This document shows, piece by piece, positions 1 through 64,000 of a stretch of 64,000 nucleotides of DNA. Below the pieces are notes generated by a model. That model had not been told where the DNA came from. It saw only the letters and a list, made by a program, of their open reading frames with translations, and searched no databases. Both the position numbers and the translations under genes were made by a program. Numbering within the stretch: position 1 is the stretch's first letter; every line of letters begins with the position of its first letter. The DNA is from Eubacterium sp. (GTDB lineage: Bacteria; Bacillota; Clostridia; Lachnospirales; Lachnospiraceae). Location: positions 85,116-149,115 of the forward strand of contig JAFRGL010000019.1 in assembly GCA_017433825.1 (NCBI GenBank). The letters are read 5' to 3'.

Positions 1-40
1 ATACATGTAAAATACAAATTCAAAATATTGTGTGACTTTT

Positions 41-80
41 TTCTCTACATATGTGTCTGAACATATGTAGAGAATTTTTT
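41..80. terminator. Rho-independent terminator of an upstream gene
   Basis: A perfect 14-bp inverted repeat (41-54 with 61-74, loop GTCTGA) is followed by a run of seven T on the + strand. It probably ends a gene lying before the window. The stem begins TTCTCTAC, so it could work in both directions. Confidence 0.8.
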
Positions 81-274
81 TATAAGCATTGGATTGTTAA
101 TAGAAAACCGAACGTGGATAAGAACAGTATTTCAGAAAGGGGTGTTTCCGATGGGATAACTATGTAGTCTTTTTGATGTATTTCAAACTGGAGATGAGTG
201 GGCAGTTTAAACACTGTAATGAAATGGTTTGAGAAAACACAGAATAATTAATAAAGCTAAGGAGATTTCGTTTT
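81..274 (+). other. AT-rich leader before the first gene
   Basis: This stretch has no convincing coding sequence. It must carry the promoter of the secreted-protein operon, but I could not fix a clear -35/-10 pair. A possible TTGAGA lies at 229-234 with AT-rich sequence about 15 bases later. The ribosome binding site AAGGAG lies about nine bases before the ATG at 275. Base composition is visibly more AT-rich than the rest of the window. Confidence 0.4.
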
Positions 275-760
275 ATGAAGAAAATTATTACATTTATATT
301 GCTTATAGTGATGTCAATGTCATTAAGCGTGATGGCATTTGCTGAAGACAGTACTGAAGAAGACAAATCAGAACCAAACAGATCCAGCTATGCTTCTGCA
401 ACAATATCGGATAATGACAACAATCAGTATTTGGTTTCGGGAAGTGTATCTTATAGCGGTAAGAAGGGTAGTGTATCGACTTATTTTAAGAATACTTATG
501 TACATGATGGATCTTCTGCAACGCAGCAGTTGATTTACAATGGCACGAAAACATTAGGTGCGCATGGAACAGTATGGCTTTCAGGGGGTGGGTACAATGA
601 CAGTTCTCTCGGTTCAATTTCTCATACCGTTTCATATACGCTTGAAACAACCTATAATCCCACGGAAACGTTCCTTTACAATATTACTTATATAGTAGGT
701 TCGCATGTGTTTTCATACAATGGGGCTTACTGGACGGCTTCGACATCTTTTCCGTACTAA
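275..760 (+). CDS. Small secreted protein of unknown function
   Basis: I do not recognise the 161-residue family. Residues 1-23 are a clear Sec signal peptide (MKKIITFILL..., ending VMAFAE), so the product leaves the cytoplasm as a mature chain of about 138 residues. The mature part is rich in Ser, Thr, Tyr and Gly, with alternating polar/hydrophobic residues typical of a beta-sheet protein, and has no cysteine. It is followed six bases later by a lipoprotein and then an ABC transporter pair. That layout resembles bacteriocin or secreted-peptide loci, so an exported antagonistic or cell-surface protein is possible but unproven. Codons are AT-richer than in neighbouring genes, which hints at transfer. 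Confidence 0.75.
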   Translation: MKKIITFILLIVMSMSLSVMAFAEDSTEEDKSEPNRSSYASATISDNDNNQYLVSGSVSYSGKKGSVSTYFKNTYVHDGSSATQQLIYNGTKTLGAHGTVWLSGGGYNDSSLGSISHTVSYTLETTYNPTETFLYNITYIVGSHVFSYNGAYWTASTSFPY

Positions 761-766
761 TTAACC

Positions 767-2104
767 ATGAAAAAGGAACCAAGGTATTCTTTCCTGCTTT
801 GCGCACTGCTTTTTATCCTTTCGCTATGCAGCTGCGGCAGAAGCGCAAATGATACAACCGCATCCTCCGGCTTCTCTTTTACAACGAAAGATGTGGTTAC
901 AGCGGAAAGAGAGATAGCCGGAGGCTTCGGGGCTTATCACGAAGGTTTCATTTTCTGCGACGGCGGCCTGCTGAAATATATGGCTTTTGAGGACGGCAAA
1001 ACGCATGTGGTGTGCGCCGTCCCGAACTGCCTGCATAAGGACAGTAACTGCAGCGCATGGCTTGGCAGCTCATACTTAGGCGGTTATGCCGCGTTCGTTA
1101 ATGGACAGTACTACTTTATTTCTTATGATGAGGAAACCGGTTATCTGGATTTGAATAAGATGTCGCCGGAAGCCAGAGACAGGCAGAAGGTCTGTTCTTT
1201 CAATTACAACGACTATACCAGAGGCGAAACGGTATACAATATTAATTCCGTGGCCTATATAAAGAATGATATAGCCGTGATATCCTGTGAAGCAGGCACT
1301 CCGGAGGAGACAGAAAGTGAGGCAGGATTTACGTATTCCATTGACTGGAAGCCTTCCTGCGTTGTTGCAGATTTGCGGTCAGGCCGTGTAACGGATCAGC
1401 TGGACGGATACAGCGTGTATGCTGTCTATCCGGACTGTGTCTGGCTGGAGAAAGAAACCGCCGAAACAGAAAAGCTGACACAGGAAGAATATGCAGCCCT
1501 GGAAGATTCGCCATATCCGTCATACCTGGACTACCTGGCATGGTACTATCAGAACACGGAAACCTTTAGGGAAACATCGGTTTACTTCCTGGACACCGGG
1601 GAACTGGTGCCTGTACATGCTATTCCCAACCTTCCCCGTATCGATGAAAGCGGCCTGGTGCAGTTTGACATAGAATCGGTTGATTTAGGCGTTTTCAACG
1701 GCAAGGTGTATTGTGAAACCGCGAAAGGTACAGGGTATGAGATATTCGGCATAGACATAGAAACCGGGACGCATTCTCTGGTCTATACCATAGAAAACGG
1801 TTCGCCGTTGATTACAAATATGACGGATTATGATTCTATAATGGATAACGGCAAAATCCTGTTTGTCAGATATGAACAGGAATATGGAACCGGCAACGGC
1901 ATCGTCTGTACCCTTGATCTGGAAACGGGTGAAGTAAGGGAAATCTATACCGACGTCTGGAATGTCAAATACCGCATGGCCGGTGAAACAGACGACAGCT
2001 TCATCATTAATCCGGGTGACGGAAAACTCTACAGAATATTGAAGACGGATTACTATAACGGGGATTTCTCTTCCATGAAGGGGTATCGTTTAAGATTTTC
2101 TTAA
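767..2104 (+). CDS. Predicted lipoprotein, possible beta-propeller
   Basis: This 445-residue protein begins with a hydrophobic leader and a lipobox-like LCSC, with the lipidated cysteine near residue 23. It should therefore be anchored to the outer face of the membrane. The body has repeated segments of the kind DLETGEVREIY, DIETGTHSLVY and FNGKVYCET, a strand-rich pattern seen in beta-propeller proteins of the DUF5050/PQQ type. No catalytic motif is visible. The gene starts six bases after the secreted-protein stop with no clear ribosome binding site of its own, which suggests translational coupling. It precedes the ABC exporter genes, so a receptor or immunity-type role for the cassette is conceivable. 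Confidence 0.75.
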   Translation: MKKEPRYSFLLCALLFILSLCSCGRSANDTTASSGFSFTTKDVVTAEREIAGGFGAYHEGFIFCDGGLLKYMAFEDGKTHVVCAVPNCLHKDSNCSAWLGSSYLGGYAAFVNGQYYFISYDEETGYLDLNKMSPEARDRQKVCSFNYNDYTRGETVYNINSVAYIKNDIAVISCEAGTPEETESEAGFTYSIDWKPSCVVADLRSGRVTDQLDGYSVYAVYPDCVWLEKETAETEKLTQEEYAALEDSPYPSYLDYLAWYYQNTETFRETSVYFLDTGELVPVHAIPNLPRIDESGLVQFDIESVDLGVFNGKVYCETAKGTGYEIFGIDIETGTHSLVYTIENGSPLITNMTDYDSIMDNGKILFVRYEQEYGTGNGIVCTLDLETGEVREIYTDVWNVKYRMAGETDDSFIINPGDGKLYRILKTDYYNGDFSSMKGYRLRFS

Positions 2105-2118
2105 ATTGTAGTGAAGGA

Positions 2119-2853
2119 ATGGCGGCGAAAATGAAGCTGCAGATAGAAAACATTTCAAAAGAGTACGGTTCAAAGCAGGTGCTTAAAGATTTAAGCGCCT
2201 GTTTTGAACCGGGCATCAATGCGGTGCTTGGGCCCAACGGCTCGGGCAAATCAACACTCATCAATATTCTGTGCGGCAATCTGAAACCGGATGCCGGAAC
2301 AGCTTATTGGAATGATACGGACATTATAAAAACGCCGGATTCTTTCCGCGCTGCGCTTGGCTACGTGCCGCAGACCATTGCGATGTATCCGGAATTTACG
2401 GAAGACGAATATCTCGGTTATATGGCGGTACTGAAAGGAATCGCAAGGCAGAACCGCGGGGACGAAGTGCGCCGGGTACTGCAGTGTGTCAGTCTCGAAA
2501 AGGAACACCGGCAGAAAACCAAATCACTGTCGGAAGGAATGAAACGCCGGCTTCTGATTGCCCAGGCGCTTTTGGGAAATCCGAAAATCCTTATCATGGA
2601 TGAACCTACCGCCGGTCTGGATCCCGGCCAGCGCATCCTTTTTAATAAAATGCTGCTGGAGCTTGCGAAGGATAAGATTGTCATATTTGCCACGCATATT
2701 GTGCCGGATGTGGAAAATATCGCAAGAAAGATTTTCTTTATCCGGGAAGGGCATCTGGTTCAGGAAGAGATTATCCAAACGGATGCCGGTTCTTATGATT
2801 TCATGACATCACTGGAAAAAAGATACTATTCCATTTACGGGGAAAATGAGTAA
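2119..2853 (+). CDS. ABC transporter ATP-binding protein
   Basis: This is the ATPase subunit of an ABC transporter, about 240 residues. The Walker A motif GPNGSGKST, the signature-like LSEGMKRR and the Walker B motif ILIMDEPTAGLDP are all present, followed by a switch histidine in FATHIV. Single-domain length and sequence style match CcmA/multidrug-type exporters. The ATG at 2119 abuts a GAAGGA sequence too closely for good initiation. An in-frame ATG at 2131 gives a more usual N-terminus (MKLQIENISKEYG) and may be the true start. The 3' end overlaps the permease gene by eight bases, so the two are co-translated and presumably form one complex. Confidence 0.92.
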   Translation: MAAKMKLQIENISKEYGSKQVLKDLSACFEPGINAVLGPNGSGKSTLINILCGNLKPDAGTAYWNDTDIIKTPDSFRAALGYVPQTIAMYPEFTEDEYLGYMAVLKGIARQNRGDEVRRVLQCVSLEKEHRQKTKSLSEGMKRRLLIAQALLGNPKILIMDEPTAGLDPGQRILFNKMLLELAKDKIVIFATHIVPDVENIARKIFFIREGHLVQEEIIQTDAGSYDFMTSLEKRYYSIYGENE

Positions 2854-4936
2854 GGGGCTTTTGTTTGAACTGAAGAAAACAGTCAGAGGCAGAACAGCAG
2901 TTATTGCGGGACTATTCTGCCTGCTCGCTGTGCTTCTGGCTGTTTTTGCGGTGAATTATGCGGTTCCCGGCACGTCGTCAGGCTTTGAGACTGCCAGGAT
3001 ATATACGGAGGCGTCGGCTGTTCCAAAAGAGGAGCTTGCCGCCTGGGTTGACGAAAGATTCAATGAAAACTTTGCCTTTACCGGGGAAGAGCTGTGGTTC
3101 GATCCGGCCGCGTTCATCTACCGGCAGTATTACAGCCATTTCCTTGAAACGGACGGTTATGACGGTTATATCGGACAAACGCTGGAAAACGCAAAAGACC
3201 TTCTTTCCTTTGCTTCTTCCGACCAGACCTATTATTACAGAAATATCGTGAAAACGGAAGCTGCCTATAAAAAGATTGCCGGCCTTTCGCTTTCTCCCGT
3301 ATGCGGCGTGTCTGTGGATTTCGTCACCGACAATCCGATCGTGGAATACGCGCTTCTCATAGCGGCGGTGCTGCTTGCCGTACTGTCCGTCAATACGGAA
3401 AGTACGGCAAACACCAGGCAGCTTATTCTGACGACACAAAAAGGACGCCGCGAAACCATCGGATGTAAACTCGCGGCAGTCTGTATCCTGATACTGGTTC
3501 TTACAGCCATAGTAAAGCTGGCGTTGCTTTTTTATGCTGCCGGTTTTCTCGGACTTTCGGATTTGTCCGCGCCGCTTCAGTGCGTGGAAGGCTATCTGAC
3601 GTCTTCCTGGCGGATAAGCATCGGGGAATACCTGCTGCTGTCATTTCTGCTGAAAACGGTGGGACTGTTGGCTGCGGCTTCTTTCGCCATGTTCGCTACC
3701 ACACTTTTCGACAATGTTCCGGTTTGTATTCTTGTTACGGCGGTTCCTTTTGCGGTTGAATCCATCGTATATCAAAAAATCTCCTTTTTTTCCGCCGCGT
3801 ATTTGCTGAAAGAGTGTAATCTCACCGCTCTGTTTAACTGCAGGGACTGTTTTGTTACCCTGCACAATATAAACGTTTTCGGATTTGCCGTTGACGCGGC
3901 GCTTTTCAGGACTGTTTTTTCCGCCGGTCTGATTGCCTCTCTTTCCGTATTGTCAAAGGTCAGTTTCGCATCCGGGATACGGGTAAGAACAACGGTTTCT
4001 TTGCGAAGAAGAAGCGTTTTGCCGAAATCCTCCTTCGGGTTTGAACTGAAAAAGTTTATCATCAATCAGAAACTGCCGTTTCTTCTTGCGGGCTTTATCG
4101 CAGTCTGTATCATTTATGTAAATACGCTTCATTACCGTATTGATACCGACGAGTATTATTACAGGGCGTATACCGGTCAGATTGCGGAAATGACGGCAGA
4201 GGAACAGGGCAGAGCAATCATGGAGATGCGGCAGGAGATGGAAGAGATAAGCCGCGAAAAGGAGGAGCTGGCGAGAAGATACAGCGAGGGCGGAATTCCC
4301 AACGACGTTATGCTGGAAGAAAATGAACGGTTGTCCAGGCTGCTACAGCGGGAAAATGCGCTGCAAAGAGTGGAGGAGCAATATCGGATAATCGAAGAAT
4401 TGAACAGAGAATCTTCTGCGGAATACCGGGTAGTGAACAATACCGCCTGGCAGAAAATTATACCGGTATATGATTTGCATTTTTACTTTGATATCTGGAT
4501 CATACTGTCTGCCTTCTTCATTATCAGCCTTTCCGATATGCAGCTTACAGACAGAAAAACCGGCGTGTGGCAGCTTTTTTCTTCCGCGGCATGCGGCGGA
4601 CGGGTCAATAAAAACAAAAGAAAGCTTGCGTGTCTTTTTGCTGTCGTTCTGACTGCGATTGTCAATATTGTTAATGTAAGCATGGCGGCAGAGGTTTACG
4701 GCGTTTCCGTAAACGGCATACGGTTTGCGGAGACTGCGCTGAAAGCGTCTGCCTTGGCGGCGCTGCCTGTGGTGCCGGTTTTGCTTCTGGTAAGCCTTCT
4801 GGAAGCCCTTGCGTTTTCGCTGCTTTCCGTTCTGGTAACGCGCATGGCTGAAAAAACCGGCGCGCTGATTCCGGCTGTTCTTCTTGAAGCGGGGCTCCTG
4901 ATTCTTCCGGCAGCTATGATACGGCTTATGCTGTGA
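2846..4936 (+). CDS. Large ABC transporter permease
   Basis: This 696-residue integral membrane protein is the likely partner of the preceding ATPase. A first membrane span lies near residues 16-36. An external segment follows, then clusters of spans around residues 170-370, a span near 405-425, a polar coiled-coil-like stretch near 445-530 (rich in Glu, Arg and Leu), and a second set of spans in the last 150 residues. This ABC-2-like architecture of two membrane halves is seen in peptide or lantibiotic self-protection exporters. Substrate is unknown. The link to the small secreted protein upstream rests only on operon order. Confidence 0.85.
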   Translation: MSKGLLFELKKTVRGRTAVIAGLFCLLAVLLAVFAVNYAVPGTSSGFETARIYTEASAVPKEELAAWVDERFNENFAFTGEELWFDPAAFIYRQYYSHFLETDGYDGYIGQTLENAKDLLSFASSDQTYYYRNIVKTEAAYKKIAGLSLSPVCGVSVDFVTDNPIVEYALLIAAVLLAVLSVNTESTANTRQLILTTQKGRRETIGCKLAAVCILILVLTAIVKLALLFYAAGFLGLSDLSAPLQCVEGYLTSSWRISIGEYLLLSFLLKTVGLLAAASFAMFATTLFDNVPVCILVTAVPFAVESIVYQKISFFSAAYLLKECNLTALFNCRDCFVTLHNINVFGFAVDAALFRTVFSAGLIASLSVLSKVSFASGIRVRTTVSLRRRSVLPKSSFGFELKKFIINQKLPFLLAGFIAVCIIYVNTLHYRIDTDEYYYRAYTGQIAEMTAEEQGRAIMEMRQEMEEISREKEELARRYSEGGIPNDVMLEENERLSRLLQRENALQRVEEQYRIIEELNRESSAEYRVVNNTAWQKIIPVYDLHFYFDIWIILSAFFIISLSDMQLTDRKTGVWQLFSSAACGGRVNKNKRKLACLFAVVLTAIVNIVNVSMAAEVYGVSVNGIRFAETALKASALAALPVVPVLLLVSLLEALAFSLLSVLVTRMAEKTGALIPAVLLEAGLLILPAAMIRLML

Positions 4937-4944
4937 GATGCCGT

Positions 4945-5403
4945 TCAGGACGGGATTCTGAAATACGCCAGATACTGCCGGAATTTGTCCTGGGCTGCCA
5001 GACAGGTGTCGCGCAGATAGCCGCGCTCTTTTTTCCATTCCTTTAAGCCGCGGTAGTAGAAGAGTTTGAGATCGTCATCAATAATAAACGGCACGATTCG
5101 GTTTTTCAGGCATTCTTTAAACAAAAGCAGCCTGCCGATTCTGCCGTTTCCGTCCTGGAACGGATGAATACGCTCGAAGCGGTAATGAAAGTCCAGCAAA
5201 TCATCAAAACTTTTGACAGGGATGGTATTGTACGCTGCGAGAAGCTTTTTCATCTGCCTGGAAACGTCTTCAGGCGCGGCAGTTTCCAGTCCGCCCACTT
5301 CGTTCGGCAGCTTTTTGTAATCTCCGACGGCAAACCAGTCCTGCCGGGAATCGGTCGTCCCGTTTTTCAACACAGCATGCATCCGTTCCGGAACTGCCTT
5401 CAC
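4945..5403 (-). pseudogene. C-terminal remnant of a Fic-domain protein
   Basis: The product matches the second half of Fic/DOC AMP-transferases. It keeps the full catalytic motif HPFQDGNGRIGR and the following helices (FKECL, FYYRGLKEW). Intact relatives are usually well over 200 residues and have an N-terminal region before the DSRxDWFAVG segment. Here only about 152 residues remain. The first in-frame start is a GTG at 5403, and an ATG 22 bases upstream lies in another frame. The missing part is not found further upstream, where the hpf promoter begins. It lies tail-to-tail with the ABC permease. I read it as a degraded gene. A short active enzyme is less likely. Confidence 0.7.
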
Positions 5404-5409
5404 CTTCTC

Positions 5410-5438
5410 TTTTCAAACCTTCCATTTTCTGTTATAAT
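5410..5438 (+). promoter_or_regulatory. Sigma-A promoter of hpf
   Basis: TTTTCA (5410-5415) and TATAAT (5433-5438) are separated by 17 bases. They lie about 50 bases before the hpf start and overlap the 5' end of the fic remnant. Confidence 0.65.
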
Positions 5439-5490
5439 AAAACTGCAGACGTCAGTTACATCATGCAGACGCAGAAAGGAAATCACAATT

Positions 5491-6024
5491 ATGAAGATTA
5501 CGATCAGCGGAAAAAACATGGCGGTATCCGAAGAACTGAGGGCAGCGGTTACGAAAAAACTGGGAAAACTGGACAGGTATTTCTCGGCAAATACGGAAGC
5601 CATCGTCAGGCTCAGCATTGAGAAGGAACGTCAGAAGGTTGAGGTGACCATTCCGGTCAAGGGCAGGATTATCCGTTCCGAAGAGGTCAGCAATGACATG
5701 TACAACTCCATTGACCTGGCCCAGGAGAGCATCGAACGCCAGCTGCGCAGATATAAAAAGAAAATCATCGACAAAAAACAGAATGCCGGCAATTTCCAGC
5801 CGGCCTACATTGAAGAAGATTACGCGCCGGATGATGAAGAGAAGATCCAGATCGTCCGCAACAAGCGGTTTGACATCAAACCCATGTATCCGGAAGATGC
5901 CTGCGTGGAGATGGAGCTTTTGGGCCACAGCTTCTACGTGTTCATGAACGCGGAAACCGACCAGATTAATGTGGTCTATAAACGGAAAGGCAATACCTAC
6001 GGCCTGATTGAGCCGGAAGCATAA
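5491..6024 (+). CDS. hpf: Ribosome hibernation promoting factor, long form
   Basis: The product binds the 30S subunit and drives formation of inactive 100S ribosome dimers in stationary phase. At 177 residues it is the long form. The N-terminal HPF/RaiA domain (MKITISGKNMAVSEELRAAV, KLGKLDRYF) covers roughly residues 1-100. A short linker leads to the C-terminal dimerisation domain (FDIKPMYPEDACVEMELLGHSFYVF) at about 120-177. The ATG at 5491 is chosen because AGAAAGGA precedes it and the protein then starts exactly like its family. An open frame extends further upstream but has no homology to HPF. It has its own promoter and terminator. Confidence 0.95.
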   Translation: MKITISGKNMAVSEELRAAVTKKLGKLDRYFSANTEAIVRLSIEKERQKVEVTIPVKGRIIRSEEVSNDMYNSIDLAQESIERQLRRYKKKIIDKKQNAGNFQPAYIEEDYAPDDEEKIQIVRNKRFDIKPMYPEDACVEMELLGHSFYVFMNAETDQINVVYKRKGNTYGLIEPEA

Positions 6025-6076
6025 AAAGCAAAATAGAGAAGACTGCCGGAAGGCAGTACGGAAACATACAAAAATC

Positions 6077-6122
6077 CGCCCGGAGAAGTGTCTGATTTTA
6101 GGCATTTCCGCCGGGCGTTTTT
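6077..6122 (+). terminator. Terminator after hpf
   Basis: CGCCCGG (6077-6083) pairs with CCGGGCG (6111-6117), and five T follow. It separates hpf from the glycyl radical enzyme gene. Confidence 0.75.
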
Positions 6123-6129
6123 CTGTTAT

Positions 6130-6159
6130 TTCCGGATGAATAATGGTAGAATATATAAT
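6130..6159 (+). promoter_or_regulatory. Possible promoter of GRE1
   Basis: A perfect -10 TATAAT lies at 6154-6159. The -35 region 17-18 bases upstream (TTCCGG, around 6130-6135) is poor. An imperfect AAAAC/GTTTT inverted repeat lies between this and the start codon. Confidence 0.35.
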
Positions 6160-6235
6160 GGCGGAAAGCATCAGACAGAATTACGATTGTTGAAAACAGA
6201 TACAGTGTTTTAAAAGAATGCAAAGGAGAGAACAG

Positions 6236-8656
6236 ATGTACCAGAAAGCCCCCATCACCGACCGGGTGAAACGTATTCGTGAAAGATACCGCAATACCAC
6301 CCCGAAGATCGACATCAACCGTTACAGACTGGTAACGGAATTTTACATGGACAACCCGCAGCTGACGGGTATCCTGAAAAGAGCCAAAAACTTAAGAAAC
6401 CTGTTTGAAAACATGCCGACTCCGGTGTTCGAGGATGATCTCATCGTCGGTTTCCCCGGTGAAACCTTCCGCTGCTGCGCGCTGTATCCGGAATTCAGCT
6501 TCGCGGCCATCGTACGCGACCTGAAAAACGGAATTATCATGACCAGAACCCAGGATCCGTATGTTATCGATGACGATGACCTGCAGTACATCCTGGAAAC
6601 CGGCGATTACTGGACCAAGAACTGCCATTCCGCCATTGCTTCCGCCATGCTTCCCAGGGAAAATGAGAAATTTGACGGCAACGGCGTTATTTCCTTCGGC
6701 ACCCGCGGCAACTGCGGCGCGCCGGTAGGACATTTCTGCGGCAACCATTACAAAGCCGTGGACGTGGGCTTCCAGGCTGTGGTGGACGAAGCCAGGGCGA
6801 AGATGGACCAGCTGGAAGAGGAAGGTATCTTCGGCACTTCCATTTACCAGTACAATTTCTATCGCGCGGTGGATATCGTCTGCACCGGCCTGATTCACTA
6901 TACCGAAAGATACGCGGCAGAATGCGAGCGTCAGGCTGCCGCATGCACGGATGAAGCCAGAAAGGCCGAGCTTCTGGAAATGGCGGACTGCCTGAACTGG
7001 ATAATGAAAAATCCGGCCCGTAACTTCCACGATGCCATCCAGATTGTCTACATGTACCAGATGGGCTTCATCATGGATGCGCAGCTGCACGGCACTTCCC
7101 TGGGCCGTATCGACCAGTATACCGGCAAATACTATGAGGCCGACCTGGCAGCAGGCAGAATTACCCCCGAAAGAGCGCAGGAACTGGTGGACTGCTATGC
7201 TTTGAAGCTTGCGGAAAACAATAAAGTAGGTCCCGGACCTTCTTCCTCCGTACCCGGCTATACCTCCGGTCAGCTGCAGACCATCGGCGGCGTGGACAGG
7301 GACGGCAACGACGCTACCAACCCGGTTACTTATATGATCCTGCAGGCAAATGCACGCATGCAGCTGCATGATCCGCCCATTGCCCTCCGAATCCATGACG
7401 GCACCCCGGATGAGCTGTGGGAGGCTGCCATCGAATCCTCCAAGCAGGCCGGCGGCGTACCCTCCTATGAATACGACGGCGTGATCATTCCTTCCCTGAT
7501 GGCCAGGGGCCTTTCCCTGGAAGACGCCAGGGACTATGCCCTGATGGGCTGCGTGGAGCCCTGCGGCTGCGGTACTGAGTGGGCGGAGCCCGGCGGCACC
7601 GGCGGCGAATCCTACGTCAATATTGCCGTGCTTCTTCTGATGGCCATCAATGACGGCGTGAATCCCATGAGGAGACCCGGTGAGCCTGAGCCCAGAAGGA
7701 CCGGCAAACCCACCGGCTACCTGTATGACATGACCAGCATCGAGGAAGTCTGCGACGCGGTGAACACCCAGATGGAATACTTCACCAAATGGCAGGCCTG
7801 CAACATCAACGCCTGGGAATATTCCGCAGCCTGGCATATGCCCCTTCCGCTGATGAGCGCCATGCAGGTTGGCTGTATGGAAAGCGGAAAAGACGTTATG
7901 TGGGGCGGTTCCAAATACAACTCCACCGGCAACTCCTGCGTAGGTGTCGGCAACCTGGCCGATTCCTTAAATATCCTGGACCAGGTAGTCTTCAAAGAGA
8001 AGAGATGCACCACCAGGGAAATGTACGATGCGCTGATGAATGACTGGAAGGGCTATGAAGAACTGCAGGCTTACATCAAGGGCAAGGCCGTGCATTACGG
8101 CAACGGTGATCCGGAAGCGGACAAATGGATGAAATTTGCGGCGGAATGCTACGCGGACAACCTGATGAAATGTACCGGCCCGAGGGGCAACCATTTCGCG
8201 GCAGGCTGTTATCCCATCTCCCTGAATGTTGTATACGGCTGGATGACCCCGGCTACCCCGGACGGCAGAAATGCCGGCGAGGCGCTGGCGGACGGCGTAT
8301 CGCCCAGACAGGGCTTCGACAAGGGCGGCCCGCTTACCACCATCAACTCGCTGCTGAGCTTTGACTATACGAAGTACTCTAACGGTACGCTGTGCAACAT
8401 GAAGTTCCATCCCACCGCGCTGAACCGTGCGGACGGCTGGATGAAGCTCAGGGACGTGATGAAGTCCTACTTCGAGGGCGGCGGCATGGAACTGCAGCTG
8501 AACATTATTTCCGCGGACACCCTGCGTGCTGCCCAGGAAAAACCGGACGAATACAAGGACCTGGTTGTCCGTGTAGCCGGTTTCTCCGCCTACTTCGTTG
8601 AGGTTTACAAGGAGTCCCAGGACGACCTTATCAGAAGAACGGAAATGAACGTATAA
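6236..8656 (+). CDS. Glycyl radical enzyme 1 (PFL2/glycerol-dehydratase-like)
   Basis: This is an oxygen-sensitive radical enzyme of 806 residues. The active-site cysteine is Cys439 in GCVEP, with the conserved Glu two residues on. The radical glycine is Gly782 in RVAGFSAYF, 24 residues from the C-terminus. Cys-Val-Glu is shared by glycerol and propanediol dehydratases, choline lyase and related eliminases, so C-O or C-N elimination is likely. The substrate is unknown. ATG 6236 is preferred over 6218 because AAAGGAG precedes it and all four close paralogues start MY.KAP. The active-site loop is Cys-rich (GCVEPCGCGTEW), as in GRE4 and GRE5. A flavoprotein gene follows after 32 bases with no terminator between, so they are probably one operon. 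Confidence 0.9.
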   Translation: MYQKAPITDRVKRIRERYRNTTPKIDINRYRLVTEFYMDNPQLTGILKRAKNLRNLFENMPTPVFEDDLIVGFPGETFRCCALYPEFSFAAIVRDLKNGIIMTRTQDPYVIDDDDLQYILETGDYWTKNCHSAIASAMLPRENEKFDGNGVISFGTRGNCGAPVGHFCGNHYKAVDVGFQAVVDEARAKMDQLEEEGIFGTSIYQYNFYRAVDIVCTGLIHYTERYAAECERQAAACTDEARKAELLEMADCLNWIMKNPARNFHDAIQIVYMYQMGFIMDAQLHGTSLGRIDQYTGKYYEADLAAGRITPERAQELVDCYALKLAENNKVGPGPSSSVPGYTSGQLQTIGGVDRDGNDATNPVTYMILQANARMQLHDPPIALRIHDGTPDELWEAAIESSKQAGGVPSYEYDGVIIPSLMARGLSLEDARDYALMGCVEPCGCGTEWAEPGGTGGESYVNIAVLLLMAINDGVNPMRRPGEPEPRRTGKPTGYLYDMTSIEEVCDAVNTQMEYFTKWQACNINAWEYSAAWHMPLPLMSAMQVGCMESGKDVMWGGSKYNSTGNSCVGVGNLADSLNILDQVVFKEKRCTTREMYDALMNDWKGYEELQAYIKGKAVHYGNGDPEADKWMKFAAECYADNLMKCTGPRGNHFAAGCYPISLNVVYGWMTPATPDGRNAGEALADGVSPRQGFDKGGPLTTINSLLSFDYTKYSNGTLCNMKFHPTALNRADGWMKLRDVMKSYFEGGGMELQLNIISADTLRAAQEKPDEYKDLVVRVAGFSAYFVEVYKESQDDLIRRTEMNV

Positions 8657-8688
8657 GCATATAAATCAGACAGAAGAAGGAGTGAAAA

Positions 8689-10653
8689 ATGTATACCTGC
8701 AAGTATCCTCATTTGTTTCAACCCCTTAAAATCGGCAAGGTAACCTTCCGGAACCGTATCTTCGCGGCGCCCACCGGCCTTTTCTGGGCAGACCCGGCCC
8801 ACAGGCCTTTGTACGAGACAAGGGCGTTCAATGAGAGAAAAGCCATGGGCGGCTGCGCCTCCGTATGCGTGGGCGACGTCATGGTGGACGGCAAGCATGC
8901 CAACCACGGACGTTTCGAGATGGCCATGGACGACCCGGAGCTGTACCCGGCATTAAACCGCCTGGCCATGGACATTTCCCGCCACGGCGCGGTTCCCACG
9001 ATTGAAATGTTCCACGGCGGCGCCGCGGCGGCCGTATCCTACAACGACGGCTATGACATCTACGGCCCGCAGGATGAGGAAGTAACCGGCGCCCTCGGCC
9101 AGAGGGTGACCAAGGCCAAAGGCGCGACCCGGGAAATCATGGACCAGATTATCGAAAAACACGTAAATGCCGCGCAGGTGGCGGTGCGCTGCGGTTTCGG
9201 CATGATTTTCCTGCACGCCGGACACGGCTTCCTGCTGCACGAGTTCCTTTCACCCACGCTGAACCACCGTACCGACGAATACGGCGGCTGTTTTGAGAAC
9301 AACATCCGCTTCCCGATGGAAGTGGTGAAGGCTGTCCGCGAAGCGGTGGGCCCGGACGTACCGATTGAAATGCGGATTTCAGGCAGCGAGGTGTATGAAG
9401 GCGGCTACGACGTATCCTACGGCTGCAAAATCGCGGAAGCCTTCGACGGCATCGTGGATATCATCCACGTTTCCTGCGGCTCCCACGAGGACAGCAGGGT
9501 ATTTACGGTCACCCATCCTTCCATGTTCCTGGAGGATGCCTGCAACGTGAAATACGCGGCGGAAATCAAGAAGCATGTGAAGAAATCCTATGTGGCCACC
9601 GTCGGCGCTTTGTCCGACCCGGAGATTCTGGAAGAAATCATCGCCTCCGGCAAGGCGGATATCGTGGAGCTGGGCCGCGGCCTTATCTGCGATCCGGAGC
9701 TTCCCAACAAGGCAAGGCAGGGCAGGGACGAAGAGATCCTGAAATGCTGCAGATGCCTTACCTGTTTCTCAAGCCTTATCGGCCACGGCCAGATTGCCTG
9801 CGCCCTGAATCCGGAAATCGTGGATGCCCATGAGAGGAAATTTGAGCGCACCGCGCCGAAGAAAAAGAAAGTCCTTGTGGCCGGCGGCGGCGTCGGCGGC
9901 ATGGAGGCAGCCAAAATCTGCGCGAAGCGCGGCCATGACGTCATTCTGTGCGAGAAGAGCGATGCCCTGGGCGGCATCATGCGCTGCGAGGAAAACGTGC
10001 CCTTCAAGAAGCACATCAAAGAATACCTGGAACAGCAGGCGATGTACGTAAACAAGGCGGAGAATATCGAAGTACGGCTGAATACGCCGGTGACCCCGGA
10101 GCTGGCCGCGGAAATCGAACCGGACGTCATCATCTGCTCCATCGGCGCGAAATCCGCAAAACCCGCCATCCCCGGCATTGAAAAAACCGTGGATGTGACG
10201 GAAGTCTTCGCGGATCCGGCAAAGGCGGGAAAGAAGACGGTTATCTTAGGCGGCGGTCTTGCCGGCGCCGAGCTTGCCGTATATTTAAGGGATCTGGGCG
10301 TTTGCTCCACCCTGGTGGAAATGGGCCCGCGGCCCAATGTGGGCGATAACATGCTGCACGGCATGGCCCTGGGAATTGAGCTGGCCAGCCCGCTCATCAC
10401 GAAGCTCTTCAGTACGAAGGTCGTGGAAGTGGGAGACGGTACCGTTACGGTGGAAGGCCCGGAAGGAAAGCAGGTTCTGGAAGCCGATACGGTTGTCTGC
10501 GCCCTCGGCCAGGAATCCCTGACGGAAGAAACGGAAGCCTTAAGGTTTGCCGCACCGGAATTCTTCCAGATCGGCAGCTGCCTTACCCCCGGCACCATTT
10601 ACGAGGCCACAAGGCTGGCCTACAACATCGCCATTGACATCGGGGAAAGATAA
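8689..10653 (+). CDS. FMN/4Fe-4S/FAD oxidoreductase, ene-reductase type (OYE1)
   Basis: This 654-residue protein is of the old-yellow-enzyme family fused to an NAD(P)H-FAD module, as in 2,4-dienoyl-CoA reductase, trimethylamine dehydrogenase and bile-acid BaiCD/BaiH. An FMN TIM barrel covers about residues 1-340. Cysteines spaced C-x2-C-x2-C-x11-C (in CCRCLTCF...IACALNP) bind a 4Fe-4S cluster. A dinucleotide fold starts at VLVAGGGVGG, and a second at VILGGGLAGAE. Such enzymes reduce activated C=C bonds or demethylate amines. Its place right after GRE1 suggests that both act on the same compound or its product. The exact reaction cannot be told. Confidence 0.9.
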   Translation: MYTCKYPHLFQPLKIGKVTFRNRIFAAPTGLFWADPAHRPLYETRAFNERKAMGGCASVCVGDVMVDGKHANHGRFEMAMDDPELYPALNRLAMDISRHGAVPTIEMFHGGAAAAVSYNDGYDIYGPQDEEVTGALGQRVTKAKGATREIMDQIIEKHVNAAQVAVRCGFGMIFLHAGHGFLLHEFLSPTLNHRTDEYGGCFENNIRFPMEVVKAVREAVGPDVPIEMRISGSEVYEGGYDVSYGCKIAEAFDGIVDIIHVSCGSHEDSRVFTVTHPSMFLEDACNVKYAAEIKKHVKKSYVATVGALSDPEILEEIIASGKADIVELGRGLICDPELPNKARQGRDEEILKCCRCLTCFSSLIGHGQIACALNPEIVDAHERKFERTAPKKKKVLVAGGGVGGMEAAKICAKRGHDVILCEKSDALGGIMRCEENVPFKKHIKEYLEQQAMYVNKAENIEVRLNTPVTPELAAEIEPDVIICSIGAKSAKPAIPGIEKTVDVTEVFADPAKAGKKTVILGGGLAGAELAVYLRDLGVCSTLVEMGPRPNVGDNMLHGMALGIELASPLITKLFSTKVVEVGDGTVTVEGPEGKQVLEADTVVCALGQESLTEETEALRFAAPEFFQIGSCLTPGTIYEATRLAYNIAIDIGER

Positions 10654-10682
10654 GCCTTCGGAAAGCAAATGTATTTATTGTG

Positions 10683-10719
10683 CGGGACACGGCGTTTTAC
10701 GGCGCCGTGCCCGTTTTTT
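10683..10719 (+). terminator. Terminator of the GRE1-OYE1 unit
   Basis: CGGG-A-CACGGCG pairs with CGCCGTG-C-CCG, and six T follow. It isolates the first GRE/flavoprotein pair from the second flavoprotein gene. Confidence 0.8.
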
Positions 10720-10722
10720 GTT

Positions 10723-10752
10723 TTGCGCTTGTAAGGGATTCTATGATAAAAT
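10723..10752 (+). promoter_or_regulatory. Possible promoter of second flavoprotein gene
   Basis: TTGCGC (10723-10728) and TAAAAT (10747-10752) are 18 bases apart. They lie directly after the terminator and 30 bases before the start codon. Confidence 0.4.
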
Positions 10753-10781
10753 ATATACAAATAACACCAGGGAGGGCACGT

Positions 10782-12806
10782 ATGTCAAAGCTTGTGTATG
10801 AACATTTATTCACGCCGATTTCCATCGGCAATGTTTTCTTTAAAAACAGACTTTTTTCTTCAGCCCAAGATTATCCCGGCCTTACCAGCGGGGAACGGTT
10901 CCTGACCGAAGAAGCTGCTTATTTTTATGAACGCAAGGCTGCCGGCGGTTTCGCAGCTGTCTGCGTAGGCGACATGCTGGTGGACGCAGAGCACGGAAGA
11001 AGCCATCCGTTCCAGATGAGGGGACTGGACCCGATGGCAAAGGTGAATATGACCCGGGTTTCCACGGCCATCAAAAGGCATACGGCCGTGCCTTCCATAG
11101 AGCTGGTGCACGCGGGCAGAAACGCGGACATCCATCTGATGCCGGAAGGCGAACAGTTCGTTTACGGCCCGATGGAATTTGTCCGTCCGGACGGCGTGCA
11201 GGTGCGGGCGCTGGATGATGCAGGCATCGAAGACCTTATCAGGCATTATACGGACGCCGCGGTCTTCGCCATGCAGACCGGCTATAAAATGATTACCCTG
11301 CACGGCGGCCACGGCTGGCAGATTCACCAGTTTTTATCCCCCACGGACAACCAGCGGACCGACAAGTGGGGCGGCAGCGTGGAAAACAGGATGCGCTTCC
11401 CCCTGGCGGTTATCGAGTCCATCCGAAAGGCTATAGGGAACCGGGTGCCCATCGAATTCCGGATGAGCGCCACCGAATTCCTGCCCTGGGGCTATGACGA
11501 GGACGAGGGCCTGGCCATCGCGAAGATGCTGGACGGCAAGGTGGATATCATCCATGTATCCGCCGGCCACCATGAAATCGACATCGCCAGCATGCATTCT
11601 TCCCCCACCATGTTCATGCCCGACGGCGACAACCTGAGGTTTGCGGCGGAAATCAAAAAGCACGTTTCCACGCCGGTGGCCACGGTAGGCGCCTATACCG
11701 ACCCGGAAATGTTCGAGGAAATCATCGCTTCCGGCAAGGCTGACATCGTCTGCCTGGCCCGGCAGACCCTGGCGGATCCGGATCTGCCCATCAAGGCGAG
11801 AGCCGGAAAACGGGATGAAATCCGTCCGTGCCTGAGATGCTTCAACTGCTTCTCCAACAGCACCATCGACGGCGTGTTCTACTGCGCGGTAAATCCGGAG
11901 ATAGGCCGCGAGAAGGAAGCCTTCTTCCGCAAGGCACCCAGGTTTAAAAAGAAGGTTCTTGTGGCAGGCGGCGGCCCCGGCGGCATGCAGGCTGCGCTTA
12001 CGGCTGCGGAGCAGGGGCATGAGGTCATTCTGTGCGAGAAGACGGACCGGTTAGGCGGCGCGCTTTTGTGCGAGGAAAAGATTCCGTTTAAGAAAAACCT
12101 GGGCATTTACCTGGCCAGGCAGGCGGCCATGTGCGAAAAAGACCCGGCCATTACCGTCAGGAAGAACTGTCCGGTAACCCCGGAAGTTGTGGAAGAAATC
12201 AAGCCGGACGTGATTATCGTGGCCATAGGCGCAAGGCCGGTTAAGCCGGACATCCCCGGCATTGACGGCGCAAATGTGGCCGGTGCGGAAGAGGTATACC
12301 TGGATATCGCAAAGGCCGGTCAGAAGGTTGTCATCATGGGCGGCGGCCTGGTCGGCCTGGAGCTTGGCACCTACCTTGCGGACAACGGTAGGGACGTGAC
12401 GGTGGTGGAAATGGCCCCTTCAACCCTGGTAACCCCGCCGGAGGGCGGCACCTCCGACCGTATGGGCGGCATCATGGACATGCCCGCAGGCTATCCGTTG
12501 GTGCAGGGCGTGGCGCTGATGGTGAAGATGAGCGAAATGCCGAACATCACCGTGAAGCCTTCCACCAAAGCGCTGGAAATCACTTCCGAAGGCCTGATGG
12601 TGGAGACGAAGGGTGAAAAATACCTGATTCCCGCGGATACGGTGATTTACGCGGTGGGCCAGAAGCCGGAAACGGAAGCCGCTGACGCGATTGCGGGCAT
12701 GGTTCCCGAATTTTACCGGATCGGCGACTGCGTACTGCCCGCGAATATTTACGAAGCCACATCCCAGGCCTGGCAGATTGCCGTGGATATCGGCCAGGTT
12801 ATCTGA
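10782..12806 (+). CDS. FMN/4Fe-4S/FAD oxidoreductase, ene-reductase type (OYE2)
   Basis: This 674-residue paralogue of the previous flavoprotein has the same plan. It has an FMN barrel, then CLRCFNCF...YCAVNP with C-x2-C-x2-C-x11-C for a 4Fe-4S cluster, then Rossmann folds at VLVAGGGPGG and VIMGGGLVGLE. The start at 10782 follows GGAGGG. An upstream in-frame ATG at 10680 is rejected because it would place the terminator inside the gene. The barrel differs in substrate-side segments (for example SSAQDYPGLTSGERF against AAPTGLFWADPAHRP), so it probably handles a different substrate. It has its own promoter and no strong terminator before the intergenic gap. Confidence 0.9.
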   Translation: MSKLVYEHLFTPISIGNVFFKNRLFSSAQDYPGLTSGERFLTEEAAYFYERKAAGGFAAVCVGDMLVDAEHGRSHPFQMRGLDPMAKVNMTRVSTAIKRHTAVPSIELVHAGRNADIHLMPEGEQFVYGPMEFVRPDGVQVRALDDAGIEDLIRHYTDAAVFAMQTGYKMITLHGGHGWQIHQFLSPTDNQRTDKWGGSVENRMRFPLAVIESIRKAIGNRVPIEFRMSATEFLPWGYDEDEGLAIAKMLDGKVDIIHVSAGHHEIDIASMHSSPTMFMPDGDNLRFAAEIKKHVSTPVATVGAYTDPEMFEEIIASGKADIVCLARQTLADPDLPIKARAGKRDEIRPCLRCFNCFSNSTIDGVFYCAVNPEIGREKEAFFRKAPRFKKKVLVAGGGPGGMQAALTAAEQGHEVILCEKTDRLGGALLCEEKIPFKKNLGIYLARQAAMCEKDPAITVRKNCPVTPEVVEEIKPDVIIVAIGARPVKPDIPGIDGANVAGAEEVYLDIAKAGQKVVIMGGGLVGLELGTYLADNGRDVTVVEMAPSTLVTPPEGGTSDRMGGIMDMPAGYPLVQGVALMVKMSEMPNITVKPSTKALEITSEGLMVETKGEKYLIPADTVIYAVGQKPETEAADAIAGMVPEFYRIGDCVLPANIYEATSQAWQIAVDIGQVI

Positions 12807-13212
12807 AACAGATAGGGTCAGGACCTGCAGGCAGAGAGGGACTTTATCGTCTGTTTTGGTAATATTCCATAAATATGAACTTGAAATTTTGTGAACTGTT
12901 GATTCCGTAATTTGATGCATGTTATCAAGGAATATGATATAATAATATTAATAATCATTATTATATTTGACGAATTTCATCAGTTGCCGAGCATCAGTTT
13001 CGGAAGAAAAAGAAGGCATACAGCTTTTTGATGATATGTTTCAAAGAGTAGGTTCGTATTTATCGGAATTTTGCAACTTTAATAAGAAATAAGACTTGCC
13101 CGGGAATTCAAATTTGTAAAATTTTGAATAACAATTTTTCAGTCAGTATGGCGTTTTGTGGTAGAATAAAATCAGGAAAGAATATTAAAATCACAGATGG
13201 AGGAGAATGTAC
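12807..13212 (+). other. 406-base AT-rich intergenic region before GRE2
   Basis: I see no coding sequence here. The region holds an AT-only inverted repeat (ATAATAAT at 12939-12946 with ATTATTAT at 12957-12964) overlapping a TATAAT at 12938-12943. A second possible -10, TAGAAT, lies at 13162-13167 with a weak TTCAGT 18 bases upstream. GGAGGAG at 13199-13205 is the ribosome binding site of GRE2. The length suggests an untranslated leader or regulator sites. Confidence 0.45.
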
Positions 13213-15639
13213 ATGTACAAAAAAGCACCTATGACGGACAGGGTAAAGCGTATCCGTGAAAGATACCGCAATACCATGCCCAAAATCGATCTGAACCGGT
13301 ACAAAATCGTTACCGAGTTCTACATGGAGAACCCGCAGCTTCAGGGCAATCTGAAGAGGGCCAAGGTTTTAAGGGAACTCTTCGAGAAGATGCCCACACC
13401 GGTGTTTGAAGACGATCTGATTGTCGGCTTCCCCGGCACCACCTACCGCTGCTGCGCGCTGTATCCGGAACATGGCGGCGTCGGCTACATTGATAGGGAC
13501 GTGCAGAACGGCAAGATTATGACCCGGAAAACCGATCCCTACATGATTGATCCCGAAGATGCGGAATACCTGCATGCCACCACCGAATTCTGGAGCAAGA
13601 ACAACTACGGCGCCATGGCGGACGAGTATTCACCCAGACCGGCTGTCAATTATGAAGGCAACGGCGTAATGGGTTACCGTTCGAAGGGCAGCTACGGCGG
13701 ACCCACCGGTCACTTCACCTGCAACCATTTCCGGGCTGTTGACGTGGGCTTTAAGGTAGTCGCAGACGAGGCTGTGGCGAAGATGCGCGAGATGGAAGAG
13801 AACGGTATCTTCGGACAGGACATTTACAAATACAACTTCTACCGGGGTGTGGAAATCGTCTGTACCGGCTTCATTCACTATGCGGAGCGTTACGGCGCGA
13901 CCCTGGAGAAGATGGCGGAGGAATGCACCGACGAAGCCAGGAAGGCCGAGCTTTTGGAGATGGCCGACACCATGAACTGGATCATCAAGAATCCCGCCCG
14001 CAACTTCCATGATGCCGTACAGATTGTTTATTTATACCAGCTGTCCAACATGCTTGACGCCCAGCTGCACGGAACCTCCCTCGGCCGTGTGGACCAGTAC
14101 GTGGGCAAGTATTATGAGAAGGATCTGGCAGAAGGAAAGATTACGCCCGAAAGAGCCCAGGAGCTCATCGACTGCTTCGTCCTGAAGCTGGCCGAGAACA
14201 ATAAAGTGGCCCCCGGCGGCGACGGATGGAACGCCGGACCCGGCTATACCTCCGGACAGCTGATGACCATCGGCGGCGTAAAACCGGACGGCACCGATGC
14301 CACCAACCCCGTAACCTATATGTTCCTGCAGGCAAACGGCCGTATGCAGCTGCACGATCCGCCCATGGCCCTGCGTATTCATGAGAATACCCCGGATGAC
14401 CTGTGGGAAGCTGCCATTGAAGCTTCCAAGCTGGCCGGCGGCGTTCCCTCTTATGAATATGACGGCGTGATCATTCCCGCCCTTATGAAGAGGGGCGTTG
14501 AACTTGAAGATGCCAGAAATTATGCCCTGATGGGCTGTGTCGAGCCTGCGGCCTATGCGGAATGGGCATGCCCCGGCGGCACCGGCACTTCTGTTTACAT
14601 GAACATTGCCGTTATGCTGCTGATTGCCATCAACAACGGCACGAATCCCTTCCAGGCGCCTGGCGCTCCCGCCCCGCGGCAGACCTGCCTGCCCACCGGC
14701 TATCTGTACGAGATGAACTCCATCGAAGAGGTTATGGAAGCATGTGAGAAGCAGATGAACTATCTGGCAAAACTGCAGGCAAACTCCGTAAACGTCTGGG
14801 AATCCATGGCCAGCTACCATGTACAGCTTCCGCTGGTATCCTGCATGTATGACGGGTGTATGGAGAAAGGCATGGACGTTATGCAGGGCGGCGCGAAGTA
14901 CAACTCCACAGGTACTTCCTGTGTAGGCGTGGGCAATCTTGCCGATTCCGTAAGCATGATCGACCATCTCTGCTTCAAGACCAAGAAGTGCACCACCAGG
15001 GAACTGTATGACGCCCTGATGGCCAACTGGGAAGGCTATGAGGAACTGCATCAGTATATTGTCGGCAAGGCGCCGCATTACGGCAATGCGGATCCTGAGT
15101 GCGACAAGTACATGACCTGGGCTGCCAATATGTATGCAGACGCCGTAACGAAGCCCACCGGTCCGAGAGGCAACCACTATCAGGCAGGCTGCTATCCTGT
15201 AACCTTAAACGTGCTTTACGGCTATGTAACCCCGGCAACCCCGGACGGCAGAAAAGCCGGCGAGCCTTTGGCTGACGGTATTTCCCCGCTGCAGGGCCAG
15301 GACAAGGGCGGCCCGCTTACCACAATCAACTCCCTGCTGACCTTTGACCAGACCAAGTTCTCCAACGGTACGCTGTGCAACATGAAGTTCCATCCCACGG
15401 CCCTGAACCGTGAGGACGGCTGGAAGAAGCTGCGTGACGTCATGGATTCCTACTTCTCCGGCGGCGGCATGGAGCTGCAGCTGAACATCGTTTCCGCCGA
15501 TACCCTGAAGGATGCCCAGAAGAACCCGGAGAACTACAAAGACCTCGTCGTCCGTGTAGCCGGCTTCTCCGCATACTTCGTCGAAGTGTTCAAGGAGTCC
15601 CAGGACGACCTGATCAGACGTACGGAGATGAGCGTATAA
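13213..15639 (+). CDS. Glycyl radical enzyme 2
   Basis: This GRE1-family paralogue has 808 residues, with active-site Cys442 in GCVEP and radical Gly784 in RVAGFSAYF. The loop after the cysteine reads GCVEPAAYAEWACPGG, so it lacks the CGCG of GRE1/4/5 and groups with GRE3. GRE2 and GRE3 share long stretches such as ENGIFGQDIYKYNFYRG. Because GGAGGAG sits at 13199-13205, the ATG at 13213 has ideal spacing. The ATG at 13207 is only one base from it and was not chosen. Function is inferred as radical elimination on an unknown substrate. It lies 88 bases before GRE3, with a new promoter between. Confidence 0.9.
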   Translation: MYKKAPMTDRVKRIRERYRNTMPKIDLNRYKIVTEFYMENPQLQGNLKRAKVLRELFEKMPTPVFEDDLIVGFPGTTYRCCALYPEHGGVGYIDRDVQNGKIMTRKTDPYMIDPEDAEYLHATTEFWSKNNYGAMADEYSPRPAVNYEGNGVMGYRSKGSYGGPTGHFTCNHFRAVDVGFKVVADEAVAKMREMEENGIFGQDIYKYNFYRGVEIVCTGFIHYAERYGATLEKMAEECTDEARKAELLEMADTMNWIIKNPARNFHDAVQIVYLYQLSNMLDAQLHGTSLGRVDQYVGKYYEKDLAEGKITPERAQELIDCFVLKLAENNKVAPGGDGWNAGPGYTSGQLMTIGGVKPDGTDATNPVTYMFLQANGRMQLHDPPMALRIHENTPDDLWEAAIEASKLAGGVPSYEYDGVIIPALMKRGVELEDARNYALMGCVEPAAYAEWACPGGTGTSVYMNIAVMLLIAINNGTNPFQAPGAPAPRQTCLPTGYLYEMNSIEEVMEACEKQMNYLAKLQANSVNVWESMASYHVQLPLVSCMYDGCMEKGMDVMQGGAKYNSTGTSCVGVGNLADSVSMIDHLCFKTKKCTTRELYDALMANWEGYEELHQYIVGKAPHYGNADPECDKYMTWAANMYADAVTKPTGPRGNHYQAGCYPVTLNVLYGYVTPATPDGRKAGEPLADGISPLQGQDKGGPLTTINSLLTFDQTKFSNGTLCNMKFHPTALNREDGWKKLRDVMDSYFSGGGMELQLNIVSADTLKDAQKNPENYKDLVVRVAGFSAYFVEVFKESQDDLIRRTEMSV

Positions 15640-15654
15640 AGTTAAATAATCATC

Positions 15655-15683
15655 TTTAACTTCCGGTTCCATTGTGCTATAAT
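15655..15683 (+). promoter_or_regulatory. Promoter of GRE3 (extended -10)
   Basis: TTTAAC (15655-15660) and TATAAT (15678-15683) are 17 bases apart, with TG one base before the -10. GRE3 can therefore be transcribed separately from GRE2. Confidence 0.6.
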
Positions 15684-15727
15684 AAGCTGAAACATATTGA
15701 TATTTATACATAACAAGGAGAAAAATT

Positions 15728-18151
15728 ATGTACAAAAAAGCACCCATGACAGATCGTGTGGCACGTATCCGTGAAAGATACCGCAACACGATCCCGACCA
15801 TCGACGTAAACAGGTACAGAATCGTCACCGAGTTTTACATGGCAAACCCGCAGCTGCAGGGCAACCTCAAGAGGGCGAAAGCATTAAGGGAGATTTTCGA
15901 AAAGATGCCTACTCCCGTATTTGAGGATGATCTGATTGTCGGCTTCCCCGGCACCACCTACAGATGCTGCGCGCTGTATCCCGAATACGGCGGAATCTCC
16001 ACCATCGATGCAAGCCTGCAGAGAAATGAGATTCAGACCCGTAAGTCCGATACTTACAAGATTGAGCCCGAAGACATGGCCTACATTCATGAGACCGCTT
16101 CCTTCTGGGACAAGAACAACTACGGTGCCATCGCGAGAGAGTATTTCCCCGTTTACGGCGCAAACTTTACCGGCAACGGCGTAGTAGGCTACAGCCCCTT
16201 CTTTGCATACGGCGCACCCACCGGCCACTTTGCAGGCAACCATTTCAAAGCTGTAGACGTAGGTTTCAAGGCAGTTGCTGAAGAAGCTGAAGCGAAGATG
16301 CGCGAGATGGAAGAGAACGGTATCTTCGGACAGGACATCTACAAATACAACTTCTACCGCGGCATTGAAATCGTCTGCACAGGCTTCATTCACTATGCAG
16401 AGCGTTACGGCGCAGCGCTGGAGAAGCTGGCTGAGGAATGCACCGACGAAGCCAGGAAGGCTGAACTGCTTGAGATGGCCGACACCATGAACTGGATCAT
16501 CAAGAACCCGGCCAGGAACTTCCATGATGCCATCCAGATCGTGTATCTGTATCAGCTGGCCTTCATCCTTGACGGACAGCTGCACGGCCTGTCACTCGGA
16601 CGTGTTGACCAGTTCACCGGCAAATACTACGAGAAAGACCTTGCCGAAGGCAAGATTACACCTGAAAGAGCTCAGGAACTGGTAGACTGCTTCGTACTGA
16701 AGCTGGCCGAGAACAACAAGGTTACCCCCGGCAAGGACGGCTTCTCCGCAGCTCCCGGCTATACCTCCGGACAGCTTTGCACCATCGGCGGCGTACATCC
16801 CGACGGAACAGACGCCACCAACGCCGTAACCTATATGTTCCTGCAGGCAAACGGCCGTATGCAGCTGCACGATCCGCCCATTGCCCTTCGTGTGCATGAC
16901 GATATGCCTGATGACCTTTGGGAAGCAGCCATCGAGGCTTCCAAGCTCGCCGGCGGCGTACCTTCTTATGAATATGACGGCGTAATCATTCCTTCCCTTC
17001 TGAAGAAGGGCCTTTCCATTGAGGATGCCAGAAACTACCATCTGTGCGGCTGCGTAGAGCCCGCAGGCTTCGGTGACTGGGCAGATCCGGGCGGAGACGG
17101 AACTTCCGTATACCTGAATATCGCTGTCCTTCTGCTTCTGGCTATCAACAACGGTGTGAACCCGCTGCGCATGCCCGGCAGACCTGAACCCCGTCAGTCT
17201 GCTCTGCCCACCGGTTATCTGTATGAGATGAACTCCATCGAGGAAGTTATGGATGCCTGTGAGAAGCAGATGGAATATCTGATGAAATATCAGATCGCTT
17301 CCGTTAATGCGTGGGAATCCCAGGCCAGCTATCACCTGCAGCTGCCCATCGTTTCCGCGATGTTCCCGGGCTGCATGGAAAAAGGCATGGACGTTCAGCA
17401 GGGCGGTGCGAAGTACAACTCCACCGGTACCTCCTGCGTAGGCGTAGGCAACCTTGCCGACTCCGTAAGCATGATCGACCATCTGTGCTTCAAGGCCAAA
17501 AAGTGCACCACCAGGGAACTGTATGATGCCCTGATGGCCAACTGGGAAGGCTATGAAGAGCTTTACCAGTATGTCAACGGCAGAGCTCCGCACTACGGCA
17601 ATGCAGATCCCGAGTGCGACAAGTACATGACCTGGGCTGCCGAAATGTATGCGAAATCCGTTATCGGAAAGACCGGCCCGAGAGGCCAGTATACAGCAGG
17701 CTGCTATCCTGTAACCTTGAATGTTATGTATGGCTATGTTACCCCGGCTACCCCGGACGGCCGTAAGCTCGGCGATCCGCTGACCGACGGTATTTCCCCG
17801 CGTGCCGGCCTGGACAAGGGAGGCCCGGTAACCACCATCAACTCCCTGAACACCTTTGACCAGACCCTGTACGCCAACGGTACGCTGTGCAACATGAAGT
17901 TCCATCCCACATCCCTGAACCGTGCAGACGGCTGGAAGAAGCTGCGTGACGTTATGGCCACCTTCTTCACCGGCGGCGGCATGGAGCTGCAGCTGAACAT
18001 CGTATCTGCGGATACCTTAAGAGATGCTCAGAAGAATCCTGATAACTACAAAGACCTTGTTGTCCGTGTAGCCGGCTTCTCCGCATACTTCGTAGAAGTA
18101 TTCAAAGAGAACCAGGATGACCTGATCAGAAGAACAGAGATGTCCGTATAA
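15728..18151 (+). CDS. Glycyl radical enzyme 3
   Basis: This 807-residue GRE1-family paralogue is closest by eye to GRE2. The active-site cysteine is Cys442 in CGCVEPAGFGDW, with an extra Cys at 440. The radical glycine is Gly783 in RVAGFSAYF. AAGGAG precedes the ATG at 15728. The segment after residue 90 (ISTIDASLQRNEIQTRKSDTYKIEPEDM) differs strongly from the other paralogues and may shape the substrate pocket. Codon use is richer in GTT/GCA/GTA than in GRE1, a pattern also seen in the activase and aldehyde dehydrogenase genes, which may mark high expression. A strong terminator and a structured repeat follow. Confidence 0.9.
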   Translation: MYKKAPMTDRVARIRERYRNTIPTIDVNRYRIVTEFYMANPQLQGNLKRAKALREIFEKMPTPVFEDDLIVGFPGTTYRCCALYPEYGGISTIDASLQRNEIQTRKSDTYKIEPEDMAYIHETASFWDKNNYGAIAREYFPVYGANFTGNGVVGYSPFFAYGAPTGHFAGNHFKAVDVGFKAVAEEAEAKMREMEENGIFGQDIYKYNFYRGIEIVCTGFIHYAERYGAALEKLAEECTDEARKAELLEMADTMNWIIKNPARNFHDAIQIVYLYQLAFILDGQLHGLSLGRVDQFTGKYYEKDLAEGKITPERAQELVDCFVLKLAENNKVTPGKDGFSAAPGYTSGQLCTIGGVHPDGTDATNAVTYMFLQANGRMQLHDPPIALRVHDDMPDDLWEAAIEASKLAGGVPSYEYDGVIIPSLLKKGLSIEDARNYHLCGCVEPAGFGDWADPGGDGTSVYLNIAVLLLLAINNGVNPLRMPGRPEPRQSALPTGYLYEMNSIEEVMDACEKQMEYLMKYQIASVNAWESQASYHLQLPIVSAMFPGCMEKGMDVQQGGAKYNSTGTSCVGVGNLADSVSMIDHLCFKAKKCTTRELYDALMANWEGYEELYQYVNGRAPHYGNADPECDKYMTWAAEMYAKSVIGKTGPRGQYTAGCYPVTLNVMYGYVTPATPDGRKLGDPLTDGISPRAGLDKGGPVTTINSLNTFDQTLYANGTLCNMKFHPTSLNRADGWKKLRDVMATFFTGGGMELQLNIVSADTLRDAQKNPDNYKDLVVRVAGFSAYFVEVFKENQDDLIRRTEMSV

Positions 18152-18181
18152 TGAGCGTATAAAGCAGACATAATAAAGGAA

Positions 18182-18217
18182 CGCCCCTTGCAAGCTTGCT
18201 TGTAAGGGGCGTTTTTT
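18182..18217 (+). terminator. Terminator after GRE3
   Basis: A 13-bp stem (18182-18194 with 18199-18211, one G-U pair) has a four-base loop and is followed by six T. The inner part GCAAGCTTGCTTG is the same as in the terminator after GRE5. Confidence 0.85.
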
Positions 18218-18226
18218 ATTAGGGAT

Positions 18227-18412
18227 GCGAACGGACATGAGCACGATCCTGCGAAGCAGGAGAAAAGTGCGAATGGCCGCAGGATTGCGGGAATTGCGCA
18301 GCAATGAAGCAATCCGTTTATACGCGGAAATAATAACGGAGGCGTGTGGGAGGCGTGTGCTTGCACAAAAGCCTCCGGGCTTTTTAGTTAAGCGAACGGA
18401 CATGAGCACTGA
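18227..18412 (+). repeat. Structured interspersed repeat, copy A plus partial copy B
   Basis: GCGAACGGACATGAGCAC occurs at 18227-18244 and again at 18392-18409. In copy A, CATGAGCAC pairs with GTGCGAATG (18267-18275), leaving a symmetric GA/GA internal loop around a CCTGC-GAA-GCAGG hairpin. A second nested hairpin follows: GGATTGC (18282-18288) with GCAATCC (18309-18315), enclosing ATTGC-GCA-GCAAT. Related copies lie at 29985-30114 and 54730-54823 with compensatory changes, which points to a conserved RNA or DNA structure. A second terminator-like hairpin, GGAGGC/GCCTCC with five T, sits at 18349-18385. The rest of the gap to 18471 shows nothing further. Confidence 0.7.
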
Positions 18413-18471
18413 GTCACCGCATTTTTATTGAAATTTGACGACAAAATCCGGGTTCACATTTTAGAAAATTA

Positions 18472-18500
18472 TTGAAAATGACGGCTTTTTGATCTAAAAT
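18472..18500 (+). promoter_or_regulatory. Promoter of GRE4
   Basis: TTGAAA (18472-18477) and TAAAAT (18495-18500) are 17 bases apart. ATTTTAG (18458-18464) and CTAAAAT (18494-18500) form an inverted repeat that encloses the promoter and could be a regulator site. Confidence 0.65.
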
Positions 18501-18580
18501 GGCCTTAAGATAGAAATGATTGCTGTTATTGATAAGAAGAGAGCATCAGAGGTTTTACACAGCAGGAAAGGAGAAGCGTA

Positions 18581-21064
18581 ATGTACGTAAAAGCACCTGT
18601 TTCGGACCGGGTTGCGAGAATCCGGCAGAAATACCGTGAGACCAAACCGAAGGTAGATATGGCAAGGTACAGGCTGGTAACGGAATTCTATATGGAGAAT
18701 CCCCAGCTGACCGGTATTTTAAAGAAAGCAAAGAACTTGAGGAATCTGTTTGAGAAGATGCCCACCCCTGTATTCGAGGATGAGCTCATCGTCGGTTTCC
18801 AGGGCAGCACCTACCGCTGTTCCGCCGTTTATCCCGAAGTGGGATTTTCCTGGTTCATGGATGAGGTTTCCAGAAGGGACAAGGACGGCAACCGTTACAT
18901 CACCACCCGCGGCACCGACCCCTACGATATCGATGAAGAGGATGCGGAATACGGCCTTGCCACCGGTGATTTCTGGGTGAAATTCAACAACAGCCGCATG
19001 GCGGACGAATACATGCCCAGGGGCCTCCGTAAAGTGGAAGGCAACGGCGTCTGCTCCTTCCGGACCAAAGGTTCCTGCGGCGCGCCGGTCGGCCATTTCA
19101 CCGCGAACCAGTGGAAAGCGGTTGACAGAGGCTTCCTGTCCATTGCGGAAGAAGCCTGCGCGAAGATGGAGAAGCTGGAAGAGGACGGTATTTTCGGCAC
19201 TTCCATTTACCAGTACAATTTCTACCGCGCGGTTGATATTGTATGCCGCGGCCTGATTCATTATTCCGAGAGATATGCAAAAGAGTGCGAGCGCCAGGCA
19301 GCGGAATGCACCGATGAGAAGAGAAAAGCAGAGCTTCTGGATATGGCGGACTGCCTGAACTGGATTATGAAGAATCCGGCCAGGAACCTGCACGATGCCC
19401 TGCAGATTGTATACCTGTATCACCTGTCCTTCTGTCTGGATGCCCAGCAGCACGGTACATCCGTAGGCCGTGTGGACCAGTACGTCGGCAAATACGCCGA
19501 GGCTGATATTGCTGCCGGACGCCTGACCCGCGACGAGGCCCAGGAACTGGTGGACTGTTTCATCCTGAAGCTGGCCGAGTGCAACAAGGTGGGTTCCGAG
19601 GGCGGAGCCTCCGCCAACCCCGGCTACACCTCCGGCATGCTGATTACATCCGGCGGCGTTGACAAGGACGGCAATGACGCTTCCAACTGCGTTACCTATA
19701 TGCTTCTGCAGGCAAGCGGACGTCTTGCGCTGCATTCCCCGCCTCAGGCACTCCGGATTCATGACAACACCCCGGATGATCTGTGGGAGGCTGCCATTGA
19801 AGCCACCAAGCAGGCCGGCGGTGTACCTTCCTACGAGTATGACGGGGTTATCGTCCCGGCCCTGATGAAGAGGGGGCTTACCCTGGAGGATGCCAGAAAC
19901 TACGCCCTGATGGGCTGTGTGGAGCCCTGCGGCTGCGGTACCGAGTGGGCCCAGCCCGGCGGAACCGGAGCAGAATCCTACATCAATATCGCCGTTCTGT
20001 TCGATATTGCCATCAACAACGGCATCAATCCGTTCCAGATGCCCAAACAGGGTATGGGCGGCGAGGCTTCCCTGCTGGCGAAGAGACAGCCGGTGGAAGC
20101 AAGACAGACCGGCCTGCCCACAGGTTATCTGTATGAAATGAACAGCATCGAAGAGGTAATGGAGGCTGTGGACAAGCAGATGAAGTTCTTCTGCAAATGG
20201 CAGGCAAGCTGTATCGCTGCCTGGGAATCCATGGCCAGCTACAACATCCCGCTTCCCATCGTATCCGCCACTATGGACGGCTGCATGGAAAAGGGCATGG
20301 ACGTCATGTGGGGCGGCGCCAAGTATAACTCCACCGGCAACTCCTGCGTCGGCGTGGGCAACCTGGCAGACTGCATGAATATCGTGGATTATCTCTGCTT
20401 CAAGACCAAACAGGTTTCCACCAGAAGACTGTATGATGCCATCATGAACAACTGGGAGGGTGAAGAAGAGCTCCGTCAGTACATTGAAGGCAAATGCCCG
20501 CATTACGGCAATGCGGATCCGGAAGCGGACAAATGGATGACCTGGGCGGCCAACTGCTACGCGGATGCCATCAATGCCACTTCCGGCCCGAGAGGCAACA
20601 ACCTGCACGCAGGCTGCTACCCGGTAACCTTAAACGTACTGTTCGGCAAATTTACCCCGGCGACGCCTGACGGCAGAAGAACGGGCGATCCGCTGGCAGA
20701 CGGTATCTCACCGCGTGCCGGCATGGACAAAGGAGGCCCCTTAACCACCATCAACTCCCTTCTGACCTTCGACCAGACCAAGTACTCCAACGGTACCCTG
20801 TGCAACATGAAGTTCCATCCGACAGCCCTTTCCGGCGAAGGCGGCTGGAGGAAGCTGCGCGCGGTTATGGAAGCTTATTTCCAGGGCGGCGGCATGGAAC
20901 TGCAGCTGAACATCGTTTCCGCTGACACGCTGAAGGATGCCCAGAAGAATCCGGAGAACTACAAGGACCTGGTAGTCCGTGTAGCCGGTTTCTCCGCATA
21001 CTTTGTGGAAGTGTTCAAGGATTCCCAGGATGACCTCATCCGCAGAACCGAAATGAGCATCTGA
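18581..21064 (+). CDS. Glycyl radical enzyme 4
   Basis: At 827 residues this is the longest of the five close paralogues. Active-site Cys446 lies in GCVEPCGCGTEW and radical Gly803 in RVAGFSAYF. It is most similar to GRE5 through the first two thirds (for example RGLRKVEGNGVCSF, GHFTANQWKAVDRGF). The extra length comes mainly from a short insertion around residues 487-505 (KQGMGGEASLLAKRQPVE), soon after the active-site loop, where the others read NPMKMP...EPRQTG. AAAGGAG precedes the ATG at 18581. It is transcribed alone from its own promoter and ends at a clear terminator. The substrate is unknown. Confidence 0.9.
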   Translation: MYVKAPVSDRVARIRQKYRETKPKVDMARYRLVTEFYMENPQLTGILKKAKNLRNLFEKMPTPVFEDELIVGFQGSTYRCSAVYPEVGFSWFMDEVSRRDKDGNRYITTRGTDPYDIDEEDAEYGLATGDFWVKFNNSRMADEYMPRGLRKVEGNGVCSFRTKGSCGAPVGHFTANQWKAVDRGFLSIAEEACAKMEKLEEDGIFGTSIYQYNFYRAVDIVCRGLIHYSERYAKECERQAAECTDEKRKAELLDMADCLNWIMKNPARNLHDALQIVYLYHLSFCLDAQQHGTSVGRVDQYVGKYAEADIAAGRLTRDEAQELVDCFILKLAECNKVGSEGGASANPGYTSGMLITSGGVDKDGNDASNCVTYMLLQASGRLALHSPPQALRIHDNTPDDLWEAAIEATKQAGGVPSYEYDGVIVPALMKRGLTLEDARNYALMGCVEPCGCGTEWAQPGGTGAESYINIAVLFDIAINNGINPFQMPKQGMGGEASLLAKRQPVEARQTGLPTGYLYEMNSIEEVMEAVDKQMKFFCKWQASCIAAWESMASYNIPLPIVSATMDGCMEKGMDVMWGGAKYNSTGNSCVGVGNLADCMNIVDYLCFKTKQVSTRRLYDAIMNNWEGEEELRQYIEGKCPHYGNADPEADKWMTWAANCYADAINATSGPRGNNLHAGCYPVTLNVLFGKFTPATPDGRRTGDPLADGISPRAGMDKGGPLTTINSLLTFDQTKYSNGTLCNMKFHPTALSGEGGWRKLRAVMEAYFQGGGMELQLNIVSADTLKDAQKNPENYKDLVVRVAGFSAYFVEVFKDSQDDLIRRTEMSI

Positions 21065-21088
21065 TCACATCAGGCGGACAAACGTCAG

Positions 21089-21117
21089 AGGCGCCTACCG
21101 GCAGGGGGCGCCTTTTT
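21089..21117 (+). terminator. Terminator after GRE4
   Basis: AGGCGCC (21089-21095) pairs with GGCGCCT (21107-21113), and five T follow. A TTGACG at 21161-21166 with AT-rich sequence after it may be the next promoter, but the -10 is ambiguous. Confidence 0.75.
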
Positions 21118-21271
21118 CATGTTTTTCTTTATAAAAACAGGACATTGCTGCGTTTTATGGTTGACGCGGTACAGACTGTATAGTTTATTATTATATTTGG
21201 AATACATAAATTAATGACTGACAGAGACCGGCATTTTTGATTGATTAAAAAAAGAGGAAGAAGGAGAAGAT

Positions 21272-23716
21272 ATGTTTCCTGTAAGAGAAGTAAATCCCGC
21301 CATTCTGGATGAAATTGAGAAGACTGATCTGGATGAACGGCGGAAAGCCTGGAAGGAGGCCATCAAGGCCGCTCCGTACAGAATGTACACCGACCGCCAG
21401 AAATACGCCACCGAGTCCTGGAAGGAGACGGCGGGCGAAGACCTGGAGCTTCGGCGGGCAAAGATGGTGGCCAAAATCGCGGAAAATGTGGACATCAATA
21501 TTCTGGAGTACGACTATATCGTCGGAAGGATAGGCCCCGGCATCGTGGGCAATTATACCGAGATCGATATCTGCGGCGACTACCTGGACGGACTGTGGAG
21601 CGACGAAGGCATTCAGTCCACGCTGCATGACAAGGTGCAGCTTTCCGCGGAAGAACTGGAGGTTTTAAGGGAGGCGGTCCGCACCTTCAAAAACCAGAAC
21701 CCGGTGGACTGCGTGAACAAGGTATTTGCGGAAGTCCTGGGCGACTGGCCAAAAGACGTGGTGGACGCCCATTTGAAAGACCCGGACCTTTCCAGCGGCA
21801 ATTTCGGCAACTGCACCAATACCTATGATTTCGAGAAAATCCTGAGGGTGGGCGTTAAAGGCTACCGGGAGGAGGCGCAGAAGCACATTGACGACTATCT
21901 GGCAAATATGACCCAGGAAGTTGAGAAATACATTTTCTGGAAAAGCGCGGTCATTATCTGCGACGCGGCCATAAACCTGGCACACAGGTATGCCGATCTT
22001 GCCAGGAAATACGCGGAAGAGGAGCAGGATCCGGTCCGCAAAGCCGAACTTTTCTCGATTGCCGAAACCTGCGAATATGTGCCGGAAAACCCGGCCCGCA
22101 CCTTCCGTGAAGCCCTGCAGTCCATCGTGCTGGTGGGCCTGATGAAGGCCTTCGAGCATCCGATGCACAACCAGCCTCACTGGGGCAGGGGCGATACTTA
22201 TCTGTATCCCTTCTTCATAAAGGATATCAATGAAGGAAGGATTACCTGCCAGGAAGCCTTAAATATGCTGGCCGAGGTCATCGGGCGCTGGGGCACCCAG
22301 CTGCAGGTGCAGAGCAACCTGCACAAGCAGACGCACCAGATTACCTACGGCATCAACAGCATGAACTTAGGCGGCATCGGGCCTGACGGCGTGGAAAACG
22401 CCAATGAGCTCAGCTACCTGTTCCTGCACGCGGTGGGCCTTCTGCATATGTCCAGCCCGACGGTAACCATCAACTGGACCAGCGCCACCCCGGACTGGTT
22501 CATGAAGAAAGCCATCATGGTTAACCGCCAGACCGGCGGCGGGATCCCGCTTTTTGAAAATGACGAGCATATGGTGGAAAGCTTCGTCCGGGACGGCGTG
22601 CCCATCGAGGAGGCCAGGACCTGGATCGGCCGCGGCTGTGTATGGCCGGCTCTGCCGCAGCGTTCCGAATACAAGGGCGGCGCGGCAGGCTTCAACTCTG
22701 CGGCCATGCTGGATATGGCGCTGCACAACGGCGTTGCGGCCACCGGCAAGAAGCTGGGCATTGAAACCGGCGACCCCAGGGAATTCAAAACCTTCGAAGA
22801 GTTCTATGAAGCCTATGTGAAGCAGCATAACTTCGTCATGCGCCGCACCCTATGGCTGGCGGACATTGCCCGGGACAACCAGTACAAATACTTAAGACTT
22901 CCCGCGCTTTCCGTCTTTTCCATCCGCCAGTGCATGGACAAGGGCCGGGACACCATGATTCCGGACGTGCAGTGCGAGTACGGCATTACCGACCGGGCGA
23001 TCATCGACTGCGCGGATTCCCTGATGGCCATTAAGAAGCTGGTTTATGATGACAAAGTACTGACCATGGCAGAGCTGATAGACGCCCTGGATTCCGATTT
23101 TGCCGGGGAACGCGGCGAGGAAATCCGGCAGATGTGCCTGAAAGCCCCGAAGTTCGGCAACGGAATAGATGAGGTGGATGAACTGGCCGGACGCGTGGGC
23201 CAGATGTCATCGGATTCGCTGACCAGCTGGGATCACAGCCCCTATCCTCCCTTCAAGTCGGTGCGGGAAGGCCTTTCCTGGCATTACGCCGCGGGCCTTG
23301 GCGTGCGCGCCTTGCCCAACGGAAGGATGGCGTTCGAGCCCTTAAACGACGCTTCCGCCTCCCCCATGCGCGGCATGGACAAAAACGGCCCCACAGCCGT
23401 GCTCCGCTCGGTGCTCAAAGCTGATTTCGGCAGGGGAAGCTACGTCAGCGCCTTGAACCAGAAGTTCCCCACCAGCGTGGTGAAAACAGACGCGGATGTT
23501 GAGAAACTGGCTGCCTATACCAGCGCTTTCCTGAAGGCCGGCGGTACGCATATCCAGTACAATATCGTGAATTCCGAGGACTTAAAGGACGCCAAGGTCC
23601 ATCCGGACAAACACCAGGATCTGATTGTACGGGTAGGCGGTTTCTCCGCTTATTTCGTACAGCTGTCCGAGGGTATCCAGGATGATGTCATCGGCCGTTC
23701 CGAACACAGCCTGTAA
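21272..23716 (+). CDS. Divergent glycyl radical enzyme 6
   Basis: This 814-residue glycyl radical enzyme is clearly distinct from GRE1-5. The radical glycine is Gly790 in RVGGFSAYF and the active-site cysteine is Cys456 in GRGCVWPALP. Trp stands where dehydratase and lyase members have the Glu of Cys-x-Glu, so ordinary radical dehydration is unlikely. Decarboxylase, C-C lyase or addition chemistry remain possible. The N-terminus (MFPVREVNPAILDEIEKTD) does not match the MY.KAP family. It is followed after 33 bases by the cystatin-like lipoprotein gene with no terminator between, so the two may be co-transcribed. AAGAAGGAGAAG precedes the start. Confidence 0.88.
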   Translation: MFPVREVNPAILDEIEKTDLDERRKAWKEAIKAAPYRMYTDRQKYATESWKETAGEDLELRRAKMVAKIAENVDINILEYDYIVGRIGPGIVGNYTEIDICGDYLDGLWSDEGIQSTLHDKVQLSAEELEVLREAVRTFKNQNPVDCVNKVFAEVLGDWPKDVVDAHLKDPDLSSGNFGNCTNTYDFEKILRVGVKGYREEAQKHIDDYLANMTQEVEKYIFWKSAVIICDAAINLAHRYADLARKYAEEEQDPVRKAELFSIAETCEYVPENPARTFREALQSIVLVGLMKAFEHPMHNQPHWGRGDTYLYPFFIKDINEGRITCQEALNMLAEVIGRWGTQLQVQSNLHKQTHQITYGINSMNLGGIGPDGVENANELSYLFLHAVGLLHMSSPTVTINWTSATPDWFMKKAIMVNRQTGGGIPLFENDEHMVESFVRDGVPIEEARTWIGRGCVWPALPQRSEYKGGAAGFNSAAMLDMALHNGVAATGKKLGIETGDPREFKTFEEFYEAYVKQHNFVMRRTLWLADIARDNQYKYLRLPALSVFSIRQCMDKGRDTMIPDVQCEYGITDRAIIDCADSLMAIKKLVYDDKVLTMAELIDALDSDFAGERGEEIRQMCLKAPKFGNGIDEVDELAGRVGQMSSDSLTSWDHSPYPPFKSVREGLSWHYAAGLGVRALPNGRMAFEPLNDASASPMRGMDKNGPTAVLRSVLKADFGRGSYVSALNQKFPTSVVKTDADVEKLAAYTSAFLKAGGTHIQYNIVNSEDLKDAKVHPDKHQDLIVRVGGFSAYFVQLSEGIQDDVIGRSEHSL

Positions 23717-23749
23717 CATTTACCGGAATAAACAAGAGAGACTATTTTT

Positions 23750-25378
23750 ATGAAAAGAATACTGTTATTCATGCTGTCTACGGTTATGGCAGCAACGCTG
23801 CTTACGGCATGTCAGAAGAAACAGCCTGAACCGGAGGTTCCGTCCGGAAGTGAAACATCGGAGCAGTCTGAGGTTCCGGAACCCGATGACGGCTGGGATA
23901 CCGCCGATTCACCGGAGCTTACCGAAGAGAAGCTGGATATTTTCTACAAAGGCTTTAACGGTCTTCTCGGCGTGAATTATATTCCGCTGGCTTATCTGGG
24001 AAGCCAGGTGCTGACCGGTACCGTGCATACCTTCCTGGCCAGGGCAACCGTTGTGGTTCCCGGGGCGAAGGAAACCTTTGCGCTGATATATCTTTATGAG
24101 GAAAAAGGCGGGAGAGTGCGGATTATCGATATTCTCCGTTCCGGTATTGAAACCGGCATGGACACCGGCGAATGGGAACCTGCAGAGAATCCCGCTCTTA
24201 CGGATGAAATGAAAAGCGGCTTTGAAGAAGCCGTTACCGGGCTTACGGGCGCAGGTTACGTGCCCGTGGCGCTTGCCGGCACAAAGGTGGCATCGGAACT
24301 GGATTTCGTTGTCATCGCGGAAGCGACGCCGGTTACCGGCAATGCGGAAACCGGGTATTCGTTTGTCTACCTGAAGCATGAGACGGACGGGAAGCTTGCG
24401 ATAACGGACATTAAGGCTTTCGAGGCCGAAATTGACCAGCCGGGGGATACGGAGCCGGAAGAGACGCCGACGCCGACACCTACAGAAACACCGTCGCCTG
24501 AGCCCACGGCAGAACCTACGGAAACGCCGACGCCCACACCGACGGAGACACCGACACCCACGCCGACGGAAACGCCGACGCCCACACCGACGGAGACACC
24601 GACACCCACACCGACGGAGACGCCGACTCCTGCACCTACAGAGACGCCGACTCCTGCACCCACAGAGACGCCGACTCCGACGGCAGAACCCACGCCTGAA
24701 CCGACTGTGGAGCCTACACCTGAACCGACTGTGGAACCTACACCTGAACCGACTGTGGAGCCTACGCCTGAGCCCACGGAAGAACCGACGCCCGAACCGA
24801 CACCTGAGCCGATTCAGCCCGGTGATGATGCTGGCGCGTGGAAGAAGGCGGCGTCACCGGCGCTGACCGATGATGTGCGCAGAGTTTTCGCGAAAGTAGC
24901 GGATACTGCCATCGGCGTACGCTACAACCCGGTTGCCTTTATCGGCACCCAGGTAGTTGCCGGGACGAACTATGCGGTTCTGTGCGAGACATCCCTGGCG
25001 GCACCGGGGTCCCAGGATTTGTATTCCATGGTGATCGTGCATGAGGGAACCGACGGAAGTGTTACGGTTACGGATGTCATCATGTCACAGGTCAACACCT
25101 ACACCGACCTGCCGATGGGCGGCTGGAAGAATGCAGACGACCCGGTGGTGCATCCGGACATGGAAGCACTCTTTGCGTCCGCGGTAAGGGGATTCTTAGG
25201 CGCGGAATACGCACCGATAGCTGTGGTCAGCATGCAGCCGGCCAACGGTACGAATTACTGTATCTTCGCGGAAGCCGGAAAAGTAACGGCAGATCCGGGG
25301 TCGGAATACGCCTTTGTCTATCTGCATGTCGATGAAGGCGGCAGCGCAGCGGTAACAGATATCGTTTCTTTTAAATAA
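23750..25378 (+). CDS. Lipoprotein with four cystatin-like repeats and a Pro-Thr linker
   Basis: This 542-residue surface lipoprotein has a signal peptide ending LLTAC (lipid on Cys21). There are four homologous units of about 85 residues, each starting G-x-W-x-x-A-x-x-P and ending with a TDI/TDV strand. Units 1 and 2 (about 45-225) and units 3 and 4 (about 360-542) flank a low-complexity stalk of PTPTET repeats (about 238-357). Unit 3 has QVVAGTNY (401-408) and unit 1 QVLTG (86-90), which match the Q-x-V-x-G loop of cystatins. Cystatins inhibit papain-like proteases, but a structural binding role is equally possible. The assignment rests on motif and repeat logic only. Confidence 0.8.
24463..24820 (+). 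repeat. Tandem short repeats coding the Pro-Thr stalk
   Basis: Repeats of the type ACACCGACGGAGACGCCGAC, then of CCTGAACCGACTGTGGAGCC, run through the middle of the lipoprotein gene. All keep frame. The periodicity of 24 bases and near-identity make this a likely site of length variation by slippage. Confidence 0.85.
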
Positions 25379-25410
25379 TCATTTCCGGTGCAGCATTTTG
25401 CACCTGCCGG

Positions 25411-25440
25411 AAGGCCCTGCTTTTGCGCAGGGCCTTTTTT
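25411..25440 (+). terminator. Terminator after the cystatin-like lipoprotein gene
   Basis: GGCCCTGC (25413-25420) pairs with GCAGGGCC (25427-25434), and at least six T follow. A smaller GGTGCA/TGCACC hairpin precedes it. Confidence 0.85.
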
Positions 25441-25532
25441 GTGTGGGCTGACTGATGTTATTTCTCTGAAAATAAGATACAATAGAATTGTACATATGCA
25501 GAAAACAGCAGGAAACCGGAGGAAAATGATTG

Positions 25533-26354
25533 ATGCAGATTACGAAAGAAGAATTCCTGAAGCTGGTGAAGGAAGCATTCGCGGAGCTGCCGGATAATAC
25601 GGTGCATCTGCCGGAAGAAAACGTGGATATTCCCGTTCTGGAAGAACCGCTGACCGGCTTTGCGGATGCGGACGATCCGCTTTTTGAACAGTACAAGGAC
25701 CCCGCTGTCATCGGGGAGAACTTTAAGACGCCGAAGGAATGGATGCCGGAGGCCCGGACGGTTGCCGGGTTCTTTTTTCCCTATACGGGAGCGGTGCGTT
25801 TCAGGCACCGTGCCTCCACGGAGCTTACGGATGAGGCCTGGAACAACGGCTATCCCAAAGGCGGGCAGATGGCGGAGCTTTTCCTGGATATCCTGATTGA
25901 GAAGCTGGAAAAAGCCGGGGTGAAGACGCATCTTCCCCACAGGGACCCGGGCTTTACCATGAATCCGGTGCCGGTGATGAACGGTGAAGAAGAGGATCTT
26001 CATTTTTCCGCCGCCTGGTCCAACCGGCATGCGCTTTACGCCGCAGGGCTTGGCACTTTCGGCGTACACCGGCACATCATAACGGACAAAGGCTGCTGCG
26101 GCACCCTTGCCAGCCTTCTTGTTGACGTAAAGCTGGAGCCGTCGGTTCGGGCGTATACCGGACTGTATGACAACTGCATCCGCTGCGGTGCATGCACACA
26201 CCGGTGCCCGGCAAAGGCCATCACTTTGGAAGGACTCAGGAACCTGAAAAAATGCGCAGGGCATTCCGGCGTGATAAGGGAGACTTTAGGCGGAGGCTTC
26301 TGCGGGAAATGCCTGGTGGGCGTTCCCTGTGAGGACAGGAATCCGGCAAAATAA
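25533..26354 (+). CDS. QueG-like 4Fe-4S ferredoxin-domain protein
   Basis: This protein of about 273 residues resembles the epoxyqueuosine reductase family but is shorter than true QueG. The C-terminal third has CIRCGACTHRCP, then a lone Cys in KKCAGHSG and CGKCLVGVPC, enough for two 4Fe-4S clusters. The middle segment WSNRHALYAAGLGTFGVHRHIIT is the typical helix before the cluster domain (AAGLGxxG). In anaerobes such shortened relatives often act as redox partners or reductive-dehalogenase-like proteins, and the true role is unknown. The ATG at 25533 follows GGAGG by ten bases. A TTG directly before it is less likely. Confidence 0.75.
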   Translation: MQITKEEFLKLVKEAFAELPDNTVHLPEENVDIPVLEEPLTGFADADDPLFEQYKDPAVIGENFKTPKEWMPEARTVAGFFFPYTGAVRFRHRASTELTDEAWNNGYPKGGQMAELFLDILIEKLEKAGVKTHLPHRDPGFTMNPVPVMNGEEEDLHFSAAWSNRHALYAAGLGTFGVHRHIITDKGCCGTLASLLVDVKLEPSVRAYTGLYDNCIRCGACTHRCPAKAITLEGLRNLKKCAGHSGVIRETLGGGFCGKCLVGVPCEDRNPAK

Positions 26355-26358
26355 GAAG

Positions 26359-26387
26359 CACACAGGCGTAAAGCCTGCGTGTTTTTT
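26359..26387 (+). terminator. Terminator after the QueG-like gene
   Basis: CACACAGGC (26359-26367) pairs with GCCTGCGTG (26373-26381) with one mismatch, and six T follow. It lies between convergent genes. Confidence 0.7.
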
Positions 26388-26410
26388 ATGGGAAGTTGCG
26401 CTTTCCGTTA

Positions 26411-27181
26411 TTATTTTAAATCCACGTGCCCGCCGATTTCTTCAGCCATTTCCTGCCAGTGGGCCATCCTTTTTGCAAGCTCCGTCCGGCTTTCCTCATC
26501 CTCGCGGAAAGCGATAAGCGTCCAGTCCATTTCATTTAAGGCCTGGAAGAATTCCGGGAACTTCGGGAACGGTACGGAGATCATGCGCAGGCCTGCGGGA
26601 TAGGCCTTTCTCCGCTTCAGGCCGTGGTAGAAGCCTGTGGTGATGTGGTTGACCTTGCCGGAAATCATCGGATAGGCATACATCCAGGCGCAGCTTAAAA
26701 CTGGAGAGGATTTGGATTCCCACAGGTCTCCGGAAATATAGCTGGTTGCCCGCATGATAATGTCCGCCTGGGGCAGGTCCGCAACAAAAAACAGCAGATC
26801 CGGGTCGAAGCAGCAGTCCGCGGCGGGGCAGAATTCCACGTAACGTACGGTATGGGGAACCAGGATGGGCAGTTTCTGGTACAGCTGCTGGTTGGCGGAA
26901 GGCGTTTTATAACAGCCGAAATCGTATCCTGCCTGGCCGCTTCCGGTAACGGGGGACAGTTCCTCCATGCCCAGCACCAGCTTGCCGTAGCAGGCGTCGT
27001 CGTTCATATCGGTGTAAAAGTGCTTTTTCGTATCCTGGGTATATTTCACGTACTGGCAGAAGGCCAGCTTTTCACCCTCATAGTGAGGCGCGTCCGGCTT
27101 TTCAAACCGGAATTTAATGGCAACCGCCGGGTATTCAAGGTCCAGTTTCCGTATCACTTCTTTATCCGAATCTCTCAGCAT
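26411..27181 (-). CDS. DUF169-family protein
   Basis: This cytoplasmic protein of about 256 residues belongs to the DUF169 family, recognised by the N-terminal LDLEYPAVAIKF segment and conserved cysteines in FCQYVKYT, FGCYKTP and CPAADCC. Function is unknown. Members are common in anaerobes and sometimes sit near methyl-transfer or iron-sulfur genes. The ATG at 27181 is preferred because AAGGAGG lies 11 bases upstream. A GTG at 27205 would start before that site and has none of its own. The gene is on the opposite strand to the GRE genes and converges with the QueG-like gene, so it is a separate unit. Confidence 0.7.
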   Translation of the reverse strand: MLRDSDKEVIRKLDLEYPAVAIKFRFEKPDAPHYEGEKLAFCQYVKYTQDTKKHFYTDMNDDACYGKLVLGMEELSPVTGSGQAGYDFGCYKTPSANQQLYQKLPILVPHTVRYVEFCPAADCCFDPDLLFFVADLPQADIIMRATSYISGDLWESKSSPVLSCAWMYAYPMISGKVNHITTGFYHGLKRRKAYPAGLRMISVPFPKFPEFFQALNEMDWTLIAFREDEESRTELAKRMAHWQEMAEEIGGHVDLK

Positions 27182-27349
27182 GTCTGATATTTCCTCCTTA
27201 CTCACCGGTAATATGCATTTACAGTATTATCATATCTGTTTTGCAGGACCCTGTCCACAGAATATTCTCTTTTTGAGGACGGAAGCACCGGGAAGAAACA
27301 TGTCGGCTTGTTTAAAAACCGGCACTGCACATTCGGCATTGTGTGAGGC

Positions 27350-27367
27350 GATATTTTGTAAAATATC
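27350..27367. promoter_or_regulatory. Perfect palindrome upstream of GRE5
   Basis: GATATTTTGTAAAATATC is an 18-base palindrome with two central bases, lying 99 bases before GRE5. AT-rich -10-like sequences (TAAAAT 27411-27416, TATACT 27416-27421) lie between, but no good -35 was found. A binding site for a dimeric regulator is plausible. Confidence 0.4.
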
Positions 27368-27465
27368 ACGGAAATACGCAGATCATACTGTACATTTTTG
27401 GCAAACGTGATAAAATATACTCAGGTTACCAGAGAAATTTCAGTACATAGAAAAGGAGAAGATAA

Positions 27466-29913
27466 ATGTACGTAAAAGCACCGATTTCAGACCGCGTAGC
27501 GAGAATCCGCGAGCGGTACCGCAGCACCAAGCCGAAAGTAGATATGGCCAGATACAGACTGGTTACAGAGTTCTACAAAGAGAATCCCCAGCTGACCGGT
27601 ATTCTCAAAAAGGCGAAAAACTTACGGAATCTGTTCGAGAATATGCCCACCCCCGTATTTGAGGATGAGCTCATCGTCGGTTTCCAGGGAGCAACCTACA
27701 GAAGCTCTGCCGTTTATCCGGAAGTTGGCTTCCAGTGGTTCTTTGATGAGGTGGGCAAATTCGACGCCAACGGCAAGCGAATCATCACCACCAGGACCAC
27801 CGACCCCTATGACATCGATGAAGAAGATGCGGAATACGGCCTTGCCACCGGAGAATTCTGGCTGCAGTTCAACAACAGCCGTATGGCGGACGAATACATG
27901 CCCAGAGGCCTTCGCAAGATCGCCGGCAACGGCGTCTGCCTGTTTTCCCCGGTCCGTTCCTGCGGCGCGCCGGTAGGCCATTTCACTGCCAACCAGTGGA
28001 AAGCGGTTGACAGAGGCTTCCTTTCCATCGCGGAAGAAGCCTGCGCGAAGATGGAGAAGCTGGAAGAGGACGGTATTTTCGGAACTTCCATTTACCAGTA
28101 CAACTTCTACCGCGCGGTTGACATTGTGTGCCGCGGCATCATCCGTTATTCCGAAAGGTATGCGGAAGAGTGCCTGCGCCAGGCAGAAGAGTGTACGGAC
28201 GAGAAGAGAAAAGCAGAACTTCTCGATATGGCGGACTGCCTGAACTGGATTATGAAGAACCCGGCCAGAAACCTGCATGATGCCCTGCAGATCGTGTATC
28301 TGTATCATCTGTCCTTCTGTCTGGATGCCCAGCAGCATGGCACGAGCGTAGGCCGTCTTGACCAGTATGTGGGCAAATATGCCGAAGCGGATATCGCTTC
28401 CGGCAGACTGACGAAAGAGGAAGCCCAGGAGCTTATTGACTGTACCATCCTGAAGTTCGCGGAATGCAACAAGGTCGGTTCCGAAGGCGCTTCCGCCGCG
28501 AACCCCGGCTATACCTCCGGCATGCTGACCACCCTGGGCGGCGTTGACAAGGACGGCAATGATGCCTCCAACGTTGCCACCTATATGATTCTGCAGGCCA
28601 ACAGCCGTATGTACCTGCACGATCCGCCTCTGGCGCTGCGTATCCATGACAAGACCCCGGATGACCTTTGGGAGGCTGCCATTGAGGCTACAAAGATGGC
28701 CGGCGGCGTACCTTCCTACGAATATGACGGCGTTATTATTCCCGGCCTGATGAAGAGAGGCCTGACCCTGGAGGATGCCAGAAACTACGCCCTTATGGGC
28801 TGCGTGGAGCCCTGCGGCTGCGGTACCGAGTGGGCACAGCCCGGCGGCACCGGCGCGGAATCCTACATGAATATCGCCACCTGTCTGCTCATCGCCATCA
28901 ACAACGGCACGAACCCGATGAAGATGCCGTTCCCGGGTGCTCCCGAACCCAGACAGACCGGTCTTCCCACCGGCTATCTGTATGAGATGAACAGCATTGA
29001 AGATGTTATGGAAGCCGTAGACAAGCAGATGAAGTTCTTCTGCAAATGGCAGGCCAGCTGTATCGCTGCCTGGGAGTCCATGGCCAGCTTCAACATCCCG
29101 CTTCCGATTGTATCCGCCACCATGGACGGCTGCATGGAAAAGGGTATGGACGTTATGTGGGGCGGCGCCAAGTATAACTCCACCGGCAACTCCAACGTCG
29201 GCGTGGGCAACCTGGCAGACTCCATGAACATTCTGGAGCAGGTAGTCTTCAAAGAGAAGAGATGCACCACCAGGGAAATGTACGATGCGCTGATGAATAA
29301 CTGGAAGGGTTATGAGGAGCTGCAGCAGTACATCAACGGCAAGGCGAAACACTACGGCAACGGTATTCCGGAGTGCGATAAATGGATGACCTGGGCGGCC
29401 GACTGCTACGCAGACGCCATCAATGCGACTTCCGGTCCGAGAGGCAACCACCTGCATGCAGGCTGCTATCCCGTAACCGCAAACGTGGGCTTCGGCCGTA
29501 TGACCGGCGCTACCCCGGACGGCAGAAATGCCGGTGAACCGCTTTGCGACGGTATTTCCCCGCGTCAGGGCTTCGACAAGGGCGGCCCCTTAACCACCAT
29601 CAACTCCCTGCTGACCTTCGATCAGACGAAGTACTCCAACGGCACGCTGTGCAACATGAAATTCCATCCGACAGCCCTGAACCGTGAGGACGGCTGGAAG
29701 AAGCTTCGTGATGTCATGTCCACCTACTTCGAAGGCGGCGGCATGGAGCTGCAGCTGAACATCGTTTCCGCTGATACCTTAAAGGATGCGCAGGAGCATC
29801 CGGAAAACTACAAGGATCTGGTTGTCCGTGTAGCCGGCTTCTCCGCATACTTCGTGGAAGTGTTCAAAGATTCCCAGGATGACCTTATCCGTCGTACCGA
29901 GATGAACCTGTAA
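27466..29913 (+). CDS. Glycyl radical enzyme 5
   Basis: This 815-residue GRE1-family paralogue has active-site Cys446 in GCVEPCGCGTEW and radical Gly791 in RVAGFSAYF. Most of the protein is close to GRE4. The part around residues 590-612 (VVFKEKRCTTREMYDALMN) instead matches GRE1, including 60 identical bases (29239-29298 against 7982-8041). The gene therefore appears mosaic. AAAGGAGAAG precedes the ATG at 27466. It is transcribed alone and ends at a long terminator followed by a structured repeat. As for the other paralogues, elimination chemistry is likely and the substrate is unknown. Confidence 0.9.
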   Translation: MYVKAPISDRVARIRERYRSTKPKVDMARYRLVTEFYKENPQLTGILKKAKNLRNLFENMPTPVFEDELIVGFQGATYRSSAVYPEVGFQWFFDEVGKFDANGKRIITTRTTDPYDIDEEDAEYGLATGEFWLQFNNSRMADEYMPRGLRKIAGNGVCLFSPVRSCGAPVGHFTANQWKAVDRGFLSIAEEACAKMEKLEEDGIFGTSIYQYNFYRAVDIVCRGIIRYSERYAEECLRQAEECTDEKRKAELLDMADCLNWIMKNPARNLHDALQIVYLYHLSFCLDAQQHGTSVGRLDQYVGKYAEADIASGRLTKEEAQELIDCTILKFAECNKVGSEGASAANPGYTSGMLTTLGGVDKDGNDASNVATYMILQANSRMYLHDPPLALRIHDKTPDDLWEAAIEATKMAGGVPSYEYDGVIIPGLMKRGLTLEDARNYALMGCVEPCGCGTEWAQPGGTGAESYMNIATCLLIAINNGTNPMKMPFPGAPEPRQTGLPTGYLYEMNSIEDVMEAVDKQMKFFCKWQASCIAAWESMASFNIPLPIVSATMDGCMEKGMDVMWGGAKYNSTGNSNVGVGNLADSMNILEQVVFKEKRCTTREMYDALMNNWKGYEELQQYINGKAKHYGNGIPECDKWMTWAADCYADAINATSGPRGNHLHAGCYPVTANVGFGRMTGATPDGRNAGEPLCDGISPRQGFDKGGPLTTINSLLTFDQTKYSNGTLCNMKFHPTALNREDGWKKLRDVMSTYFEGGGMELQLNIVSADTLKDAQEHPENYKDLVVRVAGFSAYFVEVFKDSQDDLIRRTEMNL

Positions 29914-29926
29914 GATAAAAGCTGCA

Positions 29927-29979
29927 CAATAGAAAAAGGGTTCCGGCAAGCTTGCTTGCACGGAACCCTTTTTCTATTG
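29927..29979. terminator. Long terminator hairpin after GRE5
   Basis: A 19-bp perfect stem (29927-29945 with 29961-29979) encloses GCAAGCTTGCTTGC. The A5/T5 tracts in the stem make it able to act on both strands. The loop core is the same as in the terminator after GRE3. Confidence 0.8.
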
Positions 29980-29984
29980 GGTGG

Positions 29985-30114
29985 CCTAACGAACATGAGC
30001 ACTGATCCTGCGAAGCAGGAGAAAAAGTGCGAATGTTTGTTAGGGACTGCGGGAGCACGAAGTGCGCAGCAGTCACTTTTATCCTGACAGCATTAACGGA
30101 CATGAGCACTGATC
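29985..30114 (+). repeat. Structured interspersed repeat, copy C plus partial copy
   Basis: CCTAAC...CATGAGCAC (29985-30002) pairs with GTGCGAATG...GTTAGG (30027-30044), keeping the GA/GA internal loop and enclosing CCTGC-GAA-GCAGG. A second hairpin, GACTGC (30045-30050) with GCAGTC (30069-30074), encloses GCAC-GAA-GTGC. A partial copy, AACGGACATGAGCACTGATC, lies at 30094-30113. The sequence of the second hairpin differs from copies A and D while pairing is kept. Confidence 0.7.
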
Positions 30115-30120
30115 CTTTTT

Positions 30121-31200
30121 TCAGAACAGCACATCCTTAAAACACATCCTCTGTTCATTTTTATCATAATCCCAGCTGTGGCAGGCGCCGCCCGCGCAGA
30201 ATTCCAGCTGGCTGCAGGTTCTGCATTTTTCGCTTTTCTCCGCAAGACCGCCCCGGAAAATCTGAAAACCGTTTTCCCAGACGTCTTTCAGGCGGTCGGT
30301 CAGGATATTTCCGAAGACCGTTTCCGGCCGGCGTTCGATGTCCAGACAGCTGGTGATATCGCCGGTGGAAGTGATGGCGGCCACATAGATGCCTGCATTG
30401 CAGATAAAATAGTGCTTCCGCACTTCACGTTCATAATCCAGTCCAAGGAAATGGCTGCAGCCATAGGTTAAGGGCATGCCTTCCGAACGTTTTTCCCGGA
30501 TAAAATCAAACAGATACCGGTAATCCTCACCGGTCAGCATCATTTCCGGGTGCGCGAGAGCCCGGCCGATGGGCTCAATGCCGATGATGCGCCAGGAATC
30601 GATGTCGATACCGCAGAAAATATCATACATCGGTTCCAGCTCGTGCATGTTGGTGTGATTTATCACCGTGGTTACCTGCACATGACGAAAACCGCCTTCT
30701 TCCAGAAGGCAGTTAATCCCCCGCATGGCGGCATCGTAACCGCCCGGCGTCCGCCGGAAACGGTCATGGGTTTCTTTAAGACCGTCGATGGAGACGGAGA
30801 TGGTGCCCATGCCGCATTCATGCAGTTTCCGGGCGCAGCCGGCGTCAATCAGGGTGCCGTTGCTGGTCATGCCCCAGTGATATCCGAGATCCTTTGCAAA
30901 CCCCAGGATATCGAAGAAATCGGTGCGCAGCAGCGGTTCCCCGCCGGTGATGCAAAGCTGGAAAGACTTCACGTCAAAATCCGCGTCGACGTCAGTCAGG
31001 ATTTTTTTGTATTGTTCCAAAGACAGTTCAAAACCGCCGGTGTAGTCGCAGCTGCTTCCGCAGTGGAGGCAGTGTTCGTTGCACCGGCTGGTCAGTTCCA
31101 GAAACAGGAATTTCAGGATGGGCTTTTTCTGCAGCTGCTTTTTATAATCCGCAAGCTGGCGCAGATGGCCTTCTTTGATTTTTGCAAGTTCGGTTTTCAT
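30121..31200 (-). CDS. Radical SAM/SPASM-domain protein, likely peptide maturase
   Basis: This 359-residue protein has the radical SAM motif CNEHCLHC (Cys40, 44, 47), the GGEPLLR motif, and a C-terminal SPASM-type cysteine set (YFICNAG, ITSCLDI, CRTCSQLEFCAGGACHSW, and a last Cys near the end) for auxiliary iron-sulfur clusters. This architecture is typical of enzymes that modify peptides or proteins (RiPP maturases, anaerobic sulfatase maturases). No sulfatase is nearby. Instead the gene lies 29 bases downstream of, and in the same direction as, a small exported peptide with three VYGPP repeats, its most plausible substrate. It does not have the ferredoxin insert expected of a GRE activase. 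Confidence 0.85.
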   Translation of the reverse strand: MKTELAKIKEGHLRQLADYKKQLQKKPILKFLFLELTSRCNEHCLHCGSSCDYTGGFELSLEQYKKILTDVDADFDVKSFQLCITGGEPLLRTDFFDILGFAKDLGYHWGMTSNGTLIDAGCARKLHECGMGTISVSIDGLKETHDRFRRTPGGYDAAMRGINCLLEEGGFRHVQVTTVINHTNMHELEPMYDIFCGIDIDSWRIIGIEPIGRALAHPEMMLTGEDYRYLFDFIREKRSEGMPLTYGCSHFLGLDYEREVRKHYFICNAGIYVAAITSTGDITSCLDIERRPETVFGNILTDRLKDVWENGFQIFRGGLAEKSEKCRTCSQLEFCAGGACHSWDYDKNEQRMCFKDVLF

Positions 31201-31229
31201 GTGTATGCCGCCCGCTTAATTCTGCAGCT

Positions 31230-31499
31230 TTACGGTTCGAAATCCACCGGAGGCCCGTAAACGTCTTCCGGGATGTTTTCCTCCGGGTCAAACTGTGACA
31301 CTGCGCTGTATTCATTATCTTCCGGAGGCCCGTAAACCGGTTCGGAAACGTTTTCTGAAGAGTCATACTTCGATTCGCTGACAACATCATCAGGCGGAGG
31401 TCCGTAGACACTTTCAGGCCTGTTGACGCAGGCGACAAAGGCAGCCGCGGCCACGGCAGCGGCAGTGCCGGTGATAACCAGTTTTTTTGATTTTTTCAT
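31230..31499 (-). CDS. Small exported peptide with three VYGPP repeats
   Basis: This 89-residue product starts at 31499, chosen because AGGAG lies seven bases upstream. Residues 1-24 are a signal peptide (MKKSKKLVITGTAAAVAAAA, then FVAC), possibly lipidated at Cys24. The mature part has three units: VYGPPPDD at 31-38, VYGPPEDN at 55-62 and VYGPPVDF at 80-87. The first two are each followed by a linker of about 16-17 residues with a Ser/Lys/Gln-Tyr/Phe-Asp pattern. Repetition of an aromatic-Gly-Pro-Pro core, acidic spacers and an adjacent radical SAM/SPASM gene suggest a multi-core modified peptide. It could also be an unmodified small lipoprotein. Confidence 0.7.
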   Translation of the reverse strand: MKKSKKLVITGTAAAVAAAAFVACVNRPESVYGPPPDDVVSESKYDSSENVSEPVYGPPEDNEYSAVSQFDPEENIPEDVYGPPVDFEP

Positions 31500-31574
31500 G
31501 GCAGTTCTCCTAAAGGGCATGGGAATATGCCGTTGCATTTTATGCGCGAAAAGCATGATACAGACTGTTCTTTC

Positions 31575-31583
31575 ATTATATCA
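31575..31583 (-). promoter_or_regulatory. Promoter of the VYGPP peptide gene (extended -10)
   Basis: Read on the - strand, TGATATAAT (extended -10) lies about 75 bases before the start codon. The -35 region is weak. It points away from the terB-type operon promoter at 31627. Confidence 0.45.
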
Positions 31584-31626
31584 GGAAATTCCGTAAAATA
31601 CTACCTGTTTTCCCTGATTAATGTGG

Positions 31627-31655
31627 TTTTCATCTGCGGAATTTTATGATACAAT
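31627..31655 (+). promoter_or_regulatory. Promoter of the TerB/ATPase/helicase operon
   Basis: TTTTCA (31627-31632) and TACAAT (31650-31655) are 17 bases apart, with the first start codon about 50 bases downstream. Confidence 0.55.
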
Positions 31656-31705
31656 ACAAAGATAACCGATTATTTATGCAATTTTTCTTTTGACGGGCAG
31701 GAAAA

Positions 31706-33340
31706 ATGAAAAACCAGGAACCGGCAAAGTTTGCCGGAAATGACAGACAGGAGAATAACACGGCCGCGTATTATGTGCTGGACGACGGGCAGTCATACGA
31801 AGACAGCCCGTACCGGGATACGCCGCTTCCCGCGCGGGATACGTCCCTTCCCCTCCGGGACAGAAGTATGCCTGCCCGCAAGGATGAGATACCGGAGCAG
31901 ATCCGCAAAATGCGCCGGCTGTACGAATACAGCGACGGAAGCTTCCGGCAGAAATGCAAGAACTTCTATCTCCAGGGCATGTACATGAAGGATTATGAGG
32001 ATGACGCGCCATGGAACGGCCGTTTCCGGCATTATTTCCCTGTGTACCAGGACCTGGGCGTGGATCAGCTGAGGGGGTATTTCACCTGGAGGACCGCGGT
32101 GCGCCGCGGCACTTATCCGGAAGGCAATACCTGCTACGCCTATCTGTATCTTTACGAGCTCTTAAACGGCATCGGAAGCGAAAGTCCGGAAGACACGCTT
32201 TCGAAAATGAAAGCCTTCGAGAATGGCTATCTGGACGCCGGATACGGGGATCCGGCCATGCGCAAAAACCTGCACCGCTGGCTGCTGGAATACGCCGTGG
32301 TGAAGAACCTGCCCGCAGAAGAGGCGGCATCCTTTGCGGATCCGGCTGTCAGGGCCTGGGATCACGCCATGGCGGTGCTGCAGGCACCGGATGGATGTTC
32401 GGATGAGGAGCTTTTCGAAGCCATTGAAAGCCTGCCGGGAAACCGGCTCGGAAGCTCCGTAACGGTGGTGAAGGAAGGCGCGGCCGCGAAAAAGCTGTTT
32501 GCCCGTCTCTGGCGGCATATTGTATCGTCCTACAGGGAAAAAGGCAGGGATTTCTTCACGGAATGCTTCGGAAAAAAGAGAATCTACCTGTGGCATCCCT
32601 TGGGCAACGCGGTTTACTGGGAGCATCACAGGCAGGAAAAAACGGATTACGTGCTGAATGAAAGCCGGCGATTCTACCGCAGGGAGGGCGTCTGGTACGA
32701 GGAAAGCTACCAGAGCCTGTATTTCAACAAACGGAAGTTCAATGCGCTGTTCCACGAAGCGGACCGGCAGTTCCGGGATTATCTGAAGACCGGCCATTCC
32801 TTAAAGGCCAAGCCGGAGGAAGCCTGGGCGGCATCTTTCGTGGAGGAAATCATCGCGGAAGACCGGAAGGAAAAGACGGAAGCGGCAAGGCCGAAGATTG
32901 TCATCGATTTTTCGGGCCTTGAGAAGATCCGGCAGGACGCGGAAATCACCAAGGCCAGCCTTCTGACGGAAGAGGAACGGGCGGAGGAAGCAAAAGCGGC
33001 GCAGGCGGATGAGCCGCAAAAGGAGCCCCCGCGGCAGATTCTGCCGGACGGTGTAAAAGAAGCGGAAGAAGGGCAGCAATCCGGAAAGGACAGTCTTCAC
33101 GGAAGAATTCGGGAATATCTTTCCGATGAACACCTGGTGCGCCTGGTGCATATGCTGCTTTCCGGAAGGGATGCGGCGGCCTTCCTTTCAGCAGGCCGTC
33201 TGATGCCCACGGTTGCGGCGGATGCCGTAAACGAAGCGCTGTTCGACCTGGTGGGGGACAATGTACTGGAATGCGAAGATGACAGGCTTTCCCTGGTGGA
33301 GGATTACCGGGAAGACCTGATGAAATTGTTTGAGGAATAA
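31706..33340 (+). CDS. TerB-N/TerB-C domain protein
   Basis: The product has 544 residues. The region around 95-150 (LRGYFTWRTAVRRGTYPEG, then YAYLYLYELLNGIG) matches the TerB-N domain known from tellurite-resistance-associated and stress or defence gene neighbourhoods. The last 80 residues (EHLVRLVHMLLSGRD to VEDYREDLMKLFEE) look like TerB-C. Between them is a charged, Glu/Ala-rich linker around 405-450. An N-terminal Pro/Arg repeat (DTPLPARDTSLPLRDRSMPAR) is low complexity. No enzyme motif is visible. It starts a tight operon with an ATPase (two bases between) and a helicase, so it probably acts as the scaffold or sensor of that three-gene system. Confidence 0.75.
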   Translation: MKNQEPAKFAGNDRQENNTAAYYVLDDGQSYEDSPYRDTPLPARDTSLPLRDRSMPARKDEIPEQIRKMRRLYEYSDGSFRQKCKNFYLQGMYMKDYEDDAPWNGRFRHYFPVYQDLGVDQLRGYFTWRTAVRRGTYPEGNTCYAYLYLYELLNGIGSESPEDTLSKMKAFENGYLDAGYGDPAMRKNLHRWLLEYAVVKNLPAEEAASFADPAVRAWDHAMAVLQAPDGCSDEELFEAIESLPGNRLGSSVTVVKEGAAAKKLFARLWRHIVSSYREKGRDFFTECFGKKRIYLWHPLGNAVYWEHHRQEKTDYVLNESRRFYRREGVWYEESYQSLYFNKRKFNALFHEADRQFRDYLKTGHSLKAKPEEAWAASFVEEIIAEDRKEKTEAARPKIVIDFSGLEKIRQDAEITKASLLTEEERAEEAKAAQADEPQKEPPRQILPDGVKEAEEGQQSGKDSLHGRIREYLSDEHLVRLVHMLLSGRDAAAFLSAGRLMPTVAADAVNEALFDLVGDNVLECEDDRLSLVEDYREDLMKLFEE

Positions 33341-33342
33341 AG

Positions 33343-34674
33343 ATGGGAGAAGAGAACAGAAAAGTACCGAAAAGGATAGCCCAGACGGTGATTAATTCCT
33401 TAAAAGGCGGCGTGGTGCCCAGAATCGGCCTGCCATACATTACCGTAGGCCGGAAGAACGAGATAGCCGCGCTACTGCACGACGTGGATATCATCTCTGA
33501 GGGCGGCGCCTCCTGCCGTTTCATCGTGGGAAAATACGGTTCGGGCAAAAGCTTCCTGCTCCAGACCATCCGGAACTACGTGATGGACAGGGGCTTTATC
33601 GTGGCCGACGCGGATCTTTCGCCGGAAAGACGGCTGATGGGCACAAAAGGCCAGGGCCTGGCCACGTACCGCGAGCTTATCGGCAATCTTTCCACGAAAA
33701 CCAGGCCGGAGGGCGGCGCCCTCACCCTGGTGCTGGACCGCTGGATTAACGCCTGCCGGTCGGAGGCTGCGCTGGAAACCGGGCTTTCCCCTGCGGACCC
33801 CGCCCTTGCGGCCGCGGTGGACCGGAAGATTTACGAAGTAACGGCACAGATCAACGAGCTGGTGCACGGCTTTGAATTCGCAAGGCTTCTGTCCGTTTAT
33901 TACCATGCCTATCTGGAGGGAAACGACGACACCAAGGCGAGGGTCATCCGGTGGTTCCGGGGAGAATACAGCCTGAAAAGGGAAGCCCGGGAAGATTTGG
34001 GCGTCAACATCATCATTACGGATGACGACTGGTATGATTATCTGAAGCTTTTTGCCGTGTTTTTCCGCCTGGCGGGCTACACGGGTATGATGATCATGAT
34101 CGACGAGCTGGTGAACATTTACAAGATACCGAATTCAGTGACCAGGCAGTACAACTATGAGAAGCTTCTGACCATGTACAACGACACCCTGCAGGGCAAG
34201 GCCAGGTATCTGGGAATCCTGATGGGCTGCACGCCCCAGGCCCTGGAGGACAGGCGCAGAGGGCTTTACAGCTATGAGGCCCTGCGTTCAAGGCTTGCGG
34301 AGGGACGTTTTTCAAAGCCCAATGCCCGGGACCTTCTGGCGCCGGTTATCCGGCTTGACCCCTTAACGGCGGAGGAAATGCTGGTTTTATGCGAGAAGCT
34401 TGCTGATTTGCATGCGGGCCTGTACGGTTATGAGCGCAGTCTGGGAACCGCGGACCTTGCGGTATTTATCCGGATGGAATACGAACGCATCGGGGCGGAT
34501 ACCAATATCACGCCCAGGGAAGTGATCCGGGATTTCATTGAACTTCTGGACCTCCTGAGCCAGAATCCGGGCCTTTCTGTTTCTGATCTTCTGAAATCAG
34601 AGGATTTTTCCTACGCGAAATCCGAGGCGGTATCCGACAACGCGGACGAGGACTTTGCCGAATTTACGGTATAA
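33343..34674 (+). CDS. BrxD-like ATP-binding protein (DUF2791 type)
   Basis: This 443-residue P-loop ATPase has Walker A VGKYGSGKS at residues 62-70 and Walker B MIMIDEL near 248-254. Segments such as GRKNEIAALLHDVD and YNDTLQGKARYLGILMGCTPQ are like the BREX-associated BrxD family. BrxD proteins occur with an Lhr-type helicase in BREX type 2 phage defence, and the same pairing is seen here. No other BREX gene (pglZ, pglX, brxC) is present. The gene starts two bases after the TerB protein stop and ends just before the helicase start. Its likely role is as the ATPase partner in the same complex. Confidence 0.8.
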   Translation: MGEENRKVPKRIAQTVINSLKGGVVPRIGLPYITVGRKNEIAALLHDVDIISEGGASCRFIVGKYGSGKSFLLQTIRNYVMDRGFIVADADLSPERRLMGTKGQGLATYRELIGNLSTKTRPEGGALTLVLDRWINACRSEAALETGLSPADPALAAAVDRKIYEVTAQINELVHGFEFARLLSVYYHAYLEGNDDTKARVIRWFRGEYSLKREAREDLGVNIIITDDDWYDYLKLFAVFFRLAGYTGMMIMIDELVNIYKIPNSVTRQYNYEKLLTMYNDTLQGKARYLGILMGCTPQALEDRRRGLYSYEALRSRLAEGRFSKPNARDLLAPVIRLDPLTAEEMLVLCEKLADLHAGLYGYERSLGTADLAVFIRMEYERIGADTNITPREVIRDFIELLDLLSQNPGLSVSDLLKSEDFSYAKSEAVSDNADEDFAEFTV

Positions 34675-34687
34675 GGAGCTTAAAACG

Positions 34688-36964
34688 ATGGACGTTTTCA
34701 ACCGTTATGCCCCCTTTATACAGGATTATATTTACCGCAGCGGCTGGCAGGCCCTGCGGGCCGTGCAGAACGCGGCGGGGGATGCGATATTCAATACGCA
34801 GGAAAATGTGCTGCTGACGGCTTCCACGGCTTCCGGCAAGACGGAGGCTGCCTTTTTCCCGATACTCACCCTCCTTTCGGAAGAACCTTCCTGGTCGGTG
34901 GGGGCTTTATACATCGCGCCGTTAAAAGCGCTTATCAACGACCAGTTCATACGGCTTGACGAGCTGTGTGAGGAAGCGGATATCCCGGTGACCAAATGGC
35001 ACGGGGACGCGTCGGAATCCAGGAAGCGGAAGCTTTTAAAGAAACCGTCGGGCATCCTGCAGATAACGCCGGAGTCCCTGGAATCCCTGATGATCCGCAA
35101 GCACATGGAGATTCCCTCCCTGTTCGGAGACCTGCGGTTTATCGTGGTGGATGAAATTCATTCGCTTCTGCGGGCGGACCGGGGCCTTCAGACCTTCTGC
35201 CTCATCGAAAGACTCTGCCGTCTGGCGGGCTGCAGTCCCAGAAGGATAGGCCTTTCCGCCACCATCGGAAACCCGGAGGAAGCAGGAAAATTCCTGGCGG
35301 CGGGCAGCGGGCACGGCACCGTGATTCCGAAGTTTGACGGCGGAAAAGAGGTCTGGCGGCTTTCCATGGAGCATTTCTACAATACACCGCCCCAGGCGGG
35401 CGAGAAAGAAGCCCATGCGGCGGTGCAGGCGGGGATTTCCCTGAATAAGGAAGAGCCGGAACTGACGTATATCGAGCCTGCGACCGACACCGCGCCTGCG
35501 GCGGCGGACCCCGGGCTTGCCTATATCTTCGACCATACAAAAGGGAAAAAATGCCTGGTGTTCACCAATTCCAGGGAGGAATGCGAGTCTGTCTGCCAGC
35601 AGCTTCGGCAGTACTGTGAGGCAAACGGCGAGCCGGACCGGTTCCTGATCCACCACGGCAACCTGTCTGCCTCCTTCCGTGAAAGCGCGGAAGAGGAGAT
35701 GAAGGATGATGATTCCCTGCTGTCCGTATGCGCCACCGCAACCCTGGAGCTGGGCATCGACATCGGAAAGCTGGAGCGGGCTTTCCAGATAGACGCGCCG
35801 TTCACCGTTTCCGGCTTCCTGCAGCGCATGGGCCGCACCGGCAGGAGGGGGAATCCTTCGGAAATGTGGTTCGTCATGCGGGAGGATCATCCGGAACCCC
35901 GGTCCGTGCTGCCGGAAATGATACCCTGGTACCTTATCCAGGGAATTGCGCTGGTGCAGCTGTACCTGGAAGAACGGTTTGTGGAGCCGCCCCGGACGGA
36001 CAGGCTGCCCTTCAGCCTCCTGTACCACCAGACCATGAGCACCCTGGCTTCCGGCGGGGAGATGACGGCAGCAGAGCTGGCAAGCCGCGTGCTTCCGCTT
36101 TCTGCTTTTTCCCGGATCACGAAAGAGGATTACCGGATACTGCTCACGCATCTGATTGCCATCGATCACATCAACCGCACGGAAAACGGCGGCCTTATTG
36201 TAGGGCTTACCGGCGAGCGGGTGGTCAACCAGTATAAATTCTTCGCGGTATTTCAGGAAAATATCGAATACGCGGTGCGAAGCGGCGCGGAAGAGCTGGG
36301 CACCATCGTCAAACCGCCGCCTGTGGGCGACAAAATCGCCATTGCCGGCCGTGTCTGGGTCGTGGAGGAAGTGGACCATAAAAAGAGGATGGTCTGGTGT
36401 TCCCTGGTAAAGGGCAATATCCCCGCGTATTTCGGTGACGTGGCGGGGGATATCCACACCCATATTCTGGAGCGGATGCAGAAGGTACTGGCCGAGGACC
36501 AAAGCTACCGTTTCCTCCTGCCCCACGCGAAAGCCAGGCTTTCGGATGCCAGGGCGGTTTTTGGCCAGACAAGGATGGCGGAAAAGCCCCTGATTTCCTT
36601 AGGCGGGAAAATGTGGGTGCTTTATCCGTGGCTCGGAACCTATGCCTTCCTGGCCATGGAACGTTTCCTGAAGCTTCGGTGCGCAAAAAGGCTGGGCCTT
36701 TCAGGCCTTTCCTCCGTGAGACCCTACTACATGCAGTTTACCATGCAGGTATCTGAAGAGGAGTTCTTCCGGATCGTGGAAGAGGAAGCGGAAAAGGAGT
36801 TCGATGCGGAAAGCCTCCTGTATGAAAAGGAAGTGCCCGTCTTCGACAAATACGATGAATTCGTGCCGCCGGTCCTGGTGCGCAAAGGCTTTGCCGAAGG
36901 CGTCCTTGACATAGAAGGCATGAAGAAAAGAGTAAGAGAATGGACAAAACCGGCGGGAAAATAA
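34688..36964 (+). CDS. Lhr/BrxHI-like DEAD/DEAH helicase
   Basis: This superfamily 2 helicase has 758 residues. Motif I is TASTASGKTEA (45-55), motif II DEIH (155-158), motif III SATIG, and motif VI QRMGRTGRRG. A long C-terminal region follows, as in Lhr/BrxHI helicases. The ATG at 34688 is chosen because AAGGAG lies ten bases before it. An in-frame ATG at 34655 overlaps the ATPase gene and has no site. It is the third gene of the operon with the TerB and BrxD-like proteins, so unwinding or remodelling of nucleic acid is the likely enzymatic output of that system. Confidence 0.88.
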   Translation: MDVFNRYAPFIQDYIYRSGWQALRAVQNAAGDAIFNTQENVLLTASTASGKTEAAFFPILTLLSEEPSWSVGALYIAPLKALINDQFIRLDELCEEADIPVTKWHGDASESRKRKLLKKPSGILQITPESLESLMIRKHMEIPSLFGDLRFIVVDEIHSLLRADRGLQTFCLIERLCRLAGCSPRRIGLSATIGNPEEAGKFLAAGSGHGTVIPKFDGGKEVWRLSMEHFYNTPPQAGEKEAHAAVQAGISLNKEEPELTYIEPATDTAPAAADPGLAYIFDHTKGKKCLVFTNSREECESVCQQLRQYCEANGEPDRFLIHHGNLSASFRESAEEEMKDDDSLLSVCATATLELGIDIGKLERAFQIDAPFTVSGFLQRMGRTGRRGNPSEMWFVMREDHPEPRSVLPEMIPWYLIQGIALVQLYLEERFVEPPRTDRLPFSLLYHQTMSTLASGGEMTAAELASRVLPLSAFSRITKEDYRILLTHLIAIDHINRTENGGLIVGLTGERVVNQYKFFAVFQENIEYAVRSGAEELGTIVKPPPVGDKIAIAGRVWVVEEVDHKKRMVWCSLVKGNIPAYFGDVAGDIHTHILERMQKVLAEDQSYRFLLPHAKARLSDARAVFGQTRMAEKPLISLGGKMWVLYPWLGTYAFLAMERFLKLRCAKRLGLSGLSSVRPYYMQFTMQVSEEEFFRIVEEEAEKEFDAESLLYEKEVPVFDKYDEFVPPVLVRKGFAEGVLDIEGMKKRVREWTKPAGK

Positions 36965-36978
36965 CCCCGCCGGTTTTT
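36946..36978 (+). terminator. Terminator of the TerB/ATPase/helicase operon
   Basis: AAAACCGGCGGG (36946-36957) pairs with CCCGCCGGTTTT (36966-36977), followed by T. The left arm lies inside the last codons of the helicase gene. Confidence 0.8.
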
Positions 36979-37013
36979 GTGTGCGTTCCCGGATGAAATC
37001 CGGATTATGCGGA

Positions 37014-38027
37014 TTAATAGTACTGGGTGGAAAGCTTCAAGGCTTCGTCGGTAATCCAGCCGTTTACTTCCTGTACCCGCGGGTCCATGTAATCCATGGA
37101 GGTTACGCCGCCGGAGAAAATGAAGGCGCCGTTGGGAGCCAGTTCGTCGAATTTGTCGCGGACTGCCTGACGGACTTCTTCCTCGTCGATTTCCGGCCAG
37201 GTAATGGGCAGCGGATACTCGAAACCGCCGCGGATGATGAGCTGGCGGCCGAAACGTTTCTTGACTTCCACCAGATTGTTCTCCTTCTGGGCGGGATCCC
37301 AGCATCTTACGCCTAAACGTACCATGGAAGGCAGCAGGTCTTCGCAGCGGCCGCAGTTATGGTAGAAGACAGGCAGGCCCGCGTCACGGACCAGGTCCAG
37401 CGTCCTCTTATAGCGGGGAACGAAGAACTCGTCGAACATTTCCGGGCCGACAAAGGGCGTCAGCTTGGAAGCGGAGTCGTCTACCATGTAGTAGGCTTCC
37501 GGTTTGTAGTAATACAGGACGTTTTTGGTGATGTCGATAACCTGGTCGCACATCCAGTCCAGAAGGGCATGGACGGCTTCCGGCTCTTCATACAGCGCGC
37601 AAAGGCCATTGGTGAAGCCCATCAGGCCGATGAACTGCTGGAAGAAATCATCGAAGCCCTTGCCGACATACAGGCTCTGTTCGGGATCCCAGTTCAGCTT
37701 GGCGATATCCTTTTCGGCCGCCTTTTCCCAGTCCCAGTCCTTCCAGTGCTCCGGCACCTTCATGACTTCTTCCCATTTGGTTACATCCTCAAGGATGAAG
37801 TTGCCCGGCTCGGGAATAGGCGCGTAGTTGGTTTCCTTGTTTGCCACGTAGTGCACGCCCCAGGGGTCGTAGCCGCCTTTGGGCCCTCTGAAATCGCCGA
37901 GAATCGAGGGGTTTTCCAGTCCGCCTACGGTCATCGGCGTAATGCCCGGACCGAAACGGGATACCGGAACATATTCCGGCATGTCTCCGTTGAGCATACG
38001 GAGCAGGTTCTGCTTCTGATTCAACAT
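37014..38027 (-). CDS. Uroporphyrinogen decarboxylase-fold protein, possible methyltransferase
   Basis: This 337-residue member of the URO-D superfamily also includes corrinoid methyltransferases such as MtaA/MtbA. It has the family pattern of an N-terminal R-hydrophobic start (LLRMLNGDMPEYVPVSRFG) and the HxC zinc pair in FYHNCGRCEDLLPS. The distal third zinc ligand (a Cys in the last beta strand) seems missing: that strand reads FIFSGGVTSMDY. True HemE lacks HxC, so a heme role is unlikely. Methyl transfer with altered metal binding, or another role, is possible. AGGAGGAG precedes the ATG. It is monocistronic with its own promoter. Confidence 0.75.
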   Translation of the reverse strand: MLNQKQNLLRMLNGDMPEYVPVSRFGPGITPMTVGGLENPSILGDFRGPKGGYDPWGVHYVANKETNYAPIPEPGNFILEDVTKWEEVMKVPEHWKDWDWEKAAEKDIAKLNWDPEQSLYVGKGFDDFFQQFIGLMGFTNGLCALYEEPEAVHALLDWMCDQVIDITKNVLYYYKPEAYYMVDDSASKLTPFVGPEMFDEFFVPRYKRTLDLVRDAGLPVFYHNCGRCEDLLPSMVRLGVRCWDPAQKENNLVEVKKRFGRQLIIRGGFEYPLPITWPEIDEEEVRQAVRDKFDELAPNGAFIFSGGVTSMDYMDPRVQEVNGWITDEALKLSTQYY

Positions 38028-38078
38028 AAAATTCTCCTCCTGAATGTTTCATAAAAAACACTGCAAATGTACATTTTC

Positions 38079-38107
38079 ATTATAATCCCGGGAAAAACGC
38101 CGGACAA
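38079..38107 (-). promoter_or_regulatory. Promoter of the URO-D-like gene
   Basis: On the - strand TTGTCC (38107-38102) and TATAAT (38084-38079) are 17 bases apart, with the palindrome TCCCGGGA inside the spacer. Confidence 0.65.
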
Positions 38108-38150
38108 GAGATCGGCGCAGAATGGAAAACACAAAAATAATCCCGGGAAA
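38082..38150. promoter_or_regulatory. Two direct repeats with TCCCGGGA palindromes
   Basis: ATAATCCCGGGAAA occurs at 38082-38095 and 38137-38150, 55 bases apart. The first copy lies between the -35 and -10 of the URO-D-like gene. This arrangement suits a repressor or looping regulator. The rest of the 38028-38339 gap holds only the two divergent promoters and a small GCTGC/GCAGC hairpin before hisH. Confidence 0.5.
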
Positions 38151-38245
38151 GCGTTATTTTTTGGGCAGGCCGGAAGACACACGCTTTGAAGCATTTTCCG
38201 GGAAGATAAGGGAAATCTTTTTTTTATGGGAAAACAGGAAAACGA

Positions 38246-38274
38246 TTGAAAAAAAGCACCCTGCAACGTATACT
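38246..38274 (+). promoter_or_regulatory. Promoter of hisH-hisF
   Basis: TTGAAA (38246-38251) and TATACT (38269-38274) are 17 bases apart, 66 bases before the hisH start. Confidence 0.7.
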
Positions 38275-38339
38275 AATTGGATATAGCGGTTATGGCTGCT
38301 TTAAGGCAGCTGCACGCAGCGAAGCAAAGGAAGTACGTT

Positions 38340-38957
38340 ATGCTGGCAATTATCGATTACGATGCGGGAAATATGAAAAGCGTGGAAAAGGCCGTCCAGT
38401 ACCTGGGCGAGGAAGTGGTGCTCACCGACAGGGAAGAGGAGCTTCTGTCTGCGGACCGGGTGATCCTGCCCGGAGTGGGCAGCTTCGGCGCGGCCATGGA
38501 AAGCTTAAGGCGCAACGGCCTGGACAAGGTAATCCGGAAAGTCGTGGAAAACAACACGCCGTTTTTGGGCATCTGCTTAGGCATGCAGATGCTGATTGAC
38601 GAAAGCGAGGAATCCCCGGGGGTGGAAGGCCTTCATCTCCTTCCCGGGAAAATCTTACGGATTCCGGAAACGCCGGGGCTTAAAATTCCCCATATGGGCT
38701 GGAACAGCCTGCATTTTCCGAAGGAAACCCGGCTTTTTGCGGGCCTTCCGGAGAATACCTACACCTATTTTGTTCATTCCTACTACCTGCAGGCGGATGA
38801 CCCGGATGTGGTTGCCGCTGTGACGGATTACGGCATAGAATTACAGGTGGCCGTGGAGTACGGCTATATTTTCGGCTGCCAGTTCCACCCGGAGAAAAGC
38901 TCGAAAGACGGGCTTGCCATTTTAAGAAATTTCCTGAATGTGGAAAAGGAGGGATAA
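38340..38957 (+). CDS. hisH: Imidazole glycerol phosphate synthase, glutaminase subunit
   Basis: This 205-residue class I glutamine amidotransferase subunit supplies ammonia to HisF in histidine biosynthesis. The nucleophile cysteine lies in GICLGMQM and the catalytic His in CQFHPEKS, with the Glu just after. The oxyanion segment LPGVGSFG is also present. The ATG at 38340 follows AAGGAAG. An upstream in-frame ATG at 38277 lies on the promoter and is rejected. hisF follows two bases after the stop. No other his biosynthesis genes are in the window. Confidence 0.93.
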
Positions 38958-38959
38958 GG

Positions 38960-39724
38960 ATGCATACCAGAAGAATTATTCCCTGCCTTGACGTAAATAA
39001 CGGCCGGGTGGTAAAGGGCGTGAACTTTGTGAACTTAAGGGATGCCGGGGACCCGGTGGAAATCGGCAAGGCCTATGACGCGGCCGGCGCCGACGAGCTG
39101 GTATTTCTGGACATCACCGCTTCTTCGGACCGGCGGGTTACCGCGGTGGATGTGGTCCGGGCCGTGGCCAGGGAGATTTTCATCCCCTTCACGGTGGGCG
39201 GCGGCATCCGTACGGTGGACGATTTCCGGTCCCTGCTTCGGGAAGGCGCGGACAAGATTTCCATCAATTCCCAGGCAGTAAAGACGCCGGAGCTTATCAG
39301 CGAAGCGGCGGAGAAGTTCGGCAGCCAGTGCGTGGTGGTGGCCATGGATGCCAGGAGAAGGCCGGAAGGGGAAGGCTGGACGGTCTATATCCACGGCGGC
39401 AGGATCGACACCGGCATTGACGCCCTGGAATGGGCGGCAAAGGCGGAAGCTTTAGGCGCCGGGGAAATCCTGCTTACCAGCATGGACTGCGACGGCACCA
39501 AGGCCGGCTATGACATTCCTCTGACCAGGAGCATTTCCGATACGGTGAAGATTCCCGTCATCGCCTCCGGCGGCGCGGGCACAAAAGAGCATTTTTACGA
39601 GGCCTTCGAAAAGGGCGGCGCGGACGCGGCCCTGGCGGCTTCCTTATTCCACTATAAGGAGCTGGAAATAGCCGATTTGAAAAATTATCTGAAAGGAAAG
39701 GGGATTCCCGTGCGGATCTCCTGA
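38960..39724 (+). CDS. hisF: Imidazole glycerol phosphate synthase, cyclase subunit
   Basis: This 254-residue (beta/alpha)8 barrel converts PRFAR and ammonia to imidazole glycerol phosphate and AICAR. The start [20 protein letters not shown] carries the first catalytic Asp (CLDV). The second is in [14 protein letters not shown]. The phosphate-binding loops are FTVGGGIRT and ASGGAG. Length and sequence are typical. It is coupled to hisH with a two-base gap and followed by ung eight bases later, so the three may be co-transcribed. Confidence 0.95.
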
Positions 39725-39732
39725 CAAAAGCC

Positions 39733-40407
39733 ATGCCTCCCATTACAGGGAAATGGGCTGAAGCATTAAAGCCCGAATTTTCCAAGGAATACTATAAAGA
39801 GCTGTATGCGAAGGTGCGGGAGGAATATGCCCGTTTCCGGGTGTATCCGCCGGCGTCCGACCTTTTTTCCGCCTTCCATATGACACCGATGGAAGAGGTG
39901 AAAGCGGTTATCTTAGGCCAGGATCCCTACCATGAGGAGGGCCAGGCCCACGGGCTTTGCTTTTCCGTGCGGCCGGGGATAGAGACGCCGCCTTCCTTAA
40001 AGAACATTTACCGGGAACTGGAAACGGATGTGGGCTGCTACATCCCGAACAACGGTTACCTGGAGAAATGGGCAAGGCAGGGCGTACTGCTTTTGAATAC
40101 CGTGCTCACAGTCAGGGCCCACCAGGCCAATTCCCACAAGAATATCGGCTGGGAGCAGTTTACCGACGCGGCGCTATCCGCGCTGGACAAGGAGGACAGG
40201 CCCATGGTTTTCCTGCTCTGGGGAAGCCACGCGCAGGCAAAAAAAGCCATCCTTTCCAACCCGGCCCATCTGGTGCTTACCGCACCGCATCCGAGTCCTT
40301 TGTCGGCGCACAGGGGGTTTTTCGGCTGCAGACATTTTTCACAGACCAACGAATATCTGGAACAGCATCATCTGACGCCCATTGACTGGCAGATTGAGAA
40401 CATATGA
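39733..40407 (+). CDS. ung: Uracil-DNA glycosylase, family 1
   Basis: This 224-residue DNA repair enzyme removes uracil from DNA. The water-activating Asp is in GQDPYHEEGQAHG. The uracil pocket is LLLNTVLTV and the DNA-intercalation loop is HPSPLSAHRGFFGCRHF. No strong ribosome binding site precedes the ATG at 39733, eight bases after hisF, so translation may be coupled. The stop overlaps the next gene by four bases (ATGA). Confidence 0.95.
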   Translation: MPPITGKWAEALKPEFSKEYYKELYAKVREEYARFRVYPPASDLFSAFHMTPMEEVKAVILGQDPYHEEGQAHGLCFSVRPGIETPPSLKNIYRELETDVGCYIPNNGYLEKWARQGVLLLNTVLTVRAHQANSHKNIGWEQFTDAALSALDKEDRPMVFLLWGSHAQAKKAILSNPAHLVLTAPHPSPLSAHRGFFGCRHFSQTNEYLEQHHLTPIDWQIENI

Positions 40408-42026
40408 GCAGGAAGAAAAACAGTTTAGTTAAAAATGCATCCGTCCTGATGGTGGCGGCCATCATTTCCAGGATCATCGGGCTTTTATACCGCAGGCCCA
40501 TGGGCCAGATCCTGGGCCCGGTCGGCATGGGCTATTACGGCTATGCCAGCAACCTGTATTCCATCCTGCTGATGATTTCCGCCTACAGCATCCCCATGGC
40601 CGTATCCAAGATCGCTTCGGAACGCCTGGCAAAACACCAGTTCAAAGGCGCCCACAGGATTTTCAAAGGTGCGCTTTTATACGCTGTCATCGTAGGCGGC
40701 GTGGTGGCATTCATTGCCTTTTTCGGCGGGTCATTCCTCCTGCCGGCCAACCAGCAGAATGCGGTTCCGGCATTAAGGGTTCTGGCACCGACCATTTTCT
40801 TCTCCGCGGTTTTGGGTGTGTTCCGGGGATATTTCCAGGCCCATCACAACATGACACCCACCTCCATTTCCCAGATTGCGGAGCAGATCGTAAACGCCCT
40901 GGTATCCATCCTGGCAGCCTTCCTCCTGGTGCGGGGGATTACGGACGCCACAAGAAGCGCCATCAGGGGTGCGGCCGGCGGCACGACAGGTACGGCGGCC
41001 GGCGTAATCGCGGGACTTTTGTTCATGCTGTTTGTCTATAACGTCAACCGGGGCACCATCCTGCGGCGGATGAAAAAAGATCCCAGCCGCTCACGGGAAA
41101 GCTACGGGCAGATTTTAGGCATTATCGTGATGATGGCCACGCCCATCATCCTGACCACCTTCATCAACAACGCCAGCAATTACCTGGACAGCTATATTTA
41201 TTCCAGCCTCCAGGGCGTGCACGGCGCTGCGTCTGACGCCATTGCCGCAGCCTACGGCGAATTCAGCAACTACTATGTACCCGTTATCAACATCCCCCTG
41301 GCCATGGCCTCCGCTTCCGCGGCGGCCCTGATGCCGGAGGTATCCGCGGCCATGGCGGTGCGTGACCGCAAAACCGCCCGGGCGCATATTGCCCAGACAG
41401 TCCGGCTTACCATGTTCATCTGCATTCCCGCCACCGTGGGACTGACGGTGCTGGCCTTCCCGGTAATGGGCGTTTTGTTCCCGTCCTCCACGGACCTTTC
41501 CGCGAAAATGCTGATGACCGGTTCGATATACGTGATTTTTACCGCCCTGGCCACCATTACGGGCAGCGTCCTGCAGGCTATCGGCAGGCAGAGGCGGGCC
41601 ATGATAAACGCCGCCGTTGCCTTAGGCATCAACCTTTTAGTGCTCGTCGTCCTCTTAAACGCGGCGCCGGGACTTGACATCTACGCGGTAATGATCGCGA
41701 ACATCGTCTTTTCGGTGGCCTACTGCCTCATCAACGCGCTTACCTTAAGGAAATACCTGGGCAGGAGCAGGCAGAAGCTTTCCATTTACGCGCTGACCGT
41801 AGCGGCCTCGGCCATCATGGGCGCGGCTGCGGCAGGCGTCTACTACGGACTCTTCCGTCTGACCTACCGGCCCTTTATCTGCCTGGTTATCGCGGTGCTT
41901 GCGGGCATCTTCGTCTACCTGGTTGTCTACGTGGTGATTACGCGCACCACAAAGGAAGAACTGGCAGCCTATCCCATGGGCAGAAAACTGGTGAAATTCT
42001 TTACACTTATCAGAGTTTACAGGTAA
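40404..42026 (+). CDS. SpoVB/MurJ-like polysaccharide flippase (MOP superfamily)
   Basis: This 540-residue membrane protein has about 14 predicted spans and no signal sequence beyond the first span. The N-terminal ASVLMVAAIISRIIGLLYR and MGYYGYASNLYSILLMIS, with the central RGYFQAHHNMTPTSISQIAEQI, are characteristic of the SpoVB/MurJ-type lipid-linked oligosaccharide flippases of Firmicutes. It probably moves lipid II or another undecaprenyl-linked sugar across the membrane. Its ATG overlaps the ung stop. A terminator follows, closing the hisH-hisF-ung-flippase unit. Confidence 0.88.
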   Translation: MSRKKNSLVKNASVLMVAAIISRIIGLLYRRPMGQILGPVGMGYYGYASNLYSILLMISAYSIPMAVSKIASERLAKHQFKGAHRIFKGALLYAVIVGGVVAFIAFFGGSFLLPANQQNAVPALRVLAPTIFFSAVLGVFRGYFQAHHNMTPTSISQIAEQIVNALVSILAAFLLVRGITDATRSAIRGAAGGTTGTAAGVIAGLLFMLFVYNVNRGTILRRMKKDPSRSRESYGQILGIIVMMATPIILTTFINNASNYLDSYIYSSLQGVHGAASDAIAAAYGEFSNYYVPVINIPLAMASASAAALMPEVSAAMAVRDRKTARAHIAQTVRLTMFICIPATVGLTVLAFPVMGVLFPSSTDLSAKMLMTGSIYVIFTALATITGSVLQAIGRQRRAMINAAVALGINLLVLVVLLNAAPGLDIYAVMIANIVFSVAYCLINALTLRKYLGRSRQKLSIYALTVAASAIMGAAAAGVYYGLFRLTYRPFICLVIAVLAGIFVYLVVYVVITRTTKEELAAYPMGRKLVKFFTLIRVYR

Positions 42027-42033
42027 ATAAGGC

Positions 42034-42072
42034 AAAAAGGCCCGGAAATGACTGTTTCCGGGTCCTTTTTTC
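42034..42072. terminator. Terminator after the flippase gene
   Basis: The stem at 42034-42048 pairs with 42055-42070 with one bulge, flanked by A and T tracts. It is strong and probably bidirectional. Confidence 0.85.
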
Positions 42073-42083
42073 TAAAGAATTCA

Positions 42084-42112
42084 TTGCGTGCATTGGTAAT
42101 AAATGATATAAT
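42084..42112 (+). promoter_or_regulatory. Promoter of apt-relA operon
   Basis: TTGCGT (42084-42089) and TATAAT (42107-42112) are 17 bases apart, 60 bases before apt. Confidence 0.7.
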
Positions 42113-42171
42113 TACATTTAATTTTTTGTAAATAGTACATAGAAACGTTTTAATAAGCAGGAGGAATCGTC

Positions 42172-42696
42172 ATGAAAAAGCTGGAAGAATATGTGATCAG
42201 TATTCCGGATTTCCCGGAACCGGGTATTATTTTCAGGGATGTGACAGGCATCCTGAACGAGGCAGACGGCCTGAAGCTGGCCATCGACACACTGCAGGGC
42301 TTTATCGAGGACCTGGATTTTGACATCATCGTCGGTGCGGAATCCAGAGGCTTTATCTTCGGCATGCCGCTGGCCTACAACCTGCACAAACCCTTTGGCC
42401 TTGTCCGCAAGAAAGGCAAACTGCCCAGGGAAACCATTTCCACTTCCTATGAACTGGAATACGGTTCCGCAGAGGTTGAGATGCATACGGACGCCGTAAA
42501 GCCCGGACAGAAAGTAGTCATGGTGGACGACCTTCTGGCCACCGGCGGCACCATGGAAGCCGGCATCAGGCTGGTGGAGCAGCTGGGCGGCGAAGTGGTG
42601 AAGGTTATCTTCGTCATGGAGCTTGCAGGCTTAAAGGGCAGGGAGAAACTGGCCAAGTACGACGTGGACAGCGCAATCATTTACGAGGGTAAATAA
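42172..42696 (+). CDS. apt: Adenine phosphoribosyltransferase
   Basis: This 174-residue purine salvage enzyme makes AMP from adenine and PRPP. The PRPP-binding motif MVDDLLATGGTMEAG and the upstream FDIIVGAESRGFIFG loop are classic for Apt. The N-terminus ISIPDFPEPGIIFRDVTGIL is also typical. GGAGGA precedes the start. It stands before relA, an order common in Clostridia and Bacilli. Confidence 0.95.
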   Translation: MKKLEEYVISIPDFPEPGIIFRDVTGILNEADGLKLAIDTLQGFIEDLDFDIIVGAESRGFIFGMPLAYNLHKPFGLVRKKGKLPRETISTSYELEYGSAEVEMHTDAVKPGQKVVMVDDLLATGGTMEAGIRLVEQLGGEVVKVIFVMELAGLKGREKLAKYDVDSAIIYEGK

Positions 42697-42747
42697 GACC
42701 TTCAGACACATATCCGGACAATGAGGAAAGGAGGGTGAACAGCCGCT

Positions 42748-45000
42748 ATGGTAAAAGGAAGACTCGGTGTTGAAAATCATGACCATATGACACCTGACGA
42801 GCTTTGGAACGAGCTCGCCGTCCGCGTGCGCAAATATCATCCTTCCGATGACATTTCCCAGATTGAAAAGGCCTATCTGATGGCGAAAGCCGCCCATGAA
42901 GGCCAGGCAAGAAAGTCCGGAGAACCCTATATTATCCATCCGTTATGCGTCGCCATTATCCTCGCGGATCTGGAGCTGGACAAGGAAAGCATTATCGCGG
43001 GCCTTCTGCACGACGTGGTGGAGGATACAAAGATGACATCCGCAGAGGTGGCTGAAGCCTTCGGCGCCGAAGTGGCGGTCATCGTGGACGGCGTCACCAA
43101 GCTGACACAGCTGAATTATTCCACGGACAAGCTGGACAAGCAGGCGGAAAACTTAAGGAAAATGTTCCTCGCCATGGCGAAGGATATCCGGGTTATCCTG
43201 GTCAAGCTGGCCGACCGGCTGCACAACATGCGCACGCTGCAGTACATGAAGCCGGAGAAGCAGAAGGAGAAGGCCAGGGAGACGCTGGATATTTACGCGC
43301 CGATTGCCCAGAGGCTCGGTATTTCAAAGATTAAGGTCGAACTGGATGACCTTTCGCTCAAATACCTGGAGCCCGAGGTGTTCAAAACCTTGGAAAAGGA
43401 GATTTCCGACAAGGCGGAGAAGAACCAGCAGTTCATCGACGACGTGGTGCAGGAAGTCAAATCCCAGATGGAGGAATCCGGCATCGCCTGCCAGGTGAAC
43501 GGCCGGGTGAAGCATCTGTTTTCCATTTACCGCAAGATGGTCAACCAGGACAAGACGCTGGACCAGATATACGACCTTTTCGCGGTGCGGATTATCGTGG
43601 AAACGGTCAAGGACTGTTACGCGGCTTTAGGCGTTATCCATGAAATGTTTACCCCGATTCCGGGCCGTTTCAAGGATTACATCGCCATGCCCAAGGAAAA
43701 CATGTACCAGTCACTGCATACCACCCTGATTTTCCCGGGCGGGCGTCCTTTTGAAATCCAGATACGTACTGCGGAAATGCACCGTATCGCTGAATACGGT
43801 ATCGCGGCCCACTGGAAATACAAGGAAGCTTCGGACGGCAAAAAGACCGGGCCCGAGCAGGAAGAGGAAAAGCTGAACTGGCTGCGCCAGATTCTGGAAT
43901 GGCAGCAGGACATGTCGGACAACAAGGAATTCATCAGCCTTATCAAGTCTGACCTGAACCTGTTTAATGACAACGTGTACTGCTTCTCCCCGGCGGGCGA
44001 CGTGGTTACGCTGCCGGCGAATTCCACCCCCATCGACTTTGCCTATATGATTCACTCCGCCGTGGGCAATACCATGGTCGGCGCCAGGATCAACGGCAAG
44101 CTGGTGCCCATCGAGACGCCCTTAAAGAACGGCGACCGGGTGGAAATCATCACCTCCCAGAACTCCAAGGGCCCCAGCCGTGACTGGCTGAAGGTGGTCA
44201 AAAGCCCCCAGGCCAGGAACCGTATCAACCAGTGGTTCAGGCAGCAGCTTAAAGAGGACAACATCAGCAAGGGCAAGAGCCTCCTTGATGCCTACGCCAA
44301 GAGCCACAGCAAGCAGCTTTCCGTTTACATGAAGCCGGAATTCATCCAGGGCGTCTGCAACAAATACGGGTTCAAGGACTGGGATTCCCTGATGGCGGCC
44401 GTGGGCCACGGCGGCTTAAGGGAAGGCCAGATCATGAACAAGCTGGTGGACCTTTACAACAAGGCCCACGAGAATGACCTCACCGATGAGGACGTTCTGG
44501 AAAATGTGGCCGCCGACGGCCGCAGGCAGAAGAAGCAGGAAAACGCCGGCGGCATTGTGGTATACGGCGTGCACGACGTGGCCGTCCGTTTCTCCAAATG
44601 CTGCAACCCGATTCCCGGCGATGAAATCGTGGGTTTTGTCACCAGGGGCAGGGGCATTACCATCCATACCACCGACTGCGTGAATATCATCAACCTGCCC
44701 GAATCGGAGCGGGCAAGGCTTATAGAAGCCGAATGGCATGTGGACGAAGAAGAAGGCCAGGCCTATTCCGCCACCATCAAGGTATACGCCAGGAACCGCA
44801 CCGGGCTTCTGGTGGATATCTCCAGGGTGTTTACCGAGCGGAAGATAGACATGTCGGCCGTAAACGTCCGCACCAGCAGGCAGGGAACCGCCACGGTGGA
44901 AGTATCTTTCGAAATCCACAGCCGGGAAGAGCTGGCAGCCATCATGGACCGTGTCCGGCAGGTGAACGGTGTGGAAGACATTGAACGTTCGAGAGGATAA
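42748..45000 (+). CDS. relA: Bifunctional (p)ppGpp synthetase/hydrolase
   Basis: This 750-residue RelA/SpoT homologue controls the stringent response. The HD hydrolase domain has HDVVEDT near residues 88-94. The synthetase domain has RIIVETVKDCYAALG and GRFKDYIAMPKENMYQSLHT. The TGS domain begins YCFSPAGDVVTLPA, and the C-terminal ACT domain ends VNGVEDIERSRG. All catalytic parts look intact, so it should be a Rel-type dual enzyme. GGAGGG lies 12 bases before the ATG, slightly far. No better in-frame start is visible. It is transcribed with apt. Confidence 0.95.
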   Translation: MVKGRLGVENHDHMTPDELWNELAVRVRKYHPSDDISQIEKAYLMAKAAHEGQARKSGEPYIIHPLCVAIILADLELDKESIIAGLLHDVVEDTKMTSAEVAEAFGAEVAVIVDGVTKLTQLNYSTDKLDKQAENLRKMFLAMAKDIRVILVKLADRLHNMRTLQYMKPEKQKEKARETLDIYAPIAQRLGISKIKVELDDLSLKYLEPEVFKTLEKEISDKAEKNQQFIDDVVQEVKSQMEESGIACQVNGRVKHLFSIYRKMVNQDKTLDQIYDLFAVRIIVETVKDCYAALGVIHEMFTPIPGRFKDYIAMPKENMYQSLHTTLIFPGGRPFEIQIRTAEMHRIAEYGIAAHWKYKEASDGKKTGPEQEEEKLNWLRQILEWQQDMSDNKEFISLIKSDLNLFNDNVYCFSPAGDVVTLPANSTPIDFAYMIHSAVGNTMVGARINGKLVPIETPLKNGDRVEIITSQNSKGPSRDWLKVVKSPQARNRINQWFRQQLKEDNISKGKSLLDAYAKSHSKQLSVYMKPEFIQGVCNKYGFKDWDSLMAAVGHGGLREGQIMNKLVDLYNKAHENDLTDEDVLENVAADGRRQKKQENAGGIVVYGVHDVAVRFSKCCNPIPGDEIVGFVTRGRGITIHTTDCVNIINLPESERARLIEAEWHVDEEEGQAYSATIKVYARNRTGLLVDISRVFTERKIDMSAVNVRTSRQGTATVEVSFEIHSREELAAIMDRVRQVNGVEDIERSRG

Positions 45001-45010
45001 GTGTTAAGAA

Positions 45011-45679
45011 ATGAAGAAAATGCGTGTAACCAGGATGCCGCTGGGGCTGGCTGAGACCAACTGCTACATCCTTGTCAATAAAGAAACAAAAGAAGCCATC
45101 ATCGTGGACCCGGCGGATACGGAATACAAGGTATTCGACAAGGTGGAGGCGCTGAAAGCAAAGCCTGTGGCGCTGCTTTTAACCCACGGGCATTTTGACC
45201 ATATCATGGCCAGCAATGAAATTGCGGAGCATTACGATATCCCGCTCATTGCCCTTGACAAGGAAGAGAAAATGCTCAACAACATCCGGCTTAACATGAC
45301 GAAGGACTTCACCAAAAAGCATGTGGGCTATATCCCGAAGGTAACCCGGTATGTGACCGACAATGAAGAGCTCGACTACGCGGGCTTCCATTTCCGCGTG
45401 CTTTCCACCCCCGGCCATTCCCCGGGAAGCTGCTGTTATTATTTCCCGGACGAGGACGTGCTCATAAGCGGCGATACTTTATTTAAGGAATCCTGCGGAC
45501 GTACGGATTTCGAAACCTCTTCGCCCAGAGACATGAAAACCAGCCTGGCCCGGCTTTTTGACGAGATGCCCGATGAAACGGAAGTGTTCCCGGGACATTT
45601 GGAAGAGACGACCATTATTCATGAAAAACGATACAACCCCTACTTCAGCAAGAAAAAAGGATATTTCTTCTGGAACTGA
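45011..45679 (+). CDS. MBL-fold hydrolase (glyoxalase II-like)
   Basis: This 222-residue metallo-beta-lactamase-fold hydrolase has the two-metal motif THGHFDHI, later metal ligands in TPGHSPGS and SGDTLF, and a final His in PGHLEET. It resembles the YcbL/GloB-like hydrolases found between relA and hemZ in Clostridia. The substrate is probably a thioester such as S-lactoylglutathione or a related thiol adduct, but this is not shown. Its 3' end overlaps the hemZ start by 59 bases. Confidence 0.88.
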   Translation: MKKMRVTRMPLGLAETNCYILVNKETKEAIIVDPADTEYKVFDKVEALKAKPVALLLTHGHFDHIMASNEIAEHYDIPLIALDKEEKMLNNIRLNMTKDFTKKHVGYIPKVTRYVTDNEELDYAGFHFRVLSTPGHSPGSCCYYFPDEDVLISGDTLFKESCGRTDFETSSPRDMKTSLARLFDEMPDETEVFPGHLEETTIIHEKRYNPYFSKKKGYFFWN

Positions 45680-47138
45680 TATCCTGATCGCCTTCGGCGG
45701 ACATGAATTTGAATATGACGTCTATACACTGGTCATGGCCTTTTATCCCGGGAAGAAAATCTCCTGCGTTTACCCGCAGGAGGAAGAAATCCCCGAAGGC
45801 CCTGGCCTTTGTCTGTCCGTAACCTTTCATGAAGATACGGTAACGGCAGAGCTTTCCGGTCCGGAAATGACGGAAAAAAAGACGGCGGAAGCAGCCGTTC
45901 CCCTGGAAGCGCCGCGGGAAGAGCGGAAAAATATCCTGAAAAGACTGGTGTACGGCCTGCTGTCCGCACATACCGGACGCGTGCTGCCCTGGGGGGACCT
46001 GACAGGCATCCGGCCTTCGAAGATACCCATGAAGCTTCTGGACTCGGGCTGGAGGAATCCGGATATCGCCGAATACATGCGGAAAACATACCTTGTTTCC
46101 GCCAAAAAGACAGCCCTGGCCATCGCCATCGCGAACCGGGAGAAGGCCCTTTTGTCCGAACTGGATACGGAAAACGGCTATGCCCTCTATATCGGCATCC
46201 CCTTCTGCCCATCCATCTGCCTGTACTGCAGCTTCGGCTCCCATCCCTACGAGCGGTTCAAGGCTTACGTGCAGCCTTACCTGGACGCGCTGTATAAGGA
46301 GCTGGACTATATCGCAAACCGGTGCCGGGACAGGAAGCTTTCCGCCGTATACATCGGCGGCGGTACGCCCACCACCCTTTCCGCAGAGGAGCTTGCGGGG
46401 CTTCTCTCTTACCTGCGCGGCAGATTCGATTTCGGAAATGTCCGGGAGTTTACGGTGGAAGCCGGCCGGCCGGATACTATTACGGAAGAGAAGCTTTCGG
46501 TGATGAAGGCAAACGGCGTAAGCCGTATTTCCGTCAATCCCCAGACCATGAATGACAGAACCCTGGAAATCATCGGCAGAAACCATACGGTGGAAGACAT
46601 TATCCGGGCATTTCACATGGCAAGGGATGCGGGATTTGACAATATCAATACGGACCTTATCGTGGGCCTTCCCGGGGAGGGCATTGAGGAAGTGGCGCAT
46701 ACGCTGGAGCAGATTAAGGCCCTGGCGCCGGACAGCCTGACCGTCCATTCCCTGGCGCTGAAAAGAGCCACCAGGCTGCATCTTTTCAAGGAGGAGTACG
46801 TGCCCGTATCCTTTGAGAATTCGGAGGAAATCATGGACATGACGGGAAGGGCCGCCGCACAGCTGGGCCTGGAGCCTTACTACATGTACCGGCAGAAGAA
46901 CATGGCCGGCAACCTTGAAAACGTGGGCTACGCGAGAACAGGATGCTTCGGCGTCTACAATATCCTGATCATGGAAGAGAAGATGGATATCATCGCGGCG
47001 GGAAGCGGCGCGTCCAGCAAGTTCCTGTACCCGGACGGCAGGATCGAACGGGTGGAAAACGTAAAGGACATCGGCAACTATATCACGAGAATCGATGAGA
47101 TGATAGAACGGAAGGAGAAACAGTTTTTATGCAGCTGA
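45621..47138 (+). CDS. hemZ: Oxygen-independent coproporphyrinogen dehydrogenase HemZ-type
   Basis: This radical SAM protein of about 505 residues belongs to the HemN/HemZ family. The cluster motif is CPSICLYC (Cys196, 200, 203), followed by the GGGTPTTLS and VNPQTMNDRTLEIIGR motifs of the coproporphyrinogen III oxidase group. HemZ proteins have the N-terminal extension seen here (GHEFEYDVYTLVMAFYPGKK). The only plausible start after the upstream gene's body is the ATG at 45621, so the genes overlap in different frames. Actual heme synthesis is unproven, since many anaerobes keep HemZ without a full pathway. Confidence 0.88.
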   Translation: MKNDTTPTSARKKDISSGTDILIAFGGHEFEYDVYTLVMAFYPGKKISCVYPQEEEIPEGPGLCLSVTFHEDTVTAELSGPEMTEKKTAEAAVPLEAPREERKNILKRLVYGLLSAHTGRVLPWGDLTGIRPSKIPMKLLDSGWRNPDIAEYMRKTYLVSAKKTALAIAIANREKALLSELDTENGYALYIGIPFCPSICLYCSFGSHPYERFKAYVQPYLDALYKELDYIANRCRDRKLSAVYIGGGTPTTLSAEELAGLLSYLRGRFDFGNVREFTVEAGRPDTITEEKLSVMKANGVSRISVNPQTMNDRTLEIIGRNHTVEDIIRAFHMARDAGFDNINTDLIVGLPGEGIEEVAHTLEQIKALAPDSLTVHSLALKRATRLHLFKEEYVPVSFENSEEIMDMTGRAAAQLGLEPYYMYRQKNMAGNLENVGYARTGCFGVYNILIMEEKMDIIAAGSGASSKFLYPDGRIERVENVKDIGNYITRIDEMIERKEKQFLCS

Positions 47139-48376
47139 AAAAGAAACCGGTTACCGGTATGAAAGATATCCTGCCATCGGAAATGGCCATCCGGGAATAT
47201 GTCCTGCAGGTGATGCGGGACACCTACCACAGCTTCGGCTTCGTCTCCATGGAGACGCCGTGCGTGGAGCACCTGGAGAACCTGAATTCCAAGCAGGGCG
47301 GGGAAAATGAAAAGCTGATTTTCAAAATCCTCAAAAGAGGGGAAAAGCTGAATATCGAAACGGCGAAGGAAGAGGCGGACCTGACAGACGGCGGACTGCG
47401 CTACGACCTTACCGTGCCTCTCTGCCGGTATTACGCGAACCACGCGAATGAACTGCCTTCACCGTTCAAGGCCCTGCAGACAGGCAATGTCTGGCGCGCG
47501 GACAGACCTCAGAGAGGGCGTTACCGCCAGTTCCGGCAGTGCGACATCGATATCTTAGGCGAAGCGGGCAGCATCGCCGAAATCGAACTGATTCTTGCCA
47601 CTTCCACCTTTTTAGGAAAAGTCGGCTTTGACAGATTCACCATCCGCATCAACGACCGCCGGATTTTAAAAGCCATGGCCGCATATTCCGGATTCGCGCC
47701 GGAGACATATGATACGGTATTCATTATCCTGGACAAGATGGATAAAATCGGCGTGGAAGGCGTGAAAGAAGAGCTGCTGGCGGAAGGCTATGACGCCGCA
47801 TCGGTGGAAAAATACCTGGGCCTTTTCGAAGGGCTTTCCGAGGACGCCCAGGCCGTGGCCGGTTTAAAGGAACAGCTTAACGGCTTCCTGGACCCGGACG
47901 TGGCGGACAACCTGGTACACATCATGGAGAGCGTTTCAAAGGCTGCAAAGGCATCTTTTTCCATGGCATTTGACGCGACCCTGGTGCGGGGCATGAGCTA
48001 TTATACCGGCCCGATTTTCGAAATCACCATGGACGAATACGGCGGCAGCGTGGGCGGCGGCGGACGTTACGATGAAATGATCGGCAAGTTCACCGGCCAG
48101 AATACCCCGGCCTGCGGTTTTTCCGTCGGTTTTGAGCGTATTGTCATGCTTTTGCTGGAAAACGGCTATAAGGTTCCCGGTTCATCGGATAAGAAAGCGT
48201 ATCTACTGGATAAAAAGCTTCCCGATGCGCGGGTGCAGGAAATCGTGGAAAAGGCCATGCAGGAGCGTCTGGAAGGAAAACAGGTCAATGTGGCCGTCAT
48301 GAAAAAGAACCGCAAATTCCAGAAAGACCAGCTTGCGGAAGAAGGCTGGACGGAGATCGTGGAGATTTTCGAATAA
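47129..48376 (+). CDS. hisS: Histidyl-tRNA synthetase
   Basis: This class II aminoacyl-tRNA synthetase has 415 residues. Motif 2 is GRYRQFRQCDIDILG. The histidine-binding segment is MSYYTGPIFEI and motif 3 lies in ACGFSVGFERIVML. The anticodon-binding domain at the C-terminus is short but complete. GGAAGGAG lies about 11 bases before the start, which overlaps the end of hemZ by ten bases. In many Firmicutes aspS follows hisS. Here a terminator and a gene on the other strand follow instead. Confidence 0.95.
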   Translation: MQLKKKPVTGMKDILPSEMAIREYVLQVMRDTYHSFGFVSMETPCVEHLENLNSKQGGENEKLIFKILKRGEKLNIETAKEEADLTDGGLRYDLTVPLCRYYANHANELPSPFKALQTGNVWRADRPQRGRYRQFRQCDIDILGEAGSIAEIELILATSTFLGKVGFDRFTIRINDRRILKAMAAYSGFAPETYDTVFIILDKMDKIGVEGVKEELLAEGYDAASVEKYLGLFEGLSEDAQAVAGLKEQLNGFLDPDVADNLVHIMESVSKAAKASFSMAFDATLVRGMSYYTGPIFEITMDEYGGSVGGGGRYDEMIGKFTGQNTPACGFSVGFERIVMLLLENGYKVPGSSDKKAYLLDKKLPDARVQEIVEKAMQERLEGKQVNVAVMKKNRKFQKDQLAEEGWTEIVEIFE

Positions 48377-48392
48377 TCCCGGCAGAATATCG

Positions 48393-48433
48393 AAAAAAAG
48401 GATCCGGCAGGAAACTGCCGGATCCTTTTTTTT
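48393..48433. terminator. Bidirectional terminator between hisS and mscS
   Basis: GGATCCGGCAG (48400-48410), loop GAAA, CTGCCGGATCC (48415-48425), flanked by A7 and T8. It serves both converging genes. Confidence 0.9.
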
Positions 48434-48459
48434 GAATAAGGCTGTTACGAGGAACGCAT

Positions 48460-49272
48460 TTACTGTTTGATATGCACATCCAGCTGGTTGAAGGGGATGA
48501 CGATACCTTTTTCCTCGAATACCTTCTGGGCTGCATCCAGGATATTGAACCTGCAGTCCCAGTAATCGCCGCTCTTGCACCAGGCCCTTAAGGTAACCTT
48601 GACACCGTTGCCGGCGCCGAAATCCGTGATTCTGGCGAAGGTGGCCGGGTCTTTGACTACCAGCTCTTCCCTGTCGCAGATGTCAAGCAGGGTATTGCGC
48701 ACGAAGGAGGGATCGTTTCCGGCTACGGAGAAGTCCAGGTCCACACGGCGCAGATCCTTGGCGGAATAGTTCTCGATGGTGCCGTTGGCCAGTGCCGCGT
48801 TGGGCAGGTAAACGGTTCTGTTGTCTACGGTAACGATTCTGGTGTAGCAGATGGAGATGTCTTCCACGACGCCGTCGCTTCCCTGGGCGGAGATGAAATC
48901 GCCGATGGAGAAGGGCCGGGTCACTAAAAGGAGCACGCCGCCTGCCAGGTTGGCCAGGGTGCCGTTTACGGCCAGGCCGATGCCGATGCCTAAGGATGCG
49001 ACAACCGCGGACAGGCCGCCCACGTCAAAGCCGAGGAAGCCGATAAGGCAGATGGCCACAAGGACCTTCAGGCCGATGCGCAGGAAATTCATCAGCGGTT
49101 TGACAATAGTCGGATCCAGCTTTTTCTCCTCCGCCAGTCTCTTGCCCAGCTTCCTGGTTACCGCGTTGATAATCTTGAAGGCAACAATCAGGATGATGAT
49201 GGCGACGATGATTTTAATGCCGGTGGAAGTACACCATTCAACGATCTTGTTTAAAAGATCCTGTACATTCAT
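48460..49272 (-). CDS. mscS: Small-conductance mechanosensitive channel, MscS family
   Basis: This 270-residue membrane channel opens on membrane stretch and protects against osmotic downshock. Three N-terminal spans run from about residue 17 to 110. The pore-lining third span is VVASLGIGIGLAVNGTLANLAGG, followed by the beta domain segment FSIGDFISAQGSDGVVEDIS typical of MscS. The C-terminal alpha-beta domain is complete. GGGAGG lies nine bases before the ATG. Confidence 0.92.
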   Translation of the reverse strand: MNVQDLLNKIVEWCTSTGIKIIVAIIILIVAFKIINAVTRKLGKRLAEEKKLDPTIVKPLMNFLRIGLKVLVAICLIGFLGFDVGGLSAVVASLGIGIGLAVNGTLANLAGGVLLLVTRPFSIGDFISAQGSDGVVEDISICYTRIVTVDNRTVYLPNAALANGTIENYSAKDLRRVDLDFSVAGNDPSFVRNTLLDICDREELVVKDPATFARITDFGAGNGVKVTLRAWCKSGDYWDCRFNILDAAQKVFEEKGIVIPFNQLDVHIKQ

Positions 49273-49355
49273 TATATATTACCTCCCGGAATGTTATTTA
49301 CATTCATTATACACGATTCGGAAGGAAAATGCGAAATACTTTTGTCATAAAAGAG

Positions 49356-49383
49356 TTGAAAATAATCTGATTTCGGATAGAAT
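49356..49383 (+). promoter_or_regulatory. Promoter of the CGGC-domain gene
   Basis: TTGAAA (49356-49361) and TAGAAT (49378-49383) are 16 bases apart. The region 49273-49476 otherwise holds only the divergent start of mscS. Confidence 0.55.
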
Positions 49384-49476
49384 GGTGATAGGATGTCGTG
49401 CTTTGCCCTGGCAGAGGACGCCGCCTGCCTGTGTGATACTTTTTTGGAGAACAAATATAAGGAGGCCTGCGGCAAA

Positions 49477-49824
49477 ATGAAGAAAATCGCAATTTTAAAC
49501 TGTCTGAAAGCAAACCAGAACTGTTCCGGCAACGGCTGCTTCAAAGCGCTGAACGAGCGGTCGGGCGGTTTTGAACCATACAAGGATGAGGAAGTGGAAG
49601 TAACGGCCTTCACCCGCTGCAGCAACTGCGGAAAGACGACGGATGAAGATGAGGGCATGAAGAAGAAACTGGACCGCATTGCCGACGTGGGCACGGAAAC
49701 CGTGCATATCGGCGTCTGCGCCAGGGCGAAGGACGGCACGCACTGCAGATTCATGCAGAGCCATGCGGACTATCTCGAAAGCCGCGGCGTCGAAGTTATC
49801 TGGAAGACCCACGCAGCCCATTGA
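49477..49824 (+). CDS. CGGC-domain metal-binding-like protein
   Basis: This 115-residue cytoplasmic protein has a run of cysteines: NCLKANQNCSGNGCFKAL, FTRCSNCGKT and VCARAKDGTHC. The pattern matches the CGGC family, thought to bind a metal or iron-sulfur centre. The ATG at 49477 is preferred because AAGGAGG lies about 11 bases upstream. An in-frame ATG at 49393 would add 28 residues without homology. Function is unknown. The following gene is in the same direction, 50 bases away. Confidence 0.75.
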   Translation: MKKIAILNCLKANQNCSGNGCFKALNERSGGFEPYKDEEVEVTAFTRCSNCGKTTDEDEGMKKKLDRIADVGTETVHIGVCARAKDGTHCRFMQSHADYLESRGVEVIWKTHAAH

Positions 49825-49874
49825 AACGGGATTCAGCAAAGATAAAAAAACAACTCTGAAGAGGAGAGATATAG

Positions 49875-50561
49875 ATGAGAAAAGTACATCTGATCAGACC
49901 GAGAAACATCATGGCGTCCCTGGTGACGGTCAATGTATTCCTGGATGATGCCGACAAGCCCTACGGAAAGCTGGACAACTTCAGCACCGGTATCCTTGAG
50001 GTGGACGAAGGGGAGCATGTCGTCCGGGTGCAGCCCAGGCCGAAGAACCTGGCGGACAACATTACCACCGTTTATATTCCGGCCGGCACCGATGACTATG
50101 CGTTCCAGCTTGACATCATGGATTATCAGGCAGCAGGCACCCCGAAACACAACTATATGTTCCGCCTGCGGCCCATGCCCATTAAAAATGCTTACCTGAA
50201 GAAGGTTTATGACGGCGAGCTTTTCCTGATGACCGAGGTCACCTACCTGATCCTGGACCCCGAATTCAGGCAGAAGCTTAAGGCAGCCGGCAAAGCTGCC
50301 TATGTCCAGCTGAAGATGTCCGAGAAGCATCTTAAGGTCAATATCGTCAGCGGCCGGAACAAGGAAACCGTTCAGAAAATCAACTATTACCTGAAGCAGA
50401 AGGGCGGGTTTACCAATGATAATTCGGTAGCTTTGCAGAATGATTTCTTTACCAACCCGCGCAAATGGGATGACATCCTGGCGCATATGTTCGAAGTCTG
50501 CTTCGCCTATATCCCGGTTTATAAAAAGCTGGGCGATGACGGCCTGATGCTTAAGGACTAA
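49875..50561 (+). CDS. Conserved hypothetical protein with PEGA-like N-terminus
   Basis: I do not recognise this 228-residue soluble protein. The first 90 residues look like a small beta domain: VTVNVFLDDADKPYGKLDN and EVDEGEHVVRVQPRP resemble PEGA-type repeats. The middle and C-terminal parts are mixed alpha/beta with no cysteine pattern until one Cys in FEVCFAY. There is no signal peptide and no membrane span. GAGGAGAG precedes the start. It may be co-transcribed with the CGGC protein. No function can be proposed. Confidence 0.7.
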   Translation: MRKVHLIRPRNIMASLVTVNVFLDDADKPYGKLDNFSTGILEVDEGEHVVRVQPRPKNLADNITTVYIPAGTDDYAFQLDIMDYQAAGTPKHNYMFRLRPMPIKNAYLKKVYDGELFLMTEVTYLILDPEFRQKLKAAGKAAYVQLKMSEKHLKVNIVSGRNKETVQKINYYLKQKGGFTNDNSVALQNDFFTNPRKWDDILAHMFEVCFAYIPVYKKLGDDGLMLKD

Positions 50562-50613
50562 ACCGGAACATGCCCGTGCGGTCATAAGGGCAGTCTGCCC
50601 AAAAAATACCCTG

Positions 50614-50661
50614 CTGTTTGTCCATGTTATAGTAGACAAACAGTAAGAATTACTATATACT
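50614..50661 (+). promoter_or_regulatory. Promoter and inverted-repeat operator of the GRE activase gene
   Basis: TAGACA (50633-50638) and TATACT (50656-50661) are 17 bases apart. CTGTTTGTC (50614-50622) and GACAAACAG (50635-50643) form a 9-bp perfect inverted repeat with a 12-base spacer. Its right arm covers the -35. A dimeric regulator binding here would control activase expression. Confidence 0.6.
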
Positions 50662-50745
50662 GATATAGACTATGGATGTATGATCCGTGAAGATCGTCAA
50701 ATAATTAACGAATACGAATTCTTTTACGTAGGAAGGAGAAATTTT

Positions 50746-51708
50746 ATGGCAGAAAAAGAATTAACAGGAAAACTCTATGATATTCAGGGCTTTTCCGTAC
50801 AGGATGGACCCGGTGTCAGAACAACAGCTTTCCTGAAAGGCTGCCCGCTGCACTGTCCCTGGTGCCACAGCCCCGAATCTCAGGCATTTTATCCCCAGCT
50901 GAGCTGGCTTTCCATGCGCTGCACGGGTACCGAAAGCTGCGAATCCCGCTGCCTGAAGGCCTGTAAGAAAGGTGCCCTGGAACTGGGCGGAACCCGTCCG
51001 GATGCCCTGACCGGCAATCAGCTTCAGATGGTTCATGTAAAGAGGGATCTCTGCGACAACTGCGGCGACTGTGCCGAGGTTTGCTATCCCACCGCTCTTT
51101 ACATCTGCGGCGAAGATTACACCGTTGACAGACTGGTGAAACGTCTCCTTCAGGATAAGAGATTCTATGATAAGTCCGGCGGCGGCGTTACCATTTCCGG
51201 CGGCGAAGCTTTAAGCCAGGCTGATTTCGTTGCTGCTGTTATGAAGGAACTGAAGGCAGCCGGCGTGCACTGCGCACTGGATACCACCGGTTTCGCTCCC
51301 TGGTCCGAAGTAGAAAAGGTTCTTCCCTATGTTGACCTTTACCTTCTTGACCTGAAGCACATGGACAGCAAGAAGCATCAGCAGGTTACCGGCGTTCCCA
51401 CCGAGATTATCCATGAGAACGCGAAGAAGATCGCCGCGGCAGGCGGACATTTCCAGATCCGTATCCCGGTTATTCCGCAGTTCAATGATGACGTACTGAA
51501 CATCCGCGCCACTGCCGAGTTCTGCAAGAACGAGCTGGGCGATGCCGTAGATATGGTTCAGCTGCTTCCGTACCATAACCTGGGCGTTACCAAGTACATG
51601 CGTATCAGCGACGGCCCCGTTATGGAAGCTACCCCGCCCACCGATGAGTACATGAACTACCTCAAGGGCGTTATGGAAGAGTACGGCCTGTACGTTACCA
51701 TTCACTAA
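50746..51708 (+). CDS. Glycyl radical enzyme activating enzyme
   Basis: This radical SAM activase has 320 residues. CPLHCPWC (Cys33, 37, 40) binds the SAM cluster. An eight-cysteine ferredoxin-like insert follows (CTGTESCESRCLKAC and CDNCGDCAEVC), as in activases of glycerol dehydratase, choline lyase and related GREs but not PFL activase. GGGVTISGGEAL and DLYLLDLKHMD complete the fold. It installs the glycyl radical by abstracting hydrogen with 5'-deoxyadenosyl. GGAAGGAG precedes the ATG at 50746, and a longer frame upstream has no homology. It is the only such gene in the window and lies about 21 kb from the nearest GRE. Confidence 0.93.
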   Translation: MAEKELTGKLYDIQGFSVQDGPGVRTTAFLKGCPLHCPWCHSPESQAFYPQLSWLSMRCTGTESCESRCLKACKKGALELGGTRPDALTGNQLQMVHVKRDLCDNCGDCAEVCYPTALYICGEDYTVDRLVKRLLQDKRFYDKSGGGVTISGGEALSQADFVAAVMKELKAAGVHCALDTTGFAPWSEVEKVLPYVDLYLLDLKHMDSKKHQQVTGVPTEIIHENAKKIAAAGGHFQIRIPVIPQFNDDVLNIRATAEFCKNELGDAVDMVQLLPYHNLGVTKYMRISDGPVMEATPPTDEYMNYLKGVMEEYGLYVTIH

Positions 51709-51760
51709 GAAGAGACGATAAAAGAGCAATTAAAAAGAAATATAAAAGAGGAGGATTATC

Positions 51761-52153
51761 ATGCAGGAAGTATATGATTTTCTGAAAAAGGCAGGCACCT
51801 ATTATCTCGCTACTGTTGAAGGCGATCAGCCCAGAGTAAGAGCCTTCGGCACCGTTAACATTTTCGACGGCAAGCTTTACATCCAGACCGGAAAAGTGAA
51901 AAAGGTTTCCAAACAGCTTCATGCGAATCCCAAGGCTGAGATCATTGCCTTTACCGGCGGCGAATGGGTTCGTATCGCGGGCAAACTGATTCCGGATGAG
52001 AGAGTAGAAGCCAAGCAGAGCATGCTGGATGCATATCCCAACCTGCAGGCCATGTATTCCGCAACCGATGACAACACGGAAGTGCTGTATTTCGAAGATG
52101 CGACAGCCACCTTTGAATCCTTCGGCGGTGAACCGAAAGTTGTAAAATTCTAA
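51761..52153 (+). CDS. Pyridoxamine 5'-phosphate oxidase-like flavin split-barrel protein
   Basis: This 130-residue protein of the FMN-binding split-barrel type has YYLATVEGDQPRVRAFG at the N-terminus, IQTGKVKKVSKQLHANP in the middle, and GGEWVRIAGKL. These short family members bind FMN or F420 and often act as small reductases or redox sensors in anaerobes. GGAGG precedes the ATG. It starts 52 bases after the GRE activase with no terminator, so it is probably co-expressed and may supply or sense electrons in the same pathway. Confidence 0.85.
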   Translation: MQEVYDFLKKAGTYYLATVEGDQPRVRAFGTVNIFDGKLYIQTGKVKKVSKQLHANPKAEIIAFTGGEWVRIAGKLIPDERVEAKQSMLDAYPNLQAMYSATDDNTEVLYFEDATATFESFGGEPKVVKF

Positions 52154-52166
52154 CTGACACCCAAGC

Positions 52167-52207
52167 TGCCCGGCGGATAGTTTAGCGTATTCGCCGGGCA
52201 TTATTTA
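52167..52207 (+). terminator. Terminator after the split-barrel gene
   Basis: TGCCCGGCG (52167-52175) pairs with CGCCGGGCA (52192-52200), followed by a broken T run. Confidence 0.65.
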
Positions 52208-52240
52208 TGTAAAAAAGAATCTGTAAAGAGAGGATTTCAA

Positions 52241-53158
52241 ATGAAAAAAGTACTGCTAATCGGCGGTTCCTATTTTGCAGGCAGGGTATTTGTCATGCTG
52301 GCCTCCAGGGCGGATTACGATATTACCGTCATGAACCGCGGCAGGTATTCCATGGCTTCCTATCCGAATACGAAGGATGTGGTCTGCGACCGTCATGATT
52401 ATGAAAAGATGAAGACATTGCAGCTGGATGAGGAATACGATGCCATCATTGATTTCTGTGCCTATGAGCCGGGTGACATCAAGGGCATTTTCAACAATCT
52501 CCCCAGCAAATTCAAAAGATATATCTACCTGTCCACTGCGGACGTAACCGCGAGAAACGGCAATACCCGTGATGAGTTTTCACCCCTTCTGGGAACGGCC
52601 GGCAGCGGTGAGGTGGACGACTACCTGTTCAAGAAGATGCTTCTGGAAAAGGAGCTGGTTACCTGTGCGGAAGGCAGGGAAGGTACGGAAGTGGTTATCT
52701 TAAGGCCTTCCTTCATTTACGGTCCCTATAACTACGCGCCCAGGGAGACCTTCTACATCCAGCGGATTTACCAGGGACAGCCCATTCCCCATCCCACCAA
52801 TGCCACCGGCAAGTTCAGCATGGTTTATGTAAAAGACGTGGCCATTGCCTGCATGCTCTGCGTGGAGAAGGAAGACGCGGCCAACCAGATTTTCGTGCTG
52901 GCAGGCGAGGAAGTGCTGGATTACGATTCCTTCCTGGCAGTTTTAAAGGAGATTGCCGACAGGCCGTTTACGGTGGAAGAGATGACCGTGGAGGAAGTGG
53001 AAGGCCGGCAGATTCCGCTGCCTTTCCCGCTTACCATTGATGAAGACGAGGTGTTCTCGGGCAAGCGTATTTCCCAGATGCTGGGCCTTGCTTACAGCCC
53101 CTTTAAGGAAAGCCTGAAGATTACCTACGACGGATTGAAAAACGTCTACATCAGATAA
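52241..53158 (+). CDS. NAD-dependent epimerase/dehydratase family protein
   Basis: This 305-residue extended short-chain dehydrogenase-fold protein has the dinucleotide site GGSYFAGR at residues 8-15. The strand DAIIDFCAYEPGDIK and later YLSTADV follow, as in the family. The catalytic Tyr-x3-Lys is not in the usual place. Only YLFKKML shows a nearby Tyr and Lys, so it may be a sugar-nucleotide-binding or atypical member such as CSP41-like RNA-binding relatives. AGAGAGGA precedes the start. It lies between the activase unit and the aldehyde dehydrogenase, with terminators on both sides. Confidence 0.82.
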   Translation: MKKVLLIGGSYFAGRVFVMLASRADYDITVMNRGRYSMASYPNTKDVVCDRHDYEKMKTLQLDEEYDAIIDFCAYEPGDIKGIFNNLPSKFKRYIYLSTADVTARNGNTRDEFSPLLGTAGSGEVDDYLFKKMLLEKELVTCAEGREGTEVVILRPSFIYGPYNYAPRETFYIQRIYQGQPIPHPTNATGKFSMVYVKDVAIACMLCVEKEDAANQIFVLAGEEVLDYDSFLAVLKEIADRPFTVEEMTVEEVEGRQIPLPFPLTIDEDEVFSGKRISQMLGLAYSPFKESLKITYDGLKNVYIR

Positions 53159-53171
53159 CTGCAGGAATGAT

Positions 53172-53202
53172 GAATTCCCCGGCTGTATCAGCCGGGGAAT
53201 TC
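53172..53202. terminator. Perfect hairpin after the epimerase gene
   Basis: GAATTCCCCGGCT (53172-53184) and AGCCGGGGAATTC (53190-53202) form a 13-bp stem with a five-base loop. The T tail is poor on the + strand, so it may stabilise the 3' end rather than terminate fully. Confidence 0.6.
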
Positions 53203-53244
53203 CGTTATTTCGTAAAAAATCTTCCGAATTTGCATAAATTTCTA

Positions 53245-53273
53245 TTGGAAAACAACCGATAAGATATTATAAT
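53245..53273 (+). promoter_or_regulatory. Promoter of the aldehyde dehydrogenase gene
   Basis: TTGGAA (53245-53250) and TATAAT (53268-53273) are 17 bases apart, about 55 bases before the GTG start. Confidence 0.7.
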
Positions 53274-53286
53274 AAGACTGCAAAAA

Positions 53287-53304
53287 TAAGTTTCGCGAAA
53301 CTTA
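53287..53304. promoter_or_regulatory. 18-base perfect palindrome, probable operator
   Basis: TAAGTTTCGCGAAACTTA lies 14 bases after the -10, near the expected transcription start. Position and symmetry suit a repressor site. The CG centre is like LacI-family operators, but no regulator gene is nearby. Confidence 0.6.
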
Positions 53305-53327
53305 AATTAGATAGGAGGTAGTTTATC

Positions 53328-54659
53328 GTGGGAAACTTAGGTATTTTTGATACTGCGAAAGAAGCCGTTGCGGCTGCAGCGGAAGCGCAGAAGAAACTGA
53401 TGAACGAGTACACAATGGAAGACAGACAGAGATTCATCGAACAGATCAGGAAAGAGCTTGGTCCGAGGATCCCTGAATTTGCTGAGCTTGAGTTCGTTGA
53501 GACCGGTTACGGCCGTGTTGAGGACAAGATCGGCAAAGATACCGGTGCTATCATGCTTTCACCCGGTACCGAAGCTGTTCCCGTTGGCGTTATGGCAGGC
53601 AGCCAGGGCCTTACCGTTGAGTATTATGCTCCCTTCGGTGTAATCGGCGCTGTTACCCCCGTAACCAACCCCGTTGCAACCATCATTGCCAACACCATCT
53701 GCATGATGGCCGGCGGCAACACTGTTGTATTCAATGCGCATCCCGCAGGCGTTAAGAGCTCTACCGCAGCTCTTCAGGGCGTAAACCAGGCTATCATCAA
53801 TGCCGGCGGTCCTGAAAACGTAGCTACCATGCCGGCTGTTCCCACCATGGAGACCCTGGATGACATCATGTATGCTCCGGAAGTTAAGCTCCTTGTTGGT
53901 ACCGGCGGTCCCGGAATGGTTAAGACCCTTATGTCAGCAGGCAAGAAGGTTGTAGCTGCCGGCCCCGGCAACCCGCCTTCCGTAATCGATGAAACCGCTG
54001 ACATCAAGAAATGTGCCGAGAGCCTTGTTGCTTCCGCTACATTTGATAACAACCTGCTTTGCATCGCTGAGAAGGAAATCTTCTGCGTTGACGCTGTATT
54101 CGATGAGCTGATGGATGCTTTCGAAGCCAACGGCAACCGTCGTCTGACCAGAGAAGAAGCTGACAAGGTTACCGCTGTTGGTATTGTTCAGCAGAAAGAC
54201 GGCAGCTATGCTACCAACAAGAACTTCGTAGGCAAACACGCTTCCGTTATCCTGGAAGCTGCCGGCGTTCCCTGCGACGGAGATCCCAGAATGGCATTCT
54301 TCGAGGCGAACAACGATGACCTCTATGTTCAGGTAGAGCAGATGCAGCCCATCATCCCGGTTGTAAGATGTAAAGACTTTGAGGAAGCCCAGGCCCTTGC
54401 CTATGCTGCAGAGCATGACAACAAGCACTCCGCCTCCATCTGGTCCAAGAACATCGACCATGTAACCAGCTTCGGCCGTCTGATCAACACCACCGTATTC
54501 GTACAGAATGGCGGCACCATGTCCGCATTCGGTATCGGCGGTTCAGGCACCAACTCCCCGACCATCGCTACACCTACCGGTGAAGGCGTAACAGGTCCGC
54601 AGTCCTTCGTAAGAAGAAGAAGATTCTGCATGGCCGGCGGCGGCAACTATTTGCTGTAA
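53328..54659 (+). CDS. CoA-acylating aldehyde dehydrogenase (EutE/PduP-like)
   Basis: This 443-residue enzyme oxidises an aldehyde to an acyl-CoA with NAD. The catalytic cysteine is Cys245 in DNNLLCIAEKE. AAGPGNPPSVIDETAD and ATPTGEGVTGPQSFVRRRR are strongly EutE/PduP-like. Those relatives carry about 20-30 extra N-terminal residues that target microcompartments. This protein starts directly at the equivalent of the catalytic domain (MGNLGIFDTAKEAV), so it should be cytosolic. The GTG start follows AGGAGG by nine bases. It is a logical partner for a GRE that makes an aldehyde. Codon use suggests high expression. Confidence 0.92.
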   Translation: MGNLGIFDTAKEAVAAAAEAQKKLMNEYTMEDRQRFIEQIRKELGPRIPEFAELEFVETGYGRVEDKIGKDTGAIMLSPGTEAVPVGVMAGSQGLTVEYYAPFGVIGAVTPVTNPVATIIANTICMMAGGNTVVFNAHPAGVKSSTAALQGVNQAIINAGGPENVATMPAVPTMETLDDIMYAPEVKLLVGTGGPGMVKTLMSAGKKVVAAGPGNPPSVIDETADIKKCAESLVASATFDNNLLCIAEKEIFCVDAVFDELMDAFEANGNRRLTREEADKVTAVGIVQQKDGSYATNKNFVGKHASVILEAAGVPCDGDPRMAFFEANNDDLYVQVEQMQPIIPVVRCKDFEEAQALAYAAEHDNKHSASIWSKNIDHVTSFGRLINTTVFVQNGGTMSAFGIGGSGTNSPTIATPTGEGVTGPQSFVRRRRFCMAGGGNYLL

Positions 54660-54729
54660 TAAGCGGATTAAAAGGACGGAAGACTCGTCGTGCTAGCACG
54701 TAAGAGTCAGACGGAGTTTTAAGACGCAA

Positions 54730-54823
54730 CAGACATGAGGACGTGTTTTGCGAGCACAGCGAAGCAAAATATAAGTCCGAATGGCTGTAGGATTGCGCGA
54801 ATTGCGAAGCAATGAAGCAATCC
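54730..54823 (+). repeat. Structured interspersed repeat, copy D
   Basis: CAGACATGAGGAC (54730-54742) pairs with GTCCGAATGGCTG (54775-54787). It keeps the GA/GA loop, while GCAC/GTGC of copies A and C is replaced by GGAC/GTCC. The second hairpin GGATTGC (54790-54796) with GCAATCC (54817-54823) encloses ATTGC-GAA-GCAAT. A further hairpin GACTC...GAGTC with GTGC/GCAC inside lies just upstream (about 54681-54709). The stretch 54660-54915 has no gene. Confidence 0.7.
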
Positions 54824-54858
54824 GTATTATTACAGAGAAACACACAATGAAACTATAA

Positions 54859-54887
54859 GAAATCCGGCCCTGGTGCCGGATTTCTTT
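54859..54887 (+). terminator. Terminator hairpin before the DUF4037 gene
   Basis: GAAATCCGGC (54859-54868) pairs with GCCGGATTTC (54875-54884), followed by three T. Confidence 0.65.
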
Positions 54888-54915
54888 CTAACAGGCATTT
54901 TAAAGGAGGCCAATA

Positions 54916-55839
54916 ATGAAAGGATTAGAACTTGCCGAAGCTTTTTTTGCCGAAAAAGGCCTGCCCATGCTGCAGGAGAAATTCCCCCATCTTCTGGACC
55001 GGATAACTGCCGGCCTGGTGGGAGAAGGTTCTGAATGCCTGGGCTTTGACGACGAGATTTCCAGGGACCATGACTGGGGTATTTCCTTCTGCATGTGGCT
55101 TCCGGAAGATTTGTACAATACCGAAGGCCCTGCCCTGGCAGCGGCCTATAACGCGCTGGATTTCAATTACGAAGGCTTTTCCGCAAGGAACGTTACCGCC
55201 CAGGGAGGCGGAAGGACTGGCGTTCTGGAAACCGGGAACTTTTATTACCGGTTTATCGGCCTGAAGGAAGGCCCGAAGACCAATATGGAATGGTTTTACG
55301 TGCAGGAAACCTCCTATGCCACCTGCACCAACGGGAAGCTTTTCTACAAAAGCGGTTCTGAATTTGAGAAAACAAGGCAGCGCCTTCTGGATTTCTATCC
55401 CGAGGACGTGCGGAAGAAGAAGATAGCCGCGCGGGCCGTCACCATGGCCCAGTCCGGCCAGTACAATTACGTGCGTTCCTTAAAAAGAGGGGAGCATGTG
55501 GCGGTATTCCTGTCCATGGGCGAATTCATCAAAGCCGCCTGCTCGATGATTCATCTCTTAAACAGAAGGTATATGCCTTTCTATAAATGGGCATACAGAA
55601 GCACCTGTCAGTGTCCGAAGCTTGCGGATACGGCAAGGAAGATGGAAAACCTGATTGAGCGTCCGCTGGATCCGAAAAACGCGGAACTGGTGGAGGAAAT
55701 CTGCATTGACGTGAAAAATGAGCTGAAAAGGCAGGGGCTGACCAGGCTGGATTATGATTTTCTGGAGCCCCACGGCATGGAAATTATGTCAACCATAGGC
55801 GATCCGAGGGTCAGAAGCCTTCCGGTGCTGTACGGCTGA
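54916..55839 (+). CDS. DUF4037 domain protein, nucleotidyltransferase-like
   Basis: This 307-residue protein has GLVGEGSECLGFDDEISRDHD, the hallmark of DUF4037 proteins, which have a minimal nucleotidyltransferase fold (the acidic D-x-D-like pair lies in this segment). A helical C-terminal region follows (FIKAACSMIHLLNRRYMPFYKWAYR). The target of any nucleotide transfer is unknown. AAAGGAGG precedes the ATG. The gene abuts the TraX-like gene tail to tail. Confidence 0.82.
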   Translation: MKGLELAEAFFAEKGLPMLQEKFPHLLDRITAGLVGEGSECLGFDDEISRDHDWGISFCMWLPEDLYNTEGPALAAAYNALDFNYEGFSARNVTAQGGGRTGVLETGNFYYRFIGLKEGPKTNMEWFYVQETSYATCTNGKLFYKSGSEFEKTRQRLLDFYPEDVRKKKIAARAVTMAQSGQYNYVRSLKRGEHVAVFLSMGEFIKAACSMIHLLNRRYMPFYKWAYRSTCQCPKLADTARKMENLIERPLDPKNAELVEEICIDVKNELKRQGLTRLDYDFLEPHGMEIMSTIGDPRVRSLPVLYG

Positions 55840-56577
55840 TTACCTAAGGAAGTTCCTGAGAAGTACAAGGACAAGAAGATGGGCGGGATAGAAGGCGTAG
55901 AATGCGTACTTCCCCGCCTTTGTTATTTTGCCTAAGGTATGGTCGTAGCGGTCGATGAAAATGACCGCAAGATAGGCGCCGGGCATGGAAAATTTCGGCA
56001 GGTTCATCAGGGTAATGCCGGCAAGGGCGCTGTATCTGGGATGCAGGAAACGGAAAAAGTAGAAGGCAGCTATGGCAAGAATGCCGCGGTAGCTGTAATC
56101 GGTTTTCAGACGGTAGGCAATGACCATGAACCCGAGGATGACCAGAACCTGCAGCATTAAGCCGAAGAAGGAAACGATGTAAGGCTTTTGCGAATTGTCC
56201 CGCTTTTCCATGATAATCATGCGGATTTTATCAAGGATACAGCACAATAAAAGCCCTAAAAGCAGGGTGAAGAACACGTTCTGGTGCCTGGGGTCGATAA
56301 CGGATTTAAAGAAAGCCGTGTCAAAGAAAACTTCGGAAAGAGCCGCAAAAACCGCAAGCCTTAAGCAGTAGAATATCCTGTTTTTTGTATGCAGGAAACC
56401 TTCCACGAGGAGGAAGCAGTAAATGGGAAACGCTATGCGGCCGGCGGTGGCACGGATAATTTCCGCAGCCTTGGCATACGGAAACAGCACATAGCAGATA
56501 TGATCGGCCAGCATGCTTGCGCAGGCGATTATTTTAAGCTGGGTGTCATTCAGTTTCCATTCGGAGTACGCGTTCAC
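55840..56577 (-). CDS. TraX-family membrane protein
   Basis: This membrane protein of about 245 residues has around seven to eight predicted spans. LNDTQLKIIACASMLADHICYVLFP and GRIAFPIYCFLLVEGFLHT are typical of the TraX family, relatives of the F-plasmid protein that acetylates pilin. Here the role is unknown. The GTG at 56577 is the likely start because GGGGAGG lies six bases before it. The ATG at 56592 has no such site. No pilin gene is adjacent, the tad operon being over 2 kb away. Confidence 0.82.
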   Translation of the reverse strand: MNAYSEWKLNDTQLKIIACASMLADHICYVLFPYAKAAEIIRATAGRIAFPIYCFLLVEGFLHTKNRIFYCLRLAVFAALSEVFFDTAFFKSVIDPRHQNVFFTLLLGLLLCCILDKIRMIIMEKRDNSQKPYIVSFFGLMLQVLVILGFMVIAYRLKTDYSYRGILAIAAFYFFRFLHPRYSALAGITLMNLPKFSMPGAYLAVIFIDRYDHTLGKITKAGKYAFYAFYPAHLLVLVLLRNFLR

Positions 56578-56781
56578 GGCAAACCTCCCCATTAATCTGA
56601 TGCATGAATACGATTCATTATTATAATTGACGGCAGCCTTATTTGCAAGGCGGCCGCCTGTTTTGTAAATATGGATAATTTGCACAACAGGATTTGTTCG
56701 TTTTGTTCAAAATTTCCTGCAAATTACATAAAAATAGCACTATGCTTTTAATGGTTATTATTTTTCAAAGAGGCATTTAAT

Positions 56782-58053
56782 ATGGGAGAGACACAAAAAT
56801 ACGATAAAATCTGGAACCCCATCTTTATCAGCGTATTCATAGCGAATATCTGTATCAGCATGGGCCAGAACATGATGCATACTTTGGTTCCGAAGTTTGC
56901 ATATTCCTTGGGTGCGACAGCCACCATCGTCGGCTGGGTATCCAGTATTTTCACCATCACCGCGCTGGCCATCCGTCCGTTTTCCAACCCGGCATTTGAC
57001 TCCTTCAGCAAGAAGAAGCTGCTTATCATCTGCCTTCTGGACGTTATGGTTTCCTTTATCATTTACGGTATGGCGCACAGTGTAGGCGTTATTATCGTCG
57101 CCAGGCTTATCCAGGGCGTGGGCACCGGCTGCATTACGCCTCTGTGCCTTGCCATGGCCGCGGATGCGCTGCCGGAGAACAAGCTGGGCAGCGGTATCGG
57201 CGTGTACATGATAGGCCAGTCCATCGCCCAGGCCATCGGCCCGAACATCGGCCTGAATATGAGCGAGGCCATCGGCTATAACAAATCCTTCCTCATCGGC
57301 GCCGCCGTACTGTTCGTGGGCGTGCTGACCTGCATCCCGATGAAGGAAGCGGACCGGCCGAAGCTTCCGTACCGCATCAGCATGAAGAGTCTGCTGGCGA
57401 AAGAGGCCCTGCCGTATTCCTTTATGATGTTCCTGATGAGCTTTGCCAGCAGTGCGATTTTCTCTTATATCGCCATTTACGCCGGCCTGCTCAGCGTGGA
57501 GAACATCGGACTGTATTTCACCGTAAACGCGGTGGCCCTGCTGATTATCCGGCCGTTTGCCGGCAAAATCAGTGATACGAAGGGTTTTGACAAGGTAATA
57601 CTTCCGGGTATCCTTATCTATATTGTCTGTTTCTTTATGATGGCGCGGGTGCGCACACTGGGAGGCTTCCTGATAGTCGCCGTGGTCGCCGCTTTGGGCA
57701 ACGGTATCGCCTATCCGGCCATCCAGGCGGTTTCCATGAAGAAGGTCCCGGTTGAGCGCCGCGGTTCCGGTACTTCGACGAACTATATTTTCGTGGACCT
57801 TGCCAACCTGTTCGGCCCCCTTCTGGCAGGCGTTATGATCGACGGCTTTATTGCCAGGGGTACTTCGGAAGCCGGCGCATATCCGAAGGTTTTCGTGATT
57901 ATGATTATCCCGCTGGTAGCCGCTTTCTTCTATGCTTTGAAGATGCGTAAGGAACTGGTGGCCATCGATATTCCTCCGAAGACCGAGGCTGCGGAAGGTT
58001 CCGTTCCGGCTGCGGGGGAGCTGCCGGACAGCGTGGAGGAAGGACAGAAGTAA
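56782..58053 (+). CDS. Major facilitator superfamily transporter
   Basis: This 423-residue protein has about 12 membrane spans. The loop after span 2 (IRPFSNPAFDSFSKKKLL) and RLIQGVGTGCITP in span 4 are MFS features like those of drug or small-metabolite exporters. The C-terminal tail from about 395 is polar and Glu/Pro-rich. The substrate is unknown. AGAGG precedes the start. It ends before a large palindromic element and converges with the HIT gene. Confidence 0.88.
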   Translation: MGETQKYDKIWNPIFISVFIANICISMGQNMMHTLVPKFAYSLGATATIVGWVSSIFTITALAIRPFSNPAFDSFSKKKLLIICLLDVMVSFIIYGMAHSVGVIIVARLIQGVGTGCITPLCLAMAADALPENKLGSGIGVYMIGQSIAQAIGPNIGLNMSEAIGYNKSFLIGAAVLFVGVLTCIPMKEADRPKLPYRISMKSLLAKEALPYSFMMFLMSFASSAIFSYIAIYAGLLSVENIGLYFTVNAVALLIIRPFAGKISDTKGFDKVILPGILIYIVCFFMMARVRTLGGFLIVAVVAALGNGIAYPAIQAVSMKKVPVERRGSGTSTNYIFVDLANLFGPLLAGVMIDGFIARGTSEAGAYPKVFVIMIIPLVAAFFYALKMRKELVAIDIPPKTEAAEGSVPAAGELPDSVEEGQK

Positions 58054-58056
58054 ATT

Positions 58057-58320
58057 AATAAAAAACAGCATCTGTTCCGGCAGAGAATACAGCCGGGATT
58101 GGAGTAAGGCTATGAAAAATACAGCTGTCAAAAACAGCTGATGAGGGGCAAAAAGTTGCCACGGAGCAATTCTTTTTGAGGCCTGCTGAGGCGAGTTGTC
58201 ATCAGAGAACTCGTCGAATCAGGCCGATACCCGAAATCAGATGATTTTGCAGCTGTATATTTTTCAGGCCGAAACGACCTGCCGGCTGTATTCTCTGCCG
58301 GAAGCTGAGTTTTGTATTAC
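58057..58320. repeat. Large imperfect palindrome filling a convergent intergenic gap
   Basis: A 22-base perfect inverted repeat (58075-58096 with 58282-58303) forms the outer stem. Weaker pairing extends outward to about 58057 and 58320. Inside, GAAAAATACAGCTG (58114-58127) is matched by CAGCTGTATATTTTTC (58250-58265). The centre holds GCCTG/CAGGC and GGCGAGTT/AACTCGTC stems around 58181-58223. No open reading frame of note is present. It is either a structured RNA end or a small non-autonomous element. Confidence 0.7.
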
Positions 58321-58322
58321 AT

Positions 58323-58733
58323 TTACAACAGTTTTTTGACAGCCTCGGGAATGGCGGTTTTGTCTTCTTCGGCAAGTTCGCCGGGCGTCCAGGCAGCACC
58401 CGGACCCTTTCCGGCATAGCAGGGAATGATGTGCAGGTGATAATGGGATACCGTCTGCCCTGCAGCTTCGCCGTTGTTCTGCACCAGCTGGAAGCCGTCG
58501 CAGGAAAGTGCTTCCTTCATGGCCGGCAGCAGTCTTTTTGCCAGCTTTACCGCTTCCGCGGCCAGATCGGCCGGAATTTCAAACAAATCCGCGTAATGCT
58601 CTTTGGGAATCACCAGGGCGTGGCCTCTTGCGGCCGGACCCAGATCCAGGATTACCCGGAATTTCTCATCTTCGTAAAGCGTTGCGGAAGGAATATCCCC
58701 CTTCGCAATCAGACAGAAAATACAATTATCCAT
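58323..58733 (-). CDS. HIT-family nucleotide hydrolase
   Basis: This 136-residue histidine-triad protein has the catalytic motif HYHLHIIP near residues 97-104 and an N-terminal CIFCLIAKGDIPS, where the cysteines may bind zinc. HIT proteins hydrolyse nucleoside phosphoramidates and related adenylated compounds. Length and motif are typical. It is a single gene converging with the MFS gene. Confidence 0.93.
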   Translation of the reverse strand: MDNCIFCLIAKGDIPSATLYEDEKFRVILDLGPAARGHALVIPKEHYADLFEIPADLAAEAVKLAKRLLPAMKEALSCDGFQLVQNNGEAAGQTVSHYHLHIIPCYAGKGPGAAWTPGELAEEDKTAIPEAVKKLL

Positions 58734-58882
58734 ATCGTTGCTTCCTTTCAGTCAGATTACAGATCTTTTTCAAAGTATACCCCCGGAAAATCCTCTCCGT
58801 CAAGACACGGACAAAAAACAGGCATTTCGCGGAAATTGTATAGCGGTAAAAGATATTTTATCTGGGGTAAGCCCATTTTGTA

Positions 58883-58910
58883 TTTACAATTTCGAAAAAT
58901 GTGGTATAAT
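58883..58910 (+). promoter_or_regulatory. Promoter of the tad operon
   Basis: TTTACA (58883-58888) and TATAAT (58905-58910) are 16 bases apart, with TG one base before the -10. The leader of about 90 bases carries no clear structure. Confidence 0.7.
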
Positions 58911-59001
58911 TATAACAAATCACAAAGACAACTCATATGAAACACAAATTATCTGTTCTGTCATTTCAGATTTCACTTTTATTTTCTGCGGAGCAACCAT
59001 C

Positions 59002-59517
59002 ATGCTTCTTCTTAAACTTTCCGCTTTGTTTCTTTGCATTATCGCAGCTGTTTCCGATATCCGGTCATATAAAGTGCCGAATATCCTGCTCATTGTTTTC
59101 TCGGCCGCAGGTCTTGCCGAACAGGGGTTTCTGTTCGGAAAAAGAGGCCTTTTGAATGCCGCAGGCGCAGTCCTTCTGGTGTTTCTGCTGCTGGGCTGGC
59201 TGTTTCTTTTCAGGATGCTGGGGGCAGGGGATATCAAGCTTTTTGCCGTCTGCGGTATTTATACCGGCGCGAAAAGCGTATTGTACCTGATGCTTTTCTC
59301 ATTTATATTTGCTGGAATCTATGCCTTGGCGAGGATGGCCGGGAAGGGTTCCCTGTCTGAACGCTTTCAGGCCCTGACAGGCTATGTCCGGGAAACTCTA
59401 AGGGACGGTTTTGCCTTCAGGAAAAGCTACCGGGCCGGTCAGGCGGAAGAGCATCGGATTTTTCTGGCCTTTTTTATTTTTCTTGCGATGCTTTTGTGGA
59501 TTGGGGGTGCGTACTGA
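59002..59517 (+). CDS. Prepilin peptidase, A24 family (TadV/CpaA-like)
   Basis: This 171-residue membrane aspartyl protease cuts prepilin leader peptides. The two catalytic Asp are in AAVSDIRSYKVPN and GAGDIKLFAVCG. About five to six spans are predicted. The ATG at 59002 follows GGAG by eight bases and gives the typical N-terminus. The upstream open frame has no homology. The stop overlaps the tadZ ATG by one base. It is the first gene of the Tad pilus operon. Confidence 0.88.
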   Translation: MLLLKLSALFLCIIAAVSDIRSYKVPNILLIVFSAAGLAEQGFLFGKRGLLNAAGAVLLVFLLLGWLFLFRMLGAGDIKLFAVCGIYTGAKSVLYLMLFSFIFAGIYALARMAGKGSLSERFQALTGYVRETLRDGFAFRKSYRAGQAEEHRIFLAFFIFLAMLLWIGGAY

Positions 59518-60527
59518 TGTCCGGCAGGGAACCTGTTCTGGCTGTATTTGACCGGGAGAAGGACTATACCCTGCGGCTGGTGGAGTATGCCCGGTCCAGG
59601 AAAAACCTTCCTTTTGAAGTCTGCGGCTTTACGGAAGAGAGCGCGTTTGAGAATTTCGCGAAATCAAAAAAGCCCGATTTGCTGCTCATCCGGCCGGATG
59701 GCGAGGGAGAAATCCTGACCCGGGTGAAGGCTGAAAAGATTCTGCTTCTGGATGACGAAAGGTACGAAGGGACCGGCGCTTATCCTTCCGTGCGCAAGTA
59801 CCAGTCCGCGAAGCTTCTGCTGAAGGAGGTTACGGATTTTTACAGCGCCAGCAGGAAGGCGGAAAGCCTGAATGCAGCGCACATCCGAAGCTGTGACGTT
59901 TATGCCGTTTATTCCCCGGCGGGAGGCTGCAGGAAAACCTCCTTTGCCCTGACGCTGGCCAAGGTATTGTCCAGGGAACGGGCGGTACTGTATATCAACC
60001 TGGAGAACCATTCCGCTTTAGCGGAGGTGGCAGGGGAAGCCTTTGAAGGCTCTTTCGGAGAGCTGCTGTATTTCATACGGCTGCACAAGGCGGGGTTTGC
60101 AGGCAAGCTGGCCCGGGTCTGTGTCTCCAGCCAGAACCTGGATCTGGCGCCGCCTCCGGACAATTACGGCGATATCTGCGCCGCGAAGGGCGAAGAGTGG
60201 CTGAGGCTTCTGGGTACCGTCCGTTCGGAATGCGGCTACGAGGCCGTGGTGCTGGATTTAGGCGACGGTATACAGGATTTGTACGACGTGCTGGATACGG
60301 CGCTGCGCGTGTTCGTGCCTTTAAGGGAGGATCCGGTGGCGAAAGCCAAGTACAAGGCTTTTGAAGAAGGTATCAGGCGATGGGGAAACCCCGCCCTTGC
60401 CGACAGGCTGGAGCCTTTGTATCTGCCGTTTCTGGCGGTTGCCAAAACCGGACGGGAGTACCTGGAAGGACTGGCGTGGAGCCGGATGGGCGATACTGTA
60501 AGGGCTCTTTTAAGGGTGCAGGAATGA
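59517..60527 (+). CDS. TadZ/CpaE-like ParA-type protein
   Basis: This protein has 336 residues, an N-terminal receiver-like region (1-110) and a C-terminal MinD/ParA-like ATPase domain. The deviant Walker A is SPAGGCRKTSF, and LDLGDGIQDLYDVLD follows as a Walker B-like strand. TadZ proteins localise the Tad secretion machine at a pole and often have degenerate ATPase motifs. The start at 59517 overlaps the peptidase stop, and the stop overlaps tadA by four bases. Confidence 0.8.
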   Translation: MSGREPVLAVFDREKDYTLRLVEYARSRKNLPFEVCGFTEESAFENFAKSKKPDLLLIRPDGEGEILTRVKAEKILLLDDERYEGTGAYPSVRKYQSAKLLLKEVTDFYSASRKAESLNAAHIRSCDVYAVYSPAGGCRKTSFALTLAKVLSRERAVLYINLENHSALAEVAGEAFEGSFGELLYFIRLHKAGFAGKLARVCVSSQNLDLAPPPDNYGDICAAKGEEWLRLLGTVRSECGYEAVVLDLGDGIQDLYDVLDTALRVFVPLREDPVAKAKYKAFEEGIRRWGNPALADRLEPLYLPFLAVAKTGREYLEGLAWSRMGDTVRALLRVQE

Positions 60528-61738
60528 GAAAAAATCAGGAAAAGCCCTTTGAAATTCTGCGAAGAGAGCTTCTGACCCGGCTGGATATGTACGGGCAGAT
60601 GTCGGATGAAGAGATTCTGGAGCTGATTGACGATCTGGTGCTCGGCTGGTCGGGCGGCTCGCCTTTAAGCCTTCTGCAGAAAGAAAGCCTGCGCAAGGAT
60701 CTGTACTATTCCGTGCGCAAGCTGGACGTCCTGCAGGACCTGATAGACGACCCGGAGGTTACGGAGATTATGGTGAACGGCCGGGACCGGATTTATGTGG
60801 AGAAAGGCGGCGTTATATCCCGGTACGGGAAAAGCTTCCTGAATGAGGAACGGCTGTCGGACATTATCCTGCAGATTGCCGGCCGGTGCAACAAGGTTGT
60901 CAACGAACAGAGCCCCATTGCCGACGCCAGGCTGGCAAACGGCGACCGGGTCAATATCGTGCTGCCGCCGGTGGCGGTTGACGGACCGGTTCTGACTATC
61001 CGGCGCTTCCCGAAGGAAGCCATAACCATGAACCTGCTTCTGGCTTATGACAGCCTGACGAAGGAAGCGGCTTCCTTTCTGGAAACCGCGGTGAAGGCCC
61101 GGTACAGCATCCTGATAAGCGGCGGCACTTCCACCGGCAAAACCACATTCCTGAATGCCCTTTCTTTCTTCATTCCCGAATCCGAGCGGGTGGTAACCAT
61201 CGAGGATACCGCGGAACTGCAGCTGCAGGATCTGCCGAACCTGGTACGGCTGGAGGCCAGAAACGCGAACTATGAGGAGACGAAGGAGATAACCATCCGG
61301 GATCTCATCAGGACTTCGCTTCGGATGCGGCCTTCCCGCATCATTATCGGCGAAGTCAGGGGCGGGGAAGCCGCGGATTTCCTGACCTGCCTGAACACCG
61401 GCCATGCCGGAAGCCTGGGCAGCGTGCATGCCAACAGCGCCGCGGATGTATCATCCCGGCTGGAAATGATGGTGCGCATGGCGGCCGACCTGCCGATTCC
61501 GGTAATCCGGGCCCAGATTGCGTCAGGTGTGGATATCATCGTTCATCTGTACCGGGACGAAGCCGGGAAAAGGAAGGTGGAAGAGATTGCCGAAGTGGAA
61601 GGGCTTGCAGACGGGGAAGTATCTGTCCGCAGCATTTTCAGAAGAAAAAACCGGGTTCTGGTCAGATGCGGGGATTTAAGCCGAAGGGAGAAATGGGATG
61701 CGTATCTTACATTTGCCGGTGAACAGGAAAAAAGCTGA
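60524..61738 (+). CDS. TadA/CpaF-type secretion ATPase
   Basis: This 404-residue type II/IV secretion ATPase powers Tad pilus assembly. Walker A is ISGGTSTGKTTFLNAL and the Asp and His boxes follow (ERVVTIEDTAEL, LGSVHANSA). Walker B lies around RIIIGEVRGGEA. The ATG at 60524 overlaps the tadZ stop. An in-frame ATG further upstream lies inside tadZ. The next gene overlaps by 41 bases, showing tight coupling. Confidence 0.93.
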   Translation: MRKNQEKPFEILRRELLTRLDMYGQMSDEEILELIDDLVLGWSGGSPLSLLQKESLRKDLYYSVRKLDVLQDLIDDPEVTEIMVNGRDRIYVEKGGVISRYGKSFLNEERLSDIILQIAGRCNKVVNEQSPIADARLANGDRVNIVLPPVAVDGPVLTIRRFPKEAITMNLLLAYDSLTKEAASFLETAVKARYSILISGGTSTGKTTFLNALSFFIPESERVVTIEDTAELQLQDLPNLVRLEARNANYEETKEITIRDLIRTSLRMRPSRIIIGEVRGGEAADFLTCLNTGHAGSLGSVHANSAADVSSRLEMMVRMAADLPIPVIRAQIASGVDIIVHLYRDEAGKRKVEEIAEVEGLADGEVSVRSIFRRKNRVLVRCGDLSRREKWDAYLTFAGEQEKS

Positions 61739-62486
61739 AGGCGGGAAGCCGGATTACAGCGTTTACCGTTTCAGCAGGGAGGAGCTTTTCGTCCTTTTTG
61801 CCGAGGCGGCTGCCGCAGGCTTTCTGGTGGTCTGGCTGGTCTATGATTCCGTGTTCGGCCTTCCGGCAGGCATTGCGGCAGGGATGCTGATTATCCGCAT
61901 GAAACGTAAGGATTTGCTCCGCAGACAGAAGCAGACCGTACTGTTTCATTTCCGTGATTTCATTTTTTCGCTGAACGCGGCTTTTAAGTCCGGGTATTCC
62001 CTGGAAAATGCCCTGGCTGCATCGGCAAAGGATCTGGAAAGTCTGTACGGAGGCGAAGACCTGACCGTGCGGGAGGTCAGGGACATTGCCGCGAAGGTCC
62101 GGTACCGCCTGCCTGCACCTGAACTGTTTGCCGACTGGGCGGACAGGAGCGGTACGGAGGATATCCGGCAGTTTGCGGAAATGATCGCGATTTCCTCGAA
62201 AACGGGCGGCCGAATTACGAAGATTCTGTCCGACAGCTGGAAAACCATCTGTGAACGGATAGACACGAAGAAAGAAACCGACAGCATGCTGGCGTCAAAA
62301 ATATACGAGCAGAAGCTGATCAGCATTATGCCGGCGTTCATCATCATCTATCTTCGGATTTCCTTTGCAGGCCTGATTAGCGTGCTGTACCGCAACCTGC
62401 CCGGCGTCATCATCATGAGCATCTGTCTTTTTGTTTACGGCCTGGCGGTCGTCTGGAGCAGGAAAATCGTGGAGATTGAACTATGA
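61698..62486 (+). CDS. TadB-like inner membrane platform protein
   Basis: This 262-residue protein has a type II secretion F domain (FHFRDFIFSLNAAFKSGYSLENAL and EIIAISSKTGGRITKIL-like segments) with two spans near residues 30-65 and two at the C-terminus. Together with TadC it forms the membrane platform for pilin polymerisation. The start at 61698 has AAGGGAG seven bases upstream. It overlaps tadA by 41 bases and the next gene by four. Confidence 0.85.
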   Translation: MRILHLPVNRKKAEGGKPDYSVYRFSREELFVLFAEAAAAGFLVVWLVYDSVFGLPAGIAAGMLIIRMKRKDLLRRQKQTVLFHFRDFIFSLNAAFKSGYSLENALAASAKDLESLYGGEDLTVREVRDIAAKVRYRLPAPELFADWADRSGTEDIRQFAEMIAISSKTGGRITKILSDSWKTICERIDTKKETDSMLASKIYEQKLISIMPAFIIIYLRISFAGLISVLYRNLPGVIIMSICLFVYGLAVVWSRKIVEIEL

Positions 62487-63736
62487 GCATCGGCTTTTCC
62501 GCGGCTGCGGCCGCCGCGGTTGTGTTTCTTTGGATACGGTTCAGAAAGGTCAGCCGGCTGTGGCCTCTGGTGGCGCTGGTTGCATTTGCCGCCCTCGTTT
62601 TAAGCATCGCGGGGACATCCGGGAAGAATGAACCGCTGTACGCATTGACGAAAAACGAAGCCGGACAGGGAGACCGGTCCGTGGACCTGCAGGCAACTGC
62701 CGGGGATCAGACCTTTGATGTCAGCCTTTCCGTCCCGGAGCGGCCGTATACGGAAGAGGAGATACAGGCATGGTTTGACAGGGCGGAAAAAGAACTGCCG
62801 GTACTGATTCTCGGGGAAAATGCTTCCCTGATGCATGTGGACAGGAACCTGGACCTTTTGTCTTCCTATCCGGGGCTTCCGGTACATGTTTCCTGGTATG
62901 TCAGCCGTTTTTCCGTGCTGGACGATTCAGGCCGCATCGGCAGTCCGGACAGGGACGGTACCAGGGTGAAGCTGTCCGCAGAACTTTCTCTGCAGGAGCA
63001 TTCCAGAAGTGTTTTTATCAATGTACGGGTGTTTCCGAATGCGGCGCCGGTATCGTCCGCCTCAGAGCTTACGGAAGCAGCGGACAGGGAAAATGCGGAA
63101 AACAAAGGACCCGACTATATCCTTCCGTCCACCGTCAACGGCCGGGAAGTGATCTGGCAGGAAAAGAAGAGCAAAGATGCGGCGGTCATTTCCCTGCTGA
63201 CCTTAAGTGCCGGCGTGCTGCTTGTTTTCAATGAAAACAGCAGGAGGCAGAAGGCCGCAAAGGCCAGGGAAGAAGAACTGACGTCCGCTTATCCGAACCT
63301 GGTAAGCACGCTGCTTCTGCTTTTGTACGCGGGGATTACCATGCGGCAGGCATTTATACGGATGGCAGCGGATTATCTGAAGAGAAAGGCGGACGATTCG
63401 TCCGGACGGACTGAGCCTGTGATGGAAGAAGTGGTCCGGGCCTGCCGGGACATGGAAAGAGGTATTTCCGAGCAGGATGCCTATGACCGGTTTGCCTCCA
63501 GGCTGGGGCTGCCCTGCTACAGAACCCTGGCGGTGCTGCTCATCCGGAGCGTGAAAAAAGGCAGCGCGGATACGGTAAAGGCCCTGGAAAGGGAATGTGT
63601 GTCTGCCTTTGAAGCCAGGAAAAGACTGGCCAGGGAGCAGGGGGACAAGGCGTCTTTAAAGCTCCTTCTGCCCATGGGCATGCTGCTGATGGTGGTGCTG
63701 GCCATTATGATGATACCGGCATTTCTGACAATGTAA
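62483..63736 (+). CDS. TadC-like platform protein with an external insert
   Basis: This 417-residue platform protein has two N-terminal spans (about 5-45). An unusually long polar region (about 50-225) follows and is probably outside the membrane, then a span near 230-245, the F domain (NLVSTLLLLLYAGITMRQAF to ARKRLAREQGDKASLKLLLP) and a last span. Common TadC proteins lack so large an insert. It is encoded directly after tadB with a four-base overlap. A small GCGGG/CCCGC hairpin (about 63744-63760) separates it from the pilin gene. Confidence 0.8.
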   Translation: MSIGFSAAAAAAVVFLWIRFRKVSRLWPLVALVAFAALVLSIAGTSGKNEPLYALTKNEAGQGDRSVDLQATAGDQTFDVSLSVPERPYTEEEIQAWFDRAEKELPVLILGENASLMHVDRNLDLLSSYPGLPVHVSWYVSRFSVLDDSGRIGSPDRDGTRVKLSAELSLQEHSRSVFINVRVFPNAAPVSSASELTEAADRENAENKGPDYILPSTVNGREVIWQEKKSKDAAVISLLTLSAGVLLVFNENSRRQKAAKAREEELTSAYPNLVSTLLLLLYAGITMRQAFIRMAADYLKRKADDSSGRTEPVMEEVVRACRDMERGISEQDAYDRFASRLGLPCYRTLAVLLIRSVKKGSADTVKALERECVSAFEARKRLAREQGDKASLKLLLPMGMLLMVVLAIMMIPAFLTM

Positions 63737-63789
63737 AATAGAAAGCGGGCTTTTCCCGCAGGAAATAACTAATGAGGAGGAACGTTATT

Positions 63790-63957
63790 ATGAATGAACT
63801 TGTAAGCTTCCTTAGGGAAGAAAGCGCGGTGACGACCGTGGAGGTGATCCTTATCCTGATCGTTCTGATTTCACTTGTCGTCATCTTCAAGTCCCAGATC
63901 GGCGGATTTGTCAAATCGATAATGGACAAAGCGGTAAAACAGGGAAACAGCGTGTAA
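63790..63957 (+). CDS. Flp1-like pilin
   Basis: This 55-residue prepilin has a short polar leader (MNELVSFLREESAVTT), then a single hydrophobic helix beginning VEVILILIVLISLVVIF, matching the Flp1-like family. Its glutamate lies at the usual second position of the hydrophobic segment. The prepilin peptidase at 59002 is the likely processing enzyme. GAGGAGG lies nine bases before the ATG at 63790. A second ATG at 63772 overlaps this site and is rejected. The helix-loop just upstream may allow higher pilin expression than the operon genes. Confidence 0.88.
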   Translation: MNELVSFLREESAVTTVEVILILIVLISLVVIFKSQIGGFVKSIMDKAVKQGNSV

Positions 63958-63979
63958 GACAGAAAAAAGGAGGCAGGCC

Positions 63980-64000
63980 ATGAGAAAAGGAAGCATCACA
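63980..64000 (+). CDS. Start of a gene cut by the window end
   Basis: An ATG at 63980 is preceded by AAGGAGG at six bases. Only seven codons (MRKGSIT) are visible. By its place in the tad operon it is likely a TadE/TadG-like or further prepilin gene, but the sequence is too short to tell. Confidence 0.6.

Follow-up and report, generated by a model that had tools for sequence, protein, structure and literature searches.

Gene content of the locus

In the window, the whole stretch of 64,000 nucleotides analysed here, two neighbouring genes on the minus strand encode a small protein with a repeated motif and a radical SAM (rSAM)/SPASM enzyme. Their features are as follows.

31230..31499, minus strand: exported, probably lipidated, putative substrate protein of 89 aa with three VYGPP motifs (P0001), from the sequence and its relatives
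31428..31499, minus strand: signal peptide, residues 1 to 24, with a weak lipobox FVAC and Cys24, recognized by eye
31395..31409, minus strand: VYGPP motif 1, residues 31 to 35
31323..31337, minus strand: VYGPP motif 2, residues 55 to 59
31248..31262, minus strand: VYGPP motif 3, residues 80 to 84
31507..31511, minus strand: likely ribosome-binding site AGGAG, 7 nt upstream of the ATG of the peptide, read from the sequence
30121..31200, minus strand: radical SAM/SPASM enzyme of 359 aa, assigned to the Clostridia branch of the TIGR04133 group by profile matches and trees
31060..31083, minus strand: CX3CX2C radical SAM cluster motif, Cys40/44/47 (residues 40 to 47), from the alignment

An earlier note on this DNA had described an 89-residue product with three VYGPP units, spaced by 24 to 25 residues with acidic linkers, directly followed by a 359-residue radical SAM/SPASM protein. 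Both descriptions hold, with the minus strand added: the motifs start at residues 31, 55 and 80 (spacing 24 and 25), the linkers between them are acidic, and the gap from the stop codon of the peptide to the ATG of the enzyme is 29 nt. The signal peptide or lipobox proposed there is consistent with a Lys-rich N terminus followed by a hydrophobic stretch and with Cys24, but FVAC is only a weak lipobox, and relatives of the protein have better ones. Cys24 is the sole cysteine of P0001, and Cys donors for a sactipeptide or ranthipeptide core are absent.

The three motifs are encoded by two different codon sets. In the 2.6-Mb source assembly (92.66% complete), the VYGPP-coding DNA pattern had exactly three matches, all within the peptide gene, and a control (the pattern read backwards) had six; the 89-aa peptide searched against its own genome gave one match. 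A chance motif is ruled out by these genome-wide pattern counts and by the codon evidence given below. Promoter-like matches around the pair were at chance level (2 found versus 1.5 expected). Pfam and NCBIfam assigned no family to the short substrates P0001, L055, L052, L110 and L098, which gave only weak signal-peptide matches below cut-off. Neither P0001 (at E up to 1) nor any of 10 relatives (at E up to 10) matched TIGR04134, and across the 295 genomes examined from the order nothing scored above the cut-off of that model.

With 75.7 bits for Radical_SAM (cut-off 29.5) and 34.6 bits for SPASM (PF13186, cut-off 21.5), the enzyme scored above both Pfam cut-offs. Among 90 aligned family members, Cys40/44/47 are present in 100% and Cys51, just after them, in 96%, and Cys326/329/335/353 of the SPASM domain are retained in 99%. 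However, the CX2CX5CX3C set is incomplete, its fourth Cys (that of X3C) being absent: Cys340 occurs in 4% of these 90 members and His341 in 98%, and a related Nostoc enzyme has that fourth Cys. The best curated model was TIGR04133 (rSAM_w_lipo) with 267.4 bits, below its cut-off of 425, which was reached by none of 195 relatives. The score against TIGR04103, which we take to be the PlpX family, was 101.9 bits (cut-off 725), no better than that of several other models, and the MftC model TIGR03962 gave 118.5 bits (cut-off 265).

Two other groups of genes in the window are worth recording. Three genes at 31706-36964 (plus strand), divergent from the pair and adjoining it, match the PADLOC models SngA (225 bits), SngB (626 bits) and SngC (917 bits) and presumably form a Shango anti-phage system. 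Five glycyl radical enzyme genes, also on the plus strand and coding for 807 to 827 aa, lie at 13207-15639, 15728-18151, 18581-21064, 21272-23716 and 27466-29913; all five scored below the curated cut-offs of the NCBIfam families listed.

Pairing of the enzyme with motif proteins

We scanned the named genome collection with the enzyme alone, obtaining 413 relatives, the best 80 of which were kept. They are labeled Lachnospiraceae, Ruminococcus (several R. flavefaciens), Oscillospiraceae, Erysipelotrichaceae and unplaced Clostridia, and come mostly from gut and rumen. A same-strand open reading frame (ORF) with [VLAIMTS]YGPP was present at all 80 kept loci (best 80 of 413), the nearest one lying upstream of the enzyme in 78 and downstream in 2, and in 61 of the 80 its end was 0 to 28 nt from the enzyme. 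These best 80 of the 413 loci hold 132 motif ORFs with 328 YGPP in all and no opposite-strand ORF with at least two motifs. The enzyme and the repeated-motif protein are a dedicated pair, as the earlier note had supposed. A sulfatase maturase or another housekeeping rSAM enzyme was dropped as a candidate, given the motif protein at every kept locus.

Smaller samples gave the same picture. Among seven genomes of the genus, the peptide was found in four, with the enzyme directly after it in each; the other three, which are 77 to 82% complete, were without both genes and gave weak radical SAM matches only. The TIGR04133 model had 10 matches of at least 219 bits among the 195 relatives (the next scored 189), and an xYGP protein adjoins the enzyme in nine of them (seven YGPP proteins and two zinc ribbons). 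The tenth is an enzyme without CX3CX2C (genome G047, L015 1456-2496, minus strand), with no motif protein in the fetched 1.4-kb flanks. Thus, the enzyme does not sit mostly beside other substrates, an outcome that would have spoken against the proposed pair. Phylum-wide it is rare: of 398 genomes, 2 had it, namely the source genome and a second one in which a two-motif lipoprotein adjoins it.

We also followed the motif independently of its position. In-frame VYGPP clusters, with the frame judged from spacing (a VYGPP pair in G170 is 74 nt apart and hence out of frame), occurred in 6 of the 195 relatives, all six with a strong enzyme match, and in none of the 185 relatives without an enzyme match of at least 219 bits. 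A spread of VYGPP clusters without the enzyme, which would also have spoken against the pair, was not seen, although single off-locus VYGPP proteins exist in enzyme-bearing genomes. In 10 genomes, all picked for holding the enzyme (contig identity for the locus-derived ones was matched by coordinates), 43 of the 49 matches to the VYGPP pattern lay at the enzyme locus. Of the remaining six, three belong to two lipoproteins of R. flavefaciens FD-1, one of which has two matches. A protein that looks dockerin-like by eye and a zinc ribbon account for one match each, and the last is probably noise; the 4- to 7-kb stretches around them showed no enzyme. The motif also occurs away from the enzyme locus, motif proteins without an adjoining enzyme exist, and the off-locus VYGPP proteins in R. 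flavefaciens and related genomes make substrates in trans likely.

The carriers of the motif are diverse. By simple regular expressions, the 132 motif ORFs (best 80 of 413 loci) include 81 with a lipobox and 48 that look dockerin-like, 5 being counted in both groups, and 8 with neither feature. A loose pattern found a lipobox-like Cys immediately or nearly immediately ahead of the motif in 26 of the 132. Pfam Dockerin_1 was above its cut-off in five proteins, pre-picked as dockerin-like, among 10 tested. In a fusion from the same genus (L003 1120-1752, plus strand), three VYGPP stand behind a DUF805 multi-pass membrane domain. Four further carriers are zinc-ribbon proteins:

L007 2510-2911, plus strand: zinc-ribbon protein
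L011 2570-2884, minus strand: zinc-ribbon protein
L151 2985-3980, plus strand: zinc-ribbon protein
L221 1915-3240, plus strand: zinc-ribbon protein

These carry IYGPKP, IYGPMP, [IL]YGSP or CVYGPP and show no signal peptide by eye. Within the 195 genomes, strong relatives of the zinc-ribbon protein were limited to the two that have IYGPKP or IYGPMP beside the enzyme, and weak matches (E 1e-4 to 9e-4) came from 11 others. The open frame of L221 runs on into an ArgC-looking protein. L151 is an IMG/VR "viral" contig with the enzyme (59% identity); there the ORFs beside the enzyme resemble bacterial genes for phenylalanyl-tRNA synthetase, so that the stretch is probably bacterial. Among the other neighbors at the best 80 of the 413 loci (ORFs of at least 70 aa; 52 loci exceed 8 kb), no non-substrate family was present in more than 10 loci, and the same screen, with its many short flanks, found no conserved peptidase, exporter, RRE or PlpY-like gene.

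The motif itself was analyzed in 122 substrate ORFs which, having been picked for holding it, are biased in favor of its conservation: YGPP occurred 310 times, YG[^P]P 8 times and YGP[^P] 38 times, making Pro nearly fixed at position 3 (348/356, YGP versus YG[^P]P), [^Y]GPP and Y[^G]PP were each observed once versus 9.8 and 6.8 expected, and the residue preceding YGPP was V in 239, L in 33 and A in 19 cases. FGPP, WGPP and HGPP were absent, against the 328 YGPP of the 132 ORFs (best 80 of 413 loci). At the codon level, in 33 non-overlapping ortholog pairs (sharing no ORF, yet in part drawn from common loci and from related species, and subject to the same bias), the Tyr-Gly codons had an amino-acid change in 4 of 174 (2.3%) and a silent one in 44 of 174 (25%), compared with 1188 of 4730 (25%) and 1013 of 4730 (21%) for the other codons. 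As amino-acid changes are rare at Tyr-Gly while silent ones are as common as elsewhere, selection appears to act on the protein motif. The core had been given as an aromatic residue beside Gly-Pro-Pro, of which Tyr-Gly stands as the fixed part; the preceding residue varies, and so do the prolines, between families.

Relationship to TIGR04133 and, probably, to the PlpX-like enzymes

In the phylogenetic tree, the enzyme family and three TIGR04133-type enzymes (two of them annotated so) formed one clade with support of 100/99. The enzyme family, TIGR04133 and the PlpX-like groups clustered at 98/97, apart from MftC, PqqE, NirJ, TIGR04347 and TIGR04053, a value obtained only with PeaB, BlsE, an AhbD-like row, an Indioceanicola row, L025 and L028 left out; in earlier trees, the same deep branch had 82/70 in one and no resolution in another. 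By the AU test, grouping the enzyme with MftC/PqqE had a p of 0.031 and with NirJ/TIGR04347/TIGR04053/L026 a p of 0.022, for groups that were named after the trees had been seen and with sister-clade rows picked by similarity to the enzyme. On sequence grounds, we assign the enzyme to a Clostridia branch of TIGR04133, and, less firmly, it appears related to the PlpX-like (splicease) clade.

Tyr-Gly sites also accompany the relatives. Partners of TIGR04133-type enzymes carry CYGMP, EYGSP and EYGTP in lipoproteins of Treponema, Parabacteroides and Phocaeicola; the Treponema and Parabacteroides enzymes are annotated members located on plasmids, and the Phocaeicola one is unannotated. In Nostoc, a "nif11-class peptide radical SAM maturase 3" adjoins a Nif11 precursor ending in LYGLPPELF and a 71-aa gene. 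Within the sister clade, a likely YG precursor was seen only at L016, L017 and L019 among the loci L016 to L024 (ca. 1.4-kb flanks). At L016 (2488-3045, minus strand; Lachnospirales), a 186-residue frame with four xYGYP lies beside a different rSAM enzyme; by eye the frame is of the nitrile-hydratase-leader type, and it is likely a multi-core spliceotide precursor. Five DUF1843 peptides beside Azospirillum or Aureibacter enzymes were mixed, two having PYGPAM or PYGAGI, two YA and one neither.

Candidate reaction and comparison with known systems

The VYGPP motif is almost certainly the site on which the enzyme acts. We propose that the enzyme would be a dedicated cytosolic modifier of the neighboring protein, working on each Val-Tyr-Gly. 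A 5'-deoxyadenosyl radical would most likely be used on the tyrosine, in the manner of the PlpX splicease, a tyramine equivalent would be taken out and the chain rejoined, so that alpha-keto-beta-valine would stand before Gly-Pro-Pro at each former VYG (mass change about -135.07 Da per site). After modification, the protein would be exported and lipid anchored, or held in relatives by a dockerin or membrane domain. Its arms would then expose several ketoamide electrophiles, which could plausibly inhibit proteases or offer points of covalent attachment. We give this whole explanation, a splicease-type tyramine excision on a surface protein, a probability of about 0.5. The chances that tyramine is excised at VYG appear evenly balanced, and protease inhibition as the role seems rather doubtful. 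Several observations count against splicing: no PlpY-like gene was seen, the SPASM Cys set is changed, the TIGR04103 score is low, and Pro is nearly fixed at position 3, where splicing does not need it.

Part of the same evidence could be read as a crosslink, which we consider improbable. Triceptide-type rSAM/SPASM enzymes form three-residue cyclophanes, in which the middle residue (position 2) is usually free. Here, the Tyr ring would be joined to the beta-carbon of a following residue (Tyr-Gly-Pro), which would lower the mass by 2 Da per motif and make the repeats rigid. The single aromatic per repeat, the repeated sites, the SPASM enzyme and the near-fixed Pro would suit such a product. However, Gly is fixed at position 2, although other residues are usually tolerated there, related pairs have S, T, M, L or Y at position 3, no other aromatic takes the place of Tyr before GPP, and the tree puts the enzyme with the XYG clade, if at 98/97 only after rows had been dropped. 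Splicing fits better than a cyclophane because Tyr-Gly is fixed, an aliphatic residue precedes it and Tyr is not replaced.

Another change of Tyr or Gly by radical chemistry without excision, such as Tyr desaturation, epimerization or MftC-like chemistry, is similarly improbable. The specificity for Tyr would fit phenol-assisted radical chemistry, and MftC, whose model outscored TIGR04103, works on a Val-Tyr end. In MftC substrates, however, the Tyr is C-terminal (two mftA genes that we read both end in GVY), whereas that of VYGPP is internal with a Gly after it, and a clade with MftC and PqqE is disfavored by the AU test.

The earlier note had framed the pair as a RiPP natural-product system, with the VYGPP repeats as cores that are cut out and released. 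This is very unlikely. Short multi-repeat precursors beside a SPASM maturase are what one would look for in such a system, but a signal peptide or lipobox (by eye) replaces the leader, the screen of neighboring ORFs of at least 70 aa turned up no conserved gene for a peptidase, exporter or RRE, and the motif is also borne by dockerin proteins and zinc ribbons. The lack of a leader and of such genes, together with the dockerin, DUF805 and zinc-ribbon carriers, looks like modification of functional proteins. Least probable of all is an unmodified binding motif, with the enzyme making something else: Pro-rich motifs in acidic arms do resemble protein-binding motifs, and the modification is so far something we infer, but one enzyme is paired with unrelated carriers (lipoprotein, dockerin, DUF805 fusion, zinc ribbon) that have the motif as their common part, and the 1.4-kb flanks of the degenerate G047 enzyme are free of motif proteins.

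Returning to tyramine excision, a known type of enzyme clade here meets an apparently new class of protein substrates. More tentatively, TIGR04133 and its Clostridia branch could represent a broad, undescribed backbone splicing of repeated x-Y-G-P sites in lipoproteins, dockerin proteins and zinc ribbons, leading to electrophile arrays on gut and rumen surfaces and on cellulosomes that would inhibit proteases or bond covalently to neighbors. If true, radical backbone splicing would also modify surface proteins of gut and rumen bacteria, beyond natural products, and could offer leader-independent, multi-site protein-labeling enzymes from anaerobes. It could also account for some of the R. flavefaciens dockerin proteins of unknown function; 118 dockerin proteins with regions of unknown nature are reported for this species (PMC2930009).

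One of the closest known systems is the TIGR04133/TIGR04134 pair, which NCBIfam names without a stated reaction. The earlier statement that no described class has this core is therefore right as regards the reaction but not as regards the pair, which would gain a defined site of action and a reaction open to test. The literature covered contained nothing on VYGPP, on YGPP with radical SAM or on TIGR04133/TIGR04134 (the Scott 2022 splicease survey, which may list such proteins, lay outside this coverage), nothing relevant on dockerin with radical SAM, where no title concerned R. flavefaciens, and of the TIGR04134-type lipoprotein names only PG1828 was mentioned. Both systems have enzymes of one clade and an adjoining lipoprotein partner, and in the three of three TIGR04133 partners examined, YG[STM]P lies at or within ca. 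10 residues of the Cys by the lipobox. In contrast, TIGR04134 partners have a domain after the motif that the 89-aa protein lacks by eye; this protein has repeated motifs and no TIGR04134 match, its enzyme is below the TIGR04133 cut-off, and the Clostridia branch adds dockerin, zinc-ribbon and DUF805 carriers. MftC (TIGR03962) is likewise an rSAM/SPASM enzyme acting on Val-Tyr, but at the C terminus and with the chaperone MftB.

PlpX spliceases share with the pair an rSAM/SPASM enzyme, an x-Y-G site with Pro nearby, a neighboring X-Y-G substrate (present at 80 of the 80 kept loci, best 80 of 413) and the same side of the 98/97 branch. According to PMC10533398, PlpX acts without a leader, and the VYGPP protein likewise has none; the published tags are GPIRP[LG]YGLPI, and LYGLPI/GYGLPI tags in FtsZ were mostly unmodified, with one modified. 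The differences are a Nif11/NHLP leader and a PlpY/RRE partner in PlpX systems, neither of which was seen for the VYGPP pair with its signal-peptide substrates, the SPASM Cys pattern and the TIGR04103 score far below cut-off. A review lists the PlpX splicease family as IPR026482 (PMC11002830), and spliceotide products are described as protease inhibitors in PMC11117315.

This last role has a counterpart on cellulosomes. Serpins and Dpi are reported as dockerin-borne protease inhibitors of cellulosomes (PMC12484212), and SIGN-Doc-SERPIN entries appear for R. flavefaciens in PMC2930009. Since such inhibitors are known (PMC12484212), a protease-inhibitor role is reasonable for Ruminococcus. Conversion of the arms to ketoamides would likewise let dockerin-xYGPP proteins put protease inhibitors on the cellulosome; serpins and Dpi do so with an inhibitor fold, whereas in dockerin-xYGPP proteins the warhead would be the modified backbone itself.
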